A stretch of 64,000 bases of DNA from assembly GCF_014700075.1 (NCBI RefSeq), contig NZ_JACXBU010000001.1, positions 310,001 through 374,000 of the forward strand. The letters are read 5' to 3'. The DNA comes from Pseudomonas sp. JM0905a (GTDB lineage Bacteria > Pseudomonadota > Gammaproteobacteria > Pseudomonadales > Pseudomonadaceae). Both the position numbers and the translations under genes were made by a program. Below the pieces are notes generated by a model. The model searched no databases. It worked only from the letters and a program-made list of their open reading frames with translations, and was not told where the DNA came from. This document shows, one piece after another, positions 1 through 64,000 of the stretch (its first letter is position 1; each line of letters starts with the position of its first letter).

Positions 1-267
1 CGCGCCAACTCCATTCGTGAGGACCTGGCCAGCAGTCACTCGCCGGATTTCGCCGAACAGGCGGGGGAGCGCGAGAACGATGAAGTGCTGACTGCCATCC
101 TCGCCGAGACCGAGGCCGCCCTGCGCCGTGTGGGCATGGCCAAGCTGCGTCTGGCAGATGGTAGCTACGGCTATTGCCAGCGCTGCGGCGAGGCCATCGA
201 GCCGGCGCGCCTGGCGATACTGCCCGCCGCCGAGTACTGCCTGGACTGTGCCGACCGGGAGCACTGA
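1..267 (+). CDS. TraR/DksA-type zinc-finger protein, 5' end outside window
   Basis: The reading frame is open from the first base, so the gene starts upstream; 88 residues are visible. The C-terminal half carries a four-cysteine zinc finger (CQRC, then CLDC about 20 residues later) as in the DksA/TraR C4 family, whose members bind in the RNA polymerase secondary channel. A GTG at 85 could act as an internal start but would remove the helical segment before the finger, so I treat the gene as truncated by the window edge. It lies 88 bp upstream of a Lon-like protease gene on the same strand, the same pairing as PA4577-PA4576 in P. aeruginosa (recalled). The family is clear; the exact role is unknown. 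Confidence 0.8.
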   Translation, partial: RANSIREDLASSHSPDFAEQAGERENDEVLTAILAETEAALRRVGMAKLRLADGSYGYCQRCGEAIEPARLAILPAAEYCLDCADREH

Positions 268-355
268 CAACCCCTGGCGCAATGCCTTGCCAGTGATGTC
301 AGGGCGGCGCCAGAATGCGGCCATCGCTTTCTTGCCGAGCCATTAAGGACACTCG

Positions 356-2866
356 ATGCCTGACTCCTTCGCTGCCAGCCTGCGACTGGCGCCCGATGCG
401 CTGACCCGTCCGTTCGAGCCCCATCAGTTCAACTTCAAGAGTACCGACGACCTGGAGCCCTTCCGGGGCGTACTCGGCCAGGAACGCGCGGTGGAGGCCC
501 TGCAGTTCGGCGTGGCCATGCCGCGTCCGGGTTACAACGTCTATGTCATGGGGGAACCGGGCACCGGCCGCTTCTCCTTCGTCAAACGCTATCTCAAGGC
601 CGAGGGCAAGCGCCTGCAAACCCCGGCGGACTGGCTCTACGTCAACCACTTCGAAGAGCCTCGCGAGCCGCGGGCCTTGCAGTTGCCGGCGGGCGAAGCG
701 AGCGGCTTCGTCTGTGACATCGAACATCTGGTGGATAACCTGCTGTCCACCTTCCCGGCGGTATTCGAGACCCCCACCTTCCAGCAGAAGAAGAGCGCCA
801 TCGATCGCGCCTTCAACCAGCGCTACGACCGTGCCCTGGACGTGATCGAGCGCATCGCCCTGGAGAAGGACGTCGCCCTCTACCGCGACAGCGCAAACAT
901 TGCCTTCACCCCGATGAAGGATGGCAAGGCCCTGGACGAGGCGGATTTCGCCCAGCTGGACGAAGCCGAGCGCGAGCGCTTCCATGACGACATTTCCATG
1001 TTGGAGGAGCGCCTCAACGAGGAGCTTTCCAGCCTGCCGCAGTGGAAGCGCGAGTCCAGCAACCAGCTGCGCCAGCTCAACGAGGAAACCATCACCCAGG
1101 CCCTGCAGCCGCTGCTGTCGCCGCTTTCGGAGAAGTACGCGGAAAACGCCGGTGTGGTGGCCTATCTGCAGGCCATGCAGGTGAACCTGCTGAAAACGGT
1201 GGTTGACCAGCTGCTGGACGACAAGCCGGACGCCCAGCGCCGTGAAATTCTGGAAGAGCAGTACTGCCCCAGTCTGGTCGTTGGCCATCACGCCAGCGGT
1301 GGCGCTCCCGTGGTGTTCGAGCCGCATCCCACCTACGACAACCTGTTCGGCCGCATCGAGTACGGCACTGACCAGGGCGCCCTCTACACCAGCTATCGCC
1401 AGTTGCGGCCGGGTGCGCTGCATCGGGCCAATGGTGGTTTCCTGATCCTGGAGGCGGAAAAGCTACTAAGCGAGCCCTTTGTCTGGGATGCCCTGAAGCG
1501 TGCCCTGCAGTCGCGCAAGCTGAAGATGGAGTCGCCCCTTGCAGAGCTCGGCCGCCTGGCTACCGTCACCCTGACGCCGCAGGTGATCCCGCTGCAGGTC
1601 AAGGTGGTGATCATCGGTTCGCGCCAGCTCTACTACACGCTCCAGGACCTGGATCCCGACTTCCAGGAGATGTTCCGCGTGCTGGTGGACTTCGACGAGG
1701 AAATCGCCCTGTCGGACGACAGCCTGGAGCAATTCGCCCAGTTGCTGAAGACCCGCACCTCCGAAGAGGGCATGGCGCCCCTCACTGCGGCCGCCGTGGC
1801 CCGCCTGGCGACCTACAGCGCACGCTTGGCCGAGCACCAGGGGCGTCTGTCGGCGCGAATCGGTGATCTGTTCCAGCTGGTCAGCGAAGCGGACTTCATT
1901 CGTCAGCTGGCGAATGAGCCCCTGACCGATGCCGATCACATCGACCGCGCCCTTCGGGCCAAGGCCACCCGCACGGGCCGCGTATCCGCACGCATCCTCG
2001 ACGACATGCTGGCGGGCGTCATCCTGATCGACACCGCTGGCGCCGCCGTGGGCAAGTGCAACGGCCTGACCGTGCTGGAAGTGGGCGACTCGGCCTTCGG
2101 CGTGCCGGCGCGGATATCCGCGACCGTCTATCCCGGTAGCTCGGGCATCGTCGACATCGAGCGCGAGGTCAACCTTGGCCAGCCGATCCACTCAAAGGGG
2201 GTGATGATCCTCACCGGATACCTCGGCAGCCGCTATGCCCAGGAATTTCCTCTGGAGATATCCGCGAGCATCGCCCTGGAGCAGTCCTACGGCTATGTGG
2301 ACGGCGACAGCGCCTCCCTCGGTGAGGCCTGCACCCTGATCTCGGCGCTGTCGCGCACCCCGCTCAAGCAATGCTTCGCCATCACTGGCTCGATCAACCA
2401 GTTCGGTGAGGTGCAGGCAGTGGGCGGGGTCAACGAGAAGATCGAGGGCTTCTTCCGCCTGTGCGAGGCCCGCGGCCTGACCGGCGAACAGGGGGTGATT
2501 ATCCCCCACGCCAATGTCACCACCCTGATGCTCGACGAGCGCGTGCTGGATGCGGTGCGCAAGGGGCGCTTCCATGTCTACGCAGTGCGCCAGGCCGACG
2601 AGGCCCTGAGCCTGCTGGTAGGCGAGCCGGCCGGTGTGCCTGACGAGAAGGGCCAGTTCCCCGAAGGCAGCGTCAACGCCCGCGTGGTGGCGCGCCTACG
2701 GGAAATCGCCGAGATGGGGCTGGAAGAAGAGGAGAAGGCGGCGCCCGCCCAGGAAATCGCCGAGGTGGTAGCCAAGGTTGCAGCGCCGCCCAAGCCGGCG
2801 CGCAAGGGGCCCAAGAAGGAACCTGGCAAGGCGCCGGCTCCGGACAAGACCCAGGGGCCGTCCTGA
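356..2866 (+). CDS. Lon-like ATP-dependent protease (AAA_32 / Lon_C family)
   Basis: The 836-residue product has an N-terminal AAA-type region and a C-terminal Lon-type peptidase domain. The Ser-Lys dyad is visible: Ser652 in GDSAS and Lys695 in GGVNEKIEG, 43 residues apart as in canonical Lon. The nucleotide loop is degenerate: residues 66-74 read GEPGTGRFS, with Arg where the Walker A Lys should be. There is no LON substrate-binding domain of the housekeeping Lon type. The last 45 residues are rich in Lys, Ala and Pro and look disordered. The protein is cytoplasmic, probably a stress or quality-control protease, with unknown substrates. Synteny matches PA4576 of P. aeruginosa (recalled). 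The start ATG at 356 follows a purine-rich AAGGACACTCG. Confidence 0.88.
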   Translation: MPDSFAASLRLAPDALTRPFEPHQFNFKSTDDLEPFRGVLGQERAVEALQFGVAMPRPGYNVYVMGEPGTGRFSFVKRYLKAEGKRLQTPADWLYVNHFEEPREPRALQLPAGEASGFVCDIEHLVDNLLSTFPAVFETPTFQQKKSAIDRAFNQRYDRALDVIERIALEKDVALYRDSANIAFTPMKDGKALDEADFAQLDEAERERFHDDISMLEERLNEELSSLPQWKRESSNQLRQLNEETITQALQPLLSPLSEKYAENAGVVAYLQAMQVNLLKTVVDQLLDDKPDAQRREILEEQYCPSLVVGHHASGGAPVVFEPHPTYDNLFGRIEYGTDQGALYTSYRQLRPGALHRANGGFLILEAEKLLSEPFVWDALKRALQSRKLKMESPLAELGRLATVTLTPQVIPLQVKVVIIGSRQLYYTLQDLDPDFQEMFRVLVDFDEEIALSDDSLEQFAQLLKTRTSEEGMAPLTAAAVARLATYSARLAEHQGRLSARIGDLFQLVSEADFIRQLANEPLTDADHIDRALRAKATRTGRVSARILDDMLAGVILIDTAGAAVGKCNGLTVLEVGDSAFGVPARISATVYPGSSGIVDIEREVNLGQPIHSKGVMILTGYLGSRYAQEFPLEISASIALEQSYGYVDGDSASLGEACTLISALSRTPLKQCFAITGSINQFGEVQAVGGVNEKIEGFFRLCEARGLTGEQGVIIPHANVTTLMLDERVLDAVRKGRFHVYAVRQADEALSLLVGEPAGVPDEKGQFPEGSVNARVVARLREIAEMGLEEEEKAAPAQEIAEVVAKVAAPPKPARKGPKKEPGKAPAPDKTQGPS

Positions 2867-2874
2867 ACGATCCC

Positions 2875-2961
2875 CTGACCGGTCATGCCGGGGTGTGTTC
2901 CCGGCGTGGCTGGTCAGTCACCGAACAACGGCAAGGGAGGCTCGCGCAATCGGCCTCCCTT
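2875..2961 (+). terminator. Hairpins downstream of the Lon-like gene
   Basis: There are two inverted repeats. An imperfect one spans 2875-2917 (CTGACC ... GGTCAG arms), and a perfect nine-base stem AAGGGAGGC/GCCTCCCTT spans 2933-2961. The second is followed by a short T-containing stretch and is the better terminator candidate. Confidence 0.6.
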
Positions 2962-2988
2962 CGCGTTTCCCTCACCCTGTTCACAGGG

Positions 2989-3011
2989 TTATCCACAATT
3001 TGCGTGGATAA
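2989..3011. promoter_or_regulatory. Pair of opposed DnaA-box-like sites
   Basis: TTATCCACA (2989-2997) matches the strong DnaA box exactly. CGTGGATAA (3003-3011) is the reverse complement of TTATCCACG, one mismatch. They face each other five bases apart. A third exact copy lies at 3509-3517. Whether DnaA binds here is inference. Confidence 0.4.
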
Positions 3012-3078
3012 GCGTCGCGCTTTCGCAGGTCCAAACTCGGGTGTAGGCTGAAATCAGGCCCCTGCGAGGAAAGCCGCC

Positions 3079-3420
3079 ATGACGCGCAACCTCTGCCTTA
3101 CCCGCCAATGCCTGGGACTGGTGACTCGGATCGAGTGTGTGATCCGTCCGCTGGCGGGAGAGAATGGACTCTGGACGCTGCTCTGTGCGGCGGGAATGTC
3201 GGGGGAACAACCCTCGGCGATCAAAGCCCAGGGCCCATTCCACGGGCCTCTCGTGGCGGAATCGGTGCTCTCCGCAATTGCCGACTGCCTGGCAGAGCAG
3301 GGCTACACCGAAGCCCACGACCCGCCGATCTGGCGGCTGCACCTGCAAGGTGAACTGCGACGCATCAATGGCACGCGCTGCCGAGGCCTGGGTGACTGCC
3401 AGTTCCGTCCCGAAAGCTGA
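3079..3420 (+). CDS. Conserved Pseudomonas hypothetical protein (113 aa)
   Basis: I do not recognise a domain. The ATG at 3079 follows GAGGAAAGCCGCC, a good ribosome binding site, and codon use is like the neighbours, so it looks like a real gene. The product is 113 residues with no signal peptide or membrane segment. It has several cysteines (near residues 6, 12, 20, 36, 69, 100 and 107) but no paired CxxC. Position matches PA4575 in P. aeruginosa (recalled). DnaA-box-like sites lie on both sides of it. Confidence 0.65.
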   Translation: MTRNLCLTRQCLGLVTRIECVIRPLAGENGLWTLLCAAGMSGEQPSAIKAQGPFHGPLVAESVLSAIADCLAEQGYTEAHDPPIWRLHLQGELRRINGTRCRGLGDCQFRPES

Positions 3421-3508
3421 CGGGGTTGGTTGACCAGCTTTTGAGCAGCGGCTGCCCGTCAGCGCGGGGAGTGGTGTTCGCGCGACGTTCCAGTGCTCGT
3501 GCACAGAC

Positions 3509-3517
3509 TTATCCACA
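3509..3517 (+). promoter_or_regulatory. DnaA-box-like site
   Basis: An exact TTATCCACA, third in this neighbourhood, in the intergenic region upstream of the UPF0114 gene. A -10-like TATACT lies at 3575-3580 without a clear -35. Confidence 0.35.
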
Positions 3518-3612
3518 GTGTTTGGGGATATTTCCTCCTGCGTGGCCATTATTTTTCTGTAGGAAACACCTCGTTATACTCGCGGCCGGTTTTTTACTGA
3601 CTACGAGAAGCC

Positions 3613-4107
3613 ATGGAACGCTTTCTAGAAAACTCGATGTACGCCGCGCGTTGGCTGCTGGCCCCGATCTACTTCGGCCTGTCCCTGGCCTTGCTGGCGC
3701 TGACCCTTAAATTCTTCCAGGAGATCGTTCATATCCTGCCGCACGTCTTCGAGAAGACCGAGGCGGACCTGATCCTGGTGCTGCTCTCGCTGATCGACAT
3801 GTCCCTGGTAGGTGGCCTGCTGGTGATGGTGATGATCTCCGGCTACGAGAACTTCGTCTCGCAACTGGACATCGACGACGACAAGGAGAAGCTGAGCTGG
3901 CTCGGCAAGATGGATTCCGGCTCGCTGAAGATGAAGGTGGCGGCCTCCATCGTGGCGATCTCCTCTATCCATCTGCTGCGTATTTTCATGGATGCGCAGA
4001 ACATCGATAACGGCAAGATCATGTGGTACGTGGTCCTGCACATGACTTTCGTCATCTCGGCCTTCGCCATGGGCTACCTGGACAAGATGACCAAGCACGA
4101 CCATTAA
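3613..4107 (+). CDS. UPF0114 (TIGR00645) inner-membrane protein
   Basis: The 164-residue product has about four hydrophobic segments: near residues 10-32, 51-73, 110-127 and 135-153. It has the family's typical features: an amphipathic start with a conserved Glu and Arg, [10 protein letters not shown] after the first helix, and the acidic [16 protein letters not shown] loop in the middle. UPF0114 proteins (YqhA-like) are integral inner-membrane proteins of unknown function. Length is normal. It is a single gene closed by a strong terminator, and an upstream TATACT at 3575 could serve as its -10. Matches PA4574 by position (recalled). Confidence 0.85.
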
Positions 4108-4130
4108 TTCTCGTTCTGCCTCCCTCCCAG

Positions 4131-4165
4131 ACCGCCCGTCCGCAAAAAAGCGGACGGGCGGTTGC
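4131..4165 (+). terminator. Rho-independent terminator after UPF0114 gene
   Basis: A perfect 12-base stem, ACCGCCCGTCCG (4131-4142) with CGGACGGGCGGT (4151-4162), an eight-base A-rich loop, then TTGCGTTTC. Confidence 0.8.
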
Positions 4166-4231
4166 GTTTCTGCCGTCTGCTGCCGGCCCTGTGCATTAGA
4201 TTTGAGGTGTACAGCGCGCGAGGGCGAAGCC

Positions 4232-4537
4232 ATGAAATTGCACGACCTCACCAGCCATGCCCGTGCCGGGCACGTCGAAGAAATCAACCTGATCTCCCTG
4301 GAGGGGGGTATTTATCTGCTGGAAGCACGGATCGACGGCCGTTCCCACCATCTGGACGATGGTCAGGGCCATGCCACACACCTGCGCTCGGTTGAGCATG
4401 CACGGGAGGTGCTCCACGAGTTCCCGGACCTGCCGTTCCACCTTGTGCACAACGTGGTGCATGACGAGATGTGCGGAATGGATGCCGATAGCCAGGACAC
4501 AGTGAAGGTCCCCATCTCGACACGCGTTTCCCACTGA
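4232..4537 (+). CDS. Conserved Pseudomonas hypothetical protein (101 aa, DUF6482-like)
   Basis: The ATG at 4232 is preceded by a purine-rich GCGAGGGCGAAGCC; an in-frame TTG at 4202 is less likely. The 101-residue protein starts MKLHDLTSHARAGHVEEINL and contains a strand-rich GGIYLLEARIDGR segment and a His-rich middle (VHNVVHDEMCGM). No membrane segment or signal peptide is seen. From memory it resembles the small DUF6482 proteins common in Pseudomonas and corresponds to PA4573 by position; I am not certain of the family name. Function unknown. Confidence 0.65.
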   Translation: MKLHDLTSHARAGHVEEINLISLEGGIYLLEARIDGRSHHLDDGQGHATHLRSVEHAREVLHEFPDLPFHLVHNVVHDEMCGMDADSQDTVKVPISTRVSH

Positions 4538-4620
4538 ACGGGGAGCAGATCGGAGCCCGCGCCGGGGAGGGGAAGCTGTGCTAGTCTGGCCGGCCTTTTT
4601 ACCCTGAGCGGAGCTCCGCG

Positions 4621-5238
4621 ATGTCCCAACTCGACCTTTCCACCGACGAAACCCGCGTCAGCTATGGCATCGGCCGCCAGCTCGGCGACCAGATCCGTGA
4701 CAATCCCCCGCCCGGTGTGAGCCTGGACGCCGTGATCGCTGGCCTGAGCGATGCCTTCCAGGGCCTGGAAAGCCGCGTCGACGGCGCTGCCCTGTCCGCC
4801 AGCTTCCGCGTGATCCGCGAGCGCATGCAGGCTGAAGCCCAGGCCAAGGCGGAAGCCGCCGCTGGTGCTGGCCGTGCCTACCTGGAAGAGAATGCCAAGC
4901 GCGAGGGCGTGACCGTCCTGGCGTCCGGCCTGCAGTACGAGGTGCTGGTAACGGGCGAGGGCGCCAAGCCGTCGGCCGAGGACACCGTGCGCACCCATTA
5001 CCACGGCACGCTGATCGACGGCACCGTGTTCGACAGCTCCTACGATCGTGGCCAGCCTGCCGAATTCCCGGTGGGCGGCGTGATCGCGGGTTGGGTGGAA
5101 GCCCTGCAACTGATGAATGCTGGCAGCAAGTGGCGTCTGCACGTGCCGAGCGAACTGGCCTATGGCGGTCAGGCAGTCGGCAGCATCCCGCCGCACAGCG
5201 TGCTGGTGTTCGACGTGGAGCTCCTGGACATCCTCTGA
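4621..5238 (+). CDS. fklB: FKBP-type peptidyl-prolyl cis-trans isomerase (FklB/Mip-like)
   Basis: The 205-residue product has the two-part layout of FklB: an N-terminal helical dimerisation domain (about 1-95, with an Ala/Gln-rich long helix) and a C-terminal FKBP domain (about 110-205). The latter shows the hallmarks VRTHYHGTLIDGTVFDSSYDRG, FPVGGVIAGWVEALQLM and YGGQAVGSIPPHSVLVFDVELL. It isomerises X-Pro bonds during protein folding. There is no obvious signal peptide, so it is probably cytoplasmic like E. coli FklB. In P. aeruginosa a cytochrome c gene (PA4571) follows; it is absent here. Confidence 0.92.
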   Translation: MSQLDLSTDETRVSYGIGRQLGDQIRDNPPPGVSLDAVIAGLSDAFQGLESRVDGAALSASFRVIRERMQAEAQAKAEAAAGAGRAYLEENAKREGVTVLASGLQYEVLVTGEGAKPSAEDTVRTHYHGTLIDGTVFDSSYDRGQPAEFPVGGVIAGWVEALQLMNAGSKWRLHVPSELAYGGQAVGSIPPHSVLVFDVELLDIL

Positions 5239-5284
5239 TCCAGGTGACCCCTGGGTGAGCCGTCCCTGGCCCGCCCAGGAACCC

Positions 5285-5306
5285 GCGAGGGCACCTTTGC
5301 CCTCGC
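5285..5306 (+). terminator. Hairpin downstream of fklB
   Basis: Stem GCGAGGGC/GCCCTCGC with a six-base loop, but no T-run. A second GC-rich palindrome (CCGGCGCCCGGGCGCCGG) follows near 5313. Together they probably end the fklB transcript. Confidence 0.45.
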
Positions 5307-5377
5307 TGCAAGCCGGCGCCCGGGCGCCGGTATTGCGGATGACGCGTCCCGGCGTCACCCAGATTCCCCAATCCCTT

Positions 5378-5620
5378 TCAGTGCACCTCGCCATGGGGTC
5401 GCAGCGCCCTGGCGTAGCAGAACAGGAAGAGATTGCGCACCAGCTCCTTGAGTACCAGCGGTTCGCTGGAGTTCAGTCCGGCGAGGTCAAGGTCGCCCTG
5501 GTCACGCAGTTCGTCGAGGTCTTCTTCTTCCAGTACGGCGCAAACTTCGCCTGTTTCCCGATGGAGTATCCGCAGGTAGGGATGGGGGCGATCCAGCCAG
5601 GCATCGATCAGGTAGGTCAT
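5378..5620 (-). CDS. Small conserved protein behind a Fur-box-like site (PA4570-like)
   Basis: The product is 80 residues, highly acidic in the middle (LEEEDLDELRDQGDLDLAG), with a C-terminal helix KELVRNLFLFCYARALRP. The ATG has a strong AAGGAGATGAGCC ribosome binding site on the minus strand. No known domain is recognised. By position and sequence it resembles PA4570 of P. aeruginosa, recalled as an iron-starvation-induced gene of unknown function. The Fur-like sequence 29 bases upstream of the start supports iron-dependent control here too. Confidence 0.7.
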   Translation of the reverse strand: MTYLIDAWLDRPHPYLRILHRETGEVCAVLEEEDLDELRDQGDLDLAGLNSSEPLVLKELVRNLFLFCYARALRPHGEVH

Positions 5621-5648
5621 GGCTCATCTCCTTGAAAAACGCAGAGAT

Positions 5649-5667
5649 GAGAATAATTCCTATTATC
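5649..5667 (-). promoter_or_regulatory. Fur-box-like operator
   Basis: On the minus strand the 19 bases read GATAATAGGAATTATTCTC. They match the Fur consensus GATAATGATAATCATTATC at 14 of 19 positions, counted by eye. The site lies just upstream of the small gene at 5378-5620 and is AT-rich against a GC-rich background. Confidence 0.6.
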
Positions 5668-5708
5668 TAAATAGCAAGTGCCGATCGATACCTTTCGTCG
5701 AGGCAGAA

Positions 5709-5735
5709 AAAAGCCCGTCACCAGGACGGGCTTTT
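5709..5735 (-). terminator. Terminator of ispB
   Basis: AAAAGCCCGTC (5709-5719) pairs with GACGGGCTTTT (5725-5735) around a five-base loop. It lies just past the ispB stop on the minus strand and would also stop plus-strand transcription. Confidence 0.8.
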
Positions 5736-5749
5736 CAGGGGATCGGGAC

Positions 5750-6718
5750 TCAGTGGGTTCGCGCTACGGCGAATTCGGTGAGCTCGATCAGGGCGTCGCG
5801 GTATGCGTTGGACGGCAGCGTGTCCAGGCAGGCGATGGCACGGGCGGCGTAATCGCGGGCCAAATGGGCGGTGTAGTCCAGGGCGCCGGCGGCTTCGACT
5901 GCGGCACGAATGCCTTCCAGGTCCTGGCTGCCGCCTTGCTGGATGGCCTTGCGCACCAGGCTGGCCTGCTCCGGGGTGCCGTCGCGCATGGTGGCGATCA
6001 ACGGCAGGGTGGGCTTGCCTTCGGCCAGGTCGTCACCGACGTTCTTGCCGAGGGTGGCGGCATCGCCACGGTAGTCGAGCAGGTCGTCCACCAGCTGGAA
6101 GGCGATGCCCAAGGCGTCGCCGAACTGGCGCAGGGCTTCAGCCTGTTCGGCGCTGGCGCCGGCCAGCATCGCTGCGCTGTGGGTGGAGGCTTCGAAGAGC
6201 ATCGCGGTCTTGCCGCGGATGACTTCCATGTAGGTTTCTTCGGTGGTGCTGGCGTCGCGGATCTTGGACAGCTGCAGTACTTCACCTTCGGCGATGACCC
6301 GGGTGGCCTGGGAGATGATGCGCATCACCGGCATGGAGCCGAGTTCAACCATCATTTCGAAGGAGCGGGCATAGAGGAAGTCGCCCACCAGCACGCTCGG
6401 CGCGTTGCCCCACAGGGCGTTGGCGGTGGAGCGGCCGCGGCGCAGGCCGGAGGCGTCGACCACATCGTCGTGGAGCAGGGTGGAGGTGTGCAGGAACTCG
6501 ATGGTGGCGGCCAGCAGGCGCAGTTGGTCGCCGCCAAAGCCCAGGGCGTTACCGCTCAGCAGCACCAGGAGCGGGCGCAGGCGTTTGCCGCCAGCGGAGA
6601 CGATGTAATCACCGATCTTTTCCACCAGAGGAACGCGGGAGGTCAACTGCCGGCGAATGATGTCGTCGACTGCGGTAAAATCGTCCGCCACCACGCGGTA
6701 GAAAGCCTGGGGTTGCAT
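5750..6718 (-). CDS. ispB: Polyprenyl (octaprenyl/nonaprenyl) diphosphate synthase
   Basis: The 322-residue enzyme elongates farnesyl diphosphate with isopentenyl diphosphate to make the long side chain of ubiquinone. The first Asp-rich motif is DDVVD at residues 84-88 and the second DDLLD at 211-215. GGKRLRP (residues 43-49) binds the substrate diphosphate. I chose the ATG giving MQPQAFYRVVADDF, the usual N-terminus in Pseudomonas; six further codons are open upstream. It is transcribed away from rplU, the classic ispB|rplU-rpmA divergent arrangement. Confidence 0.94.
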   Translation of the reverse strand: MQPQAFYRVVADDFTAVDDIIRRQLTSRVPLVEKIGDYIVSAGGKRLRPLLVLLSGNALGFGGDQLRLLAATIEFLHTSTLLHDDVVDASGLRRGRSTANALWGNAPSVLVGDFLYARSFEMMVELGSMPVMRIISQATRVIAEGEVLQLSKIRDASTTEETYMEVIRGKTAMLFEASTHSAAMLAGASAEQAEALRQFGDALGIAFQLVDDLLDYRGDAATLGKNVGDDLAEGKPTLPLIATMRDGTPEQASLVRKAIQQGGSQDLEGIRAAVEAAGALDYTAHLARDYAARAIACLDTLPSNAYRDALIELTEFAVARTH

Positions 6719-6797
6719 CAGCCAGAGGTGCTCCAATTGGGATGCGCGGCATGCTAGGGACCGGGCCGGGGACTGTCAAGGCGAGCGCTGGCGGTGC

Positions 6798-6826
6798 TTG
6801 CGCGGCAATCGCGGCTTGCGTACAAT
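6798..6826 (+). promoter_or_regulatory. Probable rplU-rpmA promoter
   Basis: TTGCGC (6798-6803), a 17-base spacer, and TACAAT (6821-6826) in the ispB|rplU divergent region, leaving a leader of about 130 bases before rplU. Confidence 0.45.
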
Positions 6827-6964
6827 CGCGGCCCCTGAACTTTCCTTGGGCATTTTCCTGCCTTACGCAATTGCACGGGCGTCAATTCCGGCCCCCTTGC
6901 AGCCATGCCGACCCATACCTCTTCCTATAAAGCGTCGGGTGAGCAGGTTTAACGGAGAAAATCC

Positions 6965-7276
6965 ATGTACGCAGTTATCGTTACCGGCGGCAAGCAATAC
7001 AAAGTCGCTGAAGGTGAATTCCTGAAAGTCGAGAAGCTCGAAGTCGCCACCGGCGAATCCGTGACTTTCGACCGCGTCCTGCTGATCGGCAATGGCGAAG
7101 ACGTGAAAATCGGTGCTCCGGTTGTAGATGGCGCCAAAGTAGTCGCTGAAGTGGTCTCCCAAGGCCGTCACGACAAAGTGCGCATCATCAAGTTCCGCCG
7201 TCGTAAGCACCACATGAAGCGCCAGGGCCACCGCCAGTGGTTCACTGAAATCAAGATCACCGGCATCCAGGCCTAA
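6965..7276 (+). CDS. rplU: 50S ribosomal protein L21
   Basis: The 103-residue protein starts [25 protein letters not shown], as bacterial L21 does, and carries the basic 23S rRNA-binding segment [16 protein letters not shown] near residues 78-93. The start is preceded by GGAGAAAATCC. It is followed 24 bases later by rpmA in the standard L21-L27 operon. Confidence 0.98.
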
Positions 7277-7300
7277 TTTCCTTTTTGGAGGATTTGACTC

Positions 7301-8913
<1,613 letters not shown>

Positions 8914-8948
8914 GCCCGGCGCCACCCGGCGCTGTGGAGTGTTCGCAT

Positions 8949-8972
8949 GGCCGCGCGCCTTGCTGCGCGGCC
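8949..8972 (+). other. Hairpin between obg and proB
   Basis: Perfect eight-base stem GGCCGCGC/GCGCGGCC with an eight-base loop, 22 bases upstream of the proB start and followed by TTCT. It could slow transcription between the two genes; function is inferred only. Confidence 0.35.
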
Positions 8973-8993
8973 TTCTAGCTAAGGTTGGACGAT

Positions 8994-10112
8994 ATGCGGG
9001 ACAAGGTGACTGGCGCGCAGCGCTGGGTGGTGAAGATCGGAAGTGCATTGCTCACGGCTGACGGTCGCGGGCTGGATCGTTCGGCTATGGCGGTTTGGGT
9101 CGAGCAGATGGTAGCCCTGCGCGATGCGGGCGTGGAGCTGGTGCTGGTGTCCTCTGGCGCTGTAGCGGCCGGCATGAGTCGCCTGGGTTGGCATAGTCGT
9201 CCGAGTGCCGTGCATGAGCTGCAGGCAGCGGCCTCGGTGGGGCAGATGGGCTTGGTCCAGGCCTGGGAATCCAGTTTCGCCGAGCACGGTCGCCACACTG
9301 CGCAGATCCTGCTCACCCATGACGACCTGTCGGATCGCAAGCGCTACCTGAACGCCCGCAGCACCCTGCGCACGCTGGTGGAGCTGGGGGCGATCCCGGT
9401 GATCAACGAAAACGACACCGTGGTCACTGATGAAATCCGTTTCGGCGACAACGACACCTTGGCGGCTCTCGTGGCCAACCTGGTGGAGGCTGACCTGCTG
9501 GTGATCCTTACCGATCGCGACGGCATGTTCGACGCCGATCCGCGTCACAACCCCGATGCCCAATTGATCTTCGAAGCCCGTGCTGATGATCCTGCGCTGG
9601 ATGCCGTGGCTGGCGGAACCGGCGGCGCCCTGGGGCGTGGCGGTATGCAGACCAAGCTGCGTGCGGCTCGCCTGGCTGCGCGTTCCGGTGCTCATACGGT
9701 GATCGTTGGTGGTCGCATCGAGCGAGTACTGGATCGTCTCAAGGCTGGCGAACGTCTGGGTACGCTGCTGGCACCCGAGCGCGGCATGCTGGCGGCACGC
9801 AAGCAATGGCTGGCGGGGCATCTGCAGACGCGCGGCACCCTGGTGCTCGATGCGGGTGCGGTCAAGGCGCTGCGCGAAGACCGCAAGAGCCTGTTGCCGG
9901 TGGGGGTGAAGGCTGTCCAGGGCAGTTTCCGTCGTGGCGAGATGGTGGTCTGCGTCGGGCCTGATGGTTCGGAAGTCGCTCGTGGCCTGGCCAACTACAG
10001 CGCCCTCGAGGCGCAGAAGATCATTGGCCAGTCCTCCGATCTCATCGAAAAGCTGCTGGGGTATGTCGACGAGCCGGAATTGGTGCATCGCGACAACCTG
10101 GTCCTGGTCTGA
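8994..10112 (+). CDS. proB: Glutamate 5-kinase
   Basis: The 372-residue enzyme phosphorylates L-glutamate in the first step of proline synthesis. The N-terminal amino-acid kinase domain is clear ([41 protein letters not shown]), and a C-terminal PUA domain spans about 280-360. The start giving MRDKVTG was chosen over an ATG nine bases upstream because it is the usual Pseudomonas N-terminus. ProA is not encoded nearby, as usual in this genus. Confidence 0.95.
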
Positions 10113-10127
10113 GGCGTGGAGGAAGGG

Positions 10128-10592
10128 ATGCGACTGATCAAGGGGGTGGCGGCGGCCTTGCTCGCGATACCGCTGCTGGCTGGTGCTGAAGAAATTGGTT
10201 CGGTGTCGACGGTGTTCAAGTGGGTCGGTCCGAACGACAAAATCATGGTAGAGGCGTTCGACGATCCCAAGGTGGAGGGTGTGACCTGCTACCTGTCGCG
10301 GGCCAAGACTGGCGGTGTGAAAGGTGGTCTGGGGCTGGCAGAGGATCGTGCCGAGGCGTCCATCGCCTGCCGCCAGGTCGGGCCTATCCGCTTCAATGGT
10401 GAGCTCAAGGATGGCGAGGAGGTGTTCAAGGAGCGCACTTCGCTGGTGTTCAAGACCATGCAGGTGGTGCGCTTCTTCGATCGCAAGCGCAATACCCTGG
10501 TTTATCTGGTCTACAGTGATCGCGTGATCGAGGGTAGTCCGCAGAATGCGGTCACGGCGATTCCGATCCTGCCATGGCCGAACAGGCCCTGA
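10128..10592 (+). CDS. creA: CreA family periplasmic protein
   Basis: The 154-residue protein has a short signal peptide ([20 protein letters not shown]) and the CreA family core: [63 protein letters not shown]. Two cysteines in the mature part may pair in the periplasm. The family's molecular function is unknown. A strong GGAGGAAGG ribosome binding site precedes the start, and the gene lies 15 bases after proB, probably co-transcribed. Confidence 0.9.
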
Positions 10593-10605
10593 GACAACTG
10601 AATGG

Positions 10606-10628
10606 AGCCCGGATGATCCGGGCTTTTT
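10606..10628 (+). terminator. Terminator after creA
   Basis: AGCCCGGA/TCCGGGCT stem with a TGA loop, followed by TTTT. Confidence 0.85.
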
Positions 10629-10666
10629 CATGGGTGTTCAGGTCGCTTTCAAGAACTCCAGGCAAT

Positions 10667-10693
10667 AAAAAACCGGCCAGAAGGCCGGTTTTT
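10667..10693 (-). terminator. Terminator of rpsT
   Basis: AAAAACCGGCC pairs with GGCCGGTTTTT around a four-base loop, 16 bases past the rpsT stop on the minus strand. It is also usable for the plus strand. Confidence 0.85.
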
Positions 10694-10708
10694 CGCAAGA
10701 ACTCAAGC

Positions 10709-10984
10709 TTAGGCAGCGGCTTGACCGAGCGCCTTGATGTGGGCGTTCAGGCGGCTCTTGTGACGAGCGGCTTTGTTCTTGTGGATGATGCCTTTGTCAG
10801 CCATGCGGTCGATCACCGGAACAGCAGCGGTGAAAGCGGCCTGGGCCTTCGGCAGGTCCTTGGCGTCGATAGCCTTGACCACGTTCTTGATGTAGGTACG
10901 GACCATGGAGCGCAGGCTGGCGTTATGGCTACGACGCTTCTCAGCCTGTTTGGCGCGTTTTTTGGCAGAAGGTGTGTTGGCCAC
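10709..10984 (-). CDS. rpsT: 30S ribosomal protein S20
   Basis: The 91-residue basic helical protein reads (M)[20 protein letters not shown], the standard S20 start. I place the start at a GTG with GAGGAG seven bases upstream; a TTG two codons earlier would be too close to that site. S20 binds 16S rRNA during early 30S assembly. It is divergent from murJ, as in other pseudomonads. Confidence 0.96.
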
Positions 10985-11031
10985 CGTCAAGCTCCTCGAA
11001 ACTGGGGGATTGAATCAAATTAAGGCCGCGA

Positions 11032-11060
11032 ATCATGCCCACGCGCTTTGGCCTTGTCAA
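11032..11060 (-). promoter_or_regulatory. rpsT promoter
   Basis: On the minus strand a perfect TTGACA (-35, 11060 to 11055) is followed by a 17-base spacer and CATGAT (-10, 11037 to 11032). Confidence 0.65.
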
Positions 11061-11200
11061 GGGCGATCAGGTGAGTGGGGCGACGAGCGTAAGCTTTTCT
11101 TCCGGATGATTTTATCCGGCCCGGACTCTACACTCGGCAGCCTTGACCTCCCCCGGCAGCGCTGCCCGGCGGAAGGCGCACTTTCTCTCCGGACCCCTGA

Positions 11201-12736
11201 ATGAATCTGCTCAAGTCGCTGGCGGCTGTCAGCTCCATCACCATGCTTTCCCGCGTCCTGGGCTTTGTACGCGACACCATCGTCGCGCGTTTCTTCGGTG
11301 CCGGCATGGCGACCGACGCCTTCTTCGTCGCATTCAAGCTGCCGAACCTGCTGCGCCGGATCTTCGCCGAGGGTGCGTTCTCCCAGGCCTTCGTGCCCAT
11401 CCTCGCCGAGTACAAGACCCAGCAGGGCGAGGAGGCGACCCGCACGTTCATCGCTTACATATCCGGCTTGCTGACCCTGGTCCTGGCGCTGGTGACCCTG
11501 GTGGGTATCCTGGCGGCGCCCTGGGTGATCTGGGTGACCGCGCCGGGCTTCGCCGATACCCCCGAGAAGTTCGCCCTGACCACTGATCTGCTGCGGGTGA
11601 CCTTCCCCTATATCTTCCTGATTTCGCTGTCCTCCCTGGCCGGCGCCATCCTCAATACCTGGAACCGCTTTTCGGTGCCGGCCTTCGTGCCGACCTTGCT
11701 GAACGTCAGCATGATTGTCTTCGCGCTGTTCCTGATTCCCTATTTCGACCCGCCCATCATGGCCCTCGGCTGGGCCGTGCTGGCTGGTGGCCTGGCACAG
11801 CTGCTCTACCAGCTTCCTGCGCTGAAACGCATCGGCATGCTTGTGCTGCCACGCCTGAACCTGCGCGACACCGGCGTCTGGCGCGTGCTCAAACAGATGG
11901 GGCCGGCGATCTTCGGGGTATCCGTGGGGCAGATCTCGCTGATCATCAACACCATCTTCGCCTCGTTCCTGGCGGCCGGTTCCGTGTCCTGGATGTACTA
12001 CGCCGACCGCCTGATGGAATTGCCGTCCGGTGTGCTGGGAGTGGCCCTGGGCACCATCCTGCTGCCTTCCCTGGCCAAGACCTATGCCAGCGATGATCGC
12101 CAGGCCTACTCCCAGTTGCTCGACTGGGGCTTGCGCCTGTGTTTCCTGCTGGTGCTGCCTTGCACCTTGGCGCTGGCCCTGCTGGCCGAGCCGTTGACGG
12201 TGGCGCTGTTCCAGTACGGCAAGTTCACCGCCAATGACGCCCTGATGACCCAGCGCGCGCTGATCGCCTACGCCGTGGGGCTGCTCGGGATCATCCTGGT
12301 GAAGGTGCTGGCGCCCGGTTTCTATGCGCGGCAGAACATTCGTACGCCGGTGAAAATCGCCGTTTTCACCCTGGTGGCGACCCAGTTGATGAACCTCGCC
12401 TTCGTCTTCCCGCTGAAACATGCCGGTCTGGCACTGGCCATCAGCCTCGCGGCCTGCATGAACGCCGGGCTGCTCTACTGGCAGCTGCGCAAACAACGCC
12501 TGTTCCAGCCGCAACCCGGCTGGGGCCGGTTCCTCGCCAGGCTGGTGTTGGCCGTGGTGGTGATGTGCGCGGTTCTGCTGGGTGTGATGCACCTGCTGCC
12601 GGCCTGGGAGCTGGGCGGCATGCTCGAGCGTCTGCTGCGCCTTGGCGTTCTCGTCGGGGCCGGTGTGATTGCCTATTTCGGCATGCTGGCCCTGCTGGGC
12701 TTCAGGCTTCGTGACTTCGCCCGGCGGGCCGTGTGA
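11201..12736 (+). CDS. murJ: Lipid II flippase MurJ (MviN)
   Basis: The 511-residue polytopic membrane protein has about 14 hydrophobic segments along its whole length. It begins [35 protein letters not shown], the signature of MurJ/MviN, with the conserved Arg residues of the central cavity ([22 protein letters not shown]). It flips undecaprenyl-linked peptidoglycan precursor across the inner membrane. No strong ribosome binding site is visible, but the ATG matches the family start. Monocistronic, upstream of ribF. Confidence 0.95.
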
Positions 12737-12791
12737 TTCGCTGAGCCGCGACACGTCGCCACTTGTCGCGCTGGCGGGCTTATAGCGCCTG

Positions 12792-12818
12792 TTGTCCAGC
12801 GCCGGCTGTGCGTATAAT
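12792..12818 (+). promoter_or_regulatory. Probable ribF promoter
   Basis: TTGTCC (12792-12797) and a perfect TATAAT (12813-12818) 29 bases before the ribF ATG. The spacer is only 15 bases, so the -35 assignment is weak. Confidence 0.4.
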
Positions 12819-12846
12819 CGACCACTTTGTGAACAAGACTTGTGCT

Positions 12847-13785
12847 ATGCAGCTGGTTCAAGGCCTCCACAACCTGCGGCCCCAACATAGGGGCTGTGTC
12901 GCCACTATCGGCAATTTCGACGGCGTGCACCGCGGCCATCAGGCCATTCTCAAGCGGTTGCGCGAGCGTGCGGCTGAGCTTGGTTTGCCCACCTGCGTGG
13001 TGATTTTCGAACCGCAACCACGCGAGTTCTTCGGTCCGGATACCGCACCGGTGCGCCTGACCCGCCTGCGTGACAAGCTCGAGTTGCTGGCGCGCGAAGG
13101 CGTGGACCGGGTGCTATGCCTTGCGTTCAACCGCCGCCTGCGTGAACTCAGCGCCGCCGAGTTCGTCCATGCGGTCCTGGTCGAGGGACTGGGTGCCAGG
13201 CATCTGGAGATTGGTGACGATTTCCGCTTCGGTTGCGACCGCGCTGGAGACTTCGAATTCCTGCAGCAGGCTGGCGCGGCGGAGGGCTTCAGCGTCGAAG
13301 CCGCGGCCACCGTGGAGCTGGATGGCCTGCGGGTCAGCAGCACCCGCGTCCGTCAGGCGCTTGCCGAGGGTGATTTCGCCCTGGCCGAACGCCTGCTTGG
13401 GCGCCCGTTCACCATTACCGGCCGGGTGCTGCATGGGCAGAAACTCGGTCGTCAATTAGGCACTCCTACCGCCAACGTGCAACTCAAGCGTCGCCGGGTG
13501 CCGCTCAATGGTGTGTTCCTGGTCAGTGTGGAGCTGGATGGCCGGCAGTTGCCCGGCGTTGCCAACATCGGCGTGCGCCCGAGCGTGAAGGGTGACGGGC
13601 GCGCCCACCTGGAGGTCCACCTGCTGGACTACGCTGGCGATCTCTATGACCGGCGGATCAGCGTGACCTTCCATCACAAGCTGCGTGATGAGCAGCGTTT
13701 TGCCTCCCTGGAGGCGTTGAAATCGGCGATCGATGCGGATGTCGCTGCCGCCCGTGCCTATTGGCAGGGTACTCAATCAAATTGA
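12847..13785 (+). CDS. ribF: Bifunctional riboflavin kinase / FMN adenylyltransferase
   Basis: The 312-residue enzyme converts riboflavin to FMN and then FAD. The N-terminal nucleotidyltransferase domain carries GNFDGVHRGH at residues 22-31 and a later SSTRVRQAL. The C-terminal flavokinase domain has GRVLHGQKLGRQLGTPTANV and GVANIGVRPS. The ATG giving MQLVQGLHNLRP was chosen as the usual N-terminus; 28 upstream codons are open but run through the promoter. It is followed 15 bases later by ileS and probably starts the ribF-ileS-lspA-fkpB-ispH operon. Confidence 0.95.
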   Translation: MQLVQGLHNLRPQHRGCVATIGNFDGVHRGHQAILKRLRERAAELGLPTCVVIFEPQPREFFGPDTAPVRLTRLRDKLELLAREGVDRVLCLAFNRRLRELSAAEFVHAVLVEGLGARHLEIGDDFRFGCDRAGDFEFLQQAGAAEGFSVEAAATVELDGLRVSSTRVRQALAEGDFALAERLLGRPFTITGRVLHGQKLGRQLGTPTANVQLKRRRVPLNGVFLVSVELDGRQLPGVANIGVRPSVKGDGRAHLEVHLLDYAGDLYDRRISVTFHHKLRDEQRFASLEALKSAIDADVAAARAYWQGTQSN

Positions 13786-13800
13786 AGAGCCTGGACTGAA

Positions 13801-16635
13801 ATGACCGATTACAAAGCGACCCTGAACCTGCCCGAGACGGCATTCCCGATGAAGGCCGGTCTGCCCCAGCGCGAGCCGGAACTGCTGCAGAGCTGGAACA
13901 GCATCGACCTGTACGGCAAGCTGCGGCAGATCGGCGAAGGTCGCCCGAAGTTCGTCCTGCACGATGGCCCCCCCTACGCCAACGGCAGCATCCATATCGG
14001 TCACGCAGTCAACAAGATCCTCAAGGACATCATCGTCCGCTCAAAGACCCTGGCGGGCTATGACGCCCCCTATGTGCCGGGCTGGGACTGCCACGGCCTG
14101 CCGATCGAGCACAAGGTCGAGACCACCCATGGCAAGAACCTACCCGCGGACAAGACCCGTGAGCTGTGCCGTGCCTACGCCGCCGAGCAGATCGAAGGCC
14201 AGAAGGCCGACTTCATCCGCCTGGGCGTGTTGGGTGACTGGGACAACCCCTACAAGACCATGGCTTTCGCCAACGAGGCCGGCGAGATCCGCGCCCTGGC
14301 CGAAATGGTCAAGCAGGGCTTCGTGTTCAAGGGCTTGAAACCGGTTAACTGGTGCTTCGATTGCGGCTCGGCCCTGGCTGAAGCCGAAGTCGAGTACGCC
14401 GACAAGAAGTCCGACGCCATCGACGTGGCCTTCCCGGTCGAAGACGCCGACAAACTGGCTGCTGCTTTCGGCCTGTCGAGCCTGGCCAAGCCAGCTGCCA
14501 TCGTCATCTGGACCACCACGCCCTGGACCATCCCGGCCAACCAGGCCCTGAACGTCCACCCCGAATTCAACTACGCGCTGGTGGATACCGGCGCGCGCTT
14601 GCTGATTCTGGCCGAAGAGCTGGTGGAGTCCTGCCTTTCGCGCTACGGCCTGGAAGGCCAGGTCATCGCCACCGCCAAAGGCGAGGCGCTGGACCTGATC
14701 CGCTTCCGCCACCCCTTCTACGAGCGCCTGTCGCCCGTCTACCTGGCCGAGTACGTCGAGCTGGGTGCCGGTACCGGCATCGTCCACTCCGCGCCAGCCT
14801 ACGGTGAGGACGACTTCCGTACCTGCAAACAGCACGGCATGAGCAATGACGACATCCTGAGCCCCGTTCAGAGCAACGGCGTATATGTGCAGGACCTGCC
14901 GTTCTTCGGCGGCCAGTTCATCTGGAAGGCCAACCCGGCCATCGTCGCCAAGCTCGAAGAAGTGGGTGCGCTGCTCAAGCACGAGGCCATCAACCACAGC
15001 TACATGCACTGCTGGCGCCACAAGACTCCGCTGATCTACCGCGCCACTGCGCAGTGGTTCGTCGGCATGGACAAGCAGCCGGAGCAGGGCTCCACGCTGC
15101 GCGAGCGCGCCCTGTCCGCCATCGACAAGACCGAGTTCGTTCCCGCCTGGGGCCAGGCGCGCCTGCACGGCATGATCGCCGGTCGCCCTGACTGGTGCAT
15201 CTCCCGCCAGCGTAACTGGGGCGTGCCGATCCCGTTCTTCCTGCACAAGGCCACCGGTGAACTGCACCCGCGCACCGTTGAGCTGATGGAGCAGGTGGCC
15301 CAGCGCGTCGAACAGGAAGGCATCGAGGCCTGGTTCAAGCTGGACGCCGCCGAGCTGCTCGGCGACGAGGCCGGCCAGTACGACAAGATCAGCGACACCC
15401 TGGACGTCTGGTTCGACTCCGGTACCACCCACTGGCACGTGCTGCGCGGCTCCCATGCCGAACTGGGCCACGCCAGCGGTCCGGCGGCCGACCTCTACCT
15501 GGAAGGCTCCGACCAGCACCGTGGCTGGTTCCACTCCTCCTTGCTGACCGGCTGCGCCATCGACGGCCACGCGCCGTATCGTCAACTGCTGACCCACGGC
15601 TTCACCGTGGACGAGAGCGGTCGCAAGATGTCCAAGTCCCTGGGCAACGTGATCGCTCCGCAGCAAGTGACCGACAGCCTGGGTGCCGACATCCTGCGCC
15701 TGTGGGTATCGGCTACCGACTACTCCGGCGAAATGGCCGTTTCCCAGCAGATTCTGCAGCGCAGCGCCGATGCCTACCGCCGCATTCGCAACACCGCGCG
15801 CTTCCTGCTGGCCAACCTGAATGGCTTCGACCCGGTCAAGGACCTGCTGCCCGCCGAGGACATGCTGGCCCTGGATCGCTGGGCTGTGGACCGTGCCCTG
15901 CTGCTGCAGCGCGAACTGGAAGAAGCCTACGGCGAGTACCGTTTCTGGAACGTCTACTCCAAGGTGCACAACTTCTGCGTACAGGAGCTGGGCGGCTTCT
16001 ACCTCGACATCATCAAGGACCGCCAGTACACCACCGCCGCTGACAGTGTGGCGCGCCGTTCCTGCCAGACCGCGCTGTTCCACATTGCCGAAGCGCTGGT
16101 GCGCTGGGTCGCGCCGATCCTGGCCTTCACCGCCGACGAGATCTGGCAGTATTTGCCGGGCGAGCGCAATGAGTCGGTGATGCTGAACACCTGGTACCAG
16201 GGTCTGAGCGAGCTGCCGGAAGGCTTCGAACTGGGTCGTGAGTTCTGGGAGCAGGTCATGGCAGTGAAGGCCTCGGTCAACAAGGAACTCGAGAACCTGC
16301 GTAGCAACAAGGCCATCGGCGGCAACCTGCAGGCCGAAGTGACTCTGTTCGCTGAAGATGCCCTGGCTGCGGCCCTGGCCAAGCTGGGCGATGAGCTGCG
16401 CTTCGTGCTGATCACCTCGGCAGCCGACGTCCAGCCCCTGGCCAGCGCTCCGGCCGATGCCGTGGAAACCGAAGTCGCCGGCCTCAAGCTGAAGATCCAC
16501 AAATCCGCCCACACCAAGTGCGGCCGTTGCTGGCACCACCGCGCCGACGTCGGCCAGTTCGTGAAGCACCCGGACCTGTGTGCCCGTTGTGTGGAAAACA
16601 TCGATGGAGCCGGCGAGGTTCGTCACTATGCCTAA
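13801..16635 (+). CDS. ileS: Isoleucyl-tRNA synthetase
   Basis: The 944-residue class I synthetase charges tRNA-Ile. The HIGH motif is in [13 protein letters not shown] near residue 60, KMSKS is at 609-613, and the C-terminal zinc-binding cysteines (CGRCWHH ... CARC) are intact. The editing domain ([13 protein letters not shown]) is present between the Rossmann halves. Length and N-terminus match the bacterial IleS1 type found in E. coli. Its stop overlaps the lspA start, suggesting translational coupling. Confidence 0.98.
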
Positions 16636-17131
16636 GGCATATGGTCGTCTCGGCTGGCTGTGGCTGACCGCTCTCGTGTTCGTGCTGGACCAGGCGAGCA
16701 AGTGGTTCTTCGAGAGCGAGCTCAACCTCTACCAGCAGATCGTCGTCATCCCCGACTATTTCAGCTGGACCCTCGCCTACAACACCGGCGCGGCCTTCAG
16801 CTTCCTGGCTGACAGCTCAGGCTGGCAGCGCTGGCTGTTCGCCCTGATCGCCCTGGTGGTCAGCGGCGTACTGGTGGTGTGGCTGAAACGCCTGAAGCCC
16901 GAGGAAACCTGGCTGGCCATTGCGCTGGCCCTGGTCCTGGGCGGCGCCCTCGGCAACCTCTACGACCGCGTGGTGCTTGGCCACGTGGTCGATTTCATCC
17001 TGGTGCATTGGCAGAACCGCTGGTACTTCCCGGCGTTCAACCTGGCCGATAGCGCCATCACCGTCGGCGCCGTGATGCTGGCGCTGGATATGTTCAAAGC
17101 GAAGAAGTCCGGAGAACCTGCCCATGACTGA
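16628..17131 (+). CDS. lspA: Lipoprotein signal peptidase (signal peptidase II)
   Basis: The 167-residue inner-membrane aspartyl protease has four hydrophobic segments. The catalytic region is visible in [15 protein letters not shown] and FNLADSAI, with the conserved YNTGAAFS loop after the first helix. It cleaves prolipoprotein signal peptides after diacylglyceryl transfer; BamD in this window is a likely substrate. The ATG overlaps the end of ileS by eight bases, and the gene overlaps fkpB by another eight. Confidence 0.96.
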
Positions 17132-17561
17132 ACATCGCATAGGGCCGGACATGGAAGTCACCCTGCATTTCGCCATCAAGCTGGATAACGGCGATGTGGT
17201 GGACAGCACCTTCGAGAAGAACCCGGCCACCTTCAAAGTGGGTGACGGCAACCTGCTCCCGGGCTTCGAGAGCGTGCTCTTCGGCCTGAAGAGTGGTGAC
17301 AAGCGCGTTCTGGCCATCGAACCTGAGCAGGGCTTCGGCCAGCCCAATCCGCAGAACGTGCAGGTGATGCCCCGCGGCAACTTCCAGGACATGGAACTCT
17401 CCGAAGGCCTGCTGATCATCTTCAATGATGCGGCCAACGCCGAACTGCCTGGCGTGGTGAAGATGGTCGACGACACCCATGTGACCGTCGACTTCAACCA
17501 CCCGCTGGCGGGCAAGCCGCTCTCCTTCGAGGTGGAGATCCTGTCGGTCAAGCCGGCCTGA
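17124..17561 (+). CDS. fkpB: FKBP-type peptidyl-prolyl isomerase FkpB (SlpA-like)
   Basis: The 145-residue protein is a short FKBP with the insert-in-flap arrangement of SlyD/SlpA proteins: [48 protein letters not shown], then the chaperone insert and [19 protein letters not shown]. It lacks the His-rich tail of SlyD. It sits between lspA and ispH, the conserved position of fkpB in gammaproteobacteria, and overlaps the lspA stop. Confidence 0.92.
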
Positions 17562-17590
17562 TCTTCACTCGTTCGGACGAGGTAACCACC

Positions 17591-18538
17591 ATGCAAATCA
17601 AACTCGCCAACCCTCGCGGCTTCTGCGCCGGCGTCGATCGCGCCATCGAGATCGTCAACCGTGCCCTCGAGGTGTTTGGTCCGCCGATCTACGTGCGCCA
17701 CGAAGTAGTGCACAACAAGTTCGTGGTCGAAGACCTGCGTTCTCGCGGTGCCGTGTTCGTCGAAGAACTCGACCAGGTGCCGGACAACGTGATCGTCATC
17801 TTCAGCGCCCACGGCGTTTCCCAGGCCGTGCGCCAGGAAGCCGCCCGCCGCGGCCTCAAGGTGTTCGACGCCACCTGCCCGCTGGTGACCAAGGTGCATA
17901 TGGAGGTCGCGCGCTACAGCCGCGATGGCCGCGAATGCATCCTCATCGGTCACGCCGGCCACCCGGAAGTGGAAGGCACCATGGGACAGTATGACGTCAG
18001 CAACGGCGGCGCCATCTACCTGGTGGAAGACGAGGCGGACGTCGAGCGGCTGCAAGTGCGCAATGCCGATGCCCTGTCGTTCGTCACCCAGACCACCCTG
18101 TCCATGGACGACACCAGCCGCGTCATCGATGCGCTGCGCGCCAAGTTCCCCAACATTGGCGGCCCGCGCAAGGACGACATCTGCTACGCCACCCAGAACC
18201 GCCAGGATGCGGTGAAGCAGCTTGCCCACGAAAGTGATGTGGTGCTGGTAGTCGGCAGCCCGAACAGCTCCAACTCCAATCGCCTGCGCGAACTCGCCGA
18301 GCGCATGGATACCCCGGCCTACCTGATCGACGGCGCAGAAGACCTCAAGCGCGAATGGTTCGACAACGTGAAGCGCGTCGGCATCACCGCCGGCGCTTCC
18401 GCCCCCGAGGTGCTGGTACAAGGTGTGATCGATCAGCTTCGGGAGTGGGGCGCCGAAGTCGCCGTCGAGCTGGATGGTCGACCGGAGAACGTGACCTTCT
18501 CCATGCCGAAGGAATTGCGGGTGGTCAACGTCGGGTAG
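17591..18538 (+). CDS. ispH: 4-hydroxy-3-methylbut-2-enyl diphosphate reductase
   Basis: The 315-residue iron-sulfur enzyme performs the last step of the MEP pathway, making IPP and DMAPP, the substrates that IspB in this window uses. The three cluster ligands are in [19 protein letters not shown] and [20 protein letters not shown] and the conserved THETE-like EGTMGQYD segment are also present. It is last in the ileS operon and ends convergently with a FimT-like gene 60 bases away. Confidence 0.96.
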
Positions 18539-18598
18539 GGCTCGCGCCCAAAGTCTTGGCAAATGCCATGCGATTTCATTCGCGGGCATGGTGGTATA

Positions 18599-19114
18599 TC
18601 AGCAGGAGCCCGGCGGTTGCTTGGCTCTGCGTACTCTCCCTGCTGCATTGATCACCAACTTCGTGACATGCGACTTGCCGTCGCTGCGGCAGAGAGTGAG
18701 TGTTCCGGCCTGAAAAGCACCTCCCAGCATGGTTGCCCTGCCTGTCGGTGTGTAACGGATGTAGCGCCTGACGGGCGAGTTACCCTTGATGACGACTCCC
18801 GCTGGTTGCGGGCCGATTTGCCTGATTAATACGTCGCTTTCGTCCCATCGCCCATTTCCATTCTGATCGGCATAGACCCACCAGCCGGTCGCCCAGTCTC
18901 CGTCCCGGTTGTCTACGAGGACGGCAACCTTCCTGAAGACAGACTCCTGCCGTGCAAGGGCGAGGCTTGAAGACAAAACCTGACTGGTTGCAGTCAGCTG
19001 TTGCGCCCTTATGAATCGAGTAAGCGACGGTGTCCCAAGGCCAATGCAAATGGCCAGGAGCGTGACGGCTACCAATAGCTCGATCAGGGTGAAACCGCGA
19101 GTATTCCCGGTCAT
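18599..19114 (-). CDS. GspH/FimT-family pseudopilin, module 1, divergent gene
   Basis: The 171-residue prepilin has the leader MTGNTRG and the N-methylation segment FTLIELLVAVTLLAICIGLGTP, so it is processed by prepilin peptidase (PilD, also in this window). The soluble part has the FimT/GspH layout: ALARQESVFRK, a WWVY(AD) strand, and an EF-hand-like loop DQNGNGRWDESD about 70 residues after the pilin helix. It reads opposite to the rest of module 1, with a 431-base intergenic region between it and pilE. It is probably a minor pilin of the same pilus; the mis-orientation is unusual. Confidence 0.82.
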   Translation of the reverse strand: MTGNTRGFTLIELLVAVTLLAICIGLGTPSLTRFIRAQQLTATSQVLSSSLALARQESVFRKVAVLVDNRDGDWATGWWVYADQNGNGRWDESDVLIRQIGPQPAGVVIKGNSPVRRYIRYTPTGRATMLGGAFQAGTLTLCRSDGKSHVTKLVINAAGRVRRAKQPPGSC

Positions 19115-19545
19115 GGCATCCTTGCCTTGATTGAAAGATCAACGGGATTTGCCTGTCATCCTTGGCCTTTGCCCGCTCGTCGCCGCTAAAAGGACCTGAA
19201 TGAGAACTGACCGTTAAGCTTCTGGAAATGAAAGAATTTCTCAAGGTCGCCTGTTCCTGAAAGCCGCAAAGAAAACTCTTGAAATTGGCGGCAGATCACT
19301 CTGCGTCGTACAGGAATGACGCATCCTGTATGTACGAATTCACTGGGATCACGCGTGGAGGGCCCGTTTACGCTGCCTTTGGTTGTAAGGCGAAAGCGTG
19401 AAGTGAACTGAGGTGAAGGTCGGATGAAGTTGCGACAGGAGTCGGAGGATGCAAAATGGCTGTAACTGAAGGATTTCCAATTGAACTTGGGATCAAGAAG
19501 TCAAATCAGGCATTCCTCCGGTCGTCAAACCAAGAAGGTGACTCA
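19115..19545. other. 431-base divergent intergenic region upstream of module 1
   Basis: The region is AT-richer than the core genes and has no convincing ORF of its own, other than the possible upstream start of pilE at 19456. CCGCTCGTC at 19173-19181 is one mismatch from the AlgR core CCGTTCGTC, which controls the fimU-pilE operon in P. aeruginosa. No clear sigma-70 promoter was found by eye. Confidence 0.4.
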
Positions 19546-19938
19546 GTGGGCAGAACAAAGCAGCGTGGTTTTACCCTCATCGAGCTTATGATCGTCGTCG
19601 CAATAGTTGCCATTCTGGCTGCAATTGCCTATCCCAGTTACCAGCAATATGTCATTCGCGGTAATCGTGCAGCCGCGCAGGCGCAGATGATGGATATCGC
19701 CAACCGTCAGCAGCAGTACCTCTTGGCGAATCGAACCTATGCAACCAAAGCACAGCTCGAGGCGAGCGGTTATGCACTGCCTACCGAGGTGGTTGGCCGA
19801 TATACCTATGACATCACAGTGGGCAGTGGCTCTGTGCCCAGTTTCACCATCACCTTCACAGCTACCGGCTCGCAGGTTAGTGATGGCAACTTGACCCTCG
19901 ATAATGAGGGCGAAAAGACCCCTTCTGGAAAGTGGTAG
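19546..19938 (+). CDS. pilE: Type IV minor pilin PilE-like, module 1
   Basis: The 130-residue prepilin starts at a GTG behind AAGAAGGTG, giving the leader MGRTKQRG and then [25 protein letters not shown] competing ATG at 19456 with GGAGG seven bases upstream would add 30 residues and make an unusually long leader. The globular part ends [20 protein letters not shown], the typical C-terminus of PilE-like minor pilins. It opens the plus-strand part of module 1, seven bases before pilV, and should help prime pilus assembly and form the tip complex with the genes that follow. Confidence 0.85.
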
Positions 19939-19945
19939 GTACCCT

Positions 19946-20518
19946 ATGAACCGCACACTTTCCTTGAGCTCTCAGCGTGGCGTGACCCTCATTGAGGTGC
20001 TGGTAACCATCCTGATTCTGTCGGTGGGGTTGCTCGGCATGGCGGGACTCCAGGTCCGATTGCAACAGTCGGAGATTGAGGCCTATCAGCGCGCCCAGGC
20101 TTTGTTGTTGCTTGATGACATGGCCAACCGCATCACCACCAATCGCAATGTGGCATCGAGTTACGTTACCGGCACAGCAACTCCTGTGGGAACGGGGATG
20201 ACCTGTGCAAGTGTGACCGGCTCTTCTTCGCGGCGCGACCGAGATATCAGCGAGTGGTGCAATACCTTGCAAGGTGCGGCAGAGACATCGGGTACGAGCA
20301 AGGTTGGCTCAATGGTAGGCGCGAGAGGGTGCGTGGAGTCGATTGGGAGCAACCAGTACCTGGTCACCATCGCCTGGCAAGGGTTGACACCGATTTCGGC
20401 TCCGCCATCTGGCGTGGCGTGCGGGGCCAATAGTTATGACGGTGCGACTGGGTCTACCTGCTCGGGTGACCTCTGCCGTCGTGTCATTACCACCATTGTG
20501 CGTGTCGCGGATCTATGA
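19946..20518 (+). CDS. pilV: Type IV minor pilin PilV-like, module 1
   Basis: The 190-residue prepilin has the leader MNRTLSLSSQRG and the helix VTLIEVLVTILILSVGLLGMAGLQ. The segment GLLGMAGLQ...ALLLLDDMANRI is diagnostic of PilV. There are seven cysteines in the soluble part. Its stop overlaps the pilW start (ATGA), implying translational coupling. It is a minor pilin of the tip/priming complex. Confidence 0.86.
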   Translation: MNRTLSLSSQRGVTLIEVLVTILILSVGLLGMAGLQVRLQQSEIEAYQRAQALLLLDDMANRITTNRNVASSYVTGTATPVGTGMTCASVTGSSSRRDRDISEWCNTLQGAAETSGTSKVGSMVGARGCVESIGSNQYLVTIAWQGLTPISAPPSGVACGANSYDGATGSTCSGDLCRRVITTIVRVADL

Positions 20519-21660
20519 GTGATATGAATTTGACTTTTCGCGGCATTGTGCCCGGACGCCTCAGTCGCAGCCGGCAGTCGGGATTCAGTCTTGTCGAATT
20601 GATGATCGCTGCCACCATCAGTTTGCTGATGATGGCAGCGATCTTGACACTCTTCCTTGATGTGTCGAGAACCAACGATGAAATGGCCAAGACCAATGCT
20701 CAGATCGAGAACGGTCGATTTGCGCTGCAACTGCTTCAGGATGATTTGTCCCATGCGGGCTTTTGGGGGGGCTACGTCCCGGATTTCGACGACCTGAGTA
20801 ACACAGAGACACCAGCTGAGGTGCCTGATGACGTGCCCAGTCCCTGCTCATGGGCTGCGGCAGATAACGCGAATTTCCTGGGCATCTCCGTTCAGGTGTA
20901 CGACGACGTGCCACCCGGATGCAGCGGCATAGTCACCGACAAGAAGGCGAACACCGACGTCCTGGTTGTCCGCCACGCGGAACCATGCCGTCCCGGTGTT
21001 GGCAATTGTGAAGCGGCAGATGCCACCAAGCTTTATTTCCAGCCATCTTTCTGCACGGACGATGCTGCGCGCTATGCGCTGGGTACCAGCGGTTTCACCA
21101 TGAGAAAAAGGGACTGCACCGCGCTTTCGGAGAAGCGAAAGTTCGTCTCCAACATTTATTACATTCGCGATCATTCAGTCACTGCAGGCGACGGCATTCC
21201 CACGCTCATGCGTTCCGAGTTCGGAGTTGGAGCGGCGCCAGAGGCGGCGAAGGCCCTTATTGAAGGTATCGAGGGGTTTCGGGTCGAACTCGGTATCGAC
21301 AGCGCCGGTGACAGTGGCGCGGTTAATGACTACACGGCAGCTGCCAGCTTTGCAGTGGATGCCAGTGGCGACACCAACTATTCACAACCACTCAATCGAG
21401 GTGATGGTGCGCCTGATGGTGACTTCGTGCGTTGCCCCGCCGCGGGCTGTTCGGTCGACCAACTCATAGACGTAGTCGCAGTAAAAGTTTTCCTGTTGGT
21501 GAGGAGCATTCAACCCTCGCCCGGTTACAGCGATGGCAAGACCTACGCCTTGGGCCAAGCTTCACCGGCCGCACAGGTGGTTGGTACCAACTACAAGCGT
21601 CATGTCTATTCAACCACTGTTCGGCTGGTCAATGTTTCAGGCCGGAGGGAAACCCCATGA
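20515..21660 (+). CDS. pilW: Type IV minor pilin PilW-like, module 1
   Basis: The 381-residue prepilin has a long leader ending RQSG followed by FSLVELMIAATISLLMMAAILTLFLD, and the PilW hallmark NGRFALQLLQDDLSHAGFWGG. A start three codons later (ATG 20524) is also possible. Overlaps at both ends, with pilV and pilX, are of the ATGA type. PilW is the largest minor pilin and is needed for tip complex assembly. Confidence 0.87.
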   Translation: MSDMNLTFRGIVPGRLSRSRQSGFSLVELMIAATISLLMMAAILTLFLDVSRTNDEMAKTNAQIENGRFALQLLQDDLSHAGFWGGYVPDFDDLSNTETPAEVPDDVPSPCSWAAADNANFLGISVQVYDDVPPGCSGIVTDKKANTDVLVVRHAEPCRPGVGNCEAADATKLYFQPSFCTDDAARYALGTSGFTMRKRDCTALSEKRKFVSNIYYIRDHSVTAGDGIPTLMRSEFGVGAAPEAAKALIEGIEGFRVELGIDSAGDSGAVNDYTAAASFAVDASGDTNYSQPLNRGDGAPDGDFVRCPAAGCSVDQLIDVVAVKVFLLVRSIQPSPGYSDGKTYALGQASPAAQVVGTNYKRHVYSTTVRLVNVSGRRETP

Positions 21661-22154
21661 CGATGAGTGCCGCGCGGCTCTATCAACAGGGCGCGACCCT
21701 GGTGATTGGGCTGATCATGCTGTTAATGCTTACGTTGCTGGTTGGTAGTGCGTTCACCATGAGTGGCGCCAGCCTCAAATCGGTCGGAAACATGCAGGCA
21801 CGTGACGAAGCGCTGGCGGCTGCCAATATCGCTACTGAACAGGTCATCAGTTCGCCGTTCACGGATAACCCGGATGACGAATCGATTGTTGTGGATATCA
21901 ACAACGATGGCGCCACCGATTACACCGTCGATATAGCTCAGCCTGTTTGCATCAGTGAAACCGAGCTGCCTGTAGTCGAAGAAGGTCACGAAAGCGGCGT
22001 GCGTGCCGGGGTGGTAGCGCCTGATTCCCAGTGGAGCACAGTCTGGGAACTGGTTGCGACAGTGACCGATCCTGCGAGTGGCGCATCCACGCGGGTCCGC
22101 TCGGGCGTACGGGTCCTGCTATCTGAGAGCGAAAAGGAAAGTGTGTGTCCGTAA
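21657..22154 (+). CDS. pilX: Type IV minor pilin PilX-like, module 1
   Basis: The 165-residue product has the PilX N-terminus (QQGATLVIGLIMLLMLTLLVGSAFTMSGASLKSVGNMQARDEAL), lacking Glu5 as PilX/GspK-type pilins often do. A dockerin- or EF-hand-like loop DINNDGATD lies at about residues 80-88, where calcium could bind. The ATG is behind GGAGGGAAACCCC and overlaps the pilW stop. It lies just upstream of pilY1, as in other pilus tip operons. Confidence 0.83.
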   Translation: MTMSAARLYQQGATLVIGLIMLLMLTLLVGSAFTMSGASLKSVGNMQARDEALAAANIATEQVISSPFTDNPDDESIVVDINNDGATDYTVDIAQPVCISETELPVVEEGHESGVRAGVVAPDSQWSTVWELVATVTDPASGASTRVRSGVRVLLSESEKESVCP

Positions 22155-22179
22155 TCAAGGCTTGTTTCGGGAGAGCACC

Positions 22180-25100
22180 ATGAGCTCTGGTTTCTTGAAG
22201 GGAATGGCGGCCGCTGCGGCCCTGACAGTTTGGCTACCTGTCCAGGCTGAGGATATCGATCTTTTCGTGAGCACTACGCCCACCTCCAACGATGTGCCGA
22301 ATGTGCTAATCGTGCTGGATAACACCGCCAACTGGAACAACGCCTTCTCTAATGAAATGACGGCGCTGAGCACAGTGCTGAGTGGCCTGGATCCTGATAA
22401 GTTTCGCGTTGGTCTGATGATGTTCACGGAAACTGGAGGGGGCAACTCGAATACGGATGGCGCATATGTGCGCGCAGCTATCCGATTGATGAATAGCGCC
22501 AACAAGACAAAGTATCAGCAGCTGATCCAGAGCCTGCATATCACCAACGATAAATCCAACGGTGGTAAGGCGGGCCTGGCGATGTGGGAGGCGTACCAGT
22601 ATTTCTCCGCTGGGGCTCCACATGCAGGCAATGGCAAGAACAAGTCAGACTATACCGGTAACAACTCCGGGACGACTGCCTCGAATGCCATCTATTCGAT
22701 TTCGGGGAATGCCCTTTCCTCCAAGAATGCCACTGTTTACAACACGCCAATTGCGTCCGGTTGCGCAAAGAACTTCATTATCTACATCAGTAACGGTGCA
22801 GCGCAGGATAACAACGCCGACATAACTGCAGGCACTGCGGCGCTGGCTGCCGCGGGAGGTAGCACGGCCACCATCCCGATTTCCCCCAGTGGTTCGCAGA
22901 ATAACGTGGCGGACGAGTGGGCGCGTTTCATGCGAGCGAGTGATCTTAATGTCAAGACTTATACGCTCGACGTGAACAAGGTCACCACAGGCCAGGGGCC
23001 TGGTTGGACTGCGCTGATGAAAAGCATGTCGAATGTAAGCGGGGGAAAGTACTTCGACGTGACCAGTACAGGATCGGAAATTGCGGACGCTCTAAACGCC
23101 GTATTCTCTGAAATCCAGCCCGTGAATAGCGCATTTGCTTCTGTCAGCCTACCTGTCAGTGTCAATACACAAGGTACTTACCTGAATCAGGTATTCATCG
23201 GGATGTTCCGGCCTGATGCGAACATGATGCCTAGGTGGATGGGCAATCTGAAGCAGTACAAGCTAGGCATTTCTGATGGTGCATTGCGATTGCAGGACGC
23301 CGACGGCGATACCGCCGTCAATACTTCGACCAACTTCATTACCCCATGTGCACGTAGTTACTGGACTCCTTCGACACTTGATAGTTACTGGTCGTATAGT
23401 GGTGAAGCCCAAGGCGCGTGCACCGAGATAACCAACTCGGGTAGCTCGAATAGCCCCGATGGCAATGTGGTTGAAAAGGGTGGTCAAGCTTATCTATTGC
23501 GAAATGAGGACGCGCGCTCTGTCTTCACCTGCGATCCCACCTTTGCTTCCTGTACGCAAATGACGGACTTCTCCTCCGGCAACTCCGCCATTTCGGCGAG
23601 TTTACTTGGGGTTTCTGCGACGGATGATCCAGCGGACTCAGATACGACCCCTGAGCGCACCGAATTGATCAATTGGGTGCGAGGCGTAGACCTTGATGAC
23701 GAAAATGGAGGCGGCGTAACTTCGGAAATGCGTCCATCCGTACATGGCGATGTGGTGCACTCCCGCCCAGTGGCTATCGACTACGGGACGACAGGGTCAC
23801 CTCAGGTTGTCGTTTACTATGGTGGCAACGATGGTGCATTCCGCGCGATCAATGGAAATCGAACCGCCAGTATTGGCTCAGGGACTTCGGCGGCCCCTGC
23901 CGGGAGCGAGCTTTGGTCATTCGTTCCTCCTGAGTTCTACGGAAAGCTCAACCGCCTTCGCGAAAACAGCTCGACCATCAGCTTCCAGGGCAGCGAGGGT
24001 GGTGAACCTAAGGATTATGGTATCGATGGGCCGATAACGGCATTTCGCGGCAGCATAAGCGGCACTCAGAAAACCTTTATCTACGCGGGAATGCGCCGAG
24101 GTGGGCGGGCCCTTTATGCATTTGACGTTACCAGTCCGACGAGCCCTGCACTGAAGTGGAAGATTGGTTGCCCGAACACGAATAACGATACGGGCTGCAG
24201 CACGGGCATGAGTGGTATTGGCCAGACCTGGTCTTCCGCCACGGTGCTCAACGCTTCGGGCTATGGTTCTGGCGCCTCGCCATTGCTGATCATGGGAGGT
24301 GGCTACGACACCTGCGAAGACGTTGATACCGGCACCGCCAACAACTCATGTACCAGCTCTAGCAAGGGCAATAAGATTTATGTGCTGGATGCCCAAACAG
24401 GCCAGCCGCTAAAGGTGCTGGATACCTTGAGGGGTGTAGTTGGTGATATCACCGTAGTGACGAACAGTTCGGGCCTTGCAACCTATGCCTATGCGGTTGA
24501 CCTTGGCGGGAATGTTTATCGGATCACTATTGGCGGTGCCGCGCCGGGAAGCTGGACAATCACCCGGATTGCAGCGCTGGGGTGCGATGATGGCGGAACT
24601 TGCAGTAGTAATCGGAAATTCATGTTTGCTCCGGAAGTCGTTTCTTCTGGCGGCAGCTACTTCCTTCAGATCGGCTCCGGGGATAGAGAAAAGCCGCTCA
24701 GCACATATGGTGCGACTGCTGCCGTTACCAACTTTTTCTTCAATATCAAGGATCGGCCGACTCAGTCTGACTGGCTGTCCACTGATACCTGTACGGGCGA
24801 TGTGATCTGCCTGGATTCATTGCTGGAGATTTCCGGTAGTTCCAATCCGACCCAGGCCGATCTGAACTCAAAACCCAAAGGTTGGCGCCTTGAACTGGCT
24901 TCCGCAGAGCAGGTCGTGACGTCGGCGGTCACTCTGTTCGGCCGGATTGTATTCAACACCCATGAACCGACGCCGCCTGATCCAGGTGCCTGTACGACGC
25001 TGGGAACAAACCGCGCCTATAACATTGCCTATACGGATGCATCCGGTCTGGATGAAGGGCGCTTCGTCGAAGTCGAAGGGGGAGGATTGTCACCCTCTCC

Positions 25101-25239
25101 CGTAGCAGGCGAGGTTGTATTGGATGATGGAACTAAACTGCCGTTCGTATGCACGATCGATTGTTTTAAGCCAGATCCTACCTTCAGCACCGTAACGCAG
25201 CCCAAAGGCCGGGTTTACTGGAGCATTGATCGAGAATGA
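22180..25239 (+). CDS. pilY1: PilY1-type pilus tip adhesin, module 1
   Basis: The 1019-residue secreted protein has a signal peptide (MSSGFLKGMAAAAALTVWLPVQA), an N-terminal von Willebrand A-like domain (about 40-330), and a C-terminal PilY1/PilC beta-propeller region (about 540-1000; FVPPEFYGKL, VDLGGNVYRI). The metal-site motif that should read DxSxS is D47-N-T-A-N51, so the MIDAS is degenerate. A DADGD loop lies in the middle part. It is shorter than the second PilY1 in this window and differs widely from it. GC in sampled stretches is about 55%, lower than the core genes. PilY1 proteins cap pili, promote extension and bind surfaces. Confidence 0.9.
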   Translation: MSSGFLKGMAAAAALTVWLPVQAEDIDLFVSTTPTSNDVPNVLIVLDNTANWNNAFSNEMTALSTVLSGLDPDKFRVGLMMFTETGGGNSNTDGAYVRAAIRLMNSANKTKYQQLIQSLHITNDKSNGGKAGLAMWEAYQYFSAGAPHAGNGKNKSDYTGNNSGTTASNAIYSISGNALSSKNATVYNTPIASGCAKNFIIYISNGAAQDNNADITAGTAALAAAGGSTATIPISPSGSQNNVADEWARFMRASDLNVKTYTLDVNKVTTGQGPGWTALMKSMSNVSGGKYFDVTSTGSEIADALNAVFSEIQPVNSAFASVSLPVSVNTQGTYLNQVFIGMFRPDANMMPRWMGNLKQYKLGISDGALRLQDADGDTAVNTSTNFITPCARSYWTPSTLDSYWSYSGEAQGACTEITNSGSSNSPDGNVVEKGGQAYLLRNEDARSVFTCDPTFASCTQMTDFSSGNSAISASLLGVSATDDPADSDTTPERTELINWVRGVDLDDENGGGVTSEMRPSVHGDVVHSRPVAIDYGTTGSPQVVVYYGGNDGAFRAINGNRTASIGSGTSAAPAGSELWSFVPPEFYGKLNRLRENSSTISFQGSEGGEPKDYGIDGPITAFRGSISGTQKTFIYAGMRRGGRALYAFDVTSPTSPALKWKIGCPNTNNDTGCSTGMSGIGQTWSSATVLNASGYGSGASPLLIMGGGYDTCEDVDTGTANNSCTSSSKGNKIYVLDAQTGQPLKVLDTLRGVVGDITVVTNSSGLATYAYAVDLGGNVYRITIGGAAPGSWTITRIAALGCDDGGTCSSNRKFMFAPEVVSSGGSYFLQIGSGDREKPLSTYGATAAVTNFFFNIKDRPTQSDWLSTDTCTGDVICLDSLLEISGSSNPTQADLNSKPKGWRLELASAEQVVTSAVTLFGRIVFNTHEPTPPDPGACTTLGTNRAYNIAYTDASGLDEGRFVEVEGGGLSPSPVAGEVVLDDGTKLPFVCTIDCFKPDPTFSTVTQPKGRVYWSIDRE

Positions 25240-25784
25240 TCCGGATATCCATGAAGTTGAATTGGATGGGTGGCGCCGCGCGGCGCTATTCATCTGGGTT
25301 CACGCTGATCGAGCTGATGGTTACCCTTGCGGTATTGGCCGTGTTGATCGGAATTGCCGTTCCTTCTTTCACGGATGTGACGCTGGGTAGCAAGCTTCGG
25401 GGGCAGGCCAACGACTTGGCTGCAGGTGCCGCGGTGGCGCGAAGCGAGGCGGTCAAGCGCAATCAGAGCGTAACCCTGTGTGCTTCGTCTAACGGGACGA
25501 CTTGCGCATCGTCCGGCGGATGGCAGCAGGGATGGATTGTCCGGAGTTCCGGCGGCGTTGTTGTGCAGACCCATTCGGCCGCGCCGAGCGGATTTATTAT
25601 TGCCGATACAGGTGCCGATGACGCGCATAGCATCAGTTTTTTACCCACTGGCCTCGCGTCGGCTGCAATCGAGCTGAAGATATGCCGCTCTTCGCCGGAA
25701 GCCGGTGACCAGGAACGCTTGGTCAGGATCAGCATGACCGGGCGGACATACGTAACCAAGACGACCACGGGTGACTGTTCCTAG
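25236..25784 (+). CDS. GspH/FimU-family pseudopilin, module 1
   Basis: The 182-residue prepilin has FTLIELMVTLAVLAVLIGIAVPSF after a roughly 21-residue leader ending YSSG, then the GspH/FimT pattern (DLAAGAAVARSEAVKRNQSVTLCAS, GWQQGWIV). The stop of pilY1 overlaps its ATG (ATGA); an ATG at 25251 would give a shorter leader. It closes module 1 and, with the divergent gene at 18599, gives the module two GspH-type proteins. No PilY2 homologue was seen at either PilY1 locus. Confidence 0.82.
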   Translation: MIRISMKLNWMGGAARRYSSGFTLIELMVTLAVLAVLIGIAVPSFTDVTLGSKLRGQANDLAAGAAVARSEAVKRNQSVTLCASSNGTTCASSGGWQQGWIVRSSGGVVVQTHSAAPSGFIIADTGADDAHSISFLPTGLASAAIELKICRSSPEAGDQERLVRISMTGRTYVTKTTTGDCS

Positions 25785-25977
25785 CCGGTGCATTCTTTGC
25801 ACAGTCGTCCGACGCAATTCCTCCTCTCCCTGCCTTAGAATCCCCTCGCCAGGTGCGGAGTTTGTTCCCGCACCCTGGCGCTGCGTTCAAATCGTAGATG
25901 CGTCGCTTGCGTGCGACAGCCTTTACAGGCTGTCGCCGACGGCGTTGCACGGGTGTTCCTGTTGTTCTGGAGGTTTC

Positions 25978-27069
25978 ATGCGCGTTTTGCTGGTCGGAGG
26001 GGGGGCTATCGGGTTGCTGTCTGCATACTCGCTGGCGCAGGCAGGGGCTGAAGTCTGCTTGCTGGACAAGGGAGAGTGCGGGCGCGAGTCCTCTTGGGCT
26101 GGCGGAGGCATCGTCTCCCCTCTCTATCCCTGGCGATACTCCTCCGCCGTGACGGCGCTGGCCCATTGGTCCCAGGACTACTACCCGGGTCTGGGGCAGC
26201 GTCTGTTCGCCGAGACCGGTATAGACCCCGAAGTCCATGAAACTGGCCTGTATTGGCTGGATCTGGATGACGAGGAGGAGGCGTTGGCCTGGGCCGCGCG
26301 CGAGGGCCGACCGTTGTCGCCGGTTGCGATGGATCAGGTGCACGCTGCTGTGCCTCCGTTGGGGCCGGGGTATGCGCGGGCAATCTATATGGCTGGCGTG
26401 GCCAATGTGCGCAATCCGCGCCTGACCCGGGCGTTACGGGAAGCCCTCTTGCAGATGCCGAATGTTTCCTTGCGCGAGAACTGTGAGGTGCGCGGTTTCA
26501 TCCGCGACGGCGGGCGCATTCTTGGCGTGAACACGGCTGAAGGCGATCTGTTGGCCGATCAAGTCGTCCTTGCGGCCGGCGCCTGGAGTGGTGAGCTGCT
26601 GGCCAGCCTCGGGCTGGTGCTGCCCGTGGAGCCGGTCAAGGGCCAGATGATTCTTTTCAAATGCGCGCCGGATTTCCTCCCCGCCATTGTGCTGGCCAAG
26701 GGGCGTTACGCGATTCCGCGTCGCGATGGTCATATCCTGGTGGGCAGCACCCTGGAACACGCCGGCTTCGACAAGGCGCCAACGGACGAAGCCCTGGAAA
26801 GCCTGAAGGCTTCTGCCTTCGAGTTGTTGCCGCAACTGGCGGATGCCGAATTGGTAGGGCACTGGGCGGGGCTGCGTCCAGGGTCGCCGGAAGGGATTCC
26901 CTTCATCGGGCCGGTGCCCGGAGTGGATGGTCTCTGGCTCAACTGCGGCCACTACCGCAACGGGTTGGTACTGGCGCCTGCCTCCTGCCAATTGCTGGCG
27001 GACCTTCTCCTTGGCCGGGAGCCCGTCATCGACCCGCAGCCCTATGCGCCCAAGGGCCGTTTGGGCTGA
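25978..27069 (+). CDS. thiO: ThiO-type glycine oxidase / FAD-dependent amine oxidase
   Basis: The 363-residue flavoprotein has the FAD-binding GGGAIGLLSAYSLAQAGAEVCLLDKGE at the N-terminus and the DAO fold (GAWSGELLASLGL; VEPVKGQMI; GSTLEH; GLRPGSPEGIPFIGPVPG; NCGHYRNGLVLAP). ThiO oxidises glycine to dehydroglycine for the thiazole of thiamine. The family also includes D-amino-acid oxidases, so specificity is inferred. The ATG follows CTGGAGGTTTC. It lies alone between the two pilin modules; P. aeruginosa has the homologue PA4548 between pilR and fimT (recalled). Confidence 0.88.
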   Translation: MRVLLVGGGAIGLLSAYSLAQAGAEVCLLDKGECGRESSWAGGGIVSPLYPWRYSSAVTALAHWSQDYYPGLGQRLFAETGIDPEVHETGLYWLDLDDEEEALAWAAREGRPLSPVAMDQVHAAVPPLGPGYARAIYMAGVANVRNPRLTRALREALLQMPNVSLRENCEVRGFIRDGGRILGVNTAEGDLLADQVVLAAGAWSGELLASLGLVLPVEPVKGQMILFKCAPDFLPAIVLAKGRYAIPRRDGHILVGSTLEHAGFDKAPTDEALESLKASAFELLPQLADAELVGHWAGLRPGSPEGIPFIGPVPGVDGLWLNCGHYRNGLVLAPASCQLLADLLLGREPVIDPQPYAPKGRLG

Positions 27070-27118
27070 CCGCATCCTGATGCCCTCGTAGGTATCGTGC
27101 GCTTCGCTGTGCCCCTTT

Positions 27119-27146
27119 GAGCTTGCCCATTCTTGTGGGCAAGCTC
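27119..27146 (+). terminator. Hairpin downstream of thiO
   Basis: Perfect 11-base stem GAGCTTGCCCA/TGGGCAAGCTC with a six-base loop, 50 bases after the thiO stop. No T-run follows, so it could be a repeat-type hairpin rather than a terminator. Confidence 0.5.
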
Positions 27147-27328
27147 GCAGATCGTAAAACCCAATTTAAAACGAACGTCCCACTCAGCTACTATTCGCGC
27201 ACAATTTGCCGCTGGTCGTGAAATTCGACCGCTTGTCATGGATGTCTGGCAAAGCTGGAGCAGGAAGCTTCGTTGCGCGGGCACTCGCCCGCTCGAGTTC
27301 GCACCGTTTAGTTTGGGAGGGGCAGGGA

Positions 27329-27796
27329 ATGTCGCAGCGAGGTTTTACGCTGATCGAACTGCTGGTCACGCTAGCCGTGCTCGTGGTTCTGATCGGCCTG
27401 GCAGCACCGAATCTCTCCCAATTGCTTCGCAACAGTCGGGCGTCAGCGGAGTTGAGCGCGTTTTCCGACATGCTCAACTATGCGCGGCGCGAAGCCGTGC
27501 AGGGCGCGCAGACGATCAGGGTGCGCGGGCCGCTGGCCGCCGACGGCGCATGGCAGGTGCTGCGCGAGCGTGATAGTCAGGAGTTGCGGCGGTTCACGCC
27601 GCTGTCTTTGTTCGCAGTCGAGCCCGAAGGGTTGCAAAGTGTCCTCTTCGACTCTCAGGGACGCCTGTTGAGTGCCGCCAGGGTGAATCTCGATCTAGCG
27701 GTAAAGGACTCCAGCCTCGATTGCGCTGCCTTTAATCGCACGATCTCTATCGAACTGTCCGGGTCGATCTCCCAGCAGAAGGGGGATTGCCAATGA
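27329..27796 (+). CDS. fimT: FimT/FimU-family minor pilin, module 2
   Basis: The 155-residue prepilin has the leader MSQRG and FTLIELLVTLAVLVVLIGLAAPNLSQLL, then the FimT pattern ELSAFSDMLNYARREAVQ. The ATG lies behind a GGGAGGGGCAGGG tract. FimT and FimU are close relatives and P. aeruginosa has both; here only one gene opens the module, so the symbol is a best guess. Its stop overlaps pilV. Confidence 0.82.
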   Translation: MSQRGFTLIELLVTLAVLVVLIGLAAPNLSQLLRNSRASAELSAFSDMLNYARREAVQGAQTIRVRGPLAADGAWQVLRERDSQELRRFTPLSLFAVEPEGLQSVLFDSQGRLLSAARVNLDLAVKDSSLDCAAFNRTISIELSGSISQQKGDCQ

Positions 27797-28230
27797 AATT
27801 CGGATTTCAGCGTGGGGCCTCTCTGATAGAGGTCCTGGTCGCGCTGGTGCTCTTCTCAATAGGTGTTCTGGGGCTCGCGGCCATGCAGCTCACCGCGCTG
27901 AAGGCCAATCAGACGGCATCCGTACGCACTCACGCAATCTTCCTGGCCTATGAGATGGCGGACCGGATGCGTGCGGCGCGCGGGGATGCGCAGGCCGGGT
28001 TTTACAACCTGGCAATTGGCGCCGAGTTGCCTTGCGACCCAGCGAGTGAGACTTGCCTGCCGTTCCAACGAGACCTGGCGGAGTGGCGGGCCAACCTGGC
28101 GCGGCAACTGCCCGACGGGAATGGCGGAGTCACGCAGAACGGTGACCGTTTCACGGTCGTCGTGCAATGGAACGAAGAGAGGGTAGGTGGAAGCAACGCC
28201 CAGCAATTCTCATTCGTCACGCAGATTTGA
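27793..28230 (+). CDS. pilV: Type IV minor pilin PilV, module 2
   Basis: The 145-residue prepilin has the leader MKFGFQRG and ASLIEVLVALVLFSIGVLGLAAMQL, with the PilV segment THAIFLAYEMADRMRAAR. The start overlaps the fimT stop (ATGA). It is 45 residues shorter than the module 1 PilV and has only two cysteines (DPASETC). Probable tip complex component. Confidence 0.86.
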   Translation: MKFGFQRGASLIEVLVALVLFSIGVLGLAAMQLTALKANQTASVRTHAIFLAYEMADRMRAARGDAQAGFYNLAIGAELPCDPASETCLPFQRDLAEWRANLARQLPDGNGGVTQNGDRFTVVVQWNEERVGGSNAQQFSFVTQI

Positions 28231-28240
28231 CGGGGTGCGC

Positions 28241-29272
28241 ATGCGCAAGCAACACGGCTTGAGCCTGGTGGAACTGATGGTGGCCATGGCACTTGGCCTG
28301 GTTATCAGCCTGGCAGTGCTCCAAGTATTCATCAGCAACAAAAATACCTTTCTGCTCCAGGGAGCGGCCGGCCACTTGCAGGAGAATGGTCGTTTCGCTC
28401 TTCAGTACCTGGCTGCTGAATTACGTCCTGCAGGCGTGGGGGTAGGAACCCGGCTCGATGAAGAGGATATCTGCGTGGTCGCCAGTAACGGAACCGCAGC
28501 GGAATGGGGTTCGATGAATCGCCCGATCTGGGGCAAGCGTAACGCTGCGGCTGGCGGATTGGGCGCAGTGGGCACCGACGAACTGTCTATCTTCGCCAAC
28601 GACGGCTGCGAGTCCTTCCTCACCGCCGGCGAGCTTCTCAAGCCCGGGCAGAACGCAAATCTCAAGGTCACGGCCTATTGCCCGAGCATGCAGAAAGATC
28701 ATGCGGTGATGGTGTTGGACATGGAAAAGGCAGTGATCGTCCGCATAACCAACAAGCCGAATTCATCCGGCTCCGGTCAAGTGACCCTTACCCATGCCGC
28801 TGGCAACAACGATAAGAACGCCAAGTGCGGTGGCTTCAAGTTTTCCGATATCCAGTTCACCAGTCCGGCGCGGGTGGTGGGGTTCGCTCATAAGACCTTC
28901 TACGTTGCCGATACCGGCCGTACCTCGGTGACTGGGCAGCCGGTCCGCGCCCTGTTTGTCCGCGACACGGCGCAGGTTCCGGTGCAGACCAATGAGGTCA
29001 TCGAGGGTGTGGAGTCCCTGCGCACTAGCTTCGGTGTCGCGGCGGGCAACAATGTGGGCGTTCAGGCCTACCTGAGTCCTACCGAGGTAGAGGCGGCCAA
29101 CCGCTGGCGCGATGTCCGTACGGTGAAGTTCGATCTGTTGTTGGTCAGCGAGGAACGGGTTACAGGGGCGCAGGACCAGGCCATCCAATTCGGTGGCACG
29201 ACGGTGGCGGCCGATGGGCGACTGCGCCAGGTATTCAGCACGGTAGTAGCCCTGCGCAATCGGATCGACTGA
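28241..29272 (+). CDS. pilW: Type IV minor pilin PilW, module 2
   Basis: The 343-residue prepilin has the leader MRKQHG and LSLVELMVAMALGLVISLAVLQVFIS, then the PilW hallmark QENGRFALQYLAAELRPAG. A GTG two codons upstream is also possible. It ends with VVALRNR, the common PilW C-terminus. It lies 10 bases after pilV and 10 before pilX. Confidence 0.87.
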   Translation: MRKQHGLSLVELMVAMALGLVISLAVLQVFISNKNTFLLQGAAGHLQENGRFALQYLAAELRPAGVGVGTRLDEEDICVVASNGTAAEWGSMNRPIWGKRNAAAGGLGAVGTDELSIFANDGCESFLTAGELLKPGQNANLKVTAYCPSMQKDHAVMVLDMEKAVIVRITNKPNSSGSGQVTLTHAAGNNDKNAKCGGFKFSDIQFTSPARVVGFAHKTFYVADTGRTSVTGQPVRALFVRDTAQVPVQTNEVIEGVESLRTSFGVAAGNNVGVQAYLSPTEVEAANRWRDVRTVKFDLLLVSEERVTGAQDQAIQFGGTTVAADGRLRQVFSTVVALRNRID

Positions 29273-29282
29273 CAAGACAAGG

Positions 29283-29801
29283 ATGAATATGCACGAGCAA
29301 AAAGGGGCGGTGCTGCTGGTCTGCCTGATTGCAATCCTGGCCTTGACCGTGCTCGGGGTGACGGCGATGTCCAGTAGCACCCTGCAAGAGCGCATGGCCG
29401 GTGGCGCCCGGGATTACAACGTGGCGTTCCAGGCGGCGGAAAGCGCGCTGCGGGTCGGCGAGGCCTATGTACGTCAGCAGGTGGAGGCCAGCGTCGATCC
29501 GGCCCAACTCTTCCAGGCAAGCACTGATTGTCCTGCTGTGACAGACGCACAGTGGTCACCTCCGGCTGAGCTCAATGCCAAACCTCAGCAACCGGACTGC
29601 CGGGTGCGCAGTTTCTACGGCGCCTCGGGTGGGGCGAACTCCTTCATTTGCGAAACCGATGGTTCGATTGCCGAGAACCGCGCCTTCGACTGCCTGAGTC
29701 GAACGTATCTGTTCAATGTCGAAGCCACCGGATACGGCAGCGGGGACGCTGAAGTACACCTGCGCTCCACCGTGGCCATTGCCATTCGCAGCCAGAACTG
29801 A
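29283..29801 (+). CDS. pilX: Type IV minor pilin PilX, module 2
   Basis: The 172-residue product has the PilX N-terminus KGAVLLVCLIAILALTVLGVTAMSSSTLQERMAGGARD and the PilX motif FQAAESALRVGE. It begins with two close ATGs (29283, 29289); the first follows AAGG. It is immediately upstream of pilY1, and in P. aeruginosa PilX and PilY1 are co-dependent. Confidence 0.86.
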   Translation: MNMHEQKGAVLLVCLIAILALTVLGVTAMSSSTLQERMAGGARDYNVAFQAAESALRVGEAYVRQQVEASVDPAQLFQASTDCPAVTDAQWSPPAELNAKPQQPDCRVRSFYGASGGANSFICETDGSIAENRAFDCLSRTYLFNVEATGYGSGDAEVHLRSTVAIAIRSQN

Positions 29802-29817
29802 TCGAAGGGAGACGCAA

Positions 29818-32800
29818 ATGATCAGGTCGAAAATCCTATTTGCGGTACGGGTAATGGTGGCCGGTCTGCTGACCGCTGGCATTAGCCATAGCGCCCTGGC
29901 GGCCTTCGTGCCGTCGCAGGTTCCTTTGAACCTGGGCGGCCAGGTCGAGCCGAACCTGATGTTCATCCTGGACGATTCCGGGTCGATGCGCTGGGGCTTT
30001 CTGCCGGACGATCTGAAGCCTTCCTACCTCGAGCGCACAGGCGATTGGTACGAGCGCAAGGAATGCACGGGGCGGGGTGCGTACGCCGGTAACAATCTGC
30101 ATTTCTGCCCCAAGAGCGGTCATCGTTACCTGGCCTCCAGCCACCTGAACAAGTCCTACTACAACCCGTCCGTGCAGTACCTGCCGCCAATCAAGAGCGA
30201 CGGGCAGCGCTACGCCAATGCGAGCTTCTCGGCCGCATACGTGGATGGTTATGCGGGAGGACAGACGGTCAACCTCGGCAGCAACTACATGGCGATCATG
30301 GACGACTATTTTTCGCCCAGCAGCTATGAGTGCCTCAACAAACGCTGCAGCAACGTGGAGTACTACAACGGTTTCGCCGTAGGGGCGGCAACTGGCGGGG
30401 TTGCTGCGTTCTATTTCGACTACGTTGGCGGGGGCTCCTGCTCCAGCAATCCGCGTCAGGACGCCTGCTATACCGAGCGCAGTGTGGGGGCGGCCGAGCA
30501 GCAGAACTTTGCCAACTGGTTCTCCTATTATCGCAGCCGCATGATGTCGGCCAAGGCCGGTGTAAGCCAGGCGTTTTCGGGGTTGTCCGGCGACGTCCGG
30601 GTAGGCTACGGCGCGATCAACGTGACAGGACAAAGCGTTGACGGCGGCTCCACTGACACCTTGGTGCGAGGCGTAAGGCGTTTCGAGGGTAGTGGTCGCT
30701 CCGAGTTCTACAATTGGCTGTTCGCCGCCTCGGCTTCTGGGGGCACGCCATTGCGCCGGGCCCTGGGGGATGCCGGTGAGTACTTCTCCCGCACTGACGC
30801 CTCAGGACCGTGGAGTTCGACTCCCGGTCAGGCGGGAGGCAAGGAGTATTCCTGCCGCCAGAGCTACACGATTCTGACCACCGACGGCTACTGGAACAAC
30901 GATGCCGCTTCCAAAAAAGCGGCGCGTGCGAATGTGGACAACAGCAACGGCCCGGTGATCAGTGGACCGGATGGGGAGTCCTACCGTTACGTGCCAAAGT
31001 CCCCATTCAGCGACAGTCAGAAAGACACCTTGGCTGACGTTGCCATGTATTACTGGAGCCGCGACCTGCATTCCGACCTGGCCAACCGGGTGCCGACCGA
31101 TCCGTCCGATCCCGCATTCTGGCAGCACATGGTGACCTTTGGCGTGGGCCTGGGGATGAGTGGGACCATCGACCCGAAAACAGCTTTCGCTGCAATTGGC
31201 ACCGGTGCTTCCGTGACCTGGCCCGACCCGGCCAGTAGCGAGCCGGCCAAGCTGGATGATCTGTTGCACGCGGCAGTGAACAGTCGGGGTGGTTTTTTCA
31301 GTGCCCAGGACCCGCAACAGTTCGCCACAGCGCTGGGCGATACCCTGGCCTCGATTGCCGACCGCACCGGGTCGAATACCTCGGCAGTACCCAACGCTCG
31401 TCGCCTGGACAGCAATACCTTGGTCTATGAGGCGTTCTATAGCAGTGCAGACTGGTCCGGCAAGTTGCTGGCCAAACGTCCGACACAGACCAGTGCTGGG
31501 GTGGTATTCAAGGAAGTGTGGGAGGCAGGGCGGAAGTTGGGCACAGGTACACGTAGCCTGTTCACCCATGACGGCGCCGCAGGCAGGGACCATGGCGTAG
31601 CCCTGAGCTGGGGTGACCTGTCGACTGACCTCAAGGCTCGCTTCGACAACAATGAGGCGCTGTTCAACTACCTGATGGGCAGCCGCGCCAACGAGGCGCC
31701 GGCCGGGCTGAAGTACCGAAATCGTTCGACCTTGCTCGGCGATATCGTCAACTCCACCCTGGTGCTCGCCAACAAGCAGGACTGGGGCTTCCATGGCCGC
31801 GTGCCAGTGCCGAGCGATGGGCAGAGCTATGCGCAGTTCGTTGCTGCCAAGGCAAGCAAGGCGCCGGTGCTGTTCGTCGGCGCCAACGACGGATTCCTGC
31901 ATGCTTTCAACGCCAACGACGGCAACGAGCTCTTCGGCTACATGCCCAGTGGCGTGCTGGATAACGTCAAACTCCTGGCTAACAGCGATTACAAGCACCG
32001 CTACTTTGTGGATGGCAAGCTGCATATCCGTGATGCCCGTCTGAACGACGAGTGGCGAACCGTGCTGCTCGGCAGCCTGGGAGCAGGTGGGAAGACTGTC
32101 TTCGCCCTCGACGTTACCGATGTCTCCACCAGTGGTTTTGGAGCCAGCAAGGTGCTCTGGGAGATCAAGGACGACGCTGACCTGGGCTATAACTTCGGCG
32201 AACCGCTGGTTGGGCGCATGAAGGATGGCAGCTGGGCGGCCATCTTCGGCAATGGCTACGGCAGCACCAATGATGACTCCGTACTGTTCATCGTCGATCT
32301 GGCTACTGGCGCGGTGAACAAGGTCCGCGCAGGAACCTCCACCGGCGGTCTTTCCAGCCCGTCGTTCGTGTACGCCACAGACGACGCCGGCAATATCTAT
32401 GTGCAGGACGTTTATGCCGGTGACCTCAACGGTAACCTTTGGAAATTCAACCTGAAGAGCAATGGTTCCGGCGTTGGTGATTTCGAGGTCAGCCTGAAGT
32501 CAGGCAACAAGCCGCAGCCGCTGTACGTGGCGGCCAATGCCCAAGGCACGCGCCAACCCATCACCGTCAAGCCGGAGATCGCCTACCATCCGGACGGCGA
32601 GGCCAAAGGTGCGGTGGTCTACTTTGGCACCGGGCGCCTGTATAGCTCGGGAGATGTCGTGGATCTGGGCACGCAGACCATCTATGGGATCTGGGACAAG
32701 AAGGCCAGCAGTGGTTCCTCCATCGCCTTTACGGGTCGCTCGGCGCTCGAATCACGATCAATCCTTCTTGAGGGTAAAGCGTTCTCACGTGATGTCAGGG

Positions 32801-33270
32801 TCGTGGATGCGCCGGCCAATGGCCTGGATTGGACCACCAAGCGGGGCTGGTACCTCGACTTGGCCTCACCGTCTCTGGGGGCCCAGGGCGAGCGGATGAT
32901 CTTCTCCCCGCGCATTCTGCTCAATCGCCTGGTCGTCGAGACTGCCATCCCGTCCTCCGATCCCTGCCAGGCCGGCGGCTCCGGCTGGACAATGGTGCTC
33001 GACATGGCTACCGGCGGGCGGCTCAACTACGTCTTGCTGGACCTGAACAAGGACGGCAAGTTCACCGAAGCCGATATGGTCGACGTCGATGGGCAGAAGC
33101 TCCCGCCGTCCGGTATCGGCTCCACGGGCAGCATACCCACCGGTTCGTTCGACTTGATCGACCCGCAGAAATATTGGCTTTGCCGCGGTACCGGGGTGGA
33201 CGATTGCATTCCTGCAGCCAATACCTTGAACGTGCTGGAAGGCCGCCAGTCCTGGAACCAGATTCGATGA
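29818..33270 (+). CDS. pilY1: PilY1-type pilus tip adhesin, module 2
   Basis: The 1150-residue secreted protein has a signal peptide ending near SALA, a von Willebrand A domain with an intact MIDAS start D52-D-S-G-S56, and the C-terminal PilY1/PilC beta-propeller (about 640-1130; [34 protein letters not shown]). A textbook 12-residue EF-hand loop, [12 protein letters not shown], lies at 1075-1086. In P. aeruginosa, calcium binding by PilY1 regulates pilus extension and retraction. The ATG follows GAAGGGAGACGCAA. Its stop overlaps pilE. Confidence 0.92.
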
Positions 33271-33683
33271 AGAACAGCAAGGCGTTCACGCTGATTGAAC
33301 TGATGATCGTGGTGGCTGTGATCGGCATACTCGCTGCAATTGCCTATCCCAGCTACACGGAGCACGTGCGACGCGGGAAGCGGGCCGAAGCCAAGGCCGC
33401 CCTGATGGAGGGCGCGCAGGCATTGGAGCGCTATTACTCCACCCACAGCTCCTACCTGGATGCCAACGGGAATTTCGCTGCCGTTTTTGCCACACAGACG
33501 CCAGCTTCGGGGGCGGCCAACTTCACCCTTGCCGCTCAAGGGACGGCGACCGCAACCACCTTCCAGCTGCGGGCCACCCGAACCGGCAGCATGGCGGGTG
33601 ACCCGTGCGGCGACTTCCAGATCAGCCACACCGGTGCGCGCACGCTGGCCAATGCGACGCGCACCGTGGCCGAGTGCTGGTAG
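33267..33683 (+). CDS. pilE: Type IV minor pilin PilE, module 2
   Basis: The 138-residue prepilin has the leader MKNSKA and [24 protein letters not shown]. Position -1 is Ala rather than the usual Gly, which prepilin peptidases tolerate less well. The soluble part has the PilE pattern [27 protein letters not shown] and two cysteines near the end (DPCGDF, AECW). It overlaps the pilY1 stop (ATGA) and closes module 2. Confidence 0.86.
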
Positions 33684-33789
33684 GCACTAGCGGGCAGGTT
33701 CGTTGCGGGTTCGCCATCCGGCGCCTGCTGCACTCCGGAGGCATTTGTAGGAGCCTGCTCGTTGGTGAGCTGGCTCTTGAGGGCCGGTG

Positions 33790-35127
<1,338 letters not shown>

Positions 35128-35129
35128 GG

Positions 35130-36731
35130 TCAGCTCAGTTTGCGCGGATGGGCGAAGGTAATGCGGAAGCAACTGCCGCCGTGCTCGCGCGGTTTGTAGT
35201 CAAGGCGGGCCTGGTTGCTCTCGCAGAGTTCACGGGAGATGTACAGGCCAAGGCCGGTGCCCTTGCTTTCGGTGGTGAAGAAGGGTTCGAAGATATTGTG
35301 TACCTGCTCAGGCGGGATGCCTTCCCCGTCGTCCTCCACTTCCAGTACCGGCAGGTCGCTTTCGGGGTCGCGGAACAGCTTGAGCCAGACCTGGCCCTGG
35401 GTGTTTTTCTTGCTGCTGTAGCGCAGGCCGTTCTGCACCAGGTTGGTCAGCACCTGGGTGAGCTGGTGCGGGTCCATGCGAGTCTGCAGGGTGCTGCCGA
35501 GCGTGCTCAGGTGCACAGTCTGGTTGGGGCTGGAGGACGTGCGGAATTCGCTGGTGAAGCGAGTCAGCCAGTACTTGAGATCCAGTAGCTGCGGTTCCGA
35601 CTGGCGACGGCGGGAAAGCTGGAGCACGTTCTCGATCACGAGGTTCATGCGCCGCGAGTGGTCCTGAATGATCTGCGCCAGGCGCCGATCGGGGCTCTGG
35701 AGTTCGTCCGATTCCTGCAGCAGCTGGGCCGCATGGCTGATCGCGCCCAGGGGGTTGCGGATTTCATGGGCGATGCCGGCGGTCAGGCGGCCGAGGGAGG
35801 CGAGCTTGAGCTGCTGGGCCTGTTGGGCGATCTGCGAGATGTCTTCGAGGAAGATCAGGGTGTTCTGCTGACCGCCCCGCTGGAGGTGGACGAAGCTCGG
35901 TTGCAGCGTCGGGCCATCGGCGAACGCCTGGAGGCTCTGCGGCCGGAGGGTTGGGTTGGCGAGCCAGAGCTGCAGGCTTTCCAGCAACTCCGGACACTGG
36001 CTGCTCAGGGTACGACCCGACAGGTTGTCCTTGCCCAGCAGGGTTTGGGCGCCGTTGTTGGCGAGCAGGACCAGGTTCTGAGGGTCAAGCACCAGGATGC
36101 CGGTGCGCATGCGCTCGAGGATCTGGGCGTTCAGCGCCTCCAGACTCGCCACATCCTCTGCGCGCTGCTCCGCAAGCGTCTCGCTGAGTTGCAGGCGTCG
36201 ACTCAGTCCCTGGATGAATAGTGCTGCGGCGAAACACAGGGTGCCGAAACCACCGGCCTGGACGAATTGGCTGGCGGCCTCGGGTTGGCTGATGCTGAGG
36301 TAGAAGGTCAGGTAAATCAGCCCGATCGCCGCCACGGCAGCCACCAGGAGTCCGATACGCCCTCGCAGGAGGATATTGGAGATGGCCACCGAGACCACGA
36401 TGAGGTTCGCGATGCCACTTGGTGTACCGCCTGCCGCGAAGAACAGGCAGGAGAGCAGCAACACATCCACCACGGCCAGGCTGAAGACCTGCACCATGCT
36501 CCTCGGACGGGGCACCAGTGCGGCGATCAGGGCGTTCAGGATCAGGTAGAACCAGCTGGCGTTGCGAAACAGGTCGGGCCGCGCGAGATCCAGCAGACGG
36601 TCGTCCAATTCGCTGGAGATCAGCAGGACCAGCACCAGGCCGATCAGCAGCCGGTAGAGGCTGTAGAGACGGAAGATGCGTCGCCCCTGGGCGCTGAGCC
36701 CGGTCGGGAGGGGGCGGATATCAGCGTTCAC
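35130..36731 (-). CDS. pilS: Sensor histidine kinase PilS
   Basis: The 533-residue sensor has about six N-terminal transmembrane helices (residues 20-180), a PAS-like domain (ILERMRTGILVLDPQNLVLLANNGAQ), a HisKA motif AGIAHEIRNPLGAISHAAQLL, and a HATPase domain with N, G1 and G2 boxes (VLTNLVQNGLRY; EVEDDGEGIPPE; TGLGLYISRE). In P. aeruginosa PilS sits at the pole and senses pilin levels in the inner membrane. It is co-directional with pilR, and its start overlaps a small upstream gene. Confidence 0.95.
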   Translation of the reverse strand: MNADIRPLPTGLSAQGRRIFRLYSLYRLLIGLVLVLLISSELDDRLLDLARPDLFRNASWFYLILNALIAALVPRPRSMVQVFSLAVVDVLLLSCLFFAAGGTPSGIANLIVVSVAISNILLRGRIGLLVAAVAAIGLIYLTFYLSISQPEAASQFVQAGGFGTLCFAAALFIQGLSRRLQLSETLAEQRAEDVASLEALNAQILERMRTGILVLDPQNLVLLANNGAQTLLGKDNLSGRTLSSQCPELLESLQLWLANPTLRPQSLQAFADGPTLQPSFVHLQRGGQQNTLIFLEDISQIAQQAQQLKLASLGRLTAGIAHEIRNPLGAISHAAQLLQESDELQSPDRRLAQIIQDHSRRMNLVIENVLQLSRRRQSEPQLLDLKYWLTRFTSEFRTSSSPNQTVHLSTLGSTLQTRMDPHQLTQVLTNLVQNGLRYSSKKNTQGQVWLKLFRDPESDLPVLEVEDDGEGIPPEQVHNIFEPFFTTESKGTGLGLYISRELCESNQARLDYKPREHGGSCFRITFAHPRKLS

Positions 36732-36957
36732 CGGAACCCTGGTCCTGTTCCAGATGGGCCCGGCTGCAGTACCAGCGATCGTCCTGGGACAGGGCGTGGT
36801 TGCGAGGAACGTGAACGCCGCATTGTGCGCAACGCACCATCGGTTGTGTTTCGTCCTGCTGGCGTGGCTTGGGGCGGGGCGTCGAGGGAGTCTTGAAGCG
36901 GCGCCACAGCCAGATGGCGGCGAAGATCACGACAATCCAGAACAGCAGGCGAAACAT
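36721..36957 (-). CDS. PP0621-like small membrane protein with a zinc-binding motif
   Basis: The 78-residue protein has an N-terminal membrane helix (MFRLLFWIVVIFAAIWLW), a Pro/Lys linker, and a C-terminal CAQC ... CxxxH motif that could bind zinc. The ATG was chosen because it places the helix at the N-terminus; the longer open frame upstream runs over nadE. It overlaps the pilS start by 11 bases. It corresponds to the small PP0621 family recalled from pseudomonads. Function unknown; co-transcription with pilS is possible. Confidence 0.72.
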   Translation of the reverse strand: MFRLLFWIVVIFAAIWLWRRFKTPSTPRPKPRQQDETQPMVRCAQCGVHVPRNHALSQDDRWYCSRAHLEQDQGSGER

Positions 36958-37129
36958 GCCGAAGGTGCTCACTTCTTGATGGAAAGCTGGCAGTTTAGCC
37001 AAGCCGGTTGCCTGCGCACAGAGACCCGCCGCACGCTGGTGCAACTTGCGTGGTTTTCGCTGCGGACGCGCCGGAGTATGGTGGCCTAGAGGCGCATTCG
37101 ATGCCTCGCACAACGCTCGGGAGGCGGCC

Positions 37130-38761
37130 ATGCGCCAAAACCTGCGAATCGTGATGGCCCAGCTCAATTTCCGTGTCGGCGACGTCCAGGGTAATGTCGA
37201 GCGGATAATCGAGGCGGCGAACTCCGCTCGCGAGGCCTGGGAGGCGGATGTCATCGTCTTCCCCGAGCTGTCCCTGTGCGGCTATCCGCCGGAGGACCTG
37301 CTGCTGCGCTCCAGCATGCAGCGGCGAATCGAGATGGGGCTACAGCGGCTGCGTGACGAAGTCCGTGGCATCTACCTCGTGGTCGGTTATCCCTGGTTGG
37401 AAGATGAGCTGCGCTACAACGCTTGCGCGGTAATCGCCGATGGCCAGTTACTGGCCAGCTACTACAAGCAGTGCCTGCCCAATTACCGGGTATTCGACGA
37501 GAAACGCTACTTCGAGTCCGGACAGCAGCCGTGCGTCGTCGACATCAAGGGTGTGGCGGTGGCGCTGTCGATCTGTGAAGACATCTGGTTTCCCGAACCC
37601 ATGGCCCAGGCCCGCGCCGCCGGGGCGAAGCTGATGCTCAGCCTGAATGCCTCGCCCTTCCATCTGGACAAGCAGCTGGAGCGCGAGGAGGTGCTGGCCG
37701 AGCGGGTGGCCGAGGGCGAGATGCCGGTGATCTACGTGAACCAGGTCGGTGGCCAGGACGAGCTGGTGTTCGATGGCGGCAGTTGCGTCATGGATACCGG
37801 CGGGATGATTTGCCAGCGCGCGCCGGCATTTGTCGAAGGCCTCTACCCGGTAGATCTGCAATTGCAGGACGGGGTCTGGCGGCCACGCCGGACCCATTGC
37901 GCCGAGCTACCGGAGCTGGAAGCGAGTGTCTATCAGGCGCTGGTGATGGGTGTGCGCGACTACGTCCGGAAGAACGGTTTCAAGGGTGTGGTGATGGGAT
38001 TGTCCGGCGGTATCGATTCGGCCCTGACCCTCGCGGTGGCGGTCGATGCGCTGGGGGCGGAGCGGGTGGACGCCGTGATGATGCCTTATCACTACACGGC
38101 GCAGATCAGTCTGGAGGATGCCGAGGCCGAGGCACAGTTGCTTGGCGTCGGTTATCGGGTATTGCCCATTGCGCCTGTGGTCGAAGCTTTCCAACAGGCC
38201 TTGGCGCCGGTGTTCGACGGCCATTCCCGCGATGCCAGTGAGGAGAATTTGCAGGCGCGCTGCCGCGGCACGCTGCTGATGGCCATTTCCAACAAGAAGG
38301 GCAGCCTGGTGCTGACCACCGGTAACAAGAGCGAGCTGGCGGTTGGCTACGCGACCCTGTATGGCGACATGGCCGGTGGATTCGACGTGCTCAAGGATGT
38401 ACCGAAGTCGCTGGTCTTCCGTCTGGCCGAGTACCGCAACAGTCTGGGGCCGGTGATTCCGCCACGGGTGATCGAGCGGCCACCCTCGGCGGAGCTGGCC
38501 CCGGGGCAAAAAGATGAAGATTCGCTGCCGCCCTATCCGGTGCTGGACGAGATTCTCAAGCTCTACATCGAACATGACCTGTCGGCCAACGCCATCATTG
38601 CCGAGGGGTTCGATGAGGACACCGTGAACCGGGTGCTGGGCATGGTCGATCGCAACGAATACAAGCGGCGCCAGGCGGCGGTGGGCATCCGGGTGACGCA
38701 GCGGGGCTTCGGGCGGGACCGGCGCTATCCCATCACTTCGGGATGGCGGTTGGGAGATTGA
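37130..38761 (+). CDS. nadE: Glutamine-dependent NAD+ synthetase
   Basis: The 543-residue enzyme amidates deamido-NAD using glutamine. The N-terminal nitrilase/glutaminase domain has the triad Glu46 (FPELSLCGYPPED), Lys113 (YYKQCLPNY) and Cys149 (SICEDIWF). The C-terminal synthetase domain carries the P-loop SGGIDS at 292-297 and TTGNKSELAVGYATLYGDMAGG. The start follows GGGAGGCGGCC. P. aeruginosa lacks it between pilS and bamD (recalled). The NAD enzyme nadC lies about 22 kb away. Confidence 0.93.
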   Translation: MRQNLRIVMAQLNFRVGDVQGNVERIIEAANSAREAWEADVIVFPELSLCGYPPEDLLLRSSMQRRIEMGLQRLRDEVRGIYLVVGYPWLEDELRYNACAVIADGQLLASYYKQCLPNYRVFDEKRYFESGQQPCVVDIKGVAVALSICEDIWFPEPMAQARAAGAKLMLSLNASPFHLDKQLEREEVLAERVAEGEMPVIYVNQVGGQDELVFDGGSCVMDTGGMICQRAPAFVEGLYPVDLQLQDGVWRPRRTHCAELPELEASVYQALVMGVRDYVRKNGFKGVVMGLSGGIDSALTLAVAVDALGAERVDAVMMPYHYTAQISLEDAEAEAQLLGVGYRVLPIAPVVEAFQQALAPVFDGHSRDASEENLQARCRGTLLMAISNKKGSLVLTTGNKSELAVGYATLYGDMAGGFDVLKDVPKSLVFRLAEYRNSLGPVIPPRVIERPPSAELAPGQKDEDSLPPYPVLDEILKLYIEHDLSANAIIAEGFDEDTVNRVLGMVDRNEYKRRQAAVGIRVTQRGFGRDRRYPITSGWRLGD

Positions 38762-38779
38762 GGCGAGGCTGAAACGAAG

Positions 38780-38806
38780 AAGGGAGGCCATTGGCCTCCC
38801 TTCCTT
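38780..38806. terminator. Bidirectional terminator between nadE and bamD
   Basis: Perfect ten-base stem AAGGGAGGCC/GGCCTCCCTT with a three-base loop, followed by CCTTTT. It lies between two convergent genes. Confidence 0.8.
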
Positions 38807-38821
38807 TTGTCGCGGCATTGC

Positions 38822-39841
38822 TCAGTCGAACAGGCCGAAGGTCATATAGCTGAACCAGGAACGGTCATTCTGGTTGGCTTCGGATTCGTGCTGTTCTTCT
38901 TGCACTTCGTCCTGATTCTCCGGCAGCAGCTCTTCCGGGATCTGTTCCTTGGCGTCTTCGTACTGCTTGATCACGTCCTGGGCGGCGCGGGTTTCGCCCG
39001 GGGGCAGCGGCGCTTCGTTCTCGATCAGGCCCAGGGTTGCCTTGGCCAGCCAGGAACGGTTGTCAGCTTCTTCCTCGCGCGGAACGAACTGGCCGTCGAC
39101 CAGATTCGGGTGGTCCGGGTAGTTCAGCTTCAAGGTTTCTAGGCTGGAAGCGGCCAGTTCATTCAGGCCCAGGCGCTGGTAAGCCTCGACCATCACGGCC
39201 AGGCCATCGCCGACGGCGGGGGTTTCCTGGAAGTTTTCCACTACGTAGCGACCACGGTTGGCGGCGGCGACATAGGCCTCGCGGGTCAGATAGTAGTGGG
39301 CAACGTGGATTTCGTAGGCGGCCAGCAGGTTGCGCAGGTAGATCATGCGCTGCTTGGCATCCGGGGCGTAGCGGCTGTTCGGGTAGCGGCTGGTGAGCTG
39401 GGCGAACTCGTTGTAGGAGTCGCGTGCGGCGCCCGGGTCACGCTTGGTCATGTCCAGCGGCAGGAAGCGCGCCAGCAGGCCACGGTCCTGTTCGAAGGAG
39501 GCCAGGCCTTTCAGGTAGTAGGCGTAGTCAACGTTCGGGTGCTGCGGGTGCAGGCGGATGAAGCGCTCGGCGGCGGACTTGGCGGCCTCCGGTTCGACGT
39601 TCTTGTAATAGGCGTAGATCAGCTCGAGCTGGGCCTGTTCGGCGTAGCGGCCGAAGGGATAGCGGGATTCCAGGGCCTTGAGCTTGGCGATGGCGGGGGT
39701 GTAGCTGCTGTTGTCCAGATCGGCCTGGGCCTGCTGATACAGCTCGGCTTCGCTCAGGTTCTCGTCCACCACTTCCTTATTGGAGGAACAGGCGGCGGCG
39801 AGGGCGAGAGTGGCGATCAGCAGCAGGTGTTTCACTTGCAT
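38822..39841 (-). CDS. bamD: Outer membrane protein assembly factor BamD (ComL)
   Basis: The 339-residue lipoprotein has a signal peptide with the lipobox LAAAC, giving Cys18 as the mature N-terminus, and TPR-like repeats ([32 protein letters not shown] and later). BamD is an essential part of the BAM complex that inserts beta-barrels in the outer membrane. Compared with E. coli it has an acidic C-terminal extension ([25 protein letters not shown]). Divergent from rluD. Confidence 0.95.
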
Positions 39842-39988
39842 GGCGGCTTGCGTCCCTGTGACGGCTGGCTGTCTTGGCTGGAGCCGTCCTGTTATGATGG
39901 GCGCCCCGGAACCCCCGGGACAAAGACGCGGTATTTAACCACAAGCGCGCAACCGAAACCAAAGGCTGCGCCCCCTCCGTTCCCGAGC

Positions 39989-40963
39989 ATGTCTTCTAAT
40001 ACCAAGCAGGTCATTCAACTCAGCGCCGAGGTCCCGTCCGAATTGGGCGGGCAACGTCTCGACCAGGTCGCTGCACAACTTTTTTCCGAGCACTCCCGTT
40101 CCCGTCTCGCTGGCTGGATCAAGGACGGGCTCCTGACCGTTGACGGCAGCGTGCTGCGTCCGCGCGACATTGTGTATGGCGGCGCCCTACTGGAGCTGAA
40201 TGCCGAGCAGGAGTCTCAGGGCGAGTGGGTGGCCCAGGACATCGAGCTCGATATCGTCTACGAGGACGAGCACCTTCTGGTGCTGGACAAGCCCGCCGGC
40301 CTAGTGGTTCATCCGGCCGCAGGGCATGCCGACGGCACCTTGCTGAATGCCCTGCTGCACCATGTGCCGGGGCTGGAGAACGTGCCGCGAGCGGGCATCG
40401 TCCATCGCCTGGACAAGGACACCACCGGCCTGATGGTGGTGGCCAAGACCCTCGAAGCCCACACCAGCCTGGTAGCACAGCTTCAGGCGCGCAGCGTGAG
40501 CCGCATCTATGAGGCAGTGGTGGTCGGCGTGATCACCTCCGGTGGCAAGGTGGATGCTCCCATCGGTCGTCACGGCCAGCAGCGCCAGCGTATGGCCGTC
40601 GTTGCCGGTGGCAAGCCCGCCGTCAGCCACTATCGGGTGCTGGAGCGCTTCCGCTCGCATACCCACACCCGCGTCAAGCTGGAAACCGGCCGTACCCACC
40701 AGATTCGCGTGCACATGGCCTATGTGAACTTCCCGCTGGTGGGCGACCCCGTTTACGGCGGTCGTTTCCGCATTCCGCCGGCAGCGAGCCAGACCTTGAT
40801 CCAGACCCTCAAGGAATTCCCGCGCCAGGCCCTGCATGCGCGCTTCCTCGAACTGGACCACCCGGTAAGCGGCGAGCGTATGAAGTGGGAGTCCCCGTTG
40901 CCTGACGATTTCGTCTGGCTGCTCAGCCTGCTGCGCCAGGATCGCGAGTCCTTCGAGCAATGA
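39989..40963 (+). CDS. rluD: 23S rRNA pseudouridine synthase RluD
   Basis: The 324-residue enzyme has an N-terminal S4 domain (RLDQVAAQLFSEHSRSRLAGWIKDG) and a pseudouridine synthase domain with the catalytic Asp in HRLDKDTTGLMV. It modifies helix 69 of 23S rRNA. The ATG giving MSSNTKQVIQLSAEVP was chosen; the longer open frame upstream runs through bamD antisense. It overlaps pgeF (ATGA). Confidence 0.95.
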   Translation: MSSNTKQVIQLSAEVPSELGGQRLDQVAAQLFSEHSRSRLAGWIKDGLLTVDGSVLRPRDIVYGGALLELNAEQESQGEWVAQDIELDIVYEDEHLLVLDKPAGLVVHPAAGHADGTLLNALLHHVPGLENVPRAGIVHRLDKDTTGLMVVAKTLEAHTSLVAQLQARSVSRIYEAVVVGVITSGGKVDAPIGRHGQQRQRMAVVAGGKPAVSHYRVLERFRSHTHTRVKLETGRTHQIRVHMAYVNFPLVGDPVYGGRFRIPPAASQTLIQTLKEFPRQALHARFLELDHPVSGERMKWESPLPDDFVWLLSLLRQDRESFEQ

Positions 40964-41685
40964 CCAACTGGCTGAAGCCCGATTGGCCTGCGCCTGCGCG
41001 GGTGAAGGCCTGTGTCACCACCCGCGATGGTGGCTTCAGCCTTCCTCCTTTCGAGGGCCTGAACCTCGGCAGCCACGTTGGCGACGATCCACTCGCCGTC
41101 GATAGGAATCGCCAGGTGCTGACCTCTGGCCTGGCGTGCCGGCCTGCCTGGCTGAGCCAGGTACATGGTGTGCATGTGGTACAGGCCGATCCCGGTCGCG
41201 TGGACGAAGCGGATGCCAGCTGGACTGCGGAACCCGGCGTCGCCAGCGCGGTTCTGACGGCCGACTGCCTGCCTGCGCTGTTCTGTGATCGTGCTGGCAC
41301 CAAGGTTGCGGCTGCCCACGCCGGCTGGCGTGGCCTGGCCAATGGCGTGCTGGAGGCGACCCTGGATGCGCTTGCCTTGCCGGCGGACGAGGTGCTGGTC
41401 TGGCTCGGCCCGGCCATCGGCCCGGCGGCCTTCGAGGTCGGTCCCGAGGTGCGTGAAGCCTTCGTCGCCAGCCATCCCGAAGCGGACCAGGCCTTCCGGC
41501 CCAGCGTCAACCAAGGGAAGCACATGGCCGATATCTACCAGCTGGCGCGCATACGGCTGGCCGCGCGCGGCATCCACGCCGTATATGGCGGCGGCTTCTG
41601 CACCGTCAGCGATCCGCGTTTCTATTCCTATCGCCGCGCCTCTCGCACGGGCCGCTTCGCCAGCCTCGTTTGGCTGGCCGACTGA
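40960..41685 (+). CDS. pgeF: Peptidoglycan editing factor PgeF (YfiH/laccase domain)
   Basis: The 241-residue protein has the Cu-oxidase_4/YfiH domain with metal ligands in SQVHGVHVV, LTADCLPALF and AAAHAGWRGL. PgeF hydrolyses mis-made UDP-MurNAc-Ser intermediates. It was formerly called a polyphenol oxidase or laccase. The rluD-pgeF-clpB order is well conserved in gammaproteobacteria. Start by ATGA overlap with rluD. Confidence 0.93.
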   Translation: MTNWLKPDWPAPARVKACVTTRDGGFSLPPFEGLNLGSHVGDDPLAVDRNRQVLTSGLACRPAWLSQVHGVHVVQADPGRVDEADASWTAEPGVASAVLTADCLPALFCDRAGTKVAAAHAGWRGLANGVLEATLDALALPADEVLVWLGPAIGPAAFEVGPEVREAFVASHPEADQAFRPSVNQGKHMADIYQLARIRLAARGIHAVYGGGFCTVSDPRFYSYRRASRTGRFASLVWLAD

Positions 41686-41874
41686 CTGCCTGTGACGAAG
41701 ATAAATTCGTCCCTACAGAAAACGGCGGCATTTGTGGGGTGGGTAGAGGAACGAAACCCCACATTTCGTGGCTGATGCCGGGCGCGTTGGGCCTCGCTGC
41801 GCTCGGACCAACCTACGAGATGGCTGCTGAAATCGCGCTCACCGTCGGCCATTGATGCTGGTCAACTCCGGAGA
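41686..41874. repeat. Intergenic repeat-like sequence between pgeF and clpB
   Basis: The stretch has no gene. It holds an inverted TGTGGGGT ... ACCCCACA pair near 41733-41762 and, at 41786-41817, a GTTGGG...CTCGCTGCGCTC...CCAACCTACG unit. The latter resembles one arm of the inverted repeat at 63775-63861, so it belongs to a dispersed family. Confidence 0.5.
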
Positions 41875-41903
41875 GGTTGAATCGCACAGAATCGTCCCTA
41901 TCT
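41875..41903 (+). promoter_or_regulatory. Sigma-32 heat-shock promoter of clpB
   Basis: GGTTGAA (-35, 41875-41881), a 14-base spacer and CCCTATCT (-10, 41896-41903). This is a close fit to the CTTGAA and CCCCATNT consensus for RpoH, about 75 bases upstream of clpB. Confidence 0.75.
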
Positions 41904-41978
41904 AAGCTTCATCCCGGCGGGCTTTTCGTATCTGGTGCCGTCACCGCGCCGCCCGCTATCTGAAGGAAGGACGAACCC

Positions 41979-44543
41979 ATGCGAATAGACCGTTTGACCA
42001 GCAAGCTGCAACTGGCGCTCTCCGATGCCCAGTCCCTGGCAGTTGGCCATGACCACCCGGCCATTGAGCCCGTACACCTGGTACTGGCCCTGCTCGACCA
42101 GCAGGGCGGATCGATCAAGCCCCTGCTGATGCAGGTGGGCTTCGACGTGGTGGCCCTGCGTCAGGGCCTGACCCGCGAACTCGATCATCTGCCGAAGATC
42201 CAGAATCCCACCGGTGACGTGAACCTGTCCCAGGACCTGGCGCGCCTGCTCAACCAGGCCGATCGCCTGTCCCAGCAGAAGGGCGACCAGTTCATCTCCA
42301 GTGAGCTGGTGCTGCTCGCCTCGATGGACGAAAACACCCGTCTCGGCAAGCTCCTGCTCGGCCAGGGCGTGACCCGCAAGGCGCTGGAGAATGCCATTGC
42401 CAATTTGCGTGGTGGCCAGGCCGTGAATGATCCCAATATCGAAGAATCCCGCCAGGCGCTGGACAAGTTCACCGTCGACCTGACCAAGCGCGCCGAGGAC
42501 GGCAAGCTGGACCCGGTAATCGGCCGTGACGACGAGATCCGCCGCACCATCCAGGTCCTGCAGCGCCGTACCAAGAACAACCCCGTTCTGATCGGCGAAC
42601 CCGGCGTCGGCAAGACCGCCATCGCCGAAGGTCTGGCCCAGCGCATCGTCAACGGCGAAGTGCCTGACGGTCTGAAGGACAAGCGCCTGCTGGCCCTGGA
42701 CATGGGGGCGCTGATCGCGGGTGCCAAGTTCCGTGGCGAGTTCGAAGAGCGCCTGAAAGGCGTACTCAACGAACTGTCCAAGCAGGAAGGCCGGGTCATT
42801 CTGTTCATTGACGAGCTGCACACCATGGTCGGCGCCGGCAAGGCCGAAGGCGCCATGGATGCGGGCAACATGCTCAAGCCGGCCCTGGCCCGCGGTGAGC
42901 TGCACTGCGTTGGCGCCACTACCCTGGACGAGTATCGCCAGTACATCGAGAAGGACGCCGCGCTTGAGCGCCGCTTCCAGAAGGTGCTGGTGGATGAGCC
43001 GAGTGAAGAAGACACCATCGCCATCCTGCGCGGCCTCAAGGAGCGTTATGAGGTGCACCACGGCGTGACCATCACCGACGGCGCGATCATCGCCGCGGCC
43101 AAGCTGTCACACCGTTACATCACTGACCGCCAATTGCCGGACAAGGCTATCGACCTCATTGACGAAGCGGCCAGCCGCATCCGCATGGAGATCGATTCCA
43201 AACCTGAAGCCCTGGACCGCCTGGAGCGCCGCCTGATTCAGCTGAAGATTGAGCAGGAAGCGCTGAAGAAGGAGGACGATGACGCCGCCCTGAAGCGTTT
43301 GGAGAAGCTGAAGGAGGACATCGCCCGTCTGGAGCGCGAATACGCCGACCTGGAGGAAATCTGGAAGTCCGAGAAGGCCGAAGTACAAGGCTCGGCGCAG
43401 ATCCAGCAGAAAATCGAACAGGCGCGCCAGGACATGGAGGCTGCCCGCCGCAAGGGCGACCTGCAACGCATGGCAGAGCTGCAGTATGGGGTGATCCCGG
43501 ACCTCGAGCGCAGCCTGCAGATGGTCGACCAGCACGGCAAGACCGAGAACCAGTTGCTGCGCAACAAGGTGACTGACGAAGAGATCGCCGAAGTCGTCTC
43601 CAAGTGGACCGGCATCCCGGTGGCCAAGATGATGGAAGGCGAGCGGGAGAAGCTCCTGCACATGGAAGACGGCTTGCACAAGCGGGTCATCGGCCAGCAC
43701 GAAGCGGTTGTTGCCGTCGCCAATGCGGTGCGTCGTTCCCGCGCGGGCCTGGCCGATCCGAATCGCCCGAGCGGCTCCTTCCTGTTCCTCGGCCCGACCG
43801 GCGTGGGCAAGACCGAACTGTGCAAGGCGCTGGCCGAGTTCCTCTTCGATACCGAGGAAGCACTGGTGCGCATCGACATGTCCGAGTTCATGGAGAAGCA
43901 CTCCGTGGCTCGCCTGATCGGCGCTCCTCCGGGCTACGTCGGATATGAGGAAGGCGGCTACCTGACCGAAGCCGTGCGTCGCAAACCCTATTCCGTGGTA
44001 CTGATGGACGAGGTGGAGAAGGCCCATCCGGACGTATTCAACGTATTGCTCCAGGTGCTGGAAGATGGCCGCCTGACCGATAGCCACGGCCGCACGGTGG
44101 ACTTCCGCAACACGGTGGTGGTGATGACCTCCAACCTGGGCTCCGCGCAGATTCAGGAGCTTGTGGGCGACCGTGAGGCGCAGCGTGCCGCGGTGATGGA
44201 TGCGGTAAGTGCGCACTTCCGTCCCGAGTTCATCAACCGGATCGACGAAGTGGTGGTGTTCGAACCCCTGGGTCGTGACCAGATAGGCGGTATTGCGGAG
44301 ATCCAGCTGCAGCGTCTGCGCAAACGCCTGGCCGAGCGTGAACTGAGTCTGGAGCTGAGCCCCGAAGCTCTGGATAAGCTGATCGCAGTTGGTTACGACC
44401 CGGTCTACGGTGCGCGTCCGCTGAAGCGGGCAATCCAGCGCTGGATTGAGAACCCGTTGGCCCAGCAGATCCTGGCGGGCCAGTTCGCGCCGGGTGCCAC
44501 CATTGCTGCGAGGGTCGAGGGCGACGAGATCCTCTTTAGCTGA
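41979..44543 (+). CDS. clpB: ClpB disaggregase
   Basis: The 854-residue AAA+ chaperone has an N-terminal Clp_N domain, NBD1 with Walker A GEPGVGKT (206-213), a long coiled-coil M domain (about 410-520), and NBD2 with Walker A GPTGVGKT (605-612). It lacks the IGF/L loop that couples Clp unfoldases to ClpP, as expected. With DnaK it resolves protein aggregates after heat stress. A sigma-32 promoter and a strong terminator make it a single-gene unit. Confidence 0.97.
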
Positions 44544-44558
44544 TCGGCAGCACTCACG

Positions 44559-44585
44559 AAAAAGCCCCGCGCTGCGGGGCTTTTT
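44559..44585. terminator. Terminator after clpB
   Basis: AAAAAGCCCCGC (44559-44570) pairs with GCGGGGCTTTTT (44574-44585) around a three-base loop. It serves clpB on the plus strand and the PilZ gene on the minus strand. Confidence 0.9.
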
Positions 44586-44602
44586 CATGTTCATCGTATG
44601 CG

Positions 44603-44944
44603 CTATGGCGTACGAATGGACTGCAGCAGGTCTTCCAGGACGGTGGCCTGATCATCGGCCAGGTCGATGATGTGGAAGCCCGCCCAGCAATTGCGCTGGT
44701 CCTCGGCCACGCGAGTCCACAGGCAGTCCGCGCCCAGGCGGATTTCTTCGAGCCCTTCCACCCAGGTCAGGGGCACGAGCCGGCATTCCCAGACCGAGTC
44801 GGCAGCAAGCGGCAATTCGCTCAGCAGCATGAAACCGTCCATCGACAGGTCGACGATACGCCCCAGGCGCTGTCCTGAATGCAGATCGAATACTTCCAAC
44901 TGCAGCTCTGTGGCAAAGCGGCTGTGCTGGCGACGTTCTTCCAT
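44603..44944 (-). CDS. PilZ domain protein
   Basis: The 113-residue single-domain protein has the c-di-GMP-binding signature: RQHSR (RxxxR) at residues 5-9 and DLSMDG (DxSxxG) about 24 residues later. This suggests a real c-di-GMP receptor. It lies directly downstream of a DUF1631 gene, 20 bases apart, on the same strand, so the two are probably co-transcribed. Targets are unknown. Confidence 0.88.
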   Translation of the reverse strand: MEERRQHSRFATELQLEVFDLHSGQRLGRIVDLSMDGFMLLSELPLAADSVWECRLVPLTWVEGLEEIRLGADCLWTRVAEDQRNCWAGFHIIDLADDQATVLEDLLQSIRTP

Positions 44945-44964
44945 GGTGAACTCCTGCTGCGGGC

Positions 44965-47250
44965 TCAGGCGGTGCGGCCGGTAAAGCGTTGCAGTACCCG
45001 GTAGATGGCGCCCAGGGCGCGATCCACCAGCGGGATATTGCGTTCCGGCGGGACCAGGCGCGCCAGTCCTTGCTCCATGTCCAGGGCCAACTGGGTAATG
45101 GGCATGATTGCCACGCGCTGGCCGCTGTGGTCGACGAACATGTAATTGCGAGTGGTCGGGCTGTACCAGGACAGCTTGAGGGCGCGGGTTTCCGGCCCAT
45201 CGATGAACTCGAACCAGGTGCCGAATTCAACGCCTGCAAGTTCCTTGATCAGTGCCTGCGCGCGACTGGATAGGCTGGCCGGCTGCGGGGCCTTGGCCAG
45301 CTCGGCGTCTTCTCCGAGCATCTCGCCCAGCTTGCTTTCCGGTAGCGGGCTTTCGATGCGTGCCGCCACCTGGGGCTGCTGCGACTGGACCGCATGCTGG
45401 CAAGCGACCAGATCCTGAAGCAGGCGTCGGATGCCGTCCTCGTGATAGCCACCCAGCAGTTCCAGGCCTTTGCGCAAGTCTTCCAGCATGGGAATGCGCA
45501 ACTGCTGCAGGCGGGCCCGGCCGTTGGCGTCCAGCGGAGTGCCGCTCCATGCCAGTTGCTCGGCGACTTCCACCGAGCGTTGCCACTCACCGCTGCGCTC
45601 GCCATGGCGGAGCAGTACGAAGACCAGCACATCAGTCCAGGTGAGCTCGAGGAAATGCTGGATCATGCCCGGCAGCTCGCGATCTGCCAGGAGGCGTCCC
45701 ACCGTGTCGACCGCCTGCTGGCGGGCTCCCAGTAGTTTGTCGCGCCCTTTGGCGGCCTCCACGGCGCGCTGTTCGCGCAGTTCCACCTTGTGTCGCAGTG
45801 TGCCGATGTACTCGTTGAACTCATCCAGCAGGCTGTCGAACAACAGCAGGTCACCACTGAAACCGTGGACGACGCGTTCCACGACCCAGTGCATCTTGGC
45901 CAGCAGGCCGCGTTCTTCACCTTCGCTGGCGTAAAGCACGCCGGCCTGCGCCATGCTGTTGAGCAGGCGCCGGGCGGGGTGATGGTGCTGCGTGAAGAGC
46001 GCCTTGTCCTGCAGCGCAACCTTCAGGTAGGGCGTGTGCAGGTGGGAGAGGGCAGTCTTGTAGACATCGGAGAGATTGTCGTCATCGAGGATGAAGTCGA
46101 AGAGCATCCCCACCAGGTCGATCACGTCGGCTTCGTAATCCGAGAGTTTCTGTTGGCCCGGCAGGCTGCTGTGGCTCTCCAGTTGCTGCTGCAGGTCGGC
46201 TTTCAGGCCTTCGACGCGCTGCGGCTGACGCAGTTTGCTGGCGAGGTCCTGGGCGGACTGCTGTTGCAAGCGGTTCAGGGCTTCCAGCAATTCTGCCGCG
46301 CTATAGGTACGGGTCGCGCCGCGTGGGGCGAAGCTCGAAATACTCGGTGTACCGCCGGGCAGTGGCGCATCGCTGTGGTACTGGCGGCGTTCACCCAACA
46401 GAGTGGCCAGGCCACTGAAGAGTTGGCCTGGGTCGCTGGGTGGTGCCCCACTCAGGTCCAGCGGCGAGGAAGCCTGCGCTGTCCGTTCGGATGAGGGTTT
46501 CTGGTTGGCGGCCGGCGAAGAAGGGCTCGGTGCGCCGGCCGAGCGCTGCACACTGTACTTCAGGTTGGGAAGTATGCCGGCCTGGATCAGCCTCTGGTTG
46601 AGTGCTTCATAGATGCTGTCCAGACCGTGCATCACGTGCTGGTCGAAGAGCATATAGAGGATGGTCTTGATCCGCAGCGGGAAGGGGCAGGGTTCGAGTG
46701 CTTCGCGGAAAGCGAGGGCGACGGCCTGCGGCCCGAAGGGATTGTCGTCATCCGCCAGTTTGCGCCCGCCATTGAGTACCGCCAGGCGCTGGTCGAGGGC
46801 GAACAGGGATTGTGAGCACCGCGCCTTCACCCGGCTGACCATGTTGGTGACCAGCAGGCTTTCCTCGTATTCGTCGTTCGCTATCAGTTCCAGGCTGTCA
46901 GCGTCCAACTCGCCGGCATTAGGTCCAGCCTTCAGCTTGCCGCCGAGAAAATCTTCGAAACTCTTGGCGATGCGCTGGTGGTACATGCGTTCTATTTGCG
47001 GGCGCTGCTTGCGGATATCCCGCATGCTGTCGAAGAAGAGGGTCTGGACCTGATTGTTCTCGGCCTTTTCGGCGCATTCGAAGAGGGTGTCGTCCACCTT
47101 GCCGAAAACATTGGTCATATGTTCCGCCAGCCGGTTCATCACCAGCTTGCGGCAGCTTTGTACCAAATCACCGAAGCGCGGCTGTATACCGCGGCTGGCC
47201 AGGGTCGTCACGGGGCCTGGAGGGGGTGGGGGTCGATCCTGATTGCTCAT
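44965..47250 (-). CDS. DUF1631 domain protein, copy 1
   Basis: The 761-residue protein matches the DUF1631 family over its length: an N-terminal conserved block (LAEHMTNVFGKVDDTLFECAEKAENNQVQTLFFDSMRDIRKQR), a Pro/Ser-rich linker near residues 255-300, a helical middle (DVIDLVGMLFDFILDD) and a C-terminal beta-rich block (GTWFEF...NYMFVDHSGQRV). The ATG giving MSNQDRPPPPPGP was chosen, as the 53 upstream codons overlap the likely promoter. Family function unknown. It is paired with a PilZ gene, and a paralogue lies at 61453. Confidence 0.82.
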   Translation of the reverse strand: MSNQDRPPPPPGPVTTLASRGIQPRFGDLVQSCRKLVMNRLAEHMTNVFGKVDDTLFECAEKAENNQVQTLFFDSMRDIRKQRPQIERMYHQRIAKSFEDFLGGKLKAGPNAGELDADSLELIANDEYEESLLVTNMVSRVKARCSQSLFALDQRLAVLNGGRKLADDDNPFGPQAVALAFREALEPCPFPLRIKTILYMLFDQHVMHGLDSIYEALNQRLIQAGILPNLKYSVQRSAGAPSPSSPAANQKPSSERTAQASSPLDLSGAPPSDPGQLFSGLATLLGERRQYHSDAPLPGGTPSISSFAPRGATRTYSAAELLEALNRLQQQSAQDLASKLRQPQRVEGLKADLQQQLESHSSLPGQQKLSDYEADVIDLVGMLFDFILDDDNLSDVYKTALSHLHTPYLKVALQDKALFTQHHHPARRLLNSMAQAGVLYASEGEERGLLAKMHWVVERVVHGFSGDLLLFDSLLDEFNEYIGTLRHKVELREQRAVEAAKGRDKLLGARQQAVDTVGRLLADRELPGMIQHFLELTWTDVLVFVLLRHGERSGEWQRSVEVAEQLAWSGTPLDANGRARLQQLRIPMLEDLRKGLELLGGYHEDGIRRLLQDLVACQHAVQSQQPQVAARIESPLPESKLGEMLGEDAELAKAPQPASLSSRAQALIKELAGVEFGTWFEFIDGPETRALKLSWYSPTTRNYMFVDHSGQRVAIMPITQLALDMEQGLARLVPPERNIPLVDRALGAIYRVLQRFTGRTA

Positions 47251-47366
47251 AGCCGTCCTGTAGAGAGACAGGCCGCGACCACGACCTGCAACGATCTCGC
47301 CACGGGTCAGGTATAGCACTCGGGCGGCTATCTGCAAGTCATTGTCGGAATTCGTGTTTTTAGGGG

Positions 47367-47394
47367 TTGACACCGGGTTCGCTATACGTAAAAT
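47367..47394 (+). promoter_or_regulatory. Promoter of tRNA Asn-Pro-Lys operon
   Basis: Perfect TTGACA (47367-47372), a 16-base spacer and TAAAAT (47389-47394), about 60 bases upstream of tRNA-Asn. Confidence 0.75.
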
Positions 47395-47453
47395 GGCGCG
47401 CCTCAGCAACGCGATCCCAAACGGAAAGCGCTGATGAGTTGGAAGGCCGAAGT

Positions 47454-47529
47454 TCCGCGATAGCTCAGTCGGTAGAGCAAATGACTGTTAATCATTGGGT
47501 CCCTGGTTCGAGTCCAGGTCGCGGAGCCA
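47454..47529 (+). tRNA. tRNA-Asn (GTT)
   Basis: 76 bases with encoded CCA. Acceptor TCCGCGA pairs with TCGCGGA; D-arm AGCTCAGTCGGTAGAGC; anticodon GTT in CTGTTAA; T-arm GGTTCGAGTCC. Confidence 0.97.
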
Positions 47530-47538
47530 ACTTCCAGA

Positions 47539-47615
47539 CGGGGTATAGCGCAGTCCGGTAGCGCGCCTGCTTTGGGAGCAGGATGTCGGGAGTTCGAATC
47601 TCTCTACCCCGACCA
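47539..47615 (+). tRNA. tRNA-Pro (TGG)
   Basis: 77 bases with encoded CCA. Acceptor CGGGGTA pairs with TACCCCG; anticodon TGG within CTTTGGGAG; T-arm AGTTCGAATCT. Nine bases after tRNA-Asn. Confidence 0.97.
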
Positions 47616-47625
47616 CCTCAAATAC

Positions 47626-47701
47626 GGGTCGTTAGCTCAGTCGGTAGAGCAGTTGGCTTTTAACCAATTGGTCGTAGGTTCGAATCCTACACGACCCACC
47701 A
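47626..47701 (+). tRNA. tRNA-Lys (TTT)
   Basis: 76 bases with encoded CCA. Acceptor GGGTCGT pairs with ACGACCC; anticodon TTT within CTTTTAA; T-arm GGTTCGAATCC. Third in the tRNA operon. Confidence 0.97.
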
Positions 47702-47729
47702 TACAAGACCTCTCGGGAGGTCCGAAGAA

Positions 47730-47759
47730 GCGGTAAGGCGAAAGCCTTACCGCTTTTTT
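47730..47759 (+). terminator. Terminator of the tRNA operon
   Basis: GCGGTAAGGC, GAAA tetraloop, GCCTTACCGC, then TTTTTT. Confidence 0.95.
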
Positions 47760-47839
47760 GTTTTCCGCAATTCTCCCGGTGCACTGGCCGGCATTGCCAT
47801 ATACCGGGCAAGGTGAACGGCCACCTTGCCCGGCCCCTG

Positions 47840-49138
47840 TCAGTGCAGTTTCAGGCGCGGGTCGGTGCTGCGGCCGATACGGTCGCTGAGCATCAGCAGG
47901 AAGGTGCGGAAAGCGCCGTACAGCGCCATCTGGTGCATGCGATAGAGCGAGATGTAGAACATCCGCGCCAGCCAGCCTTCCAGCTTCACGCTACCCATGA
48001 GATTGCCCATCAGGTTGCCGACGGCGCTGAAGCTCGACAGCGAGATCAGCGAGCCGTAGTCCTTGTACTGATAGTCCGGCAGCGGCTGGCCCTGCAGGCG
48101 CAGCTTGAAGGCCTTCACCAGCAGCGAGGCTTGCTGGTGGGCCGCCTGGGCGCGAGGAGGCACATTGCGGTCAGTGCCGTCACCCAGTGGACAGGCCGCA
48201 CAGTCGCCGAAGGCAAAGATGTCGTCGTCGCGGGTGGTTTGCAGGGTGGGGCGCACAACGAGCTGGTTGATGCGGTTGCTTTCCAGTCCGTCCAGATCCT
48301 TCAGAAGCGCAGGCGCGCGAATGCCCGCAGCCCAGACTTTGAGGCTGGCTGGGATCTTCTCGCCTTGCGCCGTAAGCAGGCCATCGGCGGTCACTTCCTT
48401 TACTGCTGCACCGGTCATGACGGTGACGCCAAGTTTTTCCAGGGTGCTGTGCACTGGAGCGCCGATGCGCTCGGGCAGGGCTGGCAGCACGCGTGGACCG
48501 GCCTCGATCAGGGTGATGCGCATGTTTTCCGGCTGGATGCGATCCAGTCCATATGCGGCGAGCTCGTGGGCGGCATGGTGCAACTCGGCGGCCAGTTCAA
48601 CGCCGGTGGCACCGGCACCAACGATGGCGACGCTGATCTGGTCGTTGGCGTTCTGCTGGGCGTGGGCGCGCAGATAGTGGCTGAGGAGTTTGCGGTGGAA
48701 GCGTTCGGCCTGTTCACGGGTGTCGAGGAAGATGCAGTGCTGAGCCGCGCCTTCAGTGCCGAAGTCATTGGTGGTGCTGCCGACGGCGAGAACCAGGCTG
48801 TCGTAGGCCAGTTCGCGCGCAGGCACCAGCTCGCGCCCGTCCTCGTCGTGGGTGGCGGCCAGCTGGATGACCTTGCGCTTGCGGTCGAGCCCGCTCATGC
48901 GGCCCAGCTGAAACTCAAAGTGGTTCCACTTGGCCTGGGCCACGTAGTTCAGCTCGTTTTCCGTGGAGTTGAGCGAACCGGCGGCCACTTCGTGAAGCAG
49001 GGGTTTCCAGATATGGGTGAGGTTGGCGTCGGCCAGGACAATCTTGGCCAGGCCTTTCTTGCCGAGGGTTCTACCCAGACGGGTAGCGAGCTCCAGGCCG
49101 CCGGCGCCGCCGCCGACGATCACGATACGATGGGACAT
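47840..49138 (-). CDS. ndh: NADH:quinone oxidoreductase type II (NDH-2)
   Basis: The 432-residue flavoprotein feeds electrons from NADH to quinone without pumping protons. The FAD site is GGGAGGLELATRLG at the N-terminus, and the NADH site is VGAGATGVELAAELHH near residue 175. FAFGDCAACP marks the second FAD-contact loop, and the C-terminus is amphipathic for membrane attachment. The start giving MSHRIVIVGG was chosen over an ATG five codons upstream. By position it is PA4538 (ndh, recalled). Confidence 0.93.
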   Translation of the reverse strand: MSHRIVIVGGGAGGLELATRLGRTLGKKGLAKIVLADANLTHIWKPLLHEVAAGSLNSTENELNYVAQAKWNHFEFQLGRMSGLDRKRKVIQLAATHDEDGRELVPARELAYDSLVLAVGSTTNDFGTEGAAQHCIFLDTREQAERFHRKLLSHYLRAHAQQNANDQISVAIVGAGATGVELAAELHHAAHELAAYGLDRIQPENMRITLIEAGPRVLPALPERIGAPVHSTLEKLGVTVMTGAAVKEVTADGLLTAQGEKIPASLKVWAAGIRAPALLKDLDGLESNRINQLVVRPTLQTTRDDDIFAFGDCAACPLGDGTDRNVPPRAQAAHQQASLLVKAFKLRLQGQPLPDYQYKDYGSLISLSSFSAVGNLMGNLMGSVKLEGWLARMFYISLYRMHQMALYGAFRTFLLMLSDRIGRSTDPRLKLH

Positions 49139-49198
49139 GGGAAAGTCTCGCAAGGCTATAGGAATTCTTTTTCGCCGAGGGCGAGCGCAGGAGGCAGC

Positions 49199-49372
49199 TC
49201 ATAGCACCAGTCGGCTCAGGAGGCGGCTGAGGATGCCCAGGGCGACGACGATGGCCAGCGTTATCCACAGCAGGCGCCATGGGCGGAACGGCTGGCGTTC
49301 CACCTGGTGCTGGGGAAGGTTCAGGTACTGGTCGACCTTTTGCTGGTCTTCTGGCGTCAGGCGGCTGGGCAT
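49199..49372 (-). CDS. Small DUF3094-like membrane protein (57 aa)
   Basis: Read directly from the minus strand, the 57-residue product runs from MPSRLTPEDQQKVDQYLN to SRLVL. It has a polar N-terminal half (PQHQVERQPFRPW) and one membrane helix (LLWITLAIVVALGILSRLL). It resembles the DUF3094 proteins recalled next to ndh in Pseudomonas (PA4537). Function unknown. Confidence 0.72.
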   Translation of the reverse strand: MPSRLTPEDQQKVDQYLNLPQHQVERQPFRPWRLLWITLAIVVALGILSRLLSRLVL

Positions 49373-49460
49373 GGAGGCCTCGACTTTGGAGTGATTGGCA
49401 TTCTAGCCGGCGAATTCACAGGGGCTCAACGCGCGGCGGGGGAAATTTGCGTGCTGCCGT

Positions 49461-50087
49461 CTACAGGCCGATTCCAACATCGAAAAGAATGGTCCGGCCA
49501 AGGTTGCTGCGCAGGAAGTCGGGCGCGTCCCCGTGGGCGAATAGCACTCGGGCGAAATTCGGTCCCACCAGCGACAGCGAACGCCAGCCCTGGCGCAGGT
49601 ATTCCGTGGGCGGTGGAAAGGGGCTGTTGAAGTCGGGTGTGGCGCGCTTGAGATTGACGAAGGCGAGTAAATCGAGATCACCGAGGTCGAGTCCGCGCTC
49701 ACCATAGTTGCGAGCCTTCTTGCGCAGGGTTGGTGCCAGGCGCGCCTGGAGTTCGGCGGCGGCGATGCGCTTGGGGCGGCCTTCCCGGCGTACCAGTTGG
49801 GCAAGGGAAAAGGCACTGCGTCGGCGCTCCAGTTCGGCGCGCCATTCCTCGTTGAGGCGACGTCCTTCATCCAGTACGAAGAACACTTCGAAGTTGGCCT
49901 CGCGGAATTGCACATCCGGAGGCTCCTGGCCAGTGCTGAAATCATCGAGTCGATAGGGCAGGTTGAGCGCCTGCAGAAGTCGCTGGCAGACCCAGCGCTC
50001 GCGTTCCCACTTGCGCGCATTCGACAGAAAGTCGTTGGCTTGCTCGGCCTGCCGCGTCAGCAGGCGCAAATAGTCGGACTCGTTCAT
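49461..50087 (-). CDS. DUF1780-like conserved protein
   Basis: The 208-residue protein begins MNESDYLRLLTRQAEQAND and contains the basic, charged core KWERERWVCQRLLQALNLPYR and ERRRSAFSLAQLVRREGRPKRIAAAELQARL. No signal peptide or membrane helix. It resembles the DUF1780 family recalled in Pseudomonas (PA4536). The ATG was chosen because the 51 upstream codons run into the divergent acetyltransferase gene. Function unknown. Confidence 0.78.
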   Translation of the reverse strand: MNESDYLRLLTRQAEQANDFLSNARKWERERWVCQRLLQALNLPYRLDDFSTGQEPPDVQFREANFEVFFVLDEGRRLNEEWRAELERRRSAFSLAQLVRREGRPKRIAAAELQARLAPTLRKKARNYGERGLDLGDLDLLAFVNLKRATPDFNSPFPPPTEYLRQGWRSLSLVGPNFARVLFAHGDAPDFLRSNLGRTILFDVGIGL

Positions 50088-50220
50088 GTCCCGCAGCTTA
50101 GCCTCCCGGCCAGTGCTCTGGGTAGCCCGAACCGCCACCGGCGGCACCGTCGCGACAAATGCGCGCAGCTTGTCTGATATGGGCGCGGTGTAAACTTTCA
50201 GGACCTGCCCGGAGCCCTCC

Positions 50221-50643
50221 ATGCGCATTCGCCCCGTCACCGCCGCTGATCATGCTGCCTTGCTCGCGCTCTGGCGCCGCACGCCGGGAATCCGGTTGCG
50301 CGCGGAGGACGAGCTGGAACCGTTCTGCGCCTATCTGCAGCGCAATCCCGATCTTTGCCTGTTGCTTGAGGATGATCACGGGCGGGTGGCCGGCAGCCTG
50401 CTGGTGGGCCATGACGGACGCCGTGGCTACCTGCAGCACCTGGTGGTCGATTTACCGTTCCGCGGCAAGGGTTGGGCCCGGGCCTTGCTGCAGGAAGCAC
50501 TGCGACGCCTGACTGCTCTGGGTATTCGCAAGTCCCATGTATTCGTCCTGGAGGATGCGCCCGAGGCGCTGGCCTTCTGGCAGATGCAGCGGGGCTGGTC
50601 GGAGCGTGAGGACATTCGGGTCTACTCGACTACTGGAGACTGA
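50221..50643 (+). CDS. GNAT-family N-acetyltransferase
   Basis: The 140-residue protein is a single GNAT domain. Acetyl-CoA motif A is [25 protein letters not shown], preceded by the strand GYLQHLVV and followed by [20 protein letters not shown]. The substrate cannot be read from sequence. It lies four bases upstream of a secreted-protein gene on the same strand, likely an operon of three genes to 51801. Confidence 0.86.
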
Positions 50644-50647
50644 ATCG

Positions 50648-51115
50648 ATGCGGATTTGCGTTGGATTGATTCTGGGTTTACTGGCCACCTTCAGTCATGC
50701 GCTGGAAGTGGGTGAACGATTGGCGCCCTGGACCCTGCTGGACCAGTATGATCAGCCCTACAGCCTGGACGACGGGCTGCAGGTATTACTGGTGGCGCGG
50801 AGCATGGATGGCGGCAAGCTGGTGAAGGCCGCGCTGGAGGGGCAGCCCAAGGGCTACCTTGAGGCGCGCAAGACCGTCTTCGTGGCTGACATCAGCCGCA
50901 TGCCGTCGATGATTTCTTCACTCTTCGCGGTGCCCGCGATGCGCGACTACAGCTATCGCGTCCTGCTGGATCGCGAGTCCCGCGTTGTCAGCCGTTATCC
51001 GGGCAGCGAGTCTGCCGTGCTCTGGCTGAAGCTTGACCGTGGCACGCTCACCGAGCAGAAGGAATTCAGTGACGCTGCGGCTCTGCGCGCCGCACTGGAG
51101 TCCCTGGCGCCGTGA
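50648..51115 (+). CDS. Predicted periplasmic thioredoxin-fold-like protein
   Basis: The 155-residue protein has a signal peptide (MRICVGLILGLLATFSHA) and a mature part starting LEVGERLAPWTLLDQYDQPYSLDD, which resembles the opening of AhpC/TSA- or TlpA-like thioredoxin folds. The CxxC motif is missing, so it is unlikely to be a redox enzyme. Unknown function; PA4533 by position (recalled). Its stop overlaps the next gene. Confidence 0.7.
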   Translation: MRICVGLILGLLATFSHALEVGERLAPWTLLDQYDQPYSLDDGLQVLLVARSMDGGKLVKAALEGQPKGYLEARKTVFVADISRMPSMISSLFAVPAMRDYSYRVLLDRESRVVSRYPGSESAVLWLKLDRGTLTEQKEFSDAAALRAALESLAP

Positions 51116-51801
51116 TATCCGCTGAACTCCTGTCGACAGAAACCCTGGGGCTCGGCTGGGCGATCTACCTGCCCGCCATCGCCTGGGCTGTATGGCGCGC
51201 GCCGTGGGTCGAGCTGTTCAGCGATTTTCGTCGCCAGCACCTGCTATTCGGTACGGTACTGGCGCTCTTTCTGCTCTGGCTGATGCGGCGGGACTTCGAG
51301 TCCGGTGTGTCCTATCACTTCATCGGCTTGACCGCGGTAACCCTTCTGCTGGATTGGCCTTTGGCGGTGTTGGGCGGCCTGGTAGCCCAGCTTAGCCTGC
51401 TGGCGCTGGGCAAGCAGGATCTGGCGGCGGTGGGCGTCAACGGTGCTTTGCTGGTGCTGCTGCCGGTTCTCGTCACCGAGCTATGCGCCAAGTGGGTCGA
51501 GCATTACCAGCCGCGCAACCTGTTCGTGTACATCTTCTGTTGCGGCTTCTTTCCGGCGGCTCTGGCTGCATTGCTTTGCGTGCTGATCGGGCTGGGGTTG
51601 CTATGGGTGGACGGTGTCTTCCCGATGCCGCCCTGGCTGGAGGATTTCATCGGCTATCTCTGGCTGGTGATGTTCCCCGAAGCCTTCATCAACGGCACCG
51701 CAGTGACAGCCTTCGTGGTGTTCTGCCCGGATTGGCTGGAAACCTTCAACCGCACCCGTTACCTCCAGGCGCCCTGGAAGGATGACGACACGTCTCGGTG
51801 A
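51112..51801 (+). CDS. CbiM-like energy-coupling factor permease
   Basis: The 229-residue protein has about six membrane helices and resembles the CbiM/ECF S-component-permease family (HFIGLTAVTLLLDWPLAVLGGLVAQL; VNGALLVLLPVLVTELCAKWVE; FPEAFINGTAVTAFVVFCPDWL). Such proteins bind a substrate (often Ni or Co) and normally work with CbiN/CbiQ/CbiO partners; none are in this window. The GTG start overlaps the stop of the preceding gene. Substrate unknown. Confidence 0.75.
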   Translation: MISAELLSTETLGLGWAIYLPAIAWAVWRAPWVELFSDFRRQHLLFGTVLALFLLWLMRRDFESGVSYHFIGLTAVTLLLDWPLAVLGGLVAQLSLLALGKQDLAAVGVNGALLVLLPVLVTELCAKWVEHYQPRNLFVYIFCCGFFPAALAALLCVLIGLGLLWVDGVFPMPPWLEDFIGYLWLVMFPEAFINGTAVTAFVVFCPDWLETFNRTRYLQAPWKDDDTSR

Positions 51802-51838
51802 TTGCTCTGGATTCGCCTGTTTGATGCCGTGCTGACGC

Positions 51839-51852
51839 CTGATCTGCATCAA
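51839..51852 (+). promoter_or_regulatory. Anr/Dnr-box-like site
   Basis: CTGATctgcATCAA is one mismatch from TTGATNNNNATCAA. It is centred about 75 bases upstream of the small gene at 51920. Binding is inferred only. Confidence 0.3.
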
Positions 51853-51919
51853 GGATTTTGTAAGGACGGGTTCGTAGGGTGGGGGCGCTTTTCCATCCAC
51901 CAGCACGGGATCAGACAGC

Positions 51920-52135
51920 ATGGGAATTCACGATTGGGCGAGGGCCGCCTTGGGACAGAGCCTGGAAGCGGCGAAGCGGGACGGTTTCAGCGAGGGATTG
52001 GCACTGCGTGCTTTGCTGAGCGCAGTCGTCGAGCGCAGCGCGAAGCTACGCCCGGCGGATGATCTGGCCCAGGAACTGATCTTCCTGGCGGAAAACCTCG
52101 ACCCGGAGCGTGATTACAGCTTCATGCGCCCCTGA
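51920..52135 (+). CDS. Small conserved hypothetical protein (71 aa)
   Basis: The 71-residue helical protein starts MGIHDWARAALGQSLEAAKRDGFSEGLALRALLSAVVERS and ends YSFMRP. No membrane helix or known domain. It is convergent with yacG, nine bases apart. By position it matches PA4531 (recalled). The reading frame uses G/C-rich third positions like neighbouring genes, supporting a real gene. Confidence 0.65.
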   Translation: MGIHDWARAALGQSLEAAKRDGFSEGLALRALLSAVVERSAKLRPADDLAQELIFLAENLDPERDYSFMRP

Positions 52136-52144
52136 GTCGGCGGA

Positions 52145-52345
52145 TCAATGTTCGCGCGGTGGCAGGTCGCCGGAGAACAGATCGTCTTCCAGGTTGTCGC
52201 CGGGGATCGCGTGCTCCTCGGCGGCCCAGGCGCCCAGGTCGATCAGCTTGCAACGTTCGGAGCAGAAGGGGCGGGAAGGGCTTTGCGGGCCCCATTCCAC
52301 CGGAGCGCCGCAGGTCGGGCATTCCACAGTGATGGGTTGGCTCAT
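52145..52345 (-). CDS. yacG: DNA gyrase inhibitor YacG
   Basis: The 66-residue zinc protein has CPTC ... CSERC as its four ligands, followed by [17 protein letters not shown]. YacG binds GyrB and inhibits gyrase. The start giving [13 protein letters not shown] was chosen over an upstream open frame. It overlaps the coaE stop and follows coaE, as in many gammaproteobacteria. Confidence 0.92.
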
Positions 52346-52953
52346 GGCTGGCCTCCTCGCAGGGTCAGGTAGAAATTGTGCAGGCGCTCCACCTCGGCGC
52401 GCAGCCAATCCAGGCCGCGGTCGTTGAGCAGTACGTCGTGGGCGTGCTTGAGGCGCTCTTCACGACTGGCCTGGACCTTCAATATGGCTTGGACCTGCTC
52501 TTCGGGCACTTTGTCCCGCTGCATGGTGCGCTGGATTTGCATGGATTCCGGGGCATCCACCAGCAGGACCCGCTGGGTGAGGCGATGCTGGCCGGACTCG
52601 ATCAGCAGCGGCGAGACGAGAATTGCGTATGGCGACTCGGCGCGCGCCAGGTACTGGCTGATCTCCTGGCCAATCAGCGGGTGCAGCAGGCTTTCCAGCC
52701 AGCGACGCTCATCCGCGTTCTCGAAGATGCGCTGGCGCAGGGCTGCGCGATCAAGCTGGCCGTCCGCCTGCAGCACTTCACTGCCGAAGTGCTCGGCGAT
52801 CTTCGCCAGCGCGGGGCGACCGGGCTCCACTACCCAGCGTGCGGCCTGGTCGGCGTCTACCAGATGCACACCAAGGTCGCTGAAATGGGCGGCTACGGCG
52901 CTCTTGCCGCTACCGATGCCGCCTGTGAGGCCAAGGATCCAGGGTTTGTTCAT
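52342..52953 (-). CDS. coaE: Dephospho-CoA kinase
   Basis: The 203-residue P-loop kinase makes the last step of coenzyme A synthesis. Walker A is GGIGSGKS near residue 10; [13 protein letters not shown] and [10 protein letters not shown] are the typical CoaE core. It overlaps the pilD stop by four bases and the yacG start by four bases, forming pilB-pilC-pilD-coaE-yacG on the minus strand. Confidence 0.96.
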
Positions 52954-53822
52954 TTGAAACCGGCGAACTGCAGATAGGTCGCCGTTATTTGATCACCCCA
53001 GAGCAGCGCAATCCAGCCGGCAATCGCCAGGTAAGGACCAAAAGGAATGGGAGTGGCGGTGTCCTGGTTGCGCAGGCGCAGCATGATCACGCCCAGTACG
53101 GCGCCCACCAGGGACGACAGCAGGATGGTCAGCGGTAGCACCTGCCAGCCACCCCAGGCACCGAGCATCGCCAGCAATTTGAAGTCGCCGTGGCCCATGC
53201 CTTCCTTGCCGGTCACCAGCTTGAACAGCCAGTACACCGACCAGAGGCTCATATAGCCGGCGACAGCGCCCCAGAGCGCGTCCTCCAGGCTGGCGAACAG
53301 GACTTGGCTATTGAGGATCAGGCCGAGCCAGAGCAGCGGCAGGACCAGCGCGTCCGGTAGCAGCTGATGGTCGACGTCGATCATGCTCATCGCCAGCAGG
53401 CCCCAGGTCAGCACCAGGAAAGCGCCGGTCTGCCAGCTGAGCCCGAAGTGCCACGCCACATAGGCAGATAGCACGCCGCACAACAGTTCCACCAGGGGGT
53501 AGCGTTTGCTGATGGGGGCCTTGCAGGAGGAGCACTTTCCACCAAGCGCCAGGTAACTCACCACCGGGATGTTTTCCCAAGCGCGGATCTCATGGCTGCA
53601 ATGGGGGCAGCGGGAGTTCGGCAGGATGAGGTTGAACACCGGCCCTTTCGGCTCGGCTGGCAAGCTCAGAGCCTCGCGGGCCTGTTCCTGCCAGTCGCGC
53701 ATCATCATTTGCGGCAGGCGGTGGATCACCACATTGAGGAAGCTGCCTACCAGCAAGCCGAGTAGGAGCACACATAAAACAAAGGCCAGCGCATGGCTGG
53801 CCAGAAAGTCGATCAACGGCAT
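52950..53822 (-). CDS. pilD: Prepilin peptidase / N-methyltransferase PilD
   Basis: The 290-residue inner-membrane aspartyl protease cleaves prepilin leaders and methylates the new N-terminus. The catalytic Asp149 (MIDVDH) and Asp213 (GHGDFK) and the zinc-binding Cys72, 75, 97 and 100 are all present, at the same positions as in P. aeruginosa PilD. It should process all pilins in this window (PilA and 11 minor pilins) and usually also type II secretion pseudopilins. Confidence 0.96.
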
Positions 53823-53824
53823 GG

Positions 53825-55042
53825 TTAGACGACTTGGCCGAGTTGGAAGATGGGGAGATACATGGCGATGATCAGGCCGCCGACCAAGACGCCGAGCACG
53901 GCCATGATCAGGGGCTCCATCAGGGATGTAAGGCCGTCCACGGCGTTATCCACTTCTTGTTCGTAGAAAGTGGCGACCTTATCGAGCATATCGTCCAGGG
54001 CGCCGGACTCTTCACCAATGGCAGTCATCTGCACCGCCATGGATGGGAAAATTCCAGTGGTCCGCATGGAAAAGTTCAACTGCATGCCGGTAGAGACGTC
54101 TTGCTTGATCTTGAGTACGGCATCTTTGAAAACGACGTTACCGCTGGCTCCGGCGACTGAGTCAAGGGCGTCCACGAGCGGAACGCCCGCTGCGAAGGTA
54201 GTGGCCAGCGTTCTAGCGTACCGAGCCACAGCGGACTTGTAGAGAATGTCTCCGATGACAGGGAGCTTTAGGACCGCGTGATCAACCCAGTCACGGAACT
54301 TTTGTGATTTTTTGTGTGCCTGCTGTAATACGAAACCAATGGCAAAGAATGCAACTAGGACTATGAACCACCACTTCTGGAGGATTTCGGATATCCCGAT
54401 GACCATCAAAGTGAAGGCGGGAAGTTCTGCGCCAAAGTTGGCGAATACCGACTGGAATTGCGGCACCACCTTAATAAGCAGGATGGCCGAAACGATGATG
54501 GCGACCGCGATCACTGCAATGGGGTAGTTCATCGCCTTCTTGATCTTCGCTTTCAGCGCCTCGGTCTTTTCCTTGTAAGTGGCGATACGGTCTAGCAGGG
54601 TCTCCAGGGCACCCGCCTGCTCGCCGGAGTCCACCAGGTTGCAGTAGAGCTCATCGAAGTAGTCGGGCTTCTTACGCAGCGAGTTGGCCAGGCTATTACC
54701 GGCTGCCACTTCTTGTTTCACGTCATTCACCAGGGTGCGCATGGCCGGCTTTTCAAAGCCTTCGCCGATGATGTCGAATGACTGCATCAGCGGCACACCA
54801 GCCTTCATCATCGTGGCCATCTGACGGGTGAACAGGGCAATGTCCATGGGCTTAATCTTCTTCCCTGCGCTGAGCAGGGAAGTGGACTTCTTACGCACCT
54901 TGGAGGGGTTGATGCCCTGCTTGCGCAATTGCGCTTTTACCAACGCAGGGTTATGTCCTGAAATTTCGCCTCTGACCTTGGAGCCTTTCTTGTCAGTCCC
55001 TTCCCAGGTGAAGGTACTTGTTTTCAGCGCTTTGTCCGCCAT
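53825..55042 (-). CDS. pilC: Type IV pilus inner-membrane platform protein PilC
   Basis: The 405-residue protein has two T2SSF domains (about 75-195 and 275-400) with three membrane helices (IAVAIIVSAILLIKVVPQF; the WWFIVLVAFFAIGFVL segment; the C-terminal PLIMAVLGVLVGGLIIAMYLPIF). PilC links the ATPases to pilin addition and removal. It lies two bases from both pilB and pilD. Confidence 0.95.
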   Translation of the reverse strand: MADKALKTSTFTWEGTDKKGSKVRGEISGHNPALVKAQLRKQGINPSKVRKKSTSLLSAGKKIKPMDIALFTRQMATMMKAGVPLMQSFDIIGEGFEKPAMRTLVNDVKQEVAAGNSLANSLRKKPDYFDELYCNLVDSGEQAGALETLLDRIATYKEKTEALKAKIKKAMNYPIAVIAVAIIVSAILLIKVVPQFQSVFANFGAELPAFTLMVIGISEILQKWWFIVLVAFFAIGFVLQQAHKKSQKFRDWVDHAVLKLPVIGDILYKSAVARYARTLATTFAAGVPLVDALDSVAGASGNVVFKDAVLKIKQDVSTGMQLNFSMRTTGIFPSMAVQMTAIGEESGALDDMLDKVATFYEQEVDNAVDGLTSLMEPLIMAVLGVLVGGLIIAMYLPIFQLGQVV

Positions 55043-55044
55043 GC

Positions 55045-56751
55045 TTAATCCTTGGTCACGCGGTTGACTTCCTCGAGGCTGGTGATGCCGTTCATGGCTT
55101 TCACCAGTCCCGAGGTTCGCAGGTCATTGAAGCCATCGCGGCGCGCCTGCTGGGCGATCTGGATGGAGTTGCCTTCTTCCATAATAAGCTGCTGCATGGC
55201 CGGCGTGATTTTAACCACTTCATAAATACCCACTCGGCCCTTGTAGCCCTGGTTGCAGTTTTCGCAGCCGACCGGTCCATAGAGCTTGAAGGTGCCGAGC
55301 TTCGCTTCGGGGAAGCCTTCCTCGATCAGCGCCTCGCGCGGAATGTTCAGCTCTTTCTTGCAGTGCACACACAGTTTGCGTGCCAAGCGCTGGGCGATGA
55401 TCAGGTTGACCGAGGTGGCAATGTTGAAGGCGGGCACTCCCATATTGCGCATGCGGGTCAGGGTTTCCGCCGCGCTGTTGGTGTGCAGGGTGGATAGCAC
55501 CATGTGGCCGGTCTGGGCCGCCTTGATGGCGATTTCGGCAGTTTCCAGGTCACGAATCTCGCCCACCATGATTACGTCAGGGTCCTGACGCAGGAAAGCG
55601 CGCAAGGCCTGGGCGAAGTCCATGCCTTGTTTCGGATTGACGTTGACCTGGTTGATGCCTTCCAGGTTGATCTCCACCGGGTCTTCGGCCGTGGAAATGT
55701 TGATATCCACGGTATTGAGGATATTCAGGCCGGTATACAGGGAAACCGTCTTGCCCGAACCCGTGGGACCGGTCACCAGGATCATGCCCTGCGGCTGCTT
55801 CAGGGCCGTCATATACAGGTCTTTCTGATCTTCCTCATAACCCAGGGCATCGATCCCCATCTGCGCGCTGGTGGGGTCGAGAATCCGCATTACGATCTTC
55901 TCGCCCCAGAGGGTAGGCAGGGTGTTGACGCGGAAGTCGATGGATTTCGTCTTGGAAATCTTCATCTTGATCCGACCGTCCTGGGGCTTGCGGCGCTCGG
56001 AAATATCCAGAGCGGCCATCACCTTCAGGCGCGCAGCGATGCGGCTGGCCAGCTGGATGGGCGGCTTGGCCACTTCATGGAGCATGCCGTCGGTACGGAA
56101 GCGAACCCGGTAGGAGCGCTCATAGGGTTCGAAGTGCAAGTCCGAAGAGCCGCCCCGGATTGCGTCCAGCAGCATCTTGTTGACGAAGCGCACCACGGGG
56201 GCGTCGTCAGCATCCGCGCCGCCCGCCCCGTCATTCTTGTCATCATCGACGGCCTCAACGTCCACACCATCAAGGTCGACGTCGCCTAGATCCTCCATGC
56301 CACTGTTGGTGGAATCGAAGAATTTCTCGATGGCATCGCCGAGCTTGTCGTCTTCGACCAGAATGGCTTCGGTGTTCAGGCCGGTGCTGAACTGGATATC
56401 GGTAACGGCCTGGTGGTTGGTGGGGTCGGATATGGCGACGAACAGCTTATTGCCTCTGCGCCAGAGGGGTAGGGCACGGTGCTGGCGAATCAGCTTTTCG
56501 CTGACCAGTTCCCTAGGCTGAGACTCCTTGTCAATGCTGGACAGGTCGAGAAAGGCCACCCCGAATTGCTCGGCCGCCATCTCTGCCAGGTCGCGGCTTT
56601 TCAGCAGCTTGTTCTGCACGAGGTAGGTGATCAGCGGAATCTTGTTGCGCTGGGCCTGTGTATGGGCCTGCAGGGCGCTCCGCTCATCAAGGAGGCTGGT
56701 CTGCACCAATTGTTTGGCCAGGCCAGATAGCGTGGGAGCGTTTTCGGTCAT
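55045..56751 (-). CDS. pilB: Type IV pilus extension ATPase PilB
   Basis: The 568-residue hexameric ATPase has an N-terminal MshEN/T2SSE-N domain, the Walker A TGPTGSGKT, the Asp box EDPVEINLEGINQV, the Walker B region (DPDVIMVGEIRDLETAEIAIKAAQTGH), and the zinc tetracysteine CVHC ... CENC. It powers pilus extension. It is divergent from pilA, the standard arrangement in Pseudomonas. Confidence 0.96.
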   Translation of the reverse strand: MTENAPTLSGLAKQLVQTSLLDERSALQAHTQAQRNKIPLITYLVQNKLLKSRDLAEMAAEQFGVAFLDLSSIDKESQPRELVSEKLIRQHRALPLWRRGNKLFVAISDPTNHQAVTDIQFSTGLNTEAILVEDDKLGDAIEKFFDSTNSGMEDLGDVDLDGVDVEAVDDDKNDGAGGADADDAPVVRFVNKMLLDAIRGGSSDLHFEPYERSYRVRFRTDGMLHEVAKPPIQLASRIAARLKVMAALDISERRKPQDGRIKMKISKTKSIDFRVNTLPTLWGEKIVMRILDPTSAQMGIDALGYEEDQKDLYMTALKQPQGMILVTGPTGSGKTVSLYTGLNILNTVDINISTAEDPVEINLEGINQVNVNPKQGMDFAQALRAFLRQDPDVIMVGEIRDLETAEIAIKAAQTGHMVLSTLHTNSAAETLTRMRNMGVPAFNIATSVNLIIAQRLARKLCVHCKKELNIPREALIEEGFPEAKLGTFKLYGPVGCENCNQGYKGRVGIYEVVKITPAMQQLIMEEGNSIQIAQQARRDGFNDLRTSGLVKAMNGITSLEEVNRVTKD

Positions 56752-56949
56752 GGGAAGTTTCGGTCCGCCAAGTGTGACTTCGCCTTATAACGTAGTTGAC
56801 CTTCTTCGCCAAATTCTGGGGCGGTAGGTGACAAAAAAGGGCACTAAGTGGCCGAGATGGGGGGCTTGGTAAGGGAGGTTAAGTTGGTGCGCATGGGCAG
56901 TACCCGCCAGTTGGCGACGAGGAGTCAGTTCTTCCTGTTTGCCAAGAAT

Positions 56950-56965
56950 TGGCATGTGTTGTGCT
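56950..56965 (+). promoter_or_regulatory. Sigma-54 promoter of pilA
   Basis: TGGCATGTGTTGTGCT keeps the GG-N10-GC spacing of the -24/-12 element. It predicts a transcript start about 33 bases before the pilA ATG. PilR, encoded in this window, would activate it from sites further upstream in the pilB|pilA region. Confidence 0.75.
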
Positions 56966-57010
56966 TGGTGTGTGTCAGGCAACTTGCCTACTACATTTGA
57001 GGAAGAATAA

Positions 57011-57523
57011 ATGAAGGCACAAAAAGGTTTTACGCTGATCGAGTTGATGATCGTTGTTGCGATCATCGGTATTTTGGCCGCTGTTGCTCTGCCGGCCTAT
57101 CAGAACTACACAAAGAAGGCGCGCTTTGCTGAAGTGATTCTGGCGGCTTCCGCTTGCCGGACTACAATTACCGAAGCAGTTCAATCCATGAACTCTTCCA
57201 CCACCGGTACCGCCAATGGTTGGGGTTGTGAGCAGAATACCACCAATACCGCAGGCAGTGAGCCGACCAAGTACGTACTTAGTGTTACTACCAGTGCAAA
57301 TGGCGTGGTAACTGTCAGAACTACCACTGGTGCATTTGGTGATGCCGCGCTGGATGGCAAATCGATCACCCTTACCCCTTATTCTGATGTGGCTCTGACT
57401 ACTCCCATCGCTGTAAGTGCGGCTAACGGTGACCAAGGCTCCGTTATCAAAGGTTGGCAATGCAAACCTCTTGCTGCTGATGCGGCCGCACTTGCCCCTT
57501 ACCTGCCAGGTTCCTGCAAGTAA
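57011..57523 (+). CDS. pilA: Major type IV pilin PilA
   Basis: The 170-residue prepilin has the leader MKAQKG and the mature helix [27 protein letters not shown]. The mature protein is 164 residues with four cysteines at 43, 67, 145 and 163; 145 and 163 form the usual C-terminal disulfide loop. The protein ends in Cys-Lys, without the terminal Ser that TfpO glycosylates in P. aeruginosa group I pilins. The middle is Ser/Thr rich. The start follows GAGGAAGAATAA. GC is low (30 of 60 bases in one sampled line). Confidence 0.95.
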
Positions 57524-57573
57524 TTGCAGTGTTAGGGGGGCATAGCAATACCCCTTCTCGGTAATTTGCAAAT

Positions 57574-57604
57574 AAGGCCTCGCCCATTGTGGCGGGGCCT
57601 TCGC
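57574..57604 (+). terminator. Terminator after pilA
   Basis: AAGGCCTCGCC (57574-57584) pairs with GGCGGGGCCTT (57591-57601) with one G-T pair and a six-base loop, followed by TCGCTTTC. It would limit read-through into the downstream transferase gene. The 200 bases from here to 57804 are AT-rich and hold no gene. Confidence 0.65.
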
Positions 57605-57804
57605 TTTCTAGCTTCGTATTTTTCAAGGTGTTGGCTCCGAAATCGCGCTTTTGTTTGTGTCGAAATCTTGAAGCGGAATTGGTTGTCGATAGACCCTTCC
57701 CAGTCGCACCTTTTTCACTTGTCTAGAGTGATGCGGTTGGTGGGGGAGTTTGATTAGTATGAGAATGTCGGGGGTTGGGCATTCGGCCGTGTGAGGGTGC
57801 TTAG

Positions 57805-59469
57805 GTGGGCATATATTTTGTTGGTCCAGCATTTTTCTTTTCGTTGCTGTTGCTGTTTGTTTCATTTGTAGTGCCGAATCATTACCATCCTTGGGCTACT
57901 GCGTACAACGAGTTCGCTGCATTTTTGGCGCTTTTTCTTCTTGGGGTTGCGTTGGCTCAGCGGAAGCTATTTCTGACACGAAGTTCGTTATTTTTTATTC
58001 TGCTTTCGGCTGTCCCTCTTTTTCAGTACGCCTTTGGGCTGGTTATTTATTTCGGAGATGCGCTGCTGGCGTTTTCGTACATTTTCGGATTTTCTGTCTC
58101 TCTGGTGTTTGGCTATGAGTTGCGAAGGAGTTGGGGGCAAGAGCGCGTTTGGGTTTTTGGGGCCGCTGTGATGGTCCTCTGCAGCGTGGTTTCAGTATGG
58201 ATAGCTCTTAAACAGTGGCTGGGGCTTCCGGGAGGTATCTGGATGGCGAACTTGCCTCCGGGGGCTAGGCCTTTTGCTAATCTGGCGCAGCCCAATATTT
58301 TCTCCACTTTGTTGTGTCTTGGGTTGGCGGGTGTCCTCTACTTATTTGAAAGCAGGCAGCTGGGTAAGGTAGCGTCCTCAGTCTTGGCGTGCTTTTTGCT
58401 TTTTGGCGTTGCTTTGGCCCAATCGAGAACATTTTGGTTGGGCGCTGCCTTTGTGGTTGTTTGGTGGGCTTGGAAAGGGCGAAGTGTCGTGCTTCGTTTA
58501 TCGGTTAAATTTATTGTTGCATGGATTACAATCTATGTTTTCATGCTGCTGGCGATTCCAGCTCTTTCGAGAGTGTTGGAGATTGATGTACAAAGTGTTT
58601 CGGAAAGGATGTTGTATTTTCATCGATTGGAACTGTGGTGGCAGTTGTGGGGGGCAGTGATAGATGGGCCATTGTGGGGGTATGGTTGGGGGCAGGTAGG
58701 GGCGGCGCAAGCTGCTATTTCTTTATCTAGGCCAGTCAGCATAGTTGTGGCTCATAGCCATAATATTGTTCTTGATGTGCTCATATGGTGCGGTCCCGTT
58801 TTGGGTGGGGGCGTGGTCTTGGTTGTGGCTACGTGGATTCTCAGGATTTTTTGGAGAGTGGCTACTGTTGAAGGCGTAATCGCTGGGGCAATGATTGGCT
58901 TCCTACTCATTCACGGGATGCTCGAGTTTCCATTGGAGTACGCTTTCTTCTTGCTACCCATGGGGTTGATGATTGGGCTGATAGAAGCGGATTTGGGAGC
59001 GCCTAAGATTTTTTATCTGTCAAGGCAGCTGCAACTTTTTGTTATGATCCTGGCTGTCGGGCTGTTTTCTTGGTTGTGGCGTGAGTATAGAGTTATTGAG
59101 GAAGATTTTCGTCTCATGCGATTTGAGATGACTAATATTGGGACTATCAAGGCTAGCGCCATAGCGCCGGATGTCGTGTTGCTTAATCAGTTGCGAGAAT
59201 TTATACGATTCAATCGGACTTCCTTAGATGAAAATTTTACGGATGCTTCTCTTGCTGAAGCGCGAAAGGTTTCTCGACGTTATCCGTACAGTTCGACTAT
59301 GTTGGGATACGCGATGTCGTTGGCATTAAATGGGCATGTTGTTGAAGCTAGGGATGAGCTCTCTCGCCTGCGGGCATTGCATGGTGAGAGCTCTTACCGA
59401 GATGCACTTAAGCGACTTGATTTGATGGCTCAAAAGTACCCTGAGCTTGCGTCGCTGGCTGCTCCGTAA
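57805..59469 (+). CDS. PglL/TfpO-like O-oligosaccharyltransferase, probable pilin glycosylase
   Basis: The 554-residue polytopic membrane protein has about ten helices. It carries the PglL signatures RPFANLAQPN (near residue 153), PLWGYGWGQVGAAQ, SHNIVLDVLIWCG with the catalytic-type His in the periplasmic loop, and LLIHGMLEFPLEYAFFLLPMGL, then a soluble TPR-like C-terminus. The family moves lipid-linked glycan to Ser/Thr of pilins. The GTG start directly follows an in-frame stop. GC is very low: 22 and 23 of 60 bases in two sampled lines. It lies between pilA and tRNA-Thr, the pilin accessory-gene position in P. aeruginosa. Confidence 0.85.
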   Translation: MGIYFVGPAFFFSLLLLFVSFVVPNHYHPWATAYNEFAAFLALFLLGVALAQRKLFLTRSSLFFILLSAVPLFQYAFGLVIYFGDALLAFSYIFGFSVSLVFGYELRRSWGQERVWVFGAAVMVLCSVVSVWIALKQWLGLPGGIWMANLPPGARPFANLAQPNIFSTLLCLGLAGVLYLFESRQLGKVASSVLACFLLFGVALAQSRTFWLGAAFVVVWWAWKGRSVVLRLSVKFIVAWITIYVFMLLAIPALSRVLEIDVQSVSERMLYFHRLELWWQLWGAVIDGPLWGYGWGQVGAAQAAISLSRPVSIVVAHSHNIVLDVLIWCGPVLGGGVVLVVATWILRIFWRVATVEGVIAGAMIGFLLIHGMLEFPLEYAFFLLPMGLMIGLIEADLGAPKIFYLSRQLQLFVMILAVGLFSWLWREYRVIEEDFRLMRFEMTNIGTIKASAIAPDVVLLNQLREFIRFNRTSLDENFTDASLAEARKVSRRYPYSSTMLGYAMSLALNGHVVEARDELSRLRALHGESSYRDALKRLDLMAQKYPELASLAAP

Positions 59470-59476
59470 AGTCTGA

Positions 59477-59505
59477 TTGAGTCAGGGATTAAAGGCTGTT
59501 ATTTT
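59477..59505 (+). promoter_or_regulatory. tRNA-Thr promoter
   Basis: TTGAGT (59477-59482), a 17-base spacer and TATTTT (59500-59505), ending about 10 bases before the tRNA. Confidence 0.6.
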
Positions 59506-59515
59506 ACGCCCCGCC

Positions 59516-59591
59516 GCCGGTGTAGCTCAGTCGGTAGAGCAGCTCATTCGTAATGAGAAGGTCGGGGGTTCGATTCCTCTTACCGGCACCA
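59516..59591 (+). tRNA. tRNA-Thr (CGT)
   Basis: 76 bases with encoded CCA. Acceptor GCCGGTG pairs with TACCGGC (one wobble); anticodon CGT in ATTCGTAAT; T-arm GGTTCGATTCC. It is the 3' border of the low-GC pilA-associated segment. Confidence 0.97.
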
Positions 59592-59601
59592 TGATCCAGA
59601 C

Positions 59602-59632
59602 AAAAAGCCCCGCAGGTTCTGCGGGGCTTTTT
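59602..59632. terminator. Terminator after tRNA-Thr
   Basis: AAAAAGCCCCGCAG pairs with CTGCGGGGCTTTTT around a three-base loop. It is also suitable for the opposite strand. Confidence 0.9.
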
Positions 59633-59667
59633 GTTTTGTGTGGGATGGAAGACCGTTTGGTGTGTTG

Positions 59668-59898
59668 CTACTTGGCCTTGCTGTCAATTTTCTCAGCGAT
59701 GCCGTACAGCTCCATCGCCAAGCATTGCATTAGGTTCGAGATCGCCTTGATGGCGTGGTGAAGGCCTTTCAGGTCTTGGTCGCTCAGGTGGTGTTCGAGG
59801 CCGTCGCAGCCTAGCAGGTCAGCGATGGTGCTGAGGGCGTAGCTGGCCGTCAGAAGGCGGTCGCCCTGGTGATCGGCAATGCGGGCGAAGGTGGTCAT
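59668..59898 (-). CDS. Small hypothetical protein (76 aa)
   Basis: The 76-residue helical protein (TTFARIADHQGDRLLTASYA ... IAEKIDSKAK) has a strong CGGAGGTGAGCC ribosome binding site and good codon use. No membrane helix. I recall similar short proteins (LLTASYALxTIADLLGC) in many Pseudomonas genomes, sometimes near phage-like loci, but cannot assign a family. Unknown function. Confidence 0.65.
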   Translation of the reverse strand: MTTFARIADHQGDRLLTASYALSTIADLLGCDGLEHHLSDQDLKGLHHAIKAISNLMQCLAMELYGIAEKIDSKAK

Positions 59899-59929
59899 GG
59901 CTCACCTCCGGCGGTTCTCCGGTCCGGGG

Positions 59930-60260
59930 TGATGGTGGATACCCGGATGCGTGCATTCCATGCAGGTATGTAGGTGGGCATGGTCAAAGCTCCTTTTGCT
60001 TGGGAGCTGCCACGAATCGTCGCCAAACGATCAGGGTGGCAGCTGTGCGCAGGTTGGCGAACCGGGGCAAAAGGAACCCGGCAGACCTTTCAGTCTCCCG
60101 CGCACAGCCGCCATAACACGAGGTTGCGGGCACAAAAAAGCGCCAGCAATCAGATGGTCGGCGCCTGTGCGCCTTTTGCATTTCGGGTCGCCAAACCCGG
60201 TCCTGGAATTTGCCAGGACGGCCGCACCATAGCCTTGCCTGGGGCGCATGGCAACGCCCT
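59930..60260. other. Structured region of unclear coding status between the 76-aa gene and nadC
   Basis: The region holds several stems: GGCGCctgtGCGCC with TTTT (60160-60177), GCGCC (60141) able to pair with the GGCGC at 60160, and TCCTGG/CCAGGA (60201-60218). Short frames exist on both strands, for example minus 60181 to 59984 (65 residues, WRFFVPATSCYGGCARETERS). I recall this sequence type from many Pseudomonas genomes in several contexts, so it may be a repeat or RNA element. No annotated gene can be supported. Confidence 0.4.
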
Positions 60261-60280
60261 GGGGCTCGGCTAGGCGGGAA

Positions 60281-61452
<1,172 letters not shown>

Positions 61453-63747
61453 ATGCAGACCGACGCTAAGGTGGTGCCGCTGAACAAGGGGGCCACCCAG
61501 CAATCGTCAACCTCACCGGTAGGAAGGCTGCCCGTGGCCTTGATCCAGGTGCGTGACAAAGTGGCATTGCAGTTGAAGCAGGCGCTTCAGGTGCTGTTCG
61601 ACAATGCGGACGACACCCTCTTCGAGATGGCGGACCGCGCCACCAGCAACGCCGAGCAGAACGCCTTCTTCGAGGCGATGCGCGACCTGCGCCTCAAGCG
61701 CAAGAGCATCGAGCGGACCTTCCTGCAGAAGGTCTTCGAGTCATTCTCTTCCCTTAATCAGTATGAAATAGGCGCGGCGCCAAAGCTGGACGCGGTGTCT
61801 TTCGACAGCCTGTCCCTGGTGCAGAACGACGAACTAGAGGAAGTCGTGGCTCTGGACGCCATGGTGGCCAAGGTCGTCAATCGCGATGGCATCGCCCTCG
61901 GCCACCTCACGGCGCGTTTCAACACCCTCGTCAGCAAGAAGATCGAAGACAAAAGCAACCCGCTGGGTCCGCGCCTGCTGTGCGAGACGTTCCTCGACGC
62001 CTGCCGCAGCCTGGGCGTGGAGATCAAGGTCAAGCTGATCATCCTCAAGCTATTCGAGAAGTACGTCCTTACGGAACTCGACCAGGTTTACGCCGAAGCT
62101 AACCAGTTGCTGGTCACTGCCGGGGTGCTCCCGGAATTGCGCTCTGCACCGGCCCGACGCCAGCCGGAGCGTTCGAGCACTGCCGGGAGCCAGGCCCAAC
62201 CGCACACCCAACCCCAGGTTGGCACTGCAGCAAGTGCTGGCCAGGTTTCCGAAGAAGGTGTGCAGGAAGTCTTCGGCGTGCTCCAGGGCCTGCTGTCCCA
62301 GGTACGTGGCAGCAGTGTGTTGCCGCGCCGGGATTATCCGGCCGATGCGGTACCGGTCAGCAGCCTCGACCTGATGCGTCTTCTTTCGCACCTGCAGCAG
62401 CACCTGCCGCAGCAGCACAACGATGACTACGACCTGCGTGTGAGCCTCGACCAGCTGCTCACTCGTGCCAGCGCTCGCAGTGGCCGGGCTCGGGTGGTGG
62501 GGCAGGTGGACGATGACGTCATCAACCTGGTGTCCATGCTTTTCGAGTTCATCCTCGACGACCGCACCCTGCCGGATTCGCTCAAGGCCCTGATCGGCCG
62601 GATGCAGATTCCCATGCTCAAGGTCGCGTTGCTGGACAAGTCCTTTTTCAGCCGCGGTAGTCACCCGGCTCGCCGTCTGCTCAACGAGATTGCCTCCGCC
62701 GCCTTGGGCTGGGTGGAACAGGACGACGCCCAGCGCGACAGCCTCTACCACCGCATCGAACAGGTGGTGCAGCGTCTGCTGAACGATTTCGTTGATGACC
62801 CGACGATCTTCTCCGATCTCCTCTCCGAGTTCCTTGCCTATACCGGCGATGAGCGTCGTCGCAGCGAATTGCTGGAGCAGCGCACTCGCGATGCCGAAGA
62901 GGGCCGCGCCAAGGCGGAACTGGCCCGCCGGCAGGTAGAGGAAGCGCTCAACCAGCGCCTGCTCGGCCGTACCTTGCCGGAAGTGGTGGTGCGCCTGCTG
63001 CAGGAGGCCTGGAGCAAGGTCATGCTGCTGACCTGCCTCAAGCACGGTGTGGAGTCGGTCGAATGGCAGTCCGCCCAGCAGACCATGGATGACTTGATCT
63101 GGAGCGTGGAACCCCACGAGGCTCCAGAAGCGCGTGCCCGCCTTTTGGAGCTGGTGCCGGGCCTGCTCAAGTCCCTGCGCGAGGGGCTGGCCAGCGCCGC
63201 GTTCGATCCGTTCTCCACCAGCGAATTCTTCAGCCAGCTGGAAGCGCTGCACGTTCAGGCCTTCCAGCGTTTCCGCAAACCCGAGCCGGTGGAGGTACTC
63301 GCCAACGACGGCCTGGAATCTCCGCCCCTGCTGCTCGACCTGCCGGACGAGGAAGAGGTGGAGCAGGAAGCGATGCCGGCCATGGTCGCAGTGGTCGAGG
63401 AGATCGTCCTGGTTTCTCCCGGCGAGACGCAGGTGCAGGAACCGGAGAGCTGCCTCGCGGATGATGAAGAAGCACTCGGCTTCGTCGACAACCTGCGGGT
63501 CGGCAGCTGGGTCGAATTCCAGGAAGACGAAGAACACAAGCTGCGTTGCAAGCTGGCGGCGCTGATCAAGCCCACTGGCAAGTACATCTTCGTCAATCGC
63601 ACCGGCATGAAGGTGCTGGAAAAGACCCGTATGAGTCTGGCCGTGGAGTTCCGTCGCCAAGCCATCCGGTTGCTGGACGATGCCTTGCTGTTCGACCGCG
63701 CGCTGGAGTCGGTGATCGGCAACCTGCGCCGGCTCAAGGGGGCTTGA
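61453..63747 (+). CDS. DUF1631 domain protein, copy 2
   Basis: The 764-residue paralogue of the protein at 44965-47250 shares the N-terminal block (VLFDNADDTLFEMADRATSNAEQNAFFEAMRDLRLKRKSIERTF), the middle INLVSMLFEFILDD, and the C-terminal block (VGSWVEFQEDEEHKLRCKLAALI...YIFVNRTGMKVLEKT). The C-terminal block looks beta-rich and PilZ-like, but the RxxxR motif is not evident. The ATG follows GGGAGGCTCGTG. By position it is PA4523 (recalled), a protein once called thymidine phosphorylase without support. Function unknown. Confidence 0.84.
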   Translation: MQTDAKVVPLNKGATQQSSTSPVGRLPVALIQVRDKVALQLKQALQVLFDNADDTLFEMADRATSNAEQNAFFEAMRDLRLKRKSIERTFLQKVFESFSSLNQYEIGAAPKLDAVSFDSLSLVQNDELEEVVALDAMVAKVVNRDGIALGHLTARFNTLVSKKIEDKSNPLGPRLLCETFLDACRSLGVEIKVKLIILKLFEKYVLTELDQVYAEANQLLVTAGVLPELRSAPARRQPERSSTAGSQAQPHTQPQVGTAASAGQVSEEGVQEVFGVLQGLLSQVRGSSVLPRRDYPADAVPVSSLDLMRLLSHLQQHLPQQHNDDYDLRVSLDQLLTRASARSGRARVVGQVDDDVINLVSMLFEFILDDRTLPDSLKALIGRMQIPMLKVALLDKSFFSRGSHPARRLLNEIASAALGWVEQDDAQRDSLYHRIEQVVQRLLNDFVDDPTIFSDLLSEFLAYTGDERRRSELLEQRTRDAEEGRAKAELARRQVEEALNQRLLGRTLPEVVVRLLQEAWSKVMLLTCLKHGVESVEWQSAQQTMDDLIWSVEPHEAPEARARLLELVPGLLKSLREGLASAAFDPFSTSEFFSQLEALHVQAFQRFRKPEPVEVLANDGLESPPLLLDLPDEEEVEQEAMPAMVAVVEEIVLVSPGETQVQEPESCLADDEEALGFVDNLRVGSWVEFQEDEEHKLRCKLAALIKPTGKYIFVNRTGMKVLEKTRMSLAVEFRRQAIRLLDDALLFDRALESVIGNLRRLKGA

Positions 63748-63756
63748 GCCGGCGCA
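63725..63756 (+). terminator. Long hairpin overlapping the DUF1631 stop codon
   Basis: A perfect 14-base stem, TGCGCCGGCTCAAG and CTTGAGCCGGCGCA, with a GGGG loop, includes the TGA stop. No T-run follows. It probably ends or stabilises the mRNA. Confidence 0.6.
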
Positions 63757-63774
63757 AAGGGCCGACAGTGAATC

Positions 63775-63861
63775 GTTGGGTTTCGCTTCGCTCTGTGCCA
63801 ACCTGCGGGGCTTCTGCACACCCGCTTTTGTAGGTTGCGGTAGAGCGAAGCGAAACCCAAC
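63775..63861. repeat. Inverted-repeat element (REP-like, GTTGGGTTTCGC family)
   Basis: The arms 63775-63794 and 63842-63861 are perfect 20-base reverse complements; inside them CCAACCT and AGGTTG also oppose each other. A half-unit of the same family is at 41786-41817, and a degenerate GAGCTCAGCCTCAACCTACG follows near 63898. Confidence 0.75.
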
Positions 63862-63992
63862 ATGACTACGCCTCTACGCTGCGCGTTGTGCTTCGCAGAG
63901 CTCAGCCTCAACCTACGGATGTCAGCTGCTGCTCATCTCTCGCCAAAACGGTTCCACTGCGCCTAAAGTGGGCAGCAGACCAAGGAGCCGAC

Positions 63993-64000
63993 ATGCAGCT
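63993..64000 (+). CDS. Start of a downstream gene, cut by window edge
   Basis: An ATG at 63993 follows AAGGAGCCGAC, a strong ribosome binding site, and only two further codons' worth of sequence remain. In P. aeruginosa the gene after PA4523 is ampD (recalled); whether this is ampD cannot be judged from eight bases. Confidence 0.35.

Follow-up and report, generated by a model that had tools for sequence, protein, structure and literature searches.

Two tandem minor-pilin/PilY1 modules in a Pseudomonas strain of the resinovorans group, one conserved and one replaced between close relatives

Introduction

Why would a Pseudomonas strain carry two complete sets of minor-pilin and PilY1 genes side by side, and do the two sets share one pilus machine? 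What a bacterium sticks to and senses depends on its pilus tip, and it is an open question which parts of the tip can be interchanged. Both issues are raised by a 64,000-nucleotide stretch of the genome of Pseudomonas sp. JM0905a (contig NZ_JACXBU010000001.1, positions 310,001 to 374,000), referred to below as the window. P. aeruginosa presumably has one minor-pilin set in the same chromosomal neighbourhood. That set is a single module with pilY2, between ispH and thiO. Its operon is given as fimU-pilVWXY1Y2E (PMC4064291). The window holds two modules and no pilY2.

Multiple sets are known elsewhere. In M. xanthus several complete FimU-PilV-PilW-PilX-PilY1 clusters (1-3) accompany a single major pilin and a single T4aP machine, and pili are made with only cluster 1 or only cluster 3 (PMC7541494), and PilY1.3 is suggested to have been horizontally acquired (PMC13190605). 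Those clusters are separate, unlike the two described here, which are adjacent at the position known from P. aeruginosa, one in a slot whose content is repeatedly replaced and the other conserved. Xylella fastidiosa has two minor-pilin sets and several PilY1 proteins, mostly in operons in two regions, with paralogues that differ in phenotype (PMC9956873); it also has three PilA and three FimT proteins, compared with a single PF00114 pilin here, and the excerpts of PMC9956873 drawn on describe no exchange slot. Neisseria PilC1 and PilC2 are two PilY1-family proteins of one strain (PMC13190605), although these are phase-variable paralogues without two complete minor-pilin sets. Our literature search, which covered few subscription papers, returned no Pseudomonas report of two tandem modules or of an exchange slot at ispH-thiO. 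Part of this may be contained in the work of Giltner et al. 2011 on the pilin island of Pseudomonas.

Results

Two complete modules between ispH and pilR

The interval from ispH to pilR holds two complete minor-pilin/PilY1 modules with only thiO between them (Table 1), as an earlier reading of the sequence on its own (the sequence-only reading) had claimed, and the open reading frames are backed in their family assignments by Pfam and NCBIfam. Module 1, on the plus strand, runs pilE, pilV, pilW, pilX, pilY1, fimU, and fimT adjoins ispH on the minus strand; module 2 (27329-33683) runs fimU, pilV, pilW, pilX, pilY1, pilE. Both contain what a T4aP priming module is expected to contain, namely FimU, PilV, PilW and PilX with prepilin-type N-termini together with a PilY1, and the PilV proteins of both score above the NCBIfam TIGR02523 cut-off (52.2). 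Starts were refined from the open reading frame list for PilV1 (19946), PilX1 (21657), PilY1-1 (22180), FimU2 (27329), PilW2 (28241), PilY1-2 (29818) and PilE2 (33267). There is no room for a pilY2 between pilY1-2 and pilE2, the stop of the former (33270) overlapping the start of the latter (33267).

The sequence-only reading had labelled the first gene of module 2 fimT. DNA-binding FimT is marked by a C-terminal GRxR (PMC8897410), a motif absent from the tails of both FimU1 and FimU2, and the gene is FimU-like instead. The minus-strand gene at 18599-19114 combines GspH/FimT family membership with a C-terminal GRVR, as expected of a FimT DNA receptor, so that DNA binding is predicted for its product; GRxR is likewise present in the slot FimT of 9/9 clade genomes examined, P. 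boanensis included. Given the GRVR of the minus-strand gene and the tails of FimU1 and FimU2, the locus therefore encodes one FimT and two FimU proteins.

Table 1 Features of the pilus locus in the window
Feature	Position	Strand	Evidence or remark
ispH	17591..18538	+	left border of the exchange slot; stop at 18538
fimT (GspH/FimT), putative DNA-receptor minor pilin	18599..19114	-	PF12019 68 bits; C-terminal GRVR
Divergent fimT/pilE promoter region	19115..19455	.	conserved blocks; AlgR-like CCGCTCGTC at 19173 (suggestive)
Module 1 PilE-like minor pilin	19456..19938	+	PF16732 62.8 bits, PF07963
Module 1 PilV	19946..20518	+	TIGR02523 68 bits, cut-off 52.2
Module 1 PilW	20515..21660	+	PF16074 82.1 bits
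Module 1 PilX	21657..22154	+	PF14341 28.3 bits, cut-off 25.5
Module 1 PilY1 (PilY1-1, 1019 aa)	22180..25239	+	PF05567 40.5 bits; best fold match 3hx6
Module 1 FimU (GspH without C-terminal GRxR)	25236..25784	+	PF12019 69.3 bits; tail comparison
thiO, separating the modules and closing the exchange slot on the right	25978..27069	+	PF01266 248.8 bits
Module 2 promoter region	27070..27328	+	blocks kept in 8 genomes; AlgR-like CCGCTTGTC at 27229 (suggestive)
Module 2 FimU	27329..27796	+	PF12019 30.4 bits; without GRxR
Module 2 PilV	27787..28230	+	TIGR02523 96.3 bits
Module 2 PilW	28241..29272	+	PF16074 64.4 bits
Module 2 PilX	29283..29801	+	PF14341 47.1 bits
Module 2 PilY1 (PilY1-2, 1150 aa)	29818..33270	+	PF05567 197.3 bits; phmmer to 3hx6 E 4.8e-82
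Module 2 PilE-like minor pilin	33267..33683	+	PF16732 82 bits
pilR, right border of module 2	33790..35172	-	95-98% identity to 7 clade genomes
pilD, pilC, pilB	52950..56751	-	genes of the T4aP machine
pilA	57011..57523	+	the genome's only PF00114 match

Distribution of the two modules among relatives

The host belongs to the P. resinovorans group, its nearest named ThiO being that of Pseudomonas sp. BN411 (95%), and we take the genus of the group to be Metapseudomonas. Both modules, in the same order, occur in 8 of 18 genus genomes (G000, G094, G011, G131, G136, G122, G062 and G086; G062 is counted although its locus spans two contigs), so the two-module locus is neither an assembly accident nor unique to this strain. 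Strain names for the genome handles used here are inferred: G094 is BN411, G131 BN102, G062 P. resinovorans DSM 21078, G078 P. boanensis, G141 P. taiwanensis xwS3 and G040 P. alcaligenes MRY13-0052. In P. boanensis the contig breaks off at thiO, after module 1, and the genome gave no match to PilY1-2, so the module pair is not universal near the clade. The other 9 of the 18 have one module, oriented opposite to thiO; the PilY1 of one of these (G052) is a 41% relative of PilY1-2. P. taiwanensis xwS3 has an additional module-1-type cassette at another locus.

A set of 80 ThiO loci included 71 with both ispH and thiO, in which the number of PilY1 genes was two in 2 loci, one in 38 and none in 31; a third locus with two PilY1 genes, L018, lacks ispH. 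G154, from another genus, carries modules of both types between ispH and thiO, module 1 on the ispH side and module 2 on the thiO side, with a PilY1-2 at 73%. Family-wide, 81 of 198 genomes have at least two PF05567 matches, a figure counted by hand from a table that split matches may raise and missed divergent PilY1 proteins lower. In four genomes (G009, G033, G077 and G093) the slot holds a module-1-type cassette and the genome has a single PF05567 match; a cassette of this type can therefore probably serve T4aP alone. PF05567 does miss some divergent PilY1 proteins, since G188 shows one match and yet has a module-1-type PilY1 elsewhere, and the PilY1-1 of BN411 has no Pfam match at 0.001; genomes with a single match could therefore hide a second PilY1.

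A single T4aP machine

Genome-wide profile counts returned two PilY1 (PF05567) and two PilW (PF16074) matches, compared with one major pilin (PF00114). The eight T2SSF domain matches can be assigned to one PilC, one T2SS-like GspF and two Tad-like pairs; two PilB relatives were found at E <= 1e-100, the second, at 47% identity, being T2SS-like; and one of three prepilin peptidases (PF01478) adjoins pilC. We looked in the genome for another T4aP machine that might serve the second module and found none; the remaining motors look like one T2SS and two Tad sets (assignments made from gene size, pairing and identity). These motor, pilin and peptidase counts therefore uphold, for the T4aP machine, the claim of the sequence-only reading that there is one PilA, PilB, PilC and PilD set. 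The genome thus presents the combination known from M. xanthus, with at least two complete modules, one major pilin and one T4aP motor. That one machine carries two sets of tip genes, as had been proposed, is also the economical reading and has a direct precedent in M. xanthus, in which tip complexes with different PilY1 proteins on one machine are known (PMC7541494, PMC9109919); by this analogy, two tips on one machine are plausible.

Module 2 is conserved and module 1 is replaced

What had been missed, and is new here, is that one cassette is conserved while the other is exchanged. In 250-base bins of the alignment with BN411, the identity of the window is 91-98% at 16000-18499, 57-74% over fimT and its promoter and 17-56% over the rest of module 1, and then 84-97% in thiO and 94-98% through module 2. 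At the left edge, in 30-base steps, identity holds at 0.83-1.0 from 18300 as far as the stop codon of ispH (18538) and falls to 0.03-0.23 over the 60 bases that follow; at the right edge it is back to 0.93-1.0 at 25980-26069, the start of thiO. The two slot PilY1 proteins are about 41% identical, with flanks of about 95% on both sides. The BN411 cassette is complete and has another gene order (pilE, fimU, pilV, pilW, pilX, pilY1), its genes having been identified by Pfam, with weaker or pairwise matches for PilV and PilY1. Between these two strains module 1 has been replaced in its slot, and either of them may be the one whose cassette changed. GC content rises from 55.6% in module 1 to 61.1% in module 2 and 63.8-64.9% in the flanks. 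P. aeruginosa itself has two PilY1 clades in 852 genomes (PMC8806160), and its PAO1 and PA14 alleles have minor pilins that are 61-75% similar (PMC5979040); the cassettes replaced here are far more different, in PilY1 identity and in gene order.

The histories of the modules were followed in a midpoint-rooted PilY1 tree of 87 rows; six duplicate loci (L093, L095, L098, L102, L106 and L108), amounting to 8 further rows, had been dropped beforehand. Module 2 of the eight genomes forms one clade together with L018, and its PilY1 is 81-99% identical in 28/28 pairs; the module looks vertically inherited. For module 1, the window groups with BN102, BN411 with G024 (another genus), and G011 with G033/G061. 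Long branches were flagged in the 87-row tree, so the central comparison was run again on a selection of 21 rows under a mixture model, with P. boanensis left out as a long branch; AU tests rejected the module 1 PilY1 proteins of the window and BN411 as sisters (dlnL 919) and all eight as one clade (dlnL 972). The BN411 and G024 cassettes share 78-80% DNA identity over nearly their whole length at different chromosomal sites, that of G024 being beside an EAL phosphodiesterase and near a leucyl aminopeptidase, where the congeners of G024 have a cassette of another type and on the other strand. Exchange also reaches beyond this clade: 60 slot loci gave 52 pairs in which ThiO is 88-99.9% identical, and in 23 of these the slot PilY1 identity falls below 60%, a count limited in its meaning because the pairs share members and are not independent, and by the prior removal of the six duplicate loci.

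In the same 87-row tree PilY1-1 and PilY1-2 fall on opposite sides of the deepest split. They are not each other's nearest relatives, which the sequence-only reading had named as a sign against itself, and a recent tandem duplication, which it had already discounted, is ruled out.

The two PilY1 proteins differ in their adhesin domains

PilY1-1 is a divergent PF05567 member (40.5 bits vs 197.3 for PilY1-2). Many PilY1 proteins have an acidic propeller loop, which we take to be a calcium-binding site; PilY1-1 is without it (TNSSGLATY), that of PilY1-2 is altered, and that of BN411 module 1 is acidic (DRNRDGLAD). The propeller is recognisable in both when compared with 3hx6, in canonical form in PilY1-2 (phmmer E 4.8e-82, Foldseek TMt 0.76) and more remotely in PilY1-1 (E 2.9e-10, TMt 0.60, model mean pLDDT 68.5). 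3hx6 was the first fold match of both models, and that of PilY1-1 also matched a vWA domain (8fzu) at rank 32; for PilY1-2, in which the N-terminal part is poorly modelled, no entry titled vWA was among the listed top 50 fold matches. The models are of moderate quality (mean pLDDT 68.5 for PilY1-1 and 66.4 for PilY1-2) and served only to support domain identity.

P. aeruginosa-type PilY1 has a vWA domain with the MIDAS motif DxSxS...T...D (PMC8806160). PilY1-2 keeps the start of this motif (DxSxS, as DDSGS) and TDG, whereas the vWA-like N-terminus of PilY1-1 has DNTAN and SNG, and the MIDAS residues are absent. The difference extends beyond the window: DN(T/S)xN is found in 22/23 PilY1-1-type rows, and DDSGS in 8/9 PilY1-2-type rows, the ninth not having been caught by the search pattern.

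PilA varies independently of the tip modules

PilA is 32-55% identical to that of the window over 17 genus relatives. G062 and G086 have nearly the same tips (PilY1-1 96%, PilY1-2 98%) but PilA proteins only 35% identical beyond the first 25 residues, and, conversely, G086 and G028 share a 92% identical PilA with unlike tip modules. PilA thus varies independently of the tip modules, and fibre and tip are loosely coupled. This bears on the view that major pilins require a specific cognate minor-pilin set (PMC9956873).

Discussion

A proposed constant tip and variable tip

We consider it likely that the strain has a constant tip, encoded by module 2, and a variable tip, encoded by the current occupant of an exchange slot, and that one PilB/PilC/PilA machine uses both. 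Each module would encode a complete type IVa priming/tip complex, with FimU, PilV, PilW and PilX as a short stem, PilE, and PilY1 as the adhesin. Module 2 would be the resident tip of the clade, inherited vertically and carrying a MIDAS (metal-binding) vWA adhesin domain. Module 1 (pilE to fimU, 19456-25784, with fimT adjoining) would occupy the ispH-thiO slot. There, entire cassettes that differ widely in sequence, and even in gene order, replace one another; the route is probably DNA uptake followed by recombination within the conserved flanks. One constant tip would thereby be kept alongside one that varies. Both complexes would sit on the same kind of pilus, and the variable tip would alter what the pilus binds.

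Alternative explanations

In its full form the sequence-only reading would mean two tips that alternate for different surfaces under separate transcriptional control. The promoter regions are indeed separate, differently built and conserved, the two PilY1 adhesin domains differ in MIDAS residues as described above, and M. xanthus regulates its choice of PilY1 (PMC9109919). Against separate control, a similar AlgR-like box, CCG(C/T)(T/C)(C/T)GTC, lies upstream of both modules in 8/8 tandem genomes and, if real, would favour common control. It occurs at a rate near chance per region, however: a site with at most one mismatch from the consensus is expected in about 5-19% of such regions, so these sites, and the common AlgR control of both modules that they would imply, are only suggestive. 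For module 1 a pattern within one mismatch of the consensus was found only in the window and BN411, and the pattern was absent from the other 9 slot loci scanned. A scan for sigma-70 promoters and terminators found no more than chance. Alternation in this full form seems rather unlikely to us.

Module 2 might, alternatively, have made module 1 dispensable when it was gained, leaving module 1 to drift, to be swapped and sometimes to be broken without consequence, as an intermediate in turnover. Module 1 is far more variable than module 2, and the pair is not fixed, as the lack of a PilY1-2 match in P. boanensis indicates. Inactivating mutations in one module of other isolates, named beforehand as evidence against two working tips, do occur: in DSM 21078 an IS66-family element of 2360 bases, common to two contig ends, splits the module 1 fimU, and, placed on the relative G086, its two flanks have about 9 bases in common, as a target duplication would leave (the adjacency of the two contigs is inferred). 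Module 1 can therefore be damaged in a cultured strain while module 2 is intact, which speaks against the two being equally important. In-frame stops seen in some relatives came from extra residues before the true start and disappeared with the right start. On the other side, the clade genomes otherwise retain their module 1 genes, and dN/dS is low where unsaturated. By a Nei-Gojobori-type count PilY1-1 gives 0.07-0.09 against 5 relatives that share its cassette type, values that are rough because dS is 1.2-2.5 and saturated against BN411, G011 and G078, and PilY1-2 gives 0.05-0.12 against 7 relatives; values against G078 or from saturated pairs, and a PilX1 value of 0.53 against BN411 (a 35% pair), were unused. 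These counts indicate that purifying selection acts on both modules. The cassette that BN411 would have received is, moreover, a complete set, which neutral decay would not keep, and we regard turnover as improbable.

A shade less probable still is a division of labour as in Xylella, with one set serving twitching and surface binding and the other, together with the neighbouring FimT, DNA uptake. Its attraction is that the paralogue sets of Xylella are mostly opposite in phenotype (PMC9956873), and that the FimT adjoining module 1 in the 9/9 clade slot loci examined has the GRxR motif of DNA-binding FimT (PMC8897410). The place of FimT does not point to module 1, however, because single-module genomes also have a FimT relative adjoining the slot. 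Least probable of all, and in our opinion very doubtful, are mixed tips, in which the minor pilins of both modules, being homologous and, as we read the locus, sharing a machine, would combine in one complex to which the second set adds parts, since each cassette travels as a full FimU-PilV-PilW-PilX-PilY1 set of its own, which is what one would predict for cognate partners.

Implications for tip evolution

Returning to the favoured reading of one constant and one variable tip, the window strain and BN411 form a natural close pair that differs in one tip cassette and PilA, with second cassette, motor and flanks almost the same. A wider proposal, about which we have slightly more doubt than confidence, is that the ispH-thiO interval is a slot dedicated to replacing whole tip complexes throughout the Pseudomonadaceae, that the resinovorans clade has a two-slot design with a freely exchanged cassette ahead of thiO and a constant one after it, and that tip cassettes are self-contained adapters fitting many PilA alleles. 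If this were true, tip specificity would evolve through the exchange of modules rather than through mutation, and independently of the fibre.

Variable content of the ispH-thiO interval

Among the 71 loci that show both ispH and thiO, 31 hold no recognised PilY1 gene between them, and many P. putida-like intervals (L041-L044, L046, L048, L049 and similar loci) span only about 2-3 kb and likewise carry no recognised PilY1. At L040, from a metagenome-assembled Pseudomonas, a short plus-strand set adjoins a full minus-strand module. Two loci of P. resinovorans DSM 21078 place an IS66-family element in module 1 fimU; the contig ends that L014 and L099 have in common, and the short overlap of their flanks, point to a genuine insertion.

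Features of the slot, of other cassette sites and of the window's genome (G000)
Feature	Location	Strand	Context
Short set of pilV, pilW, pilX and pilE relatives	L040:100-2300	plus	without PilY1
IS66-family element	L014:1-2360 and L099:1-2360		P. resinovorans DSM 21078; interrupts fimU of module 1
Second cassette home, genus g9			CSS-EAL phosphodiesterase and leucyl aminopeptidase, both nearby
Further cassette site	L113, L114, L126		near RnfC
Further cassette site	L115, L118, L125		near cytochrome d1 protein
PglL/Wzy-like ligase	window 57805-59469		adjoins pilA
Tad-like motor pair, first	G000:C22:562k
Tad-like motor pair, second	G000:C40:214k

Pilin and motor genes of the window's genome

In P. 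aeruginosa, pilin is glycosylated by TfpO, an arrangement that the PglL/Wzy-like ligase beside pilA resembles. The window PilA ends in CK, with no terminal serine. A prepilin peptidase lies within about 11 kb of each of the two Tad-like motor pairs.

Cassettes at other positions

In genus g9, module-1-type cassettes have a second chromosomal home (L116, L117, L119, L120, L121, L122, L124 and L131), at which the L131 cassette differs in type and strand.

Both module types also stand in tandem ahead of thiO, in the order module 1, module 2, thiO, at L018 and at L157 (in G154, a genome of another genus), the latter run being preceded by ispH. This arrangement suggests that the module pair, or module 2, has relocated as one unit.
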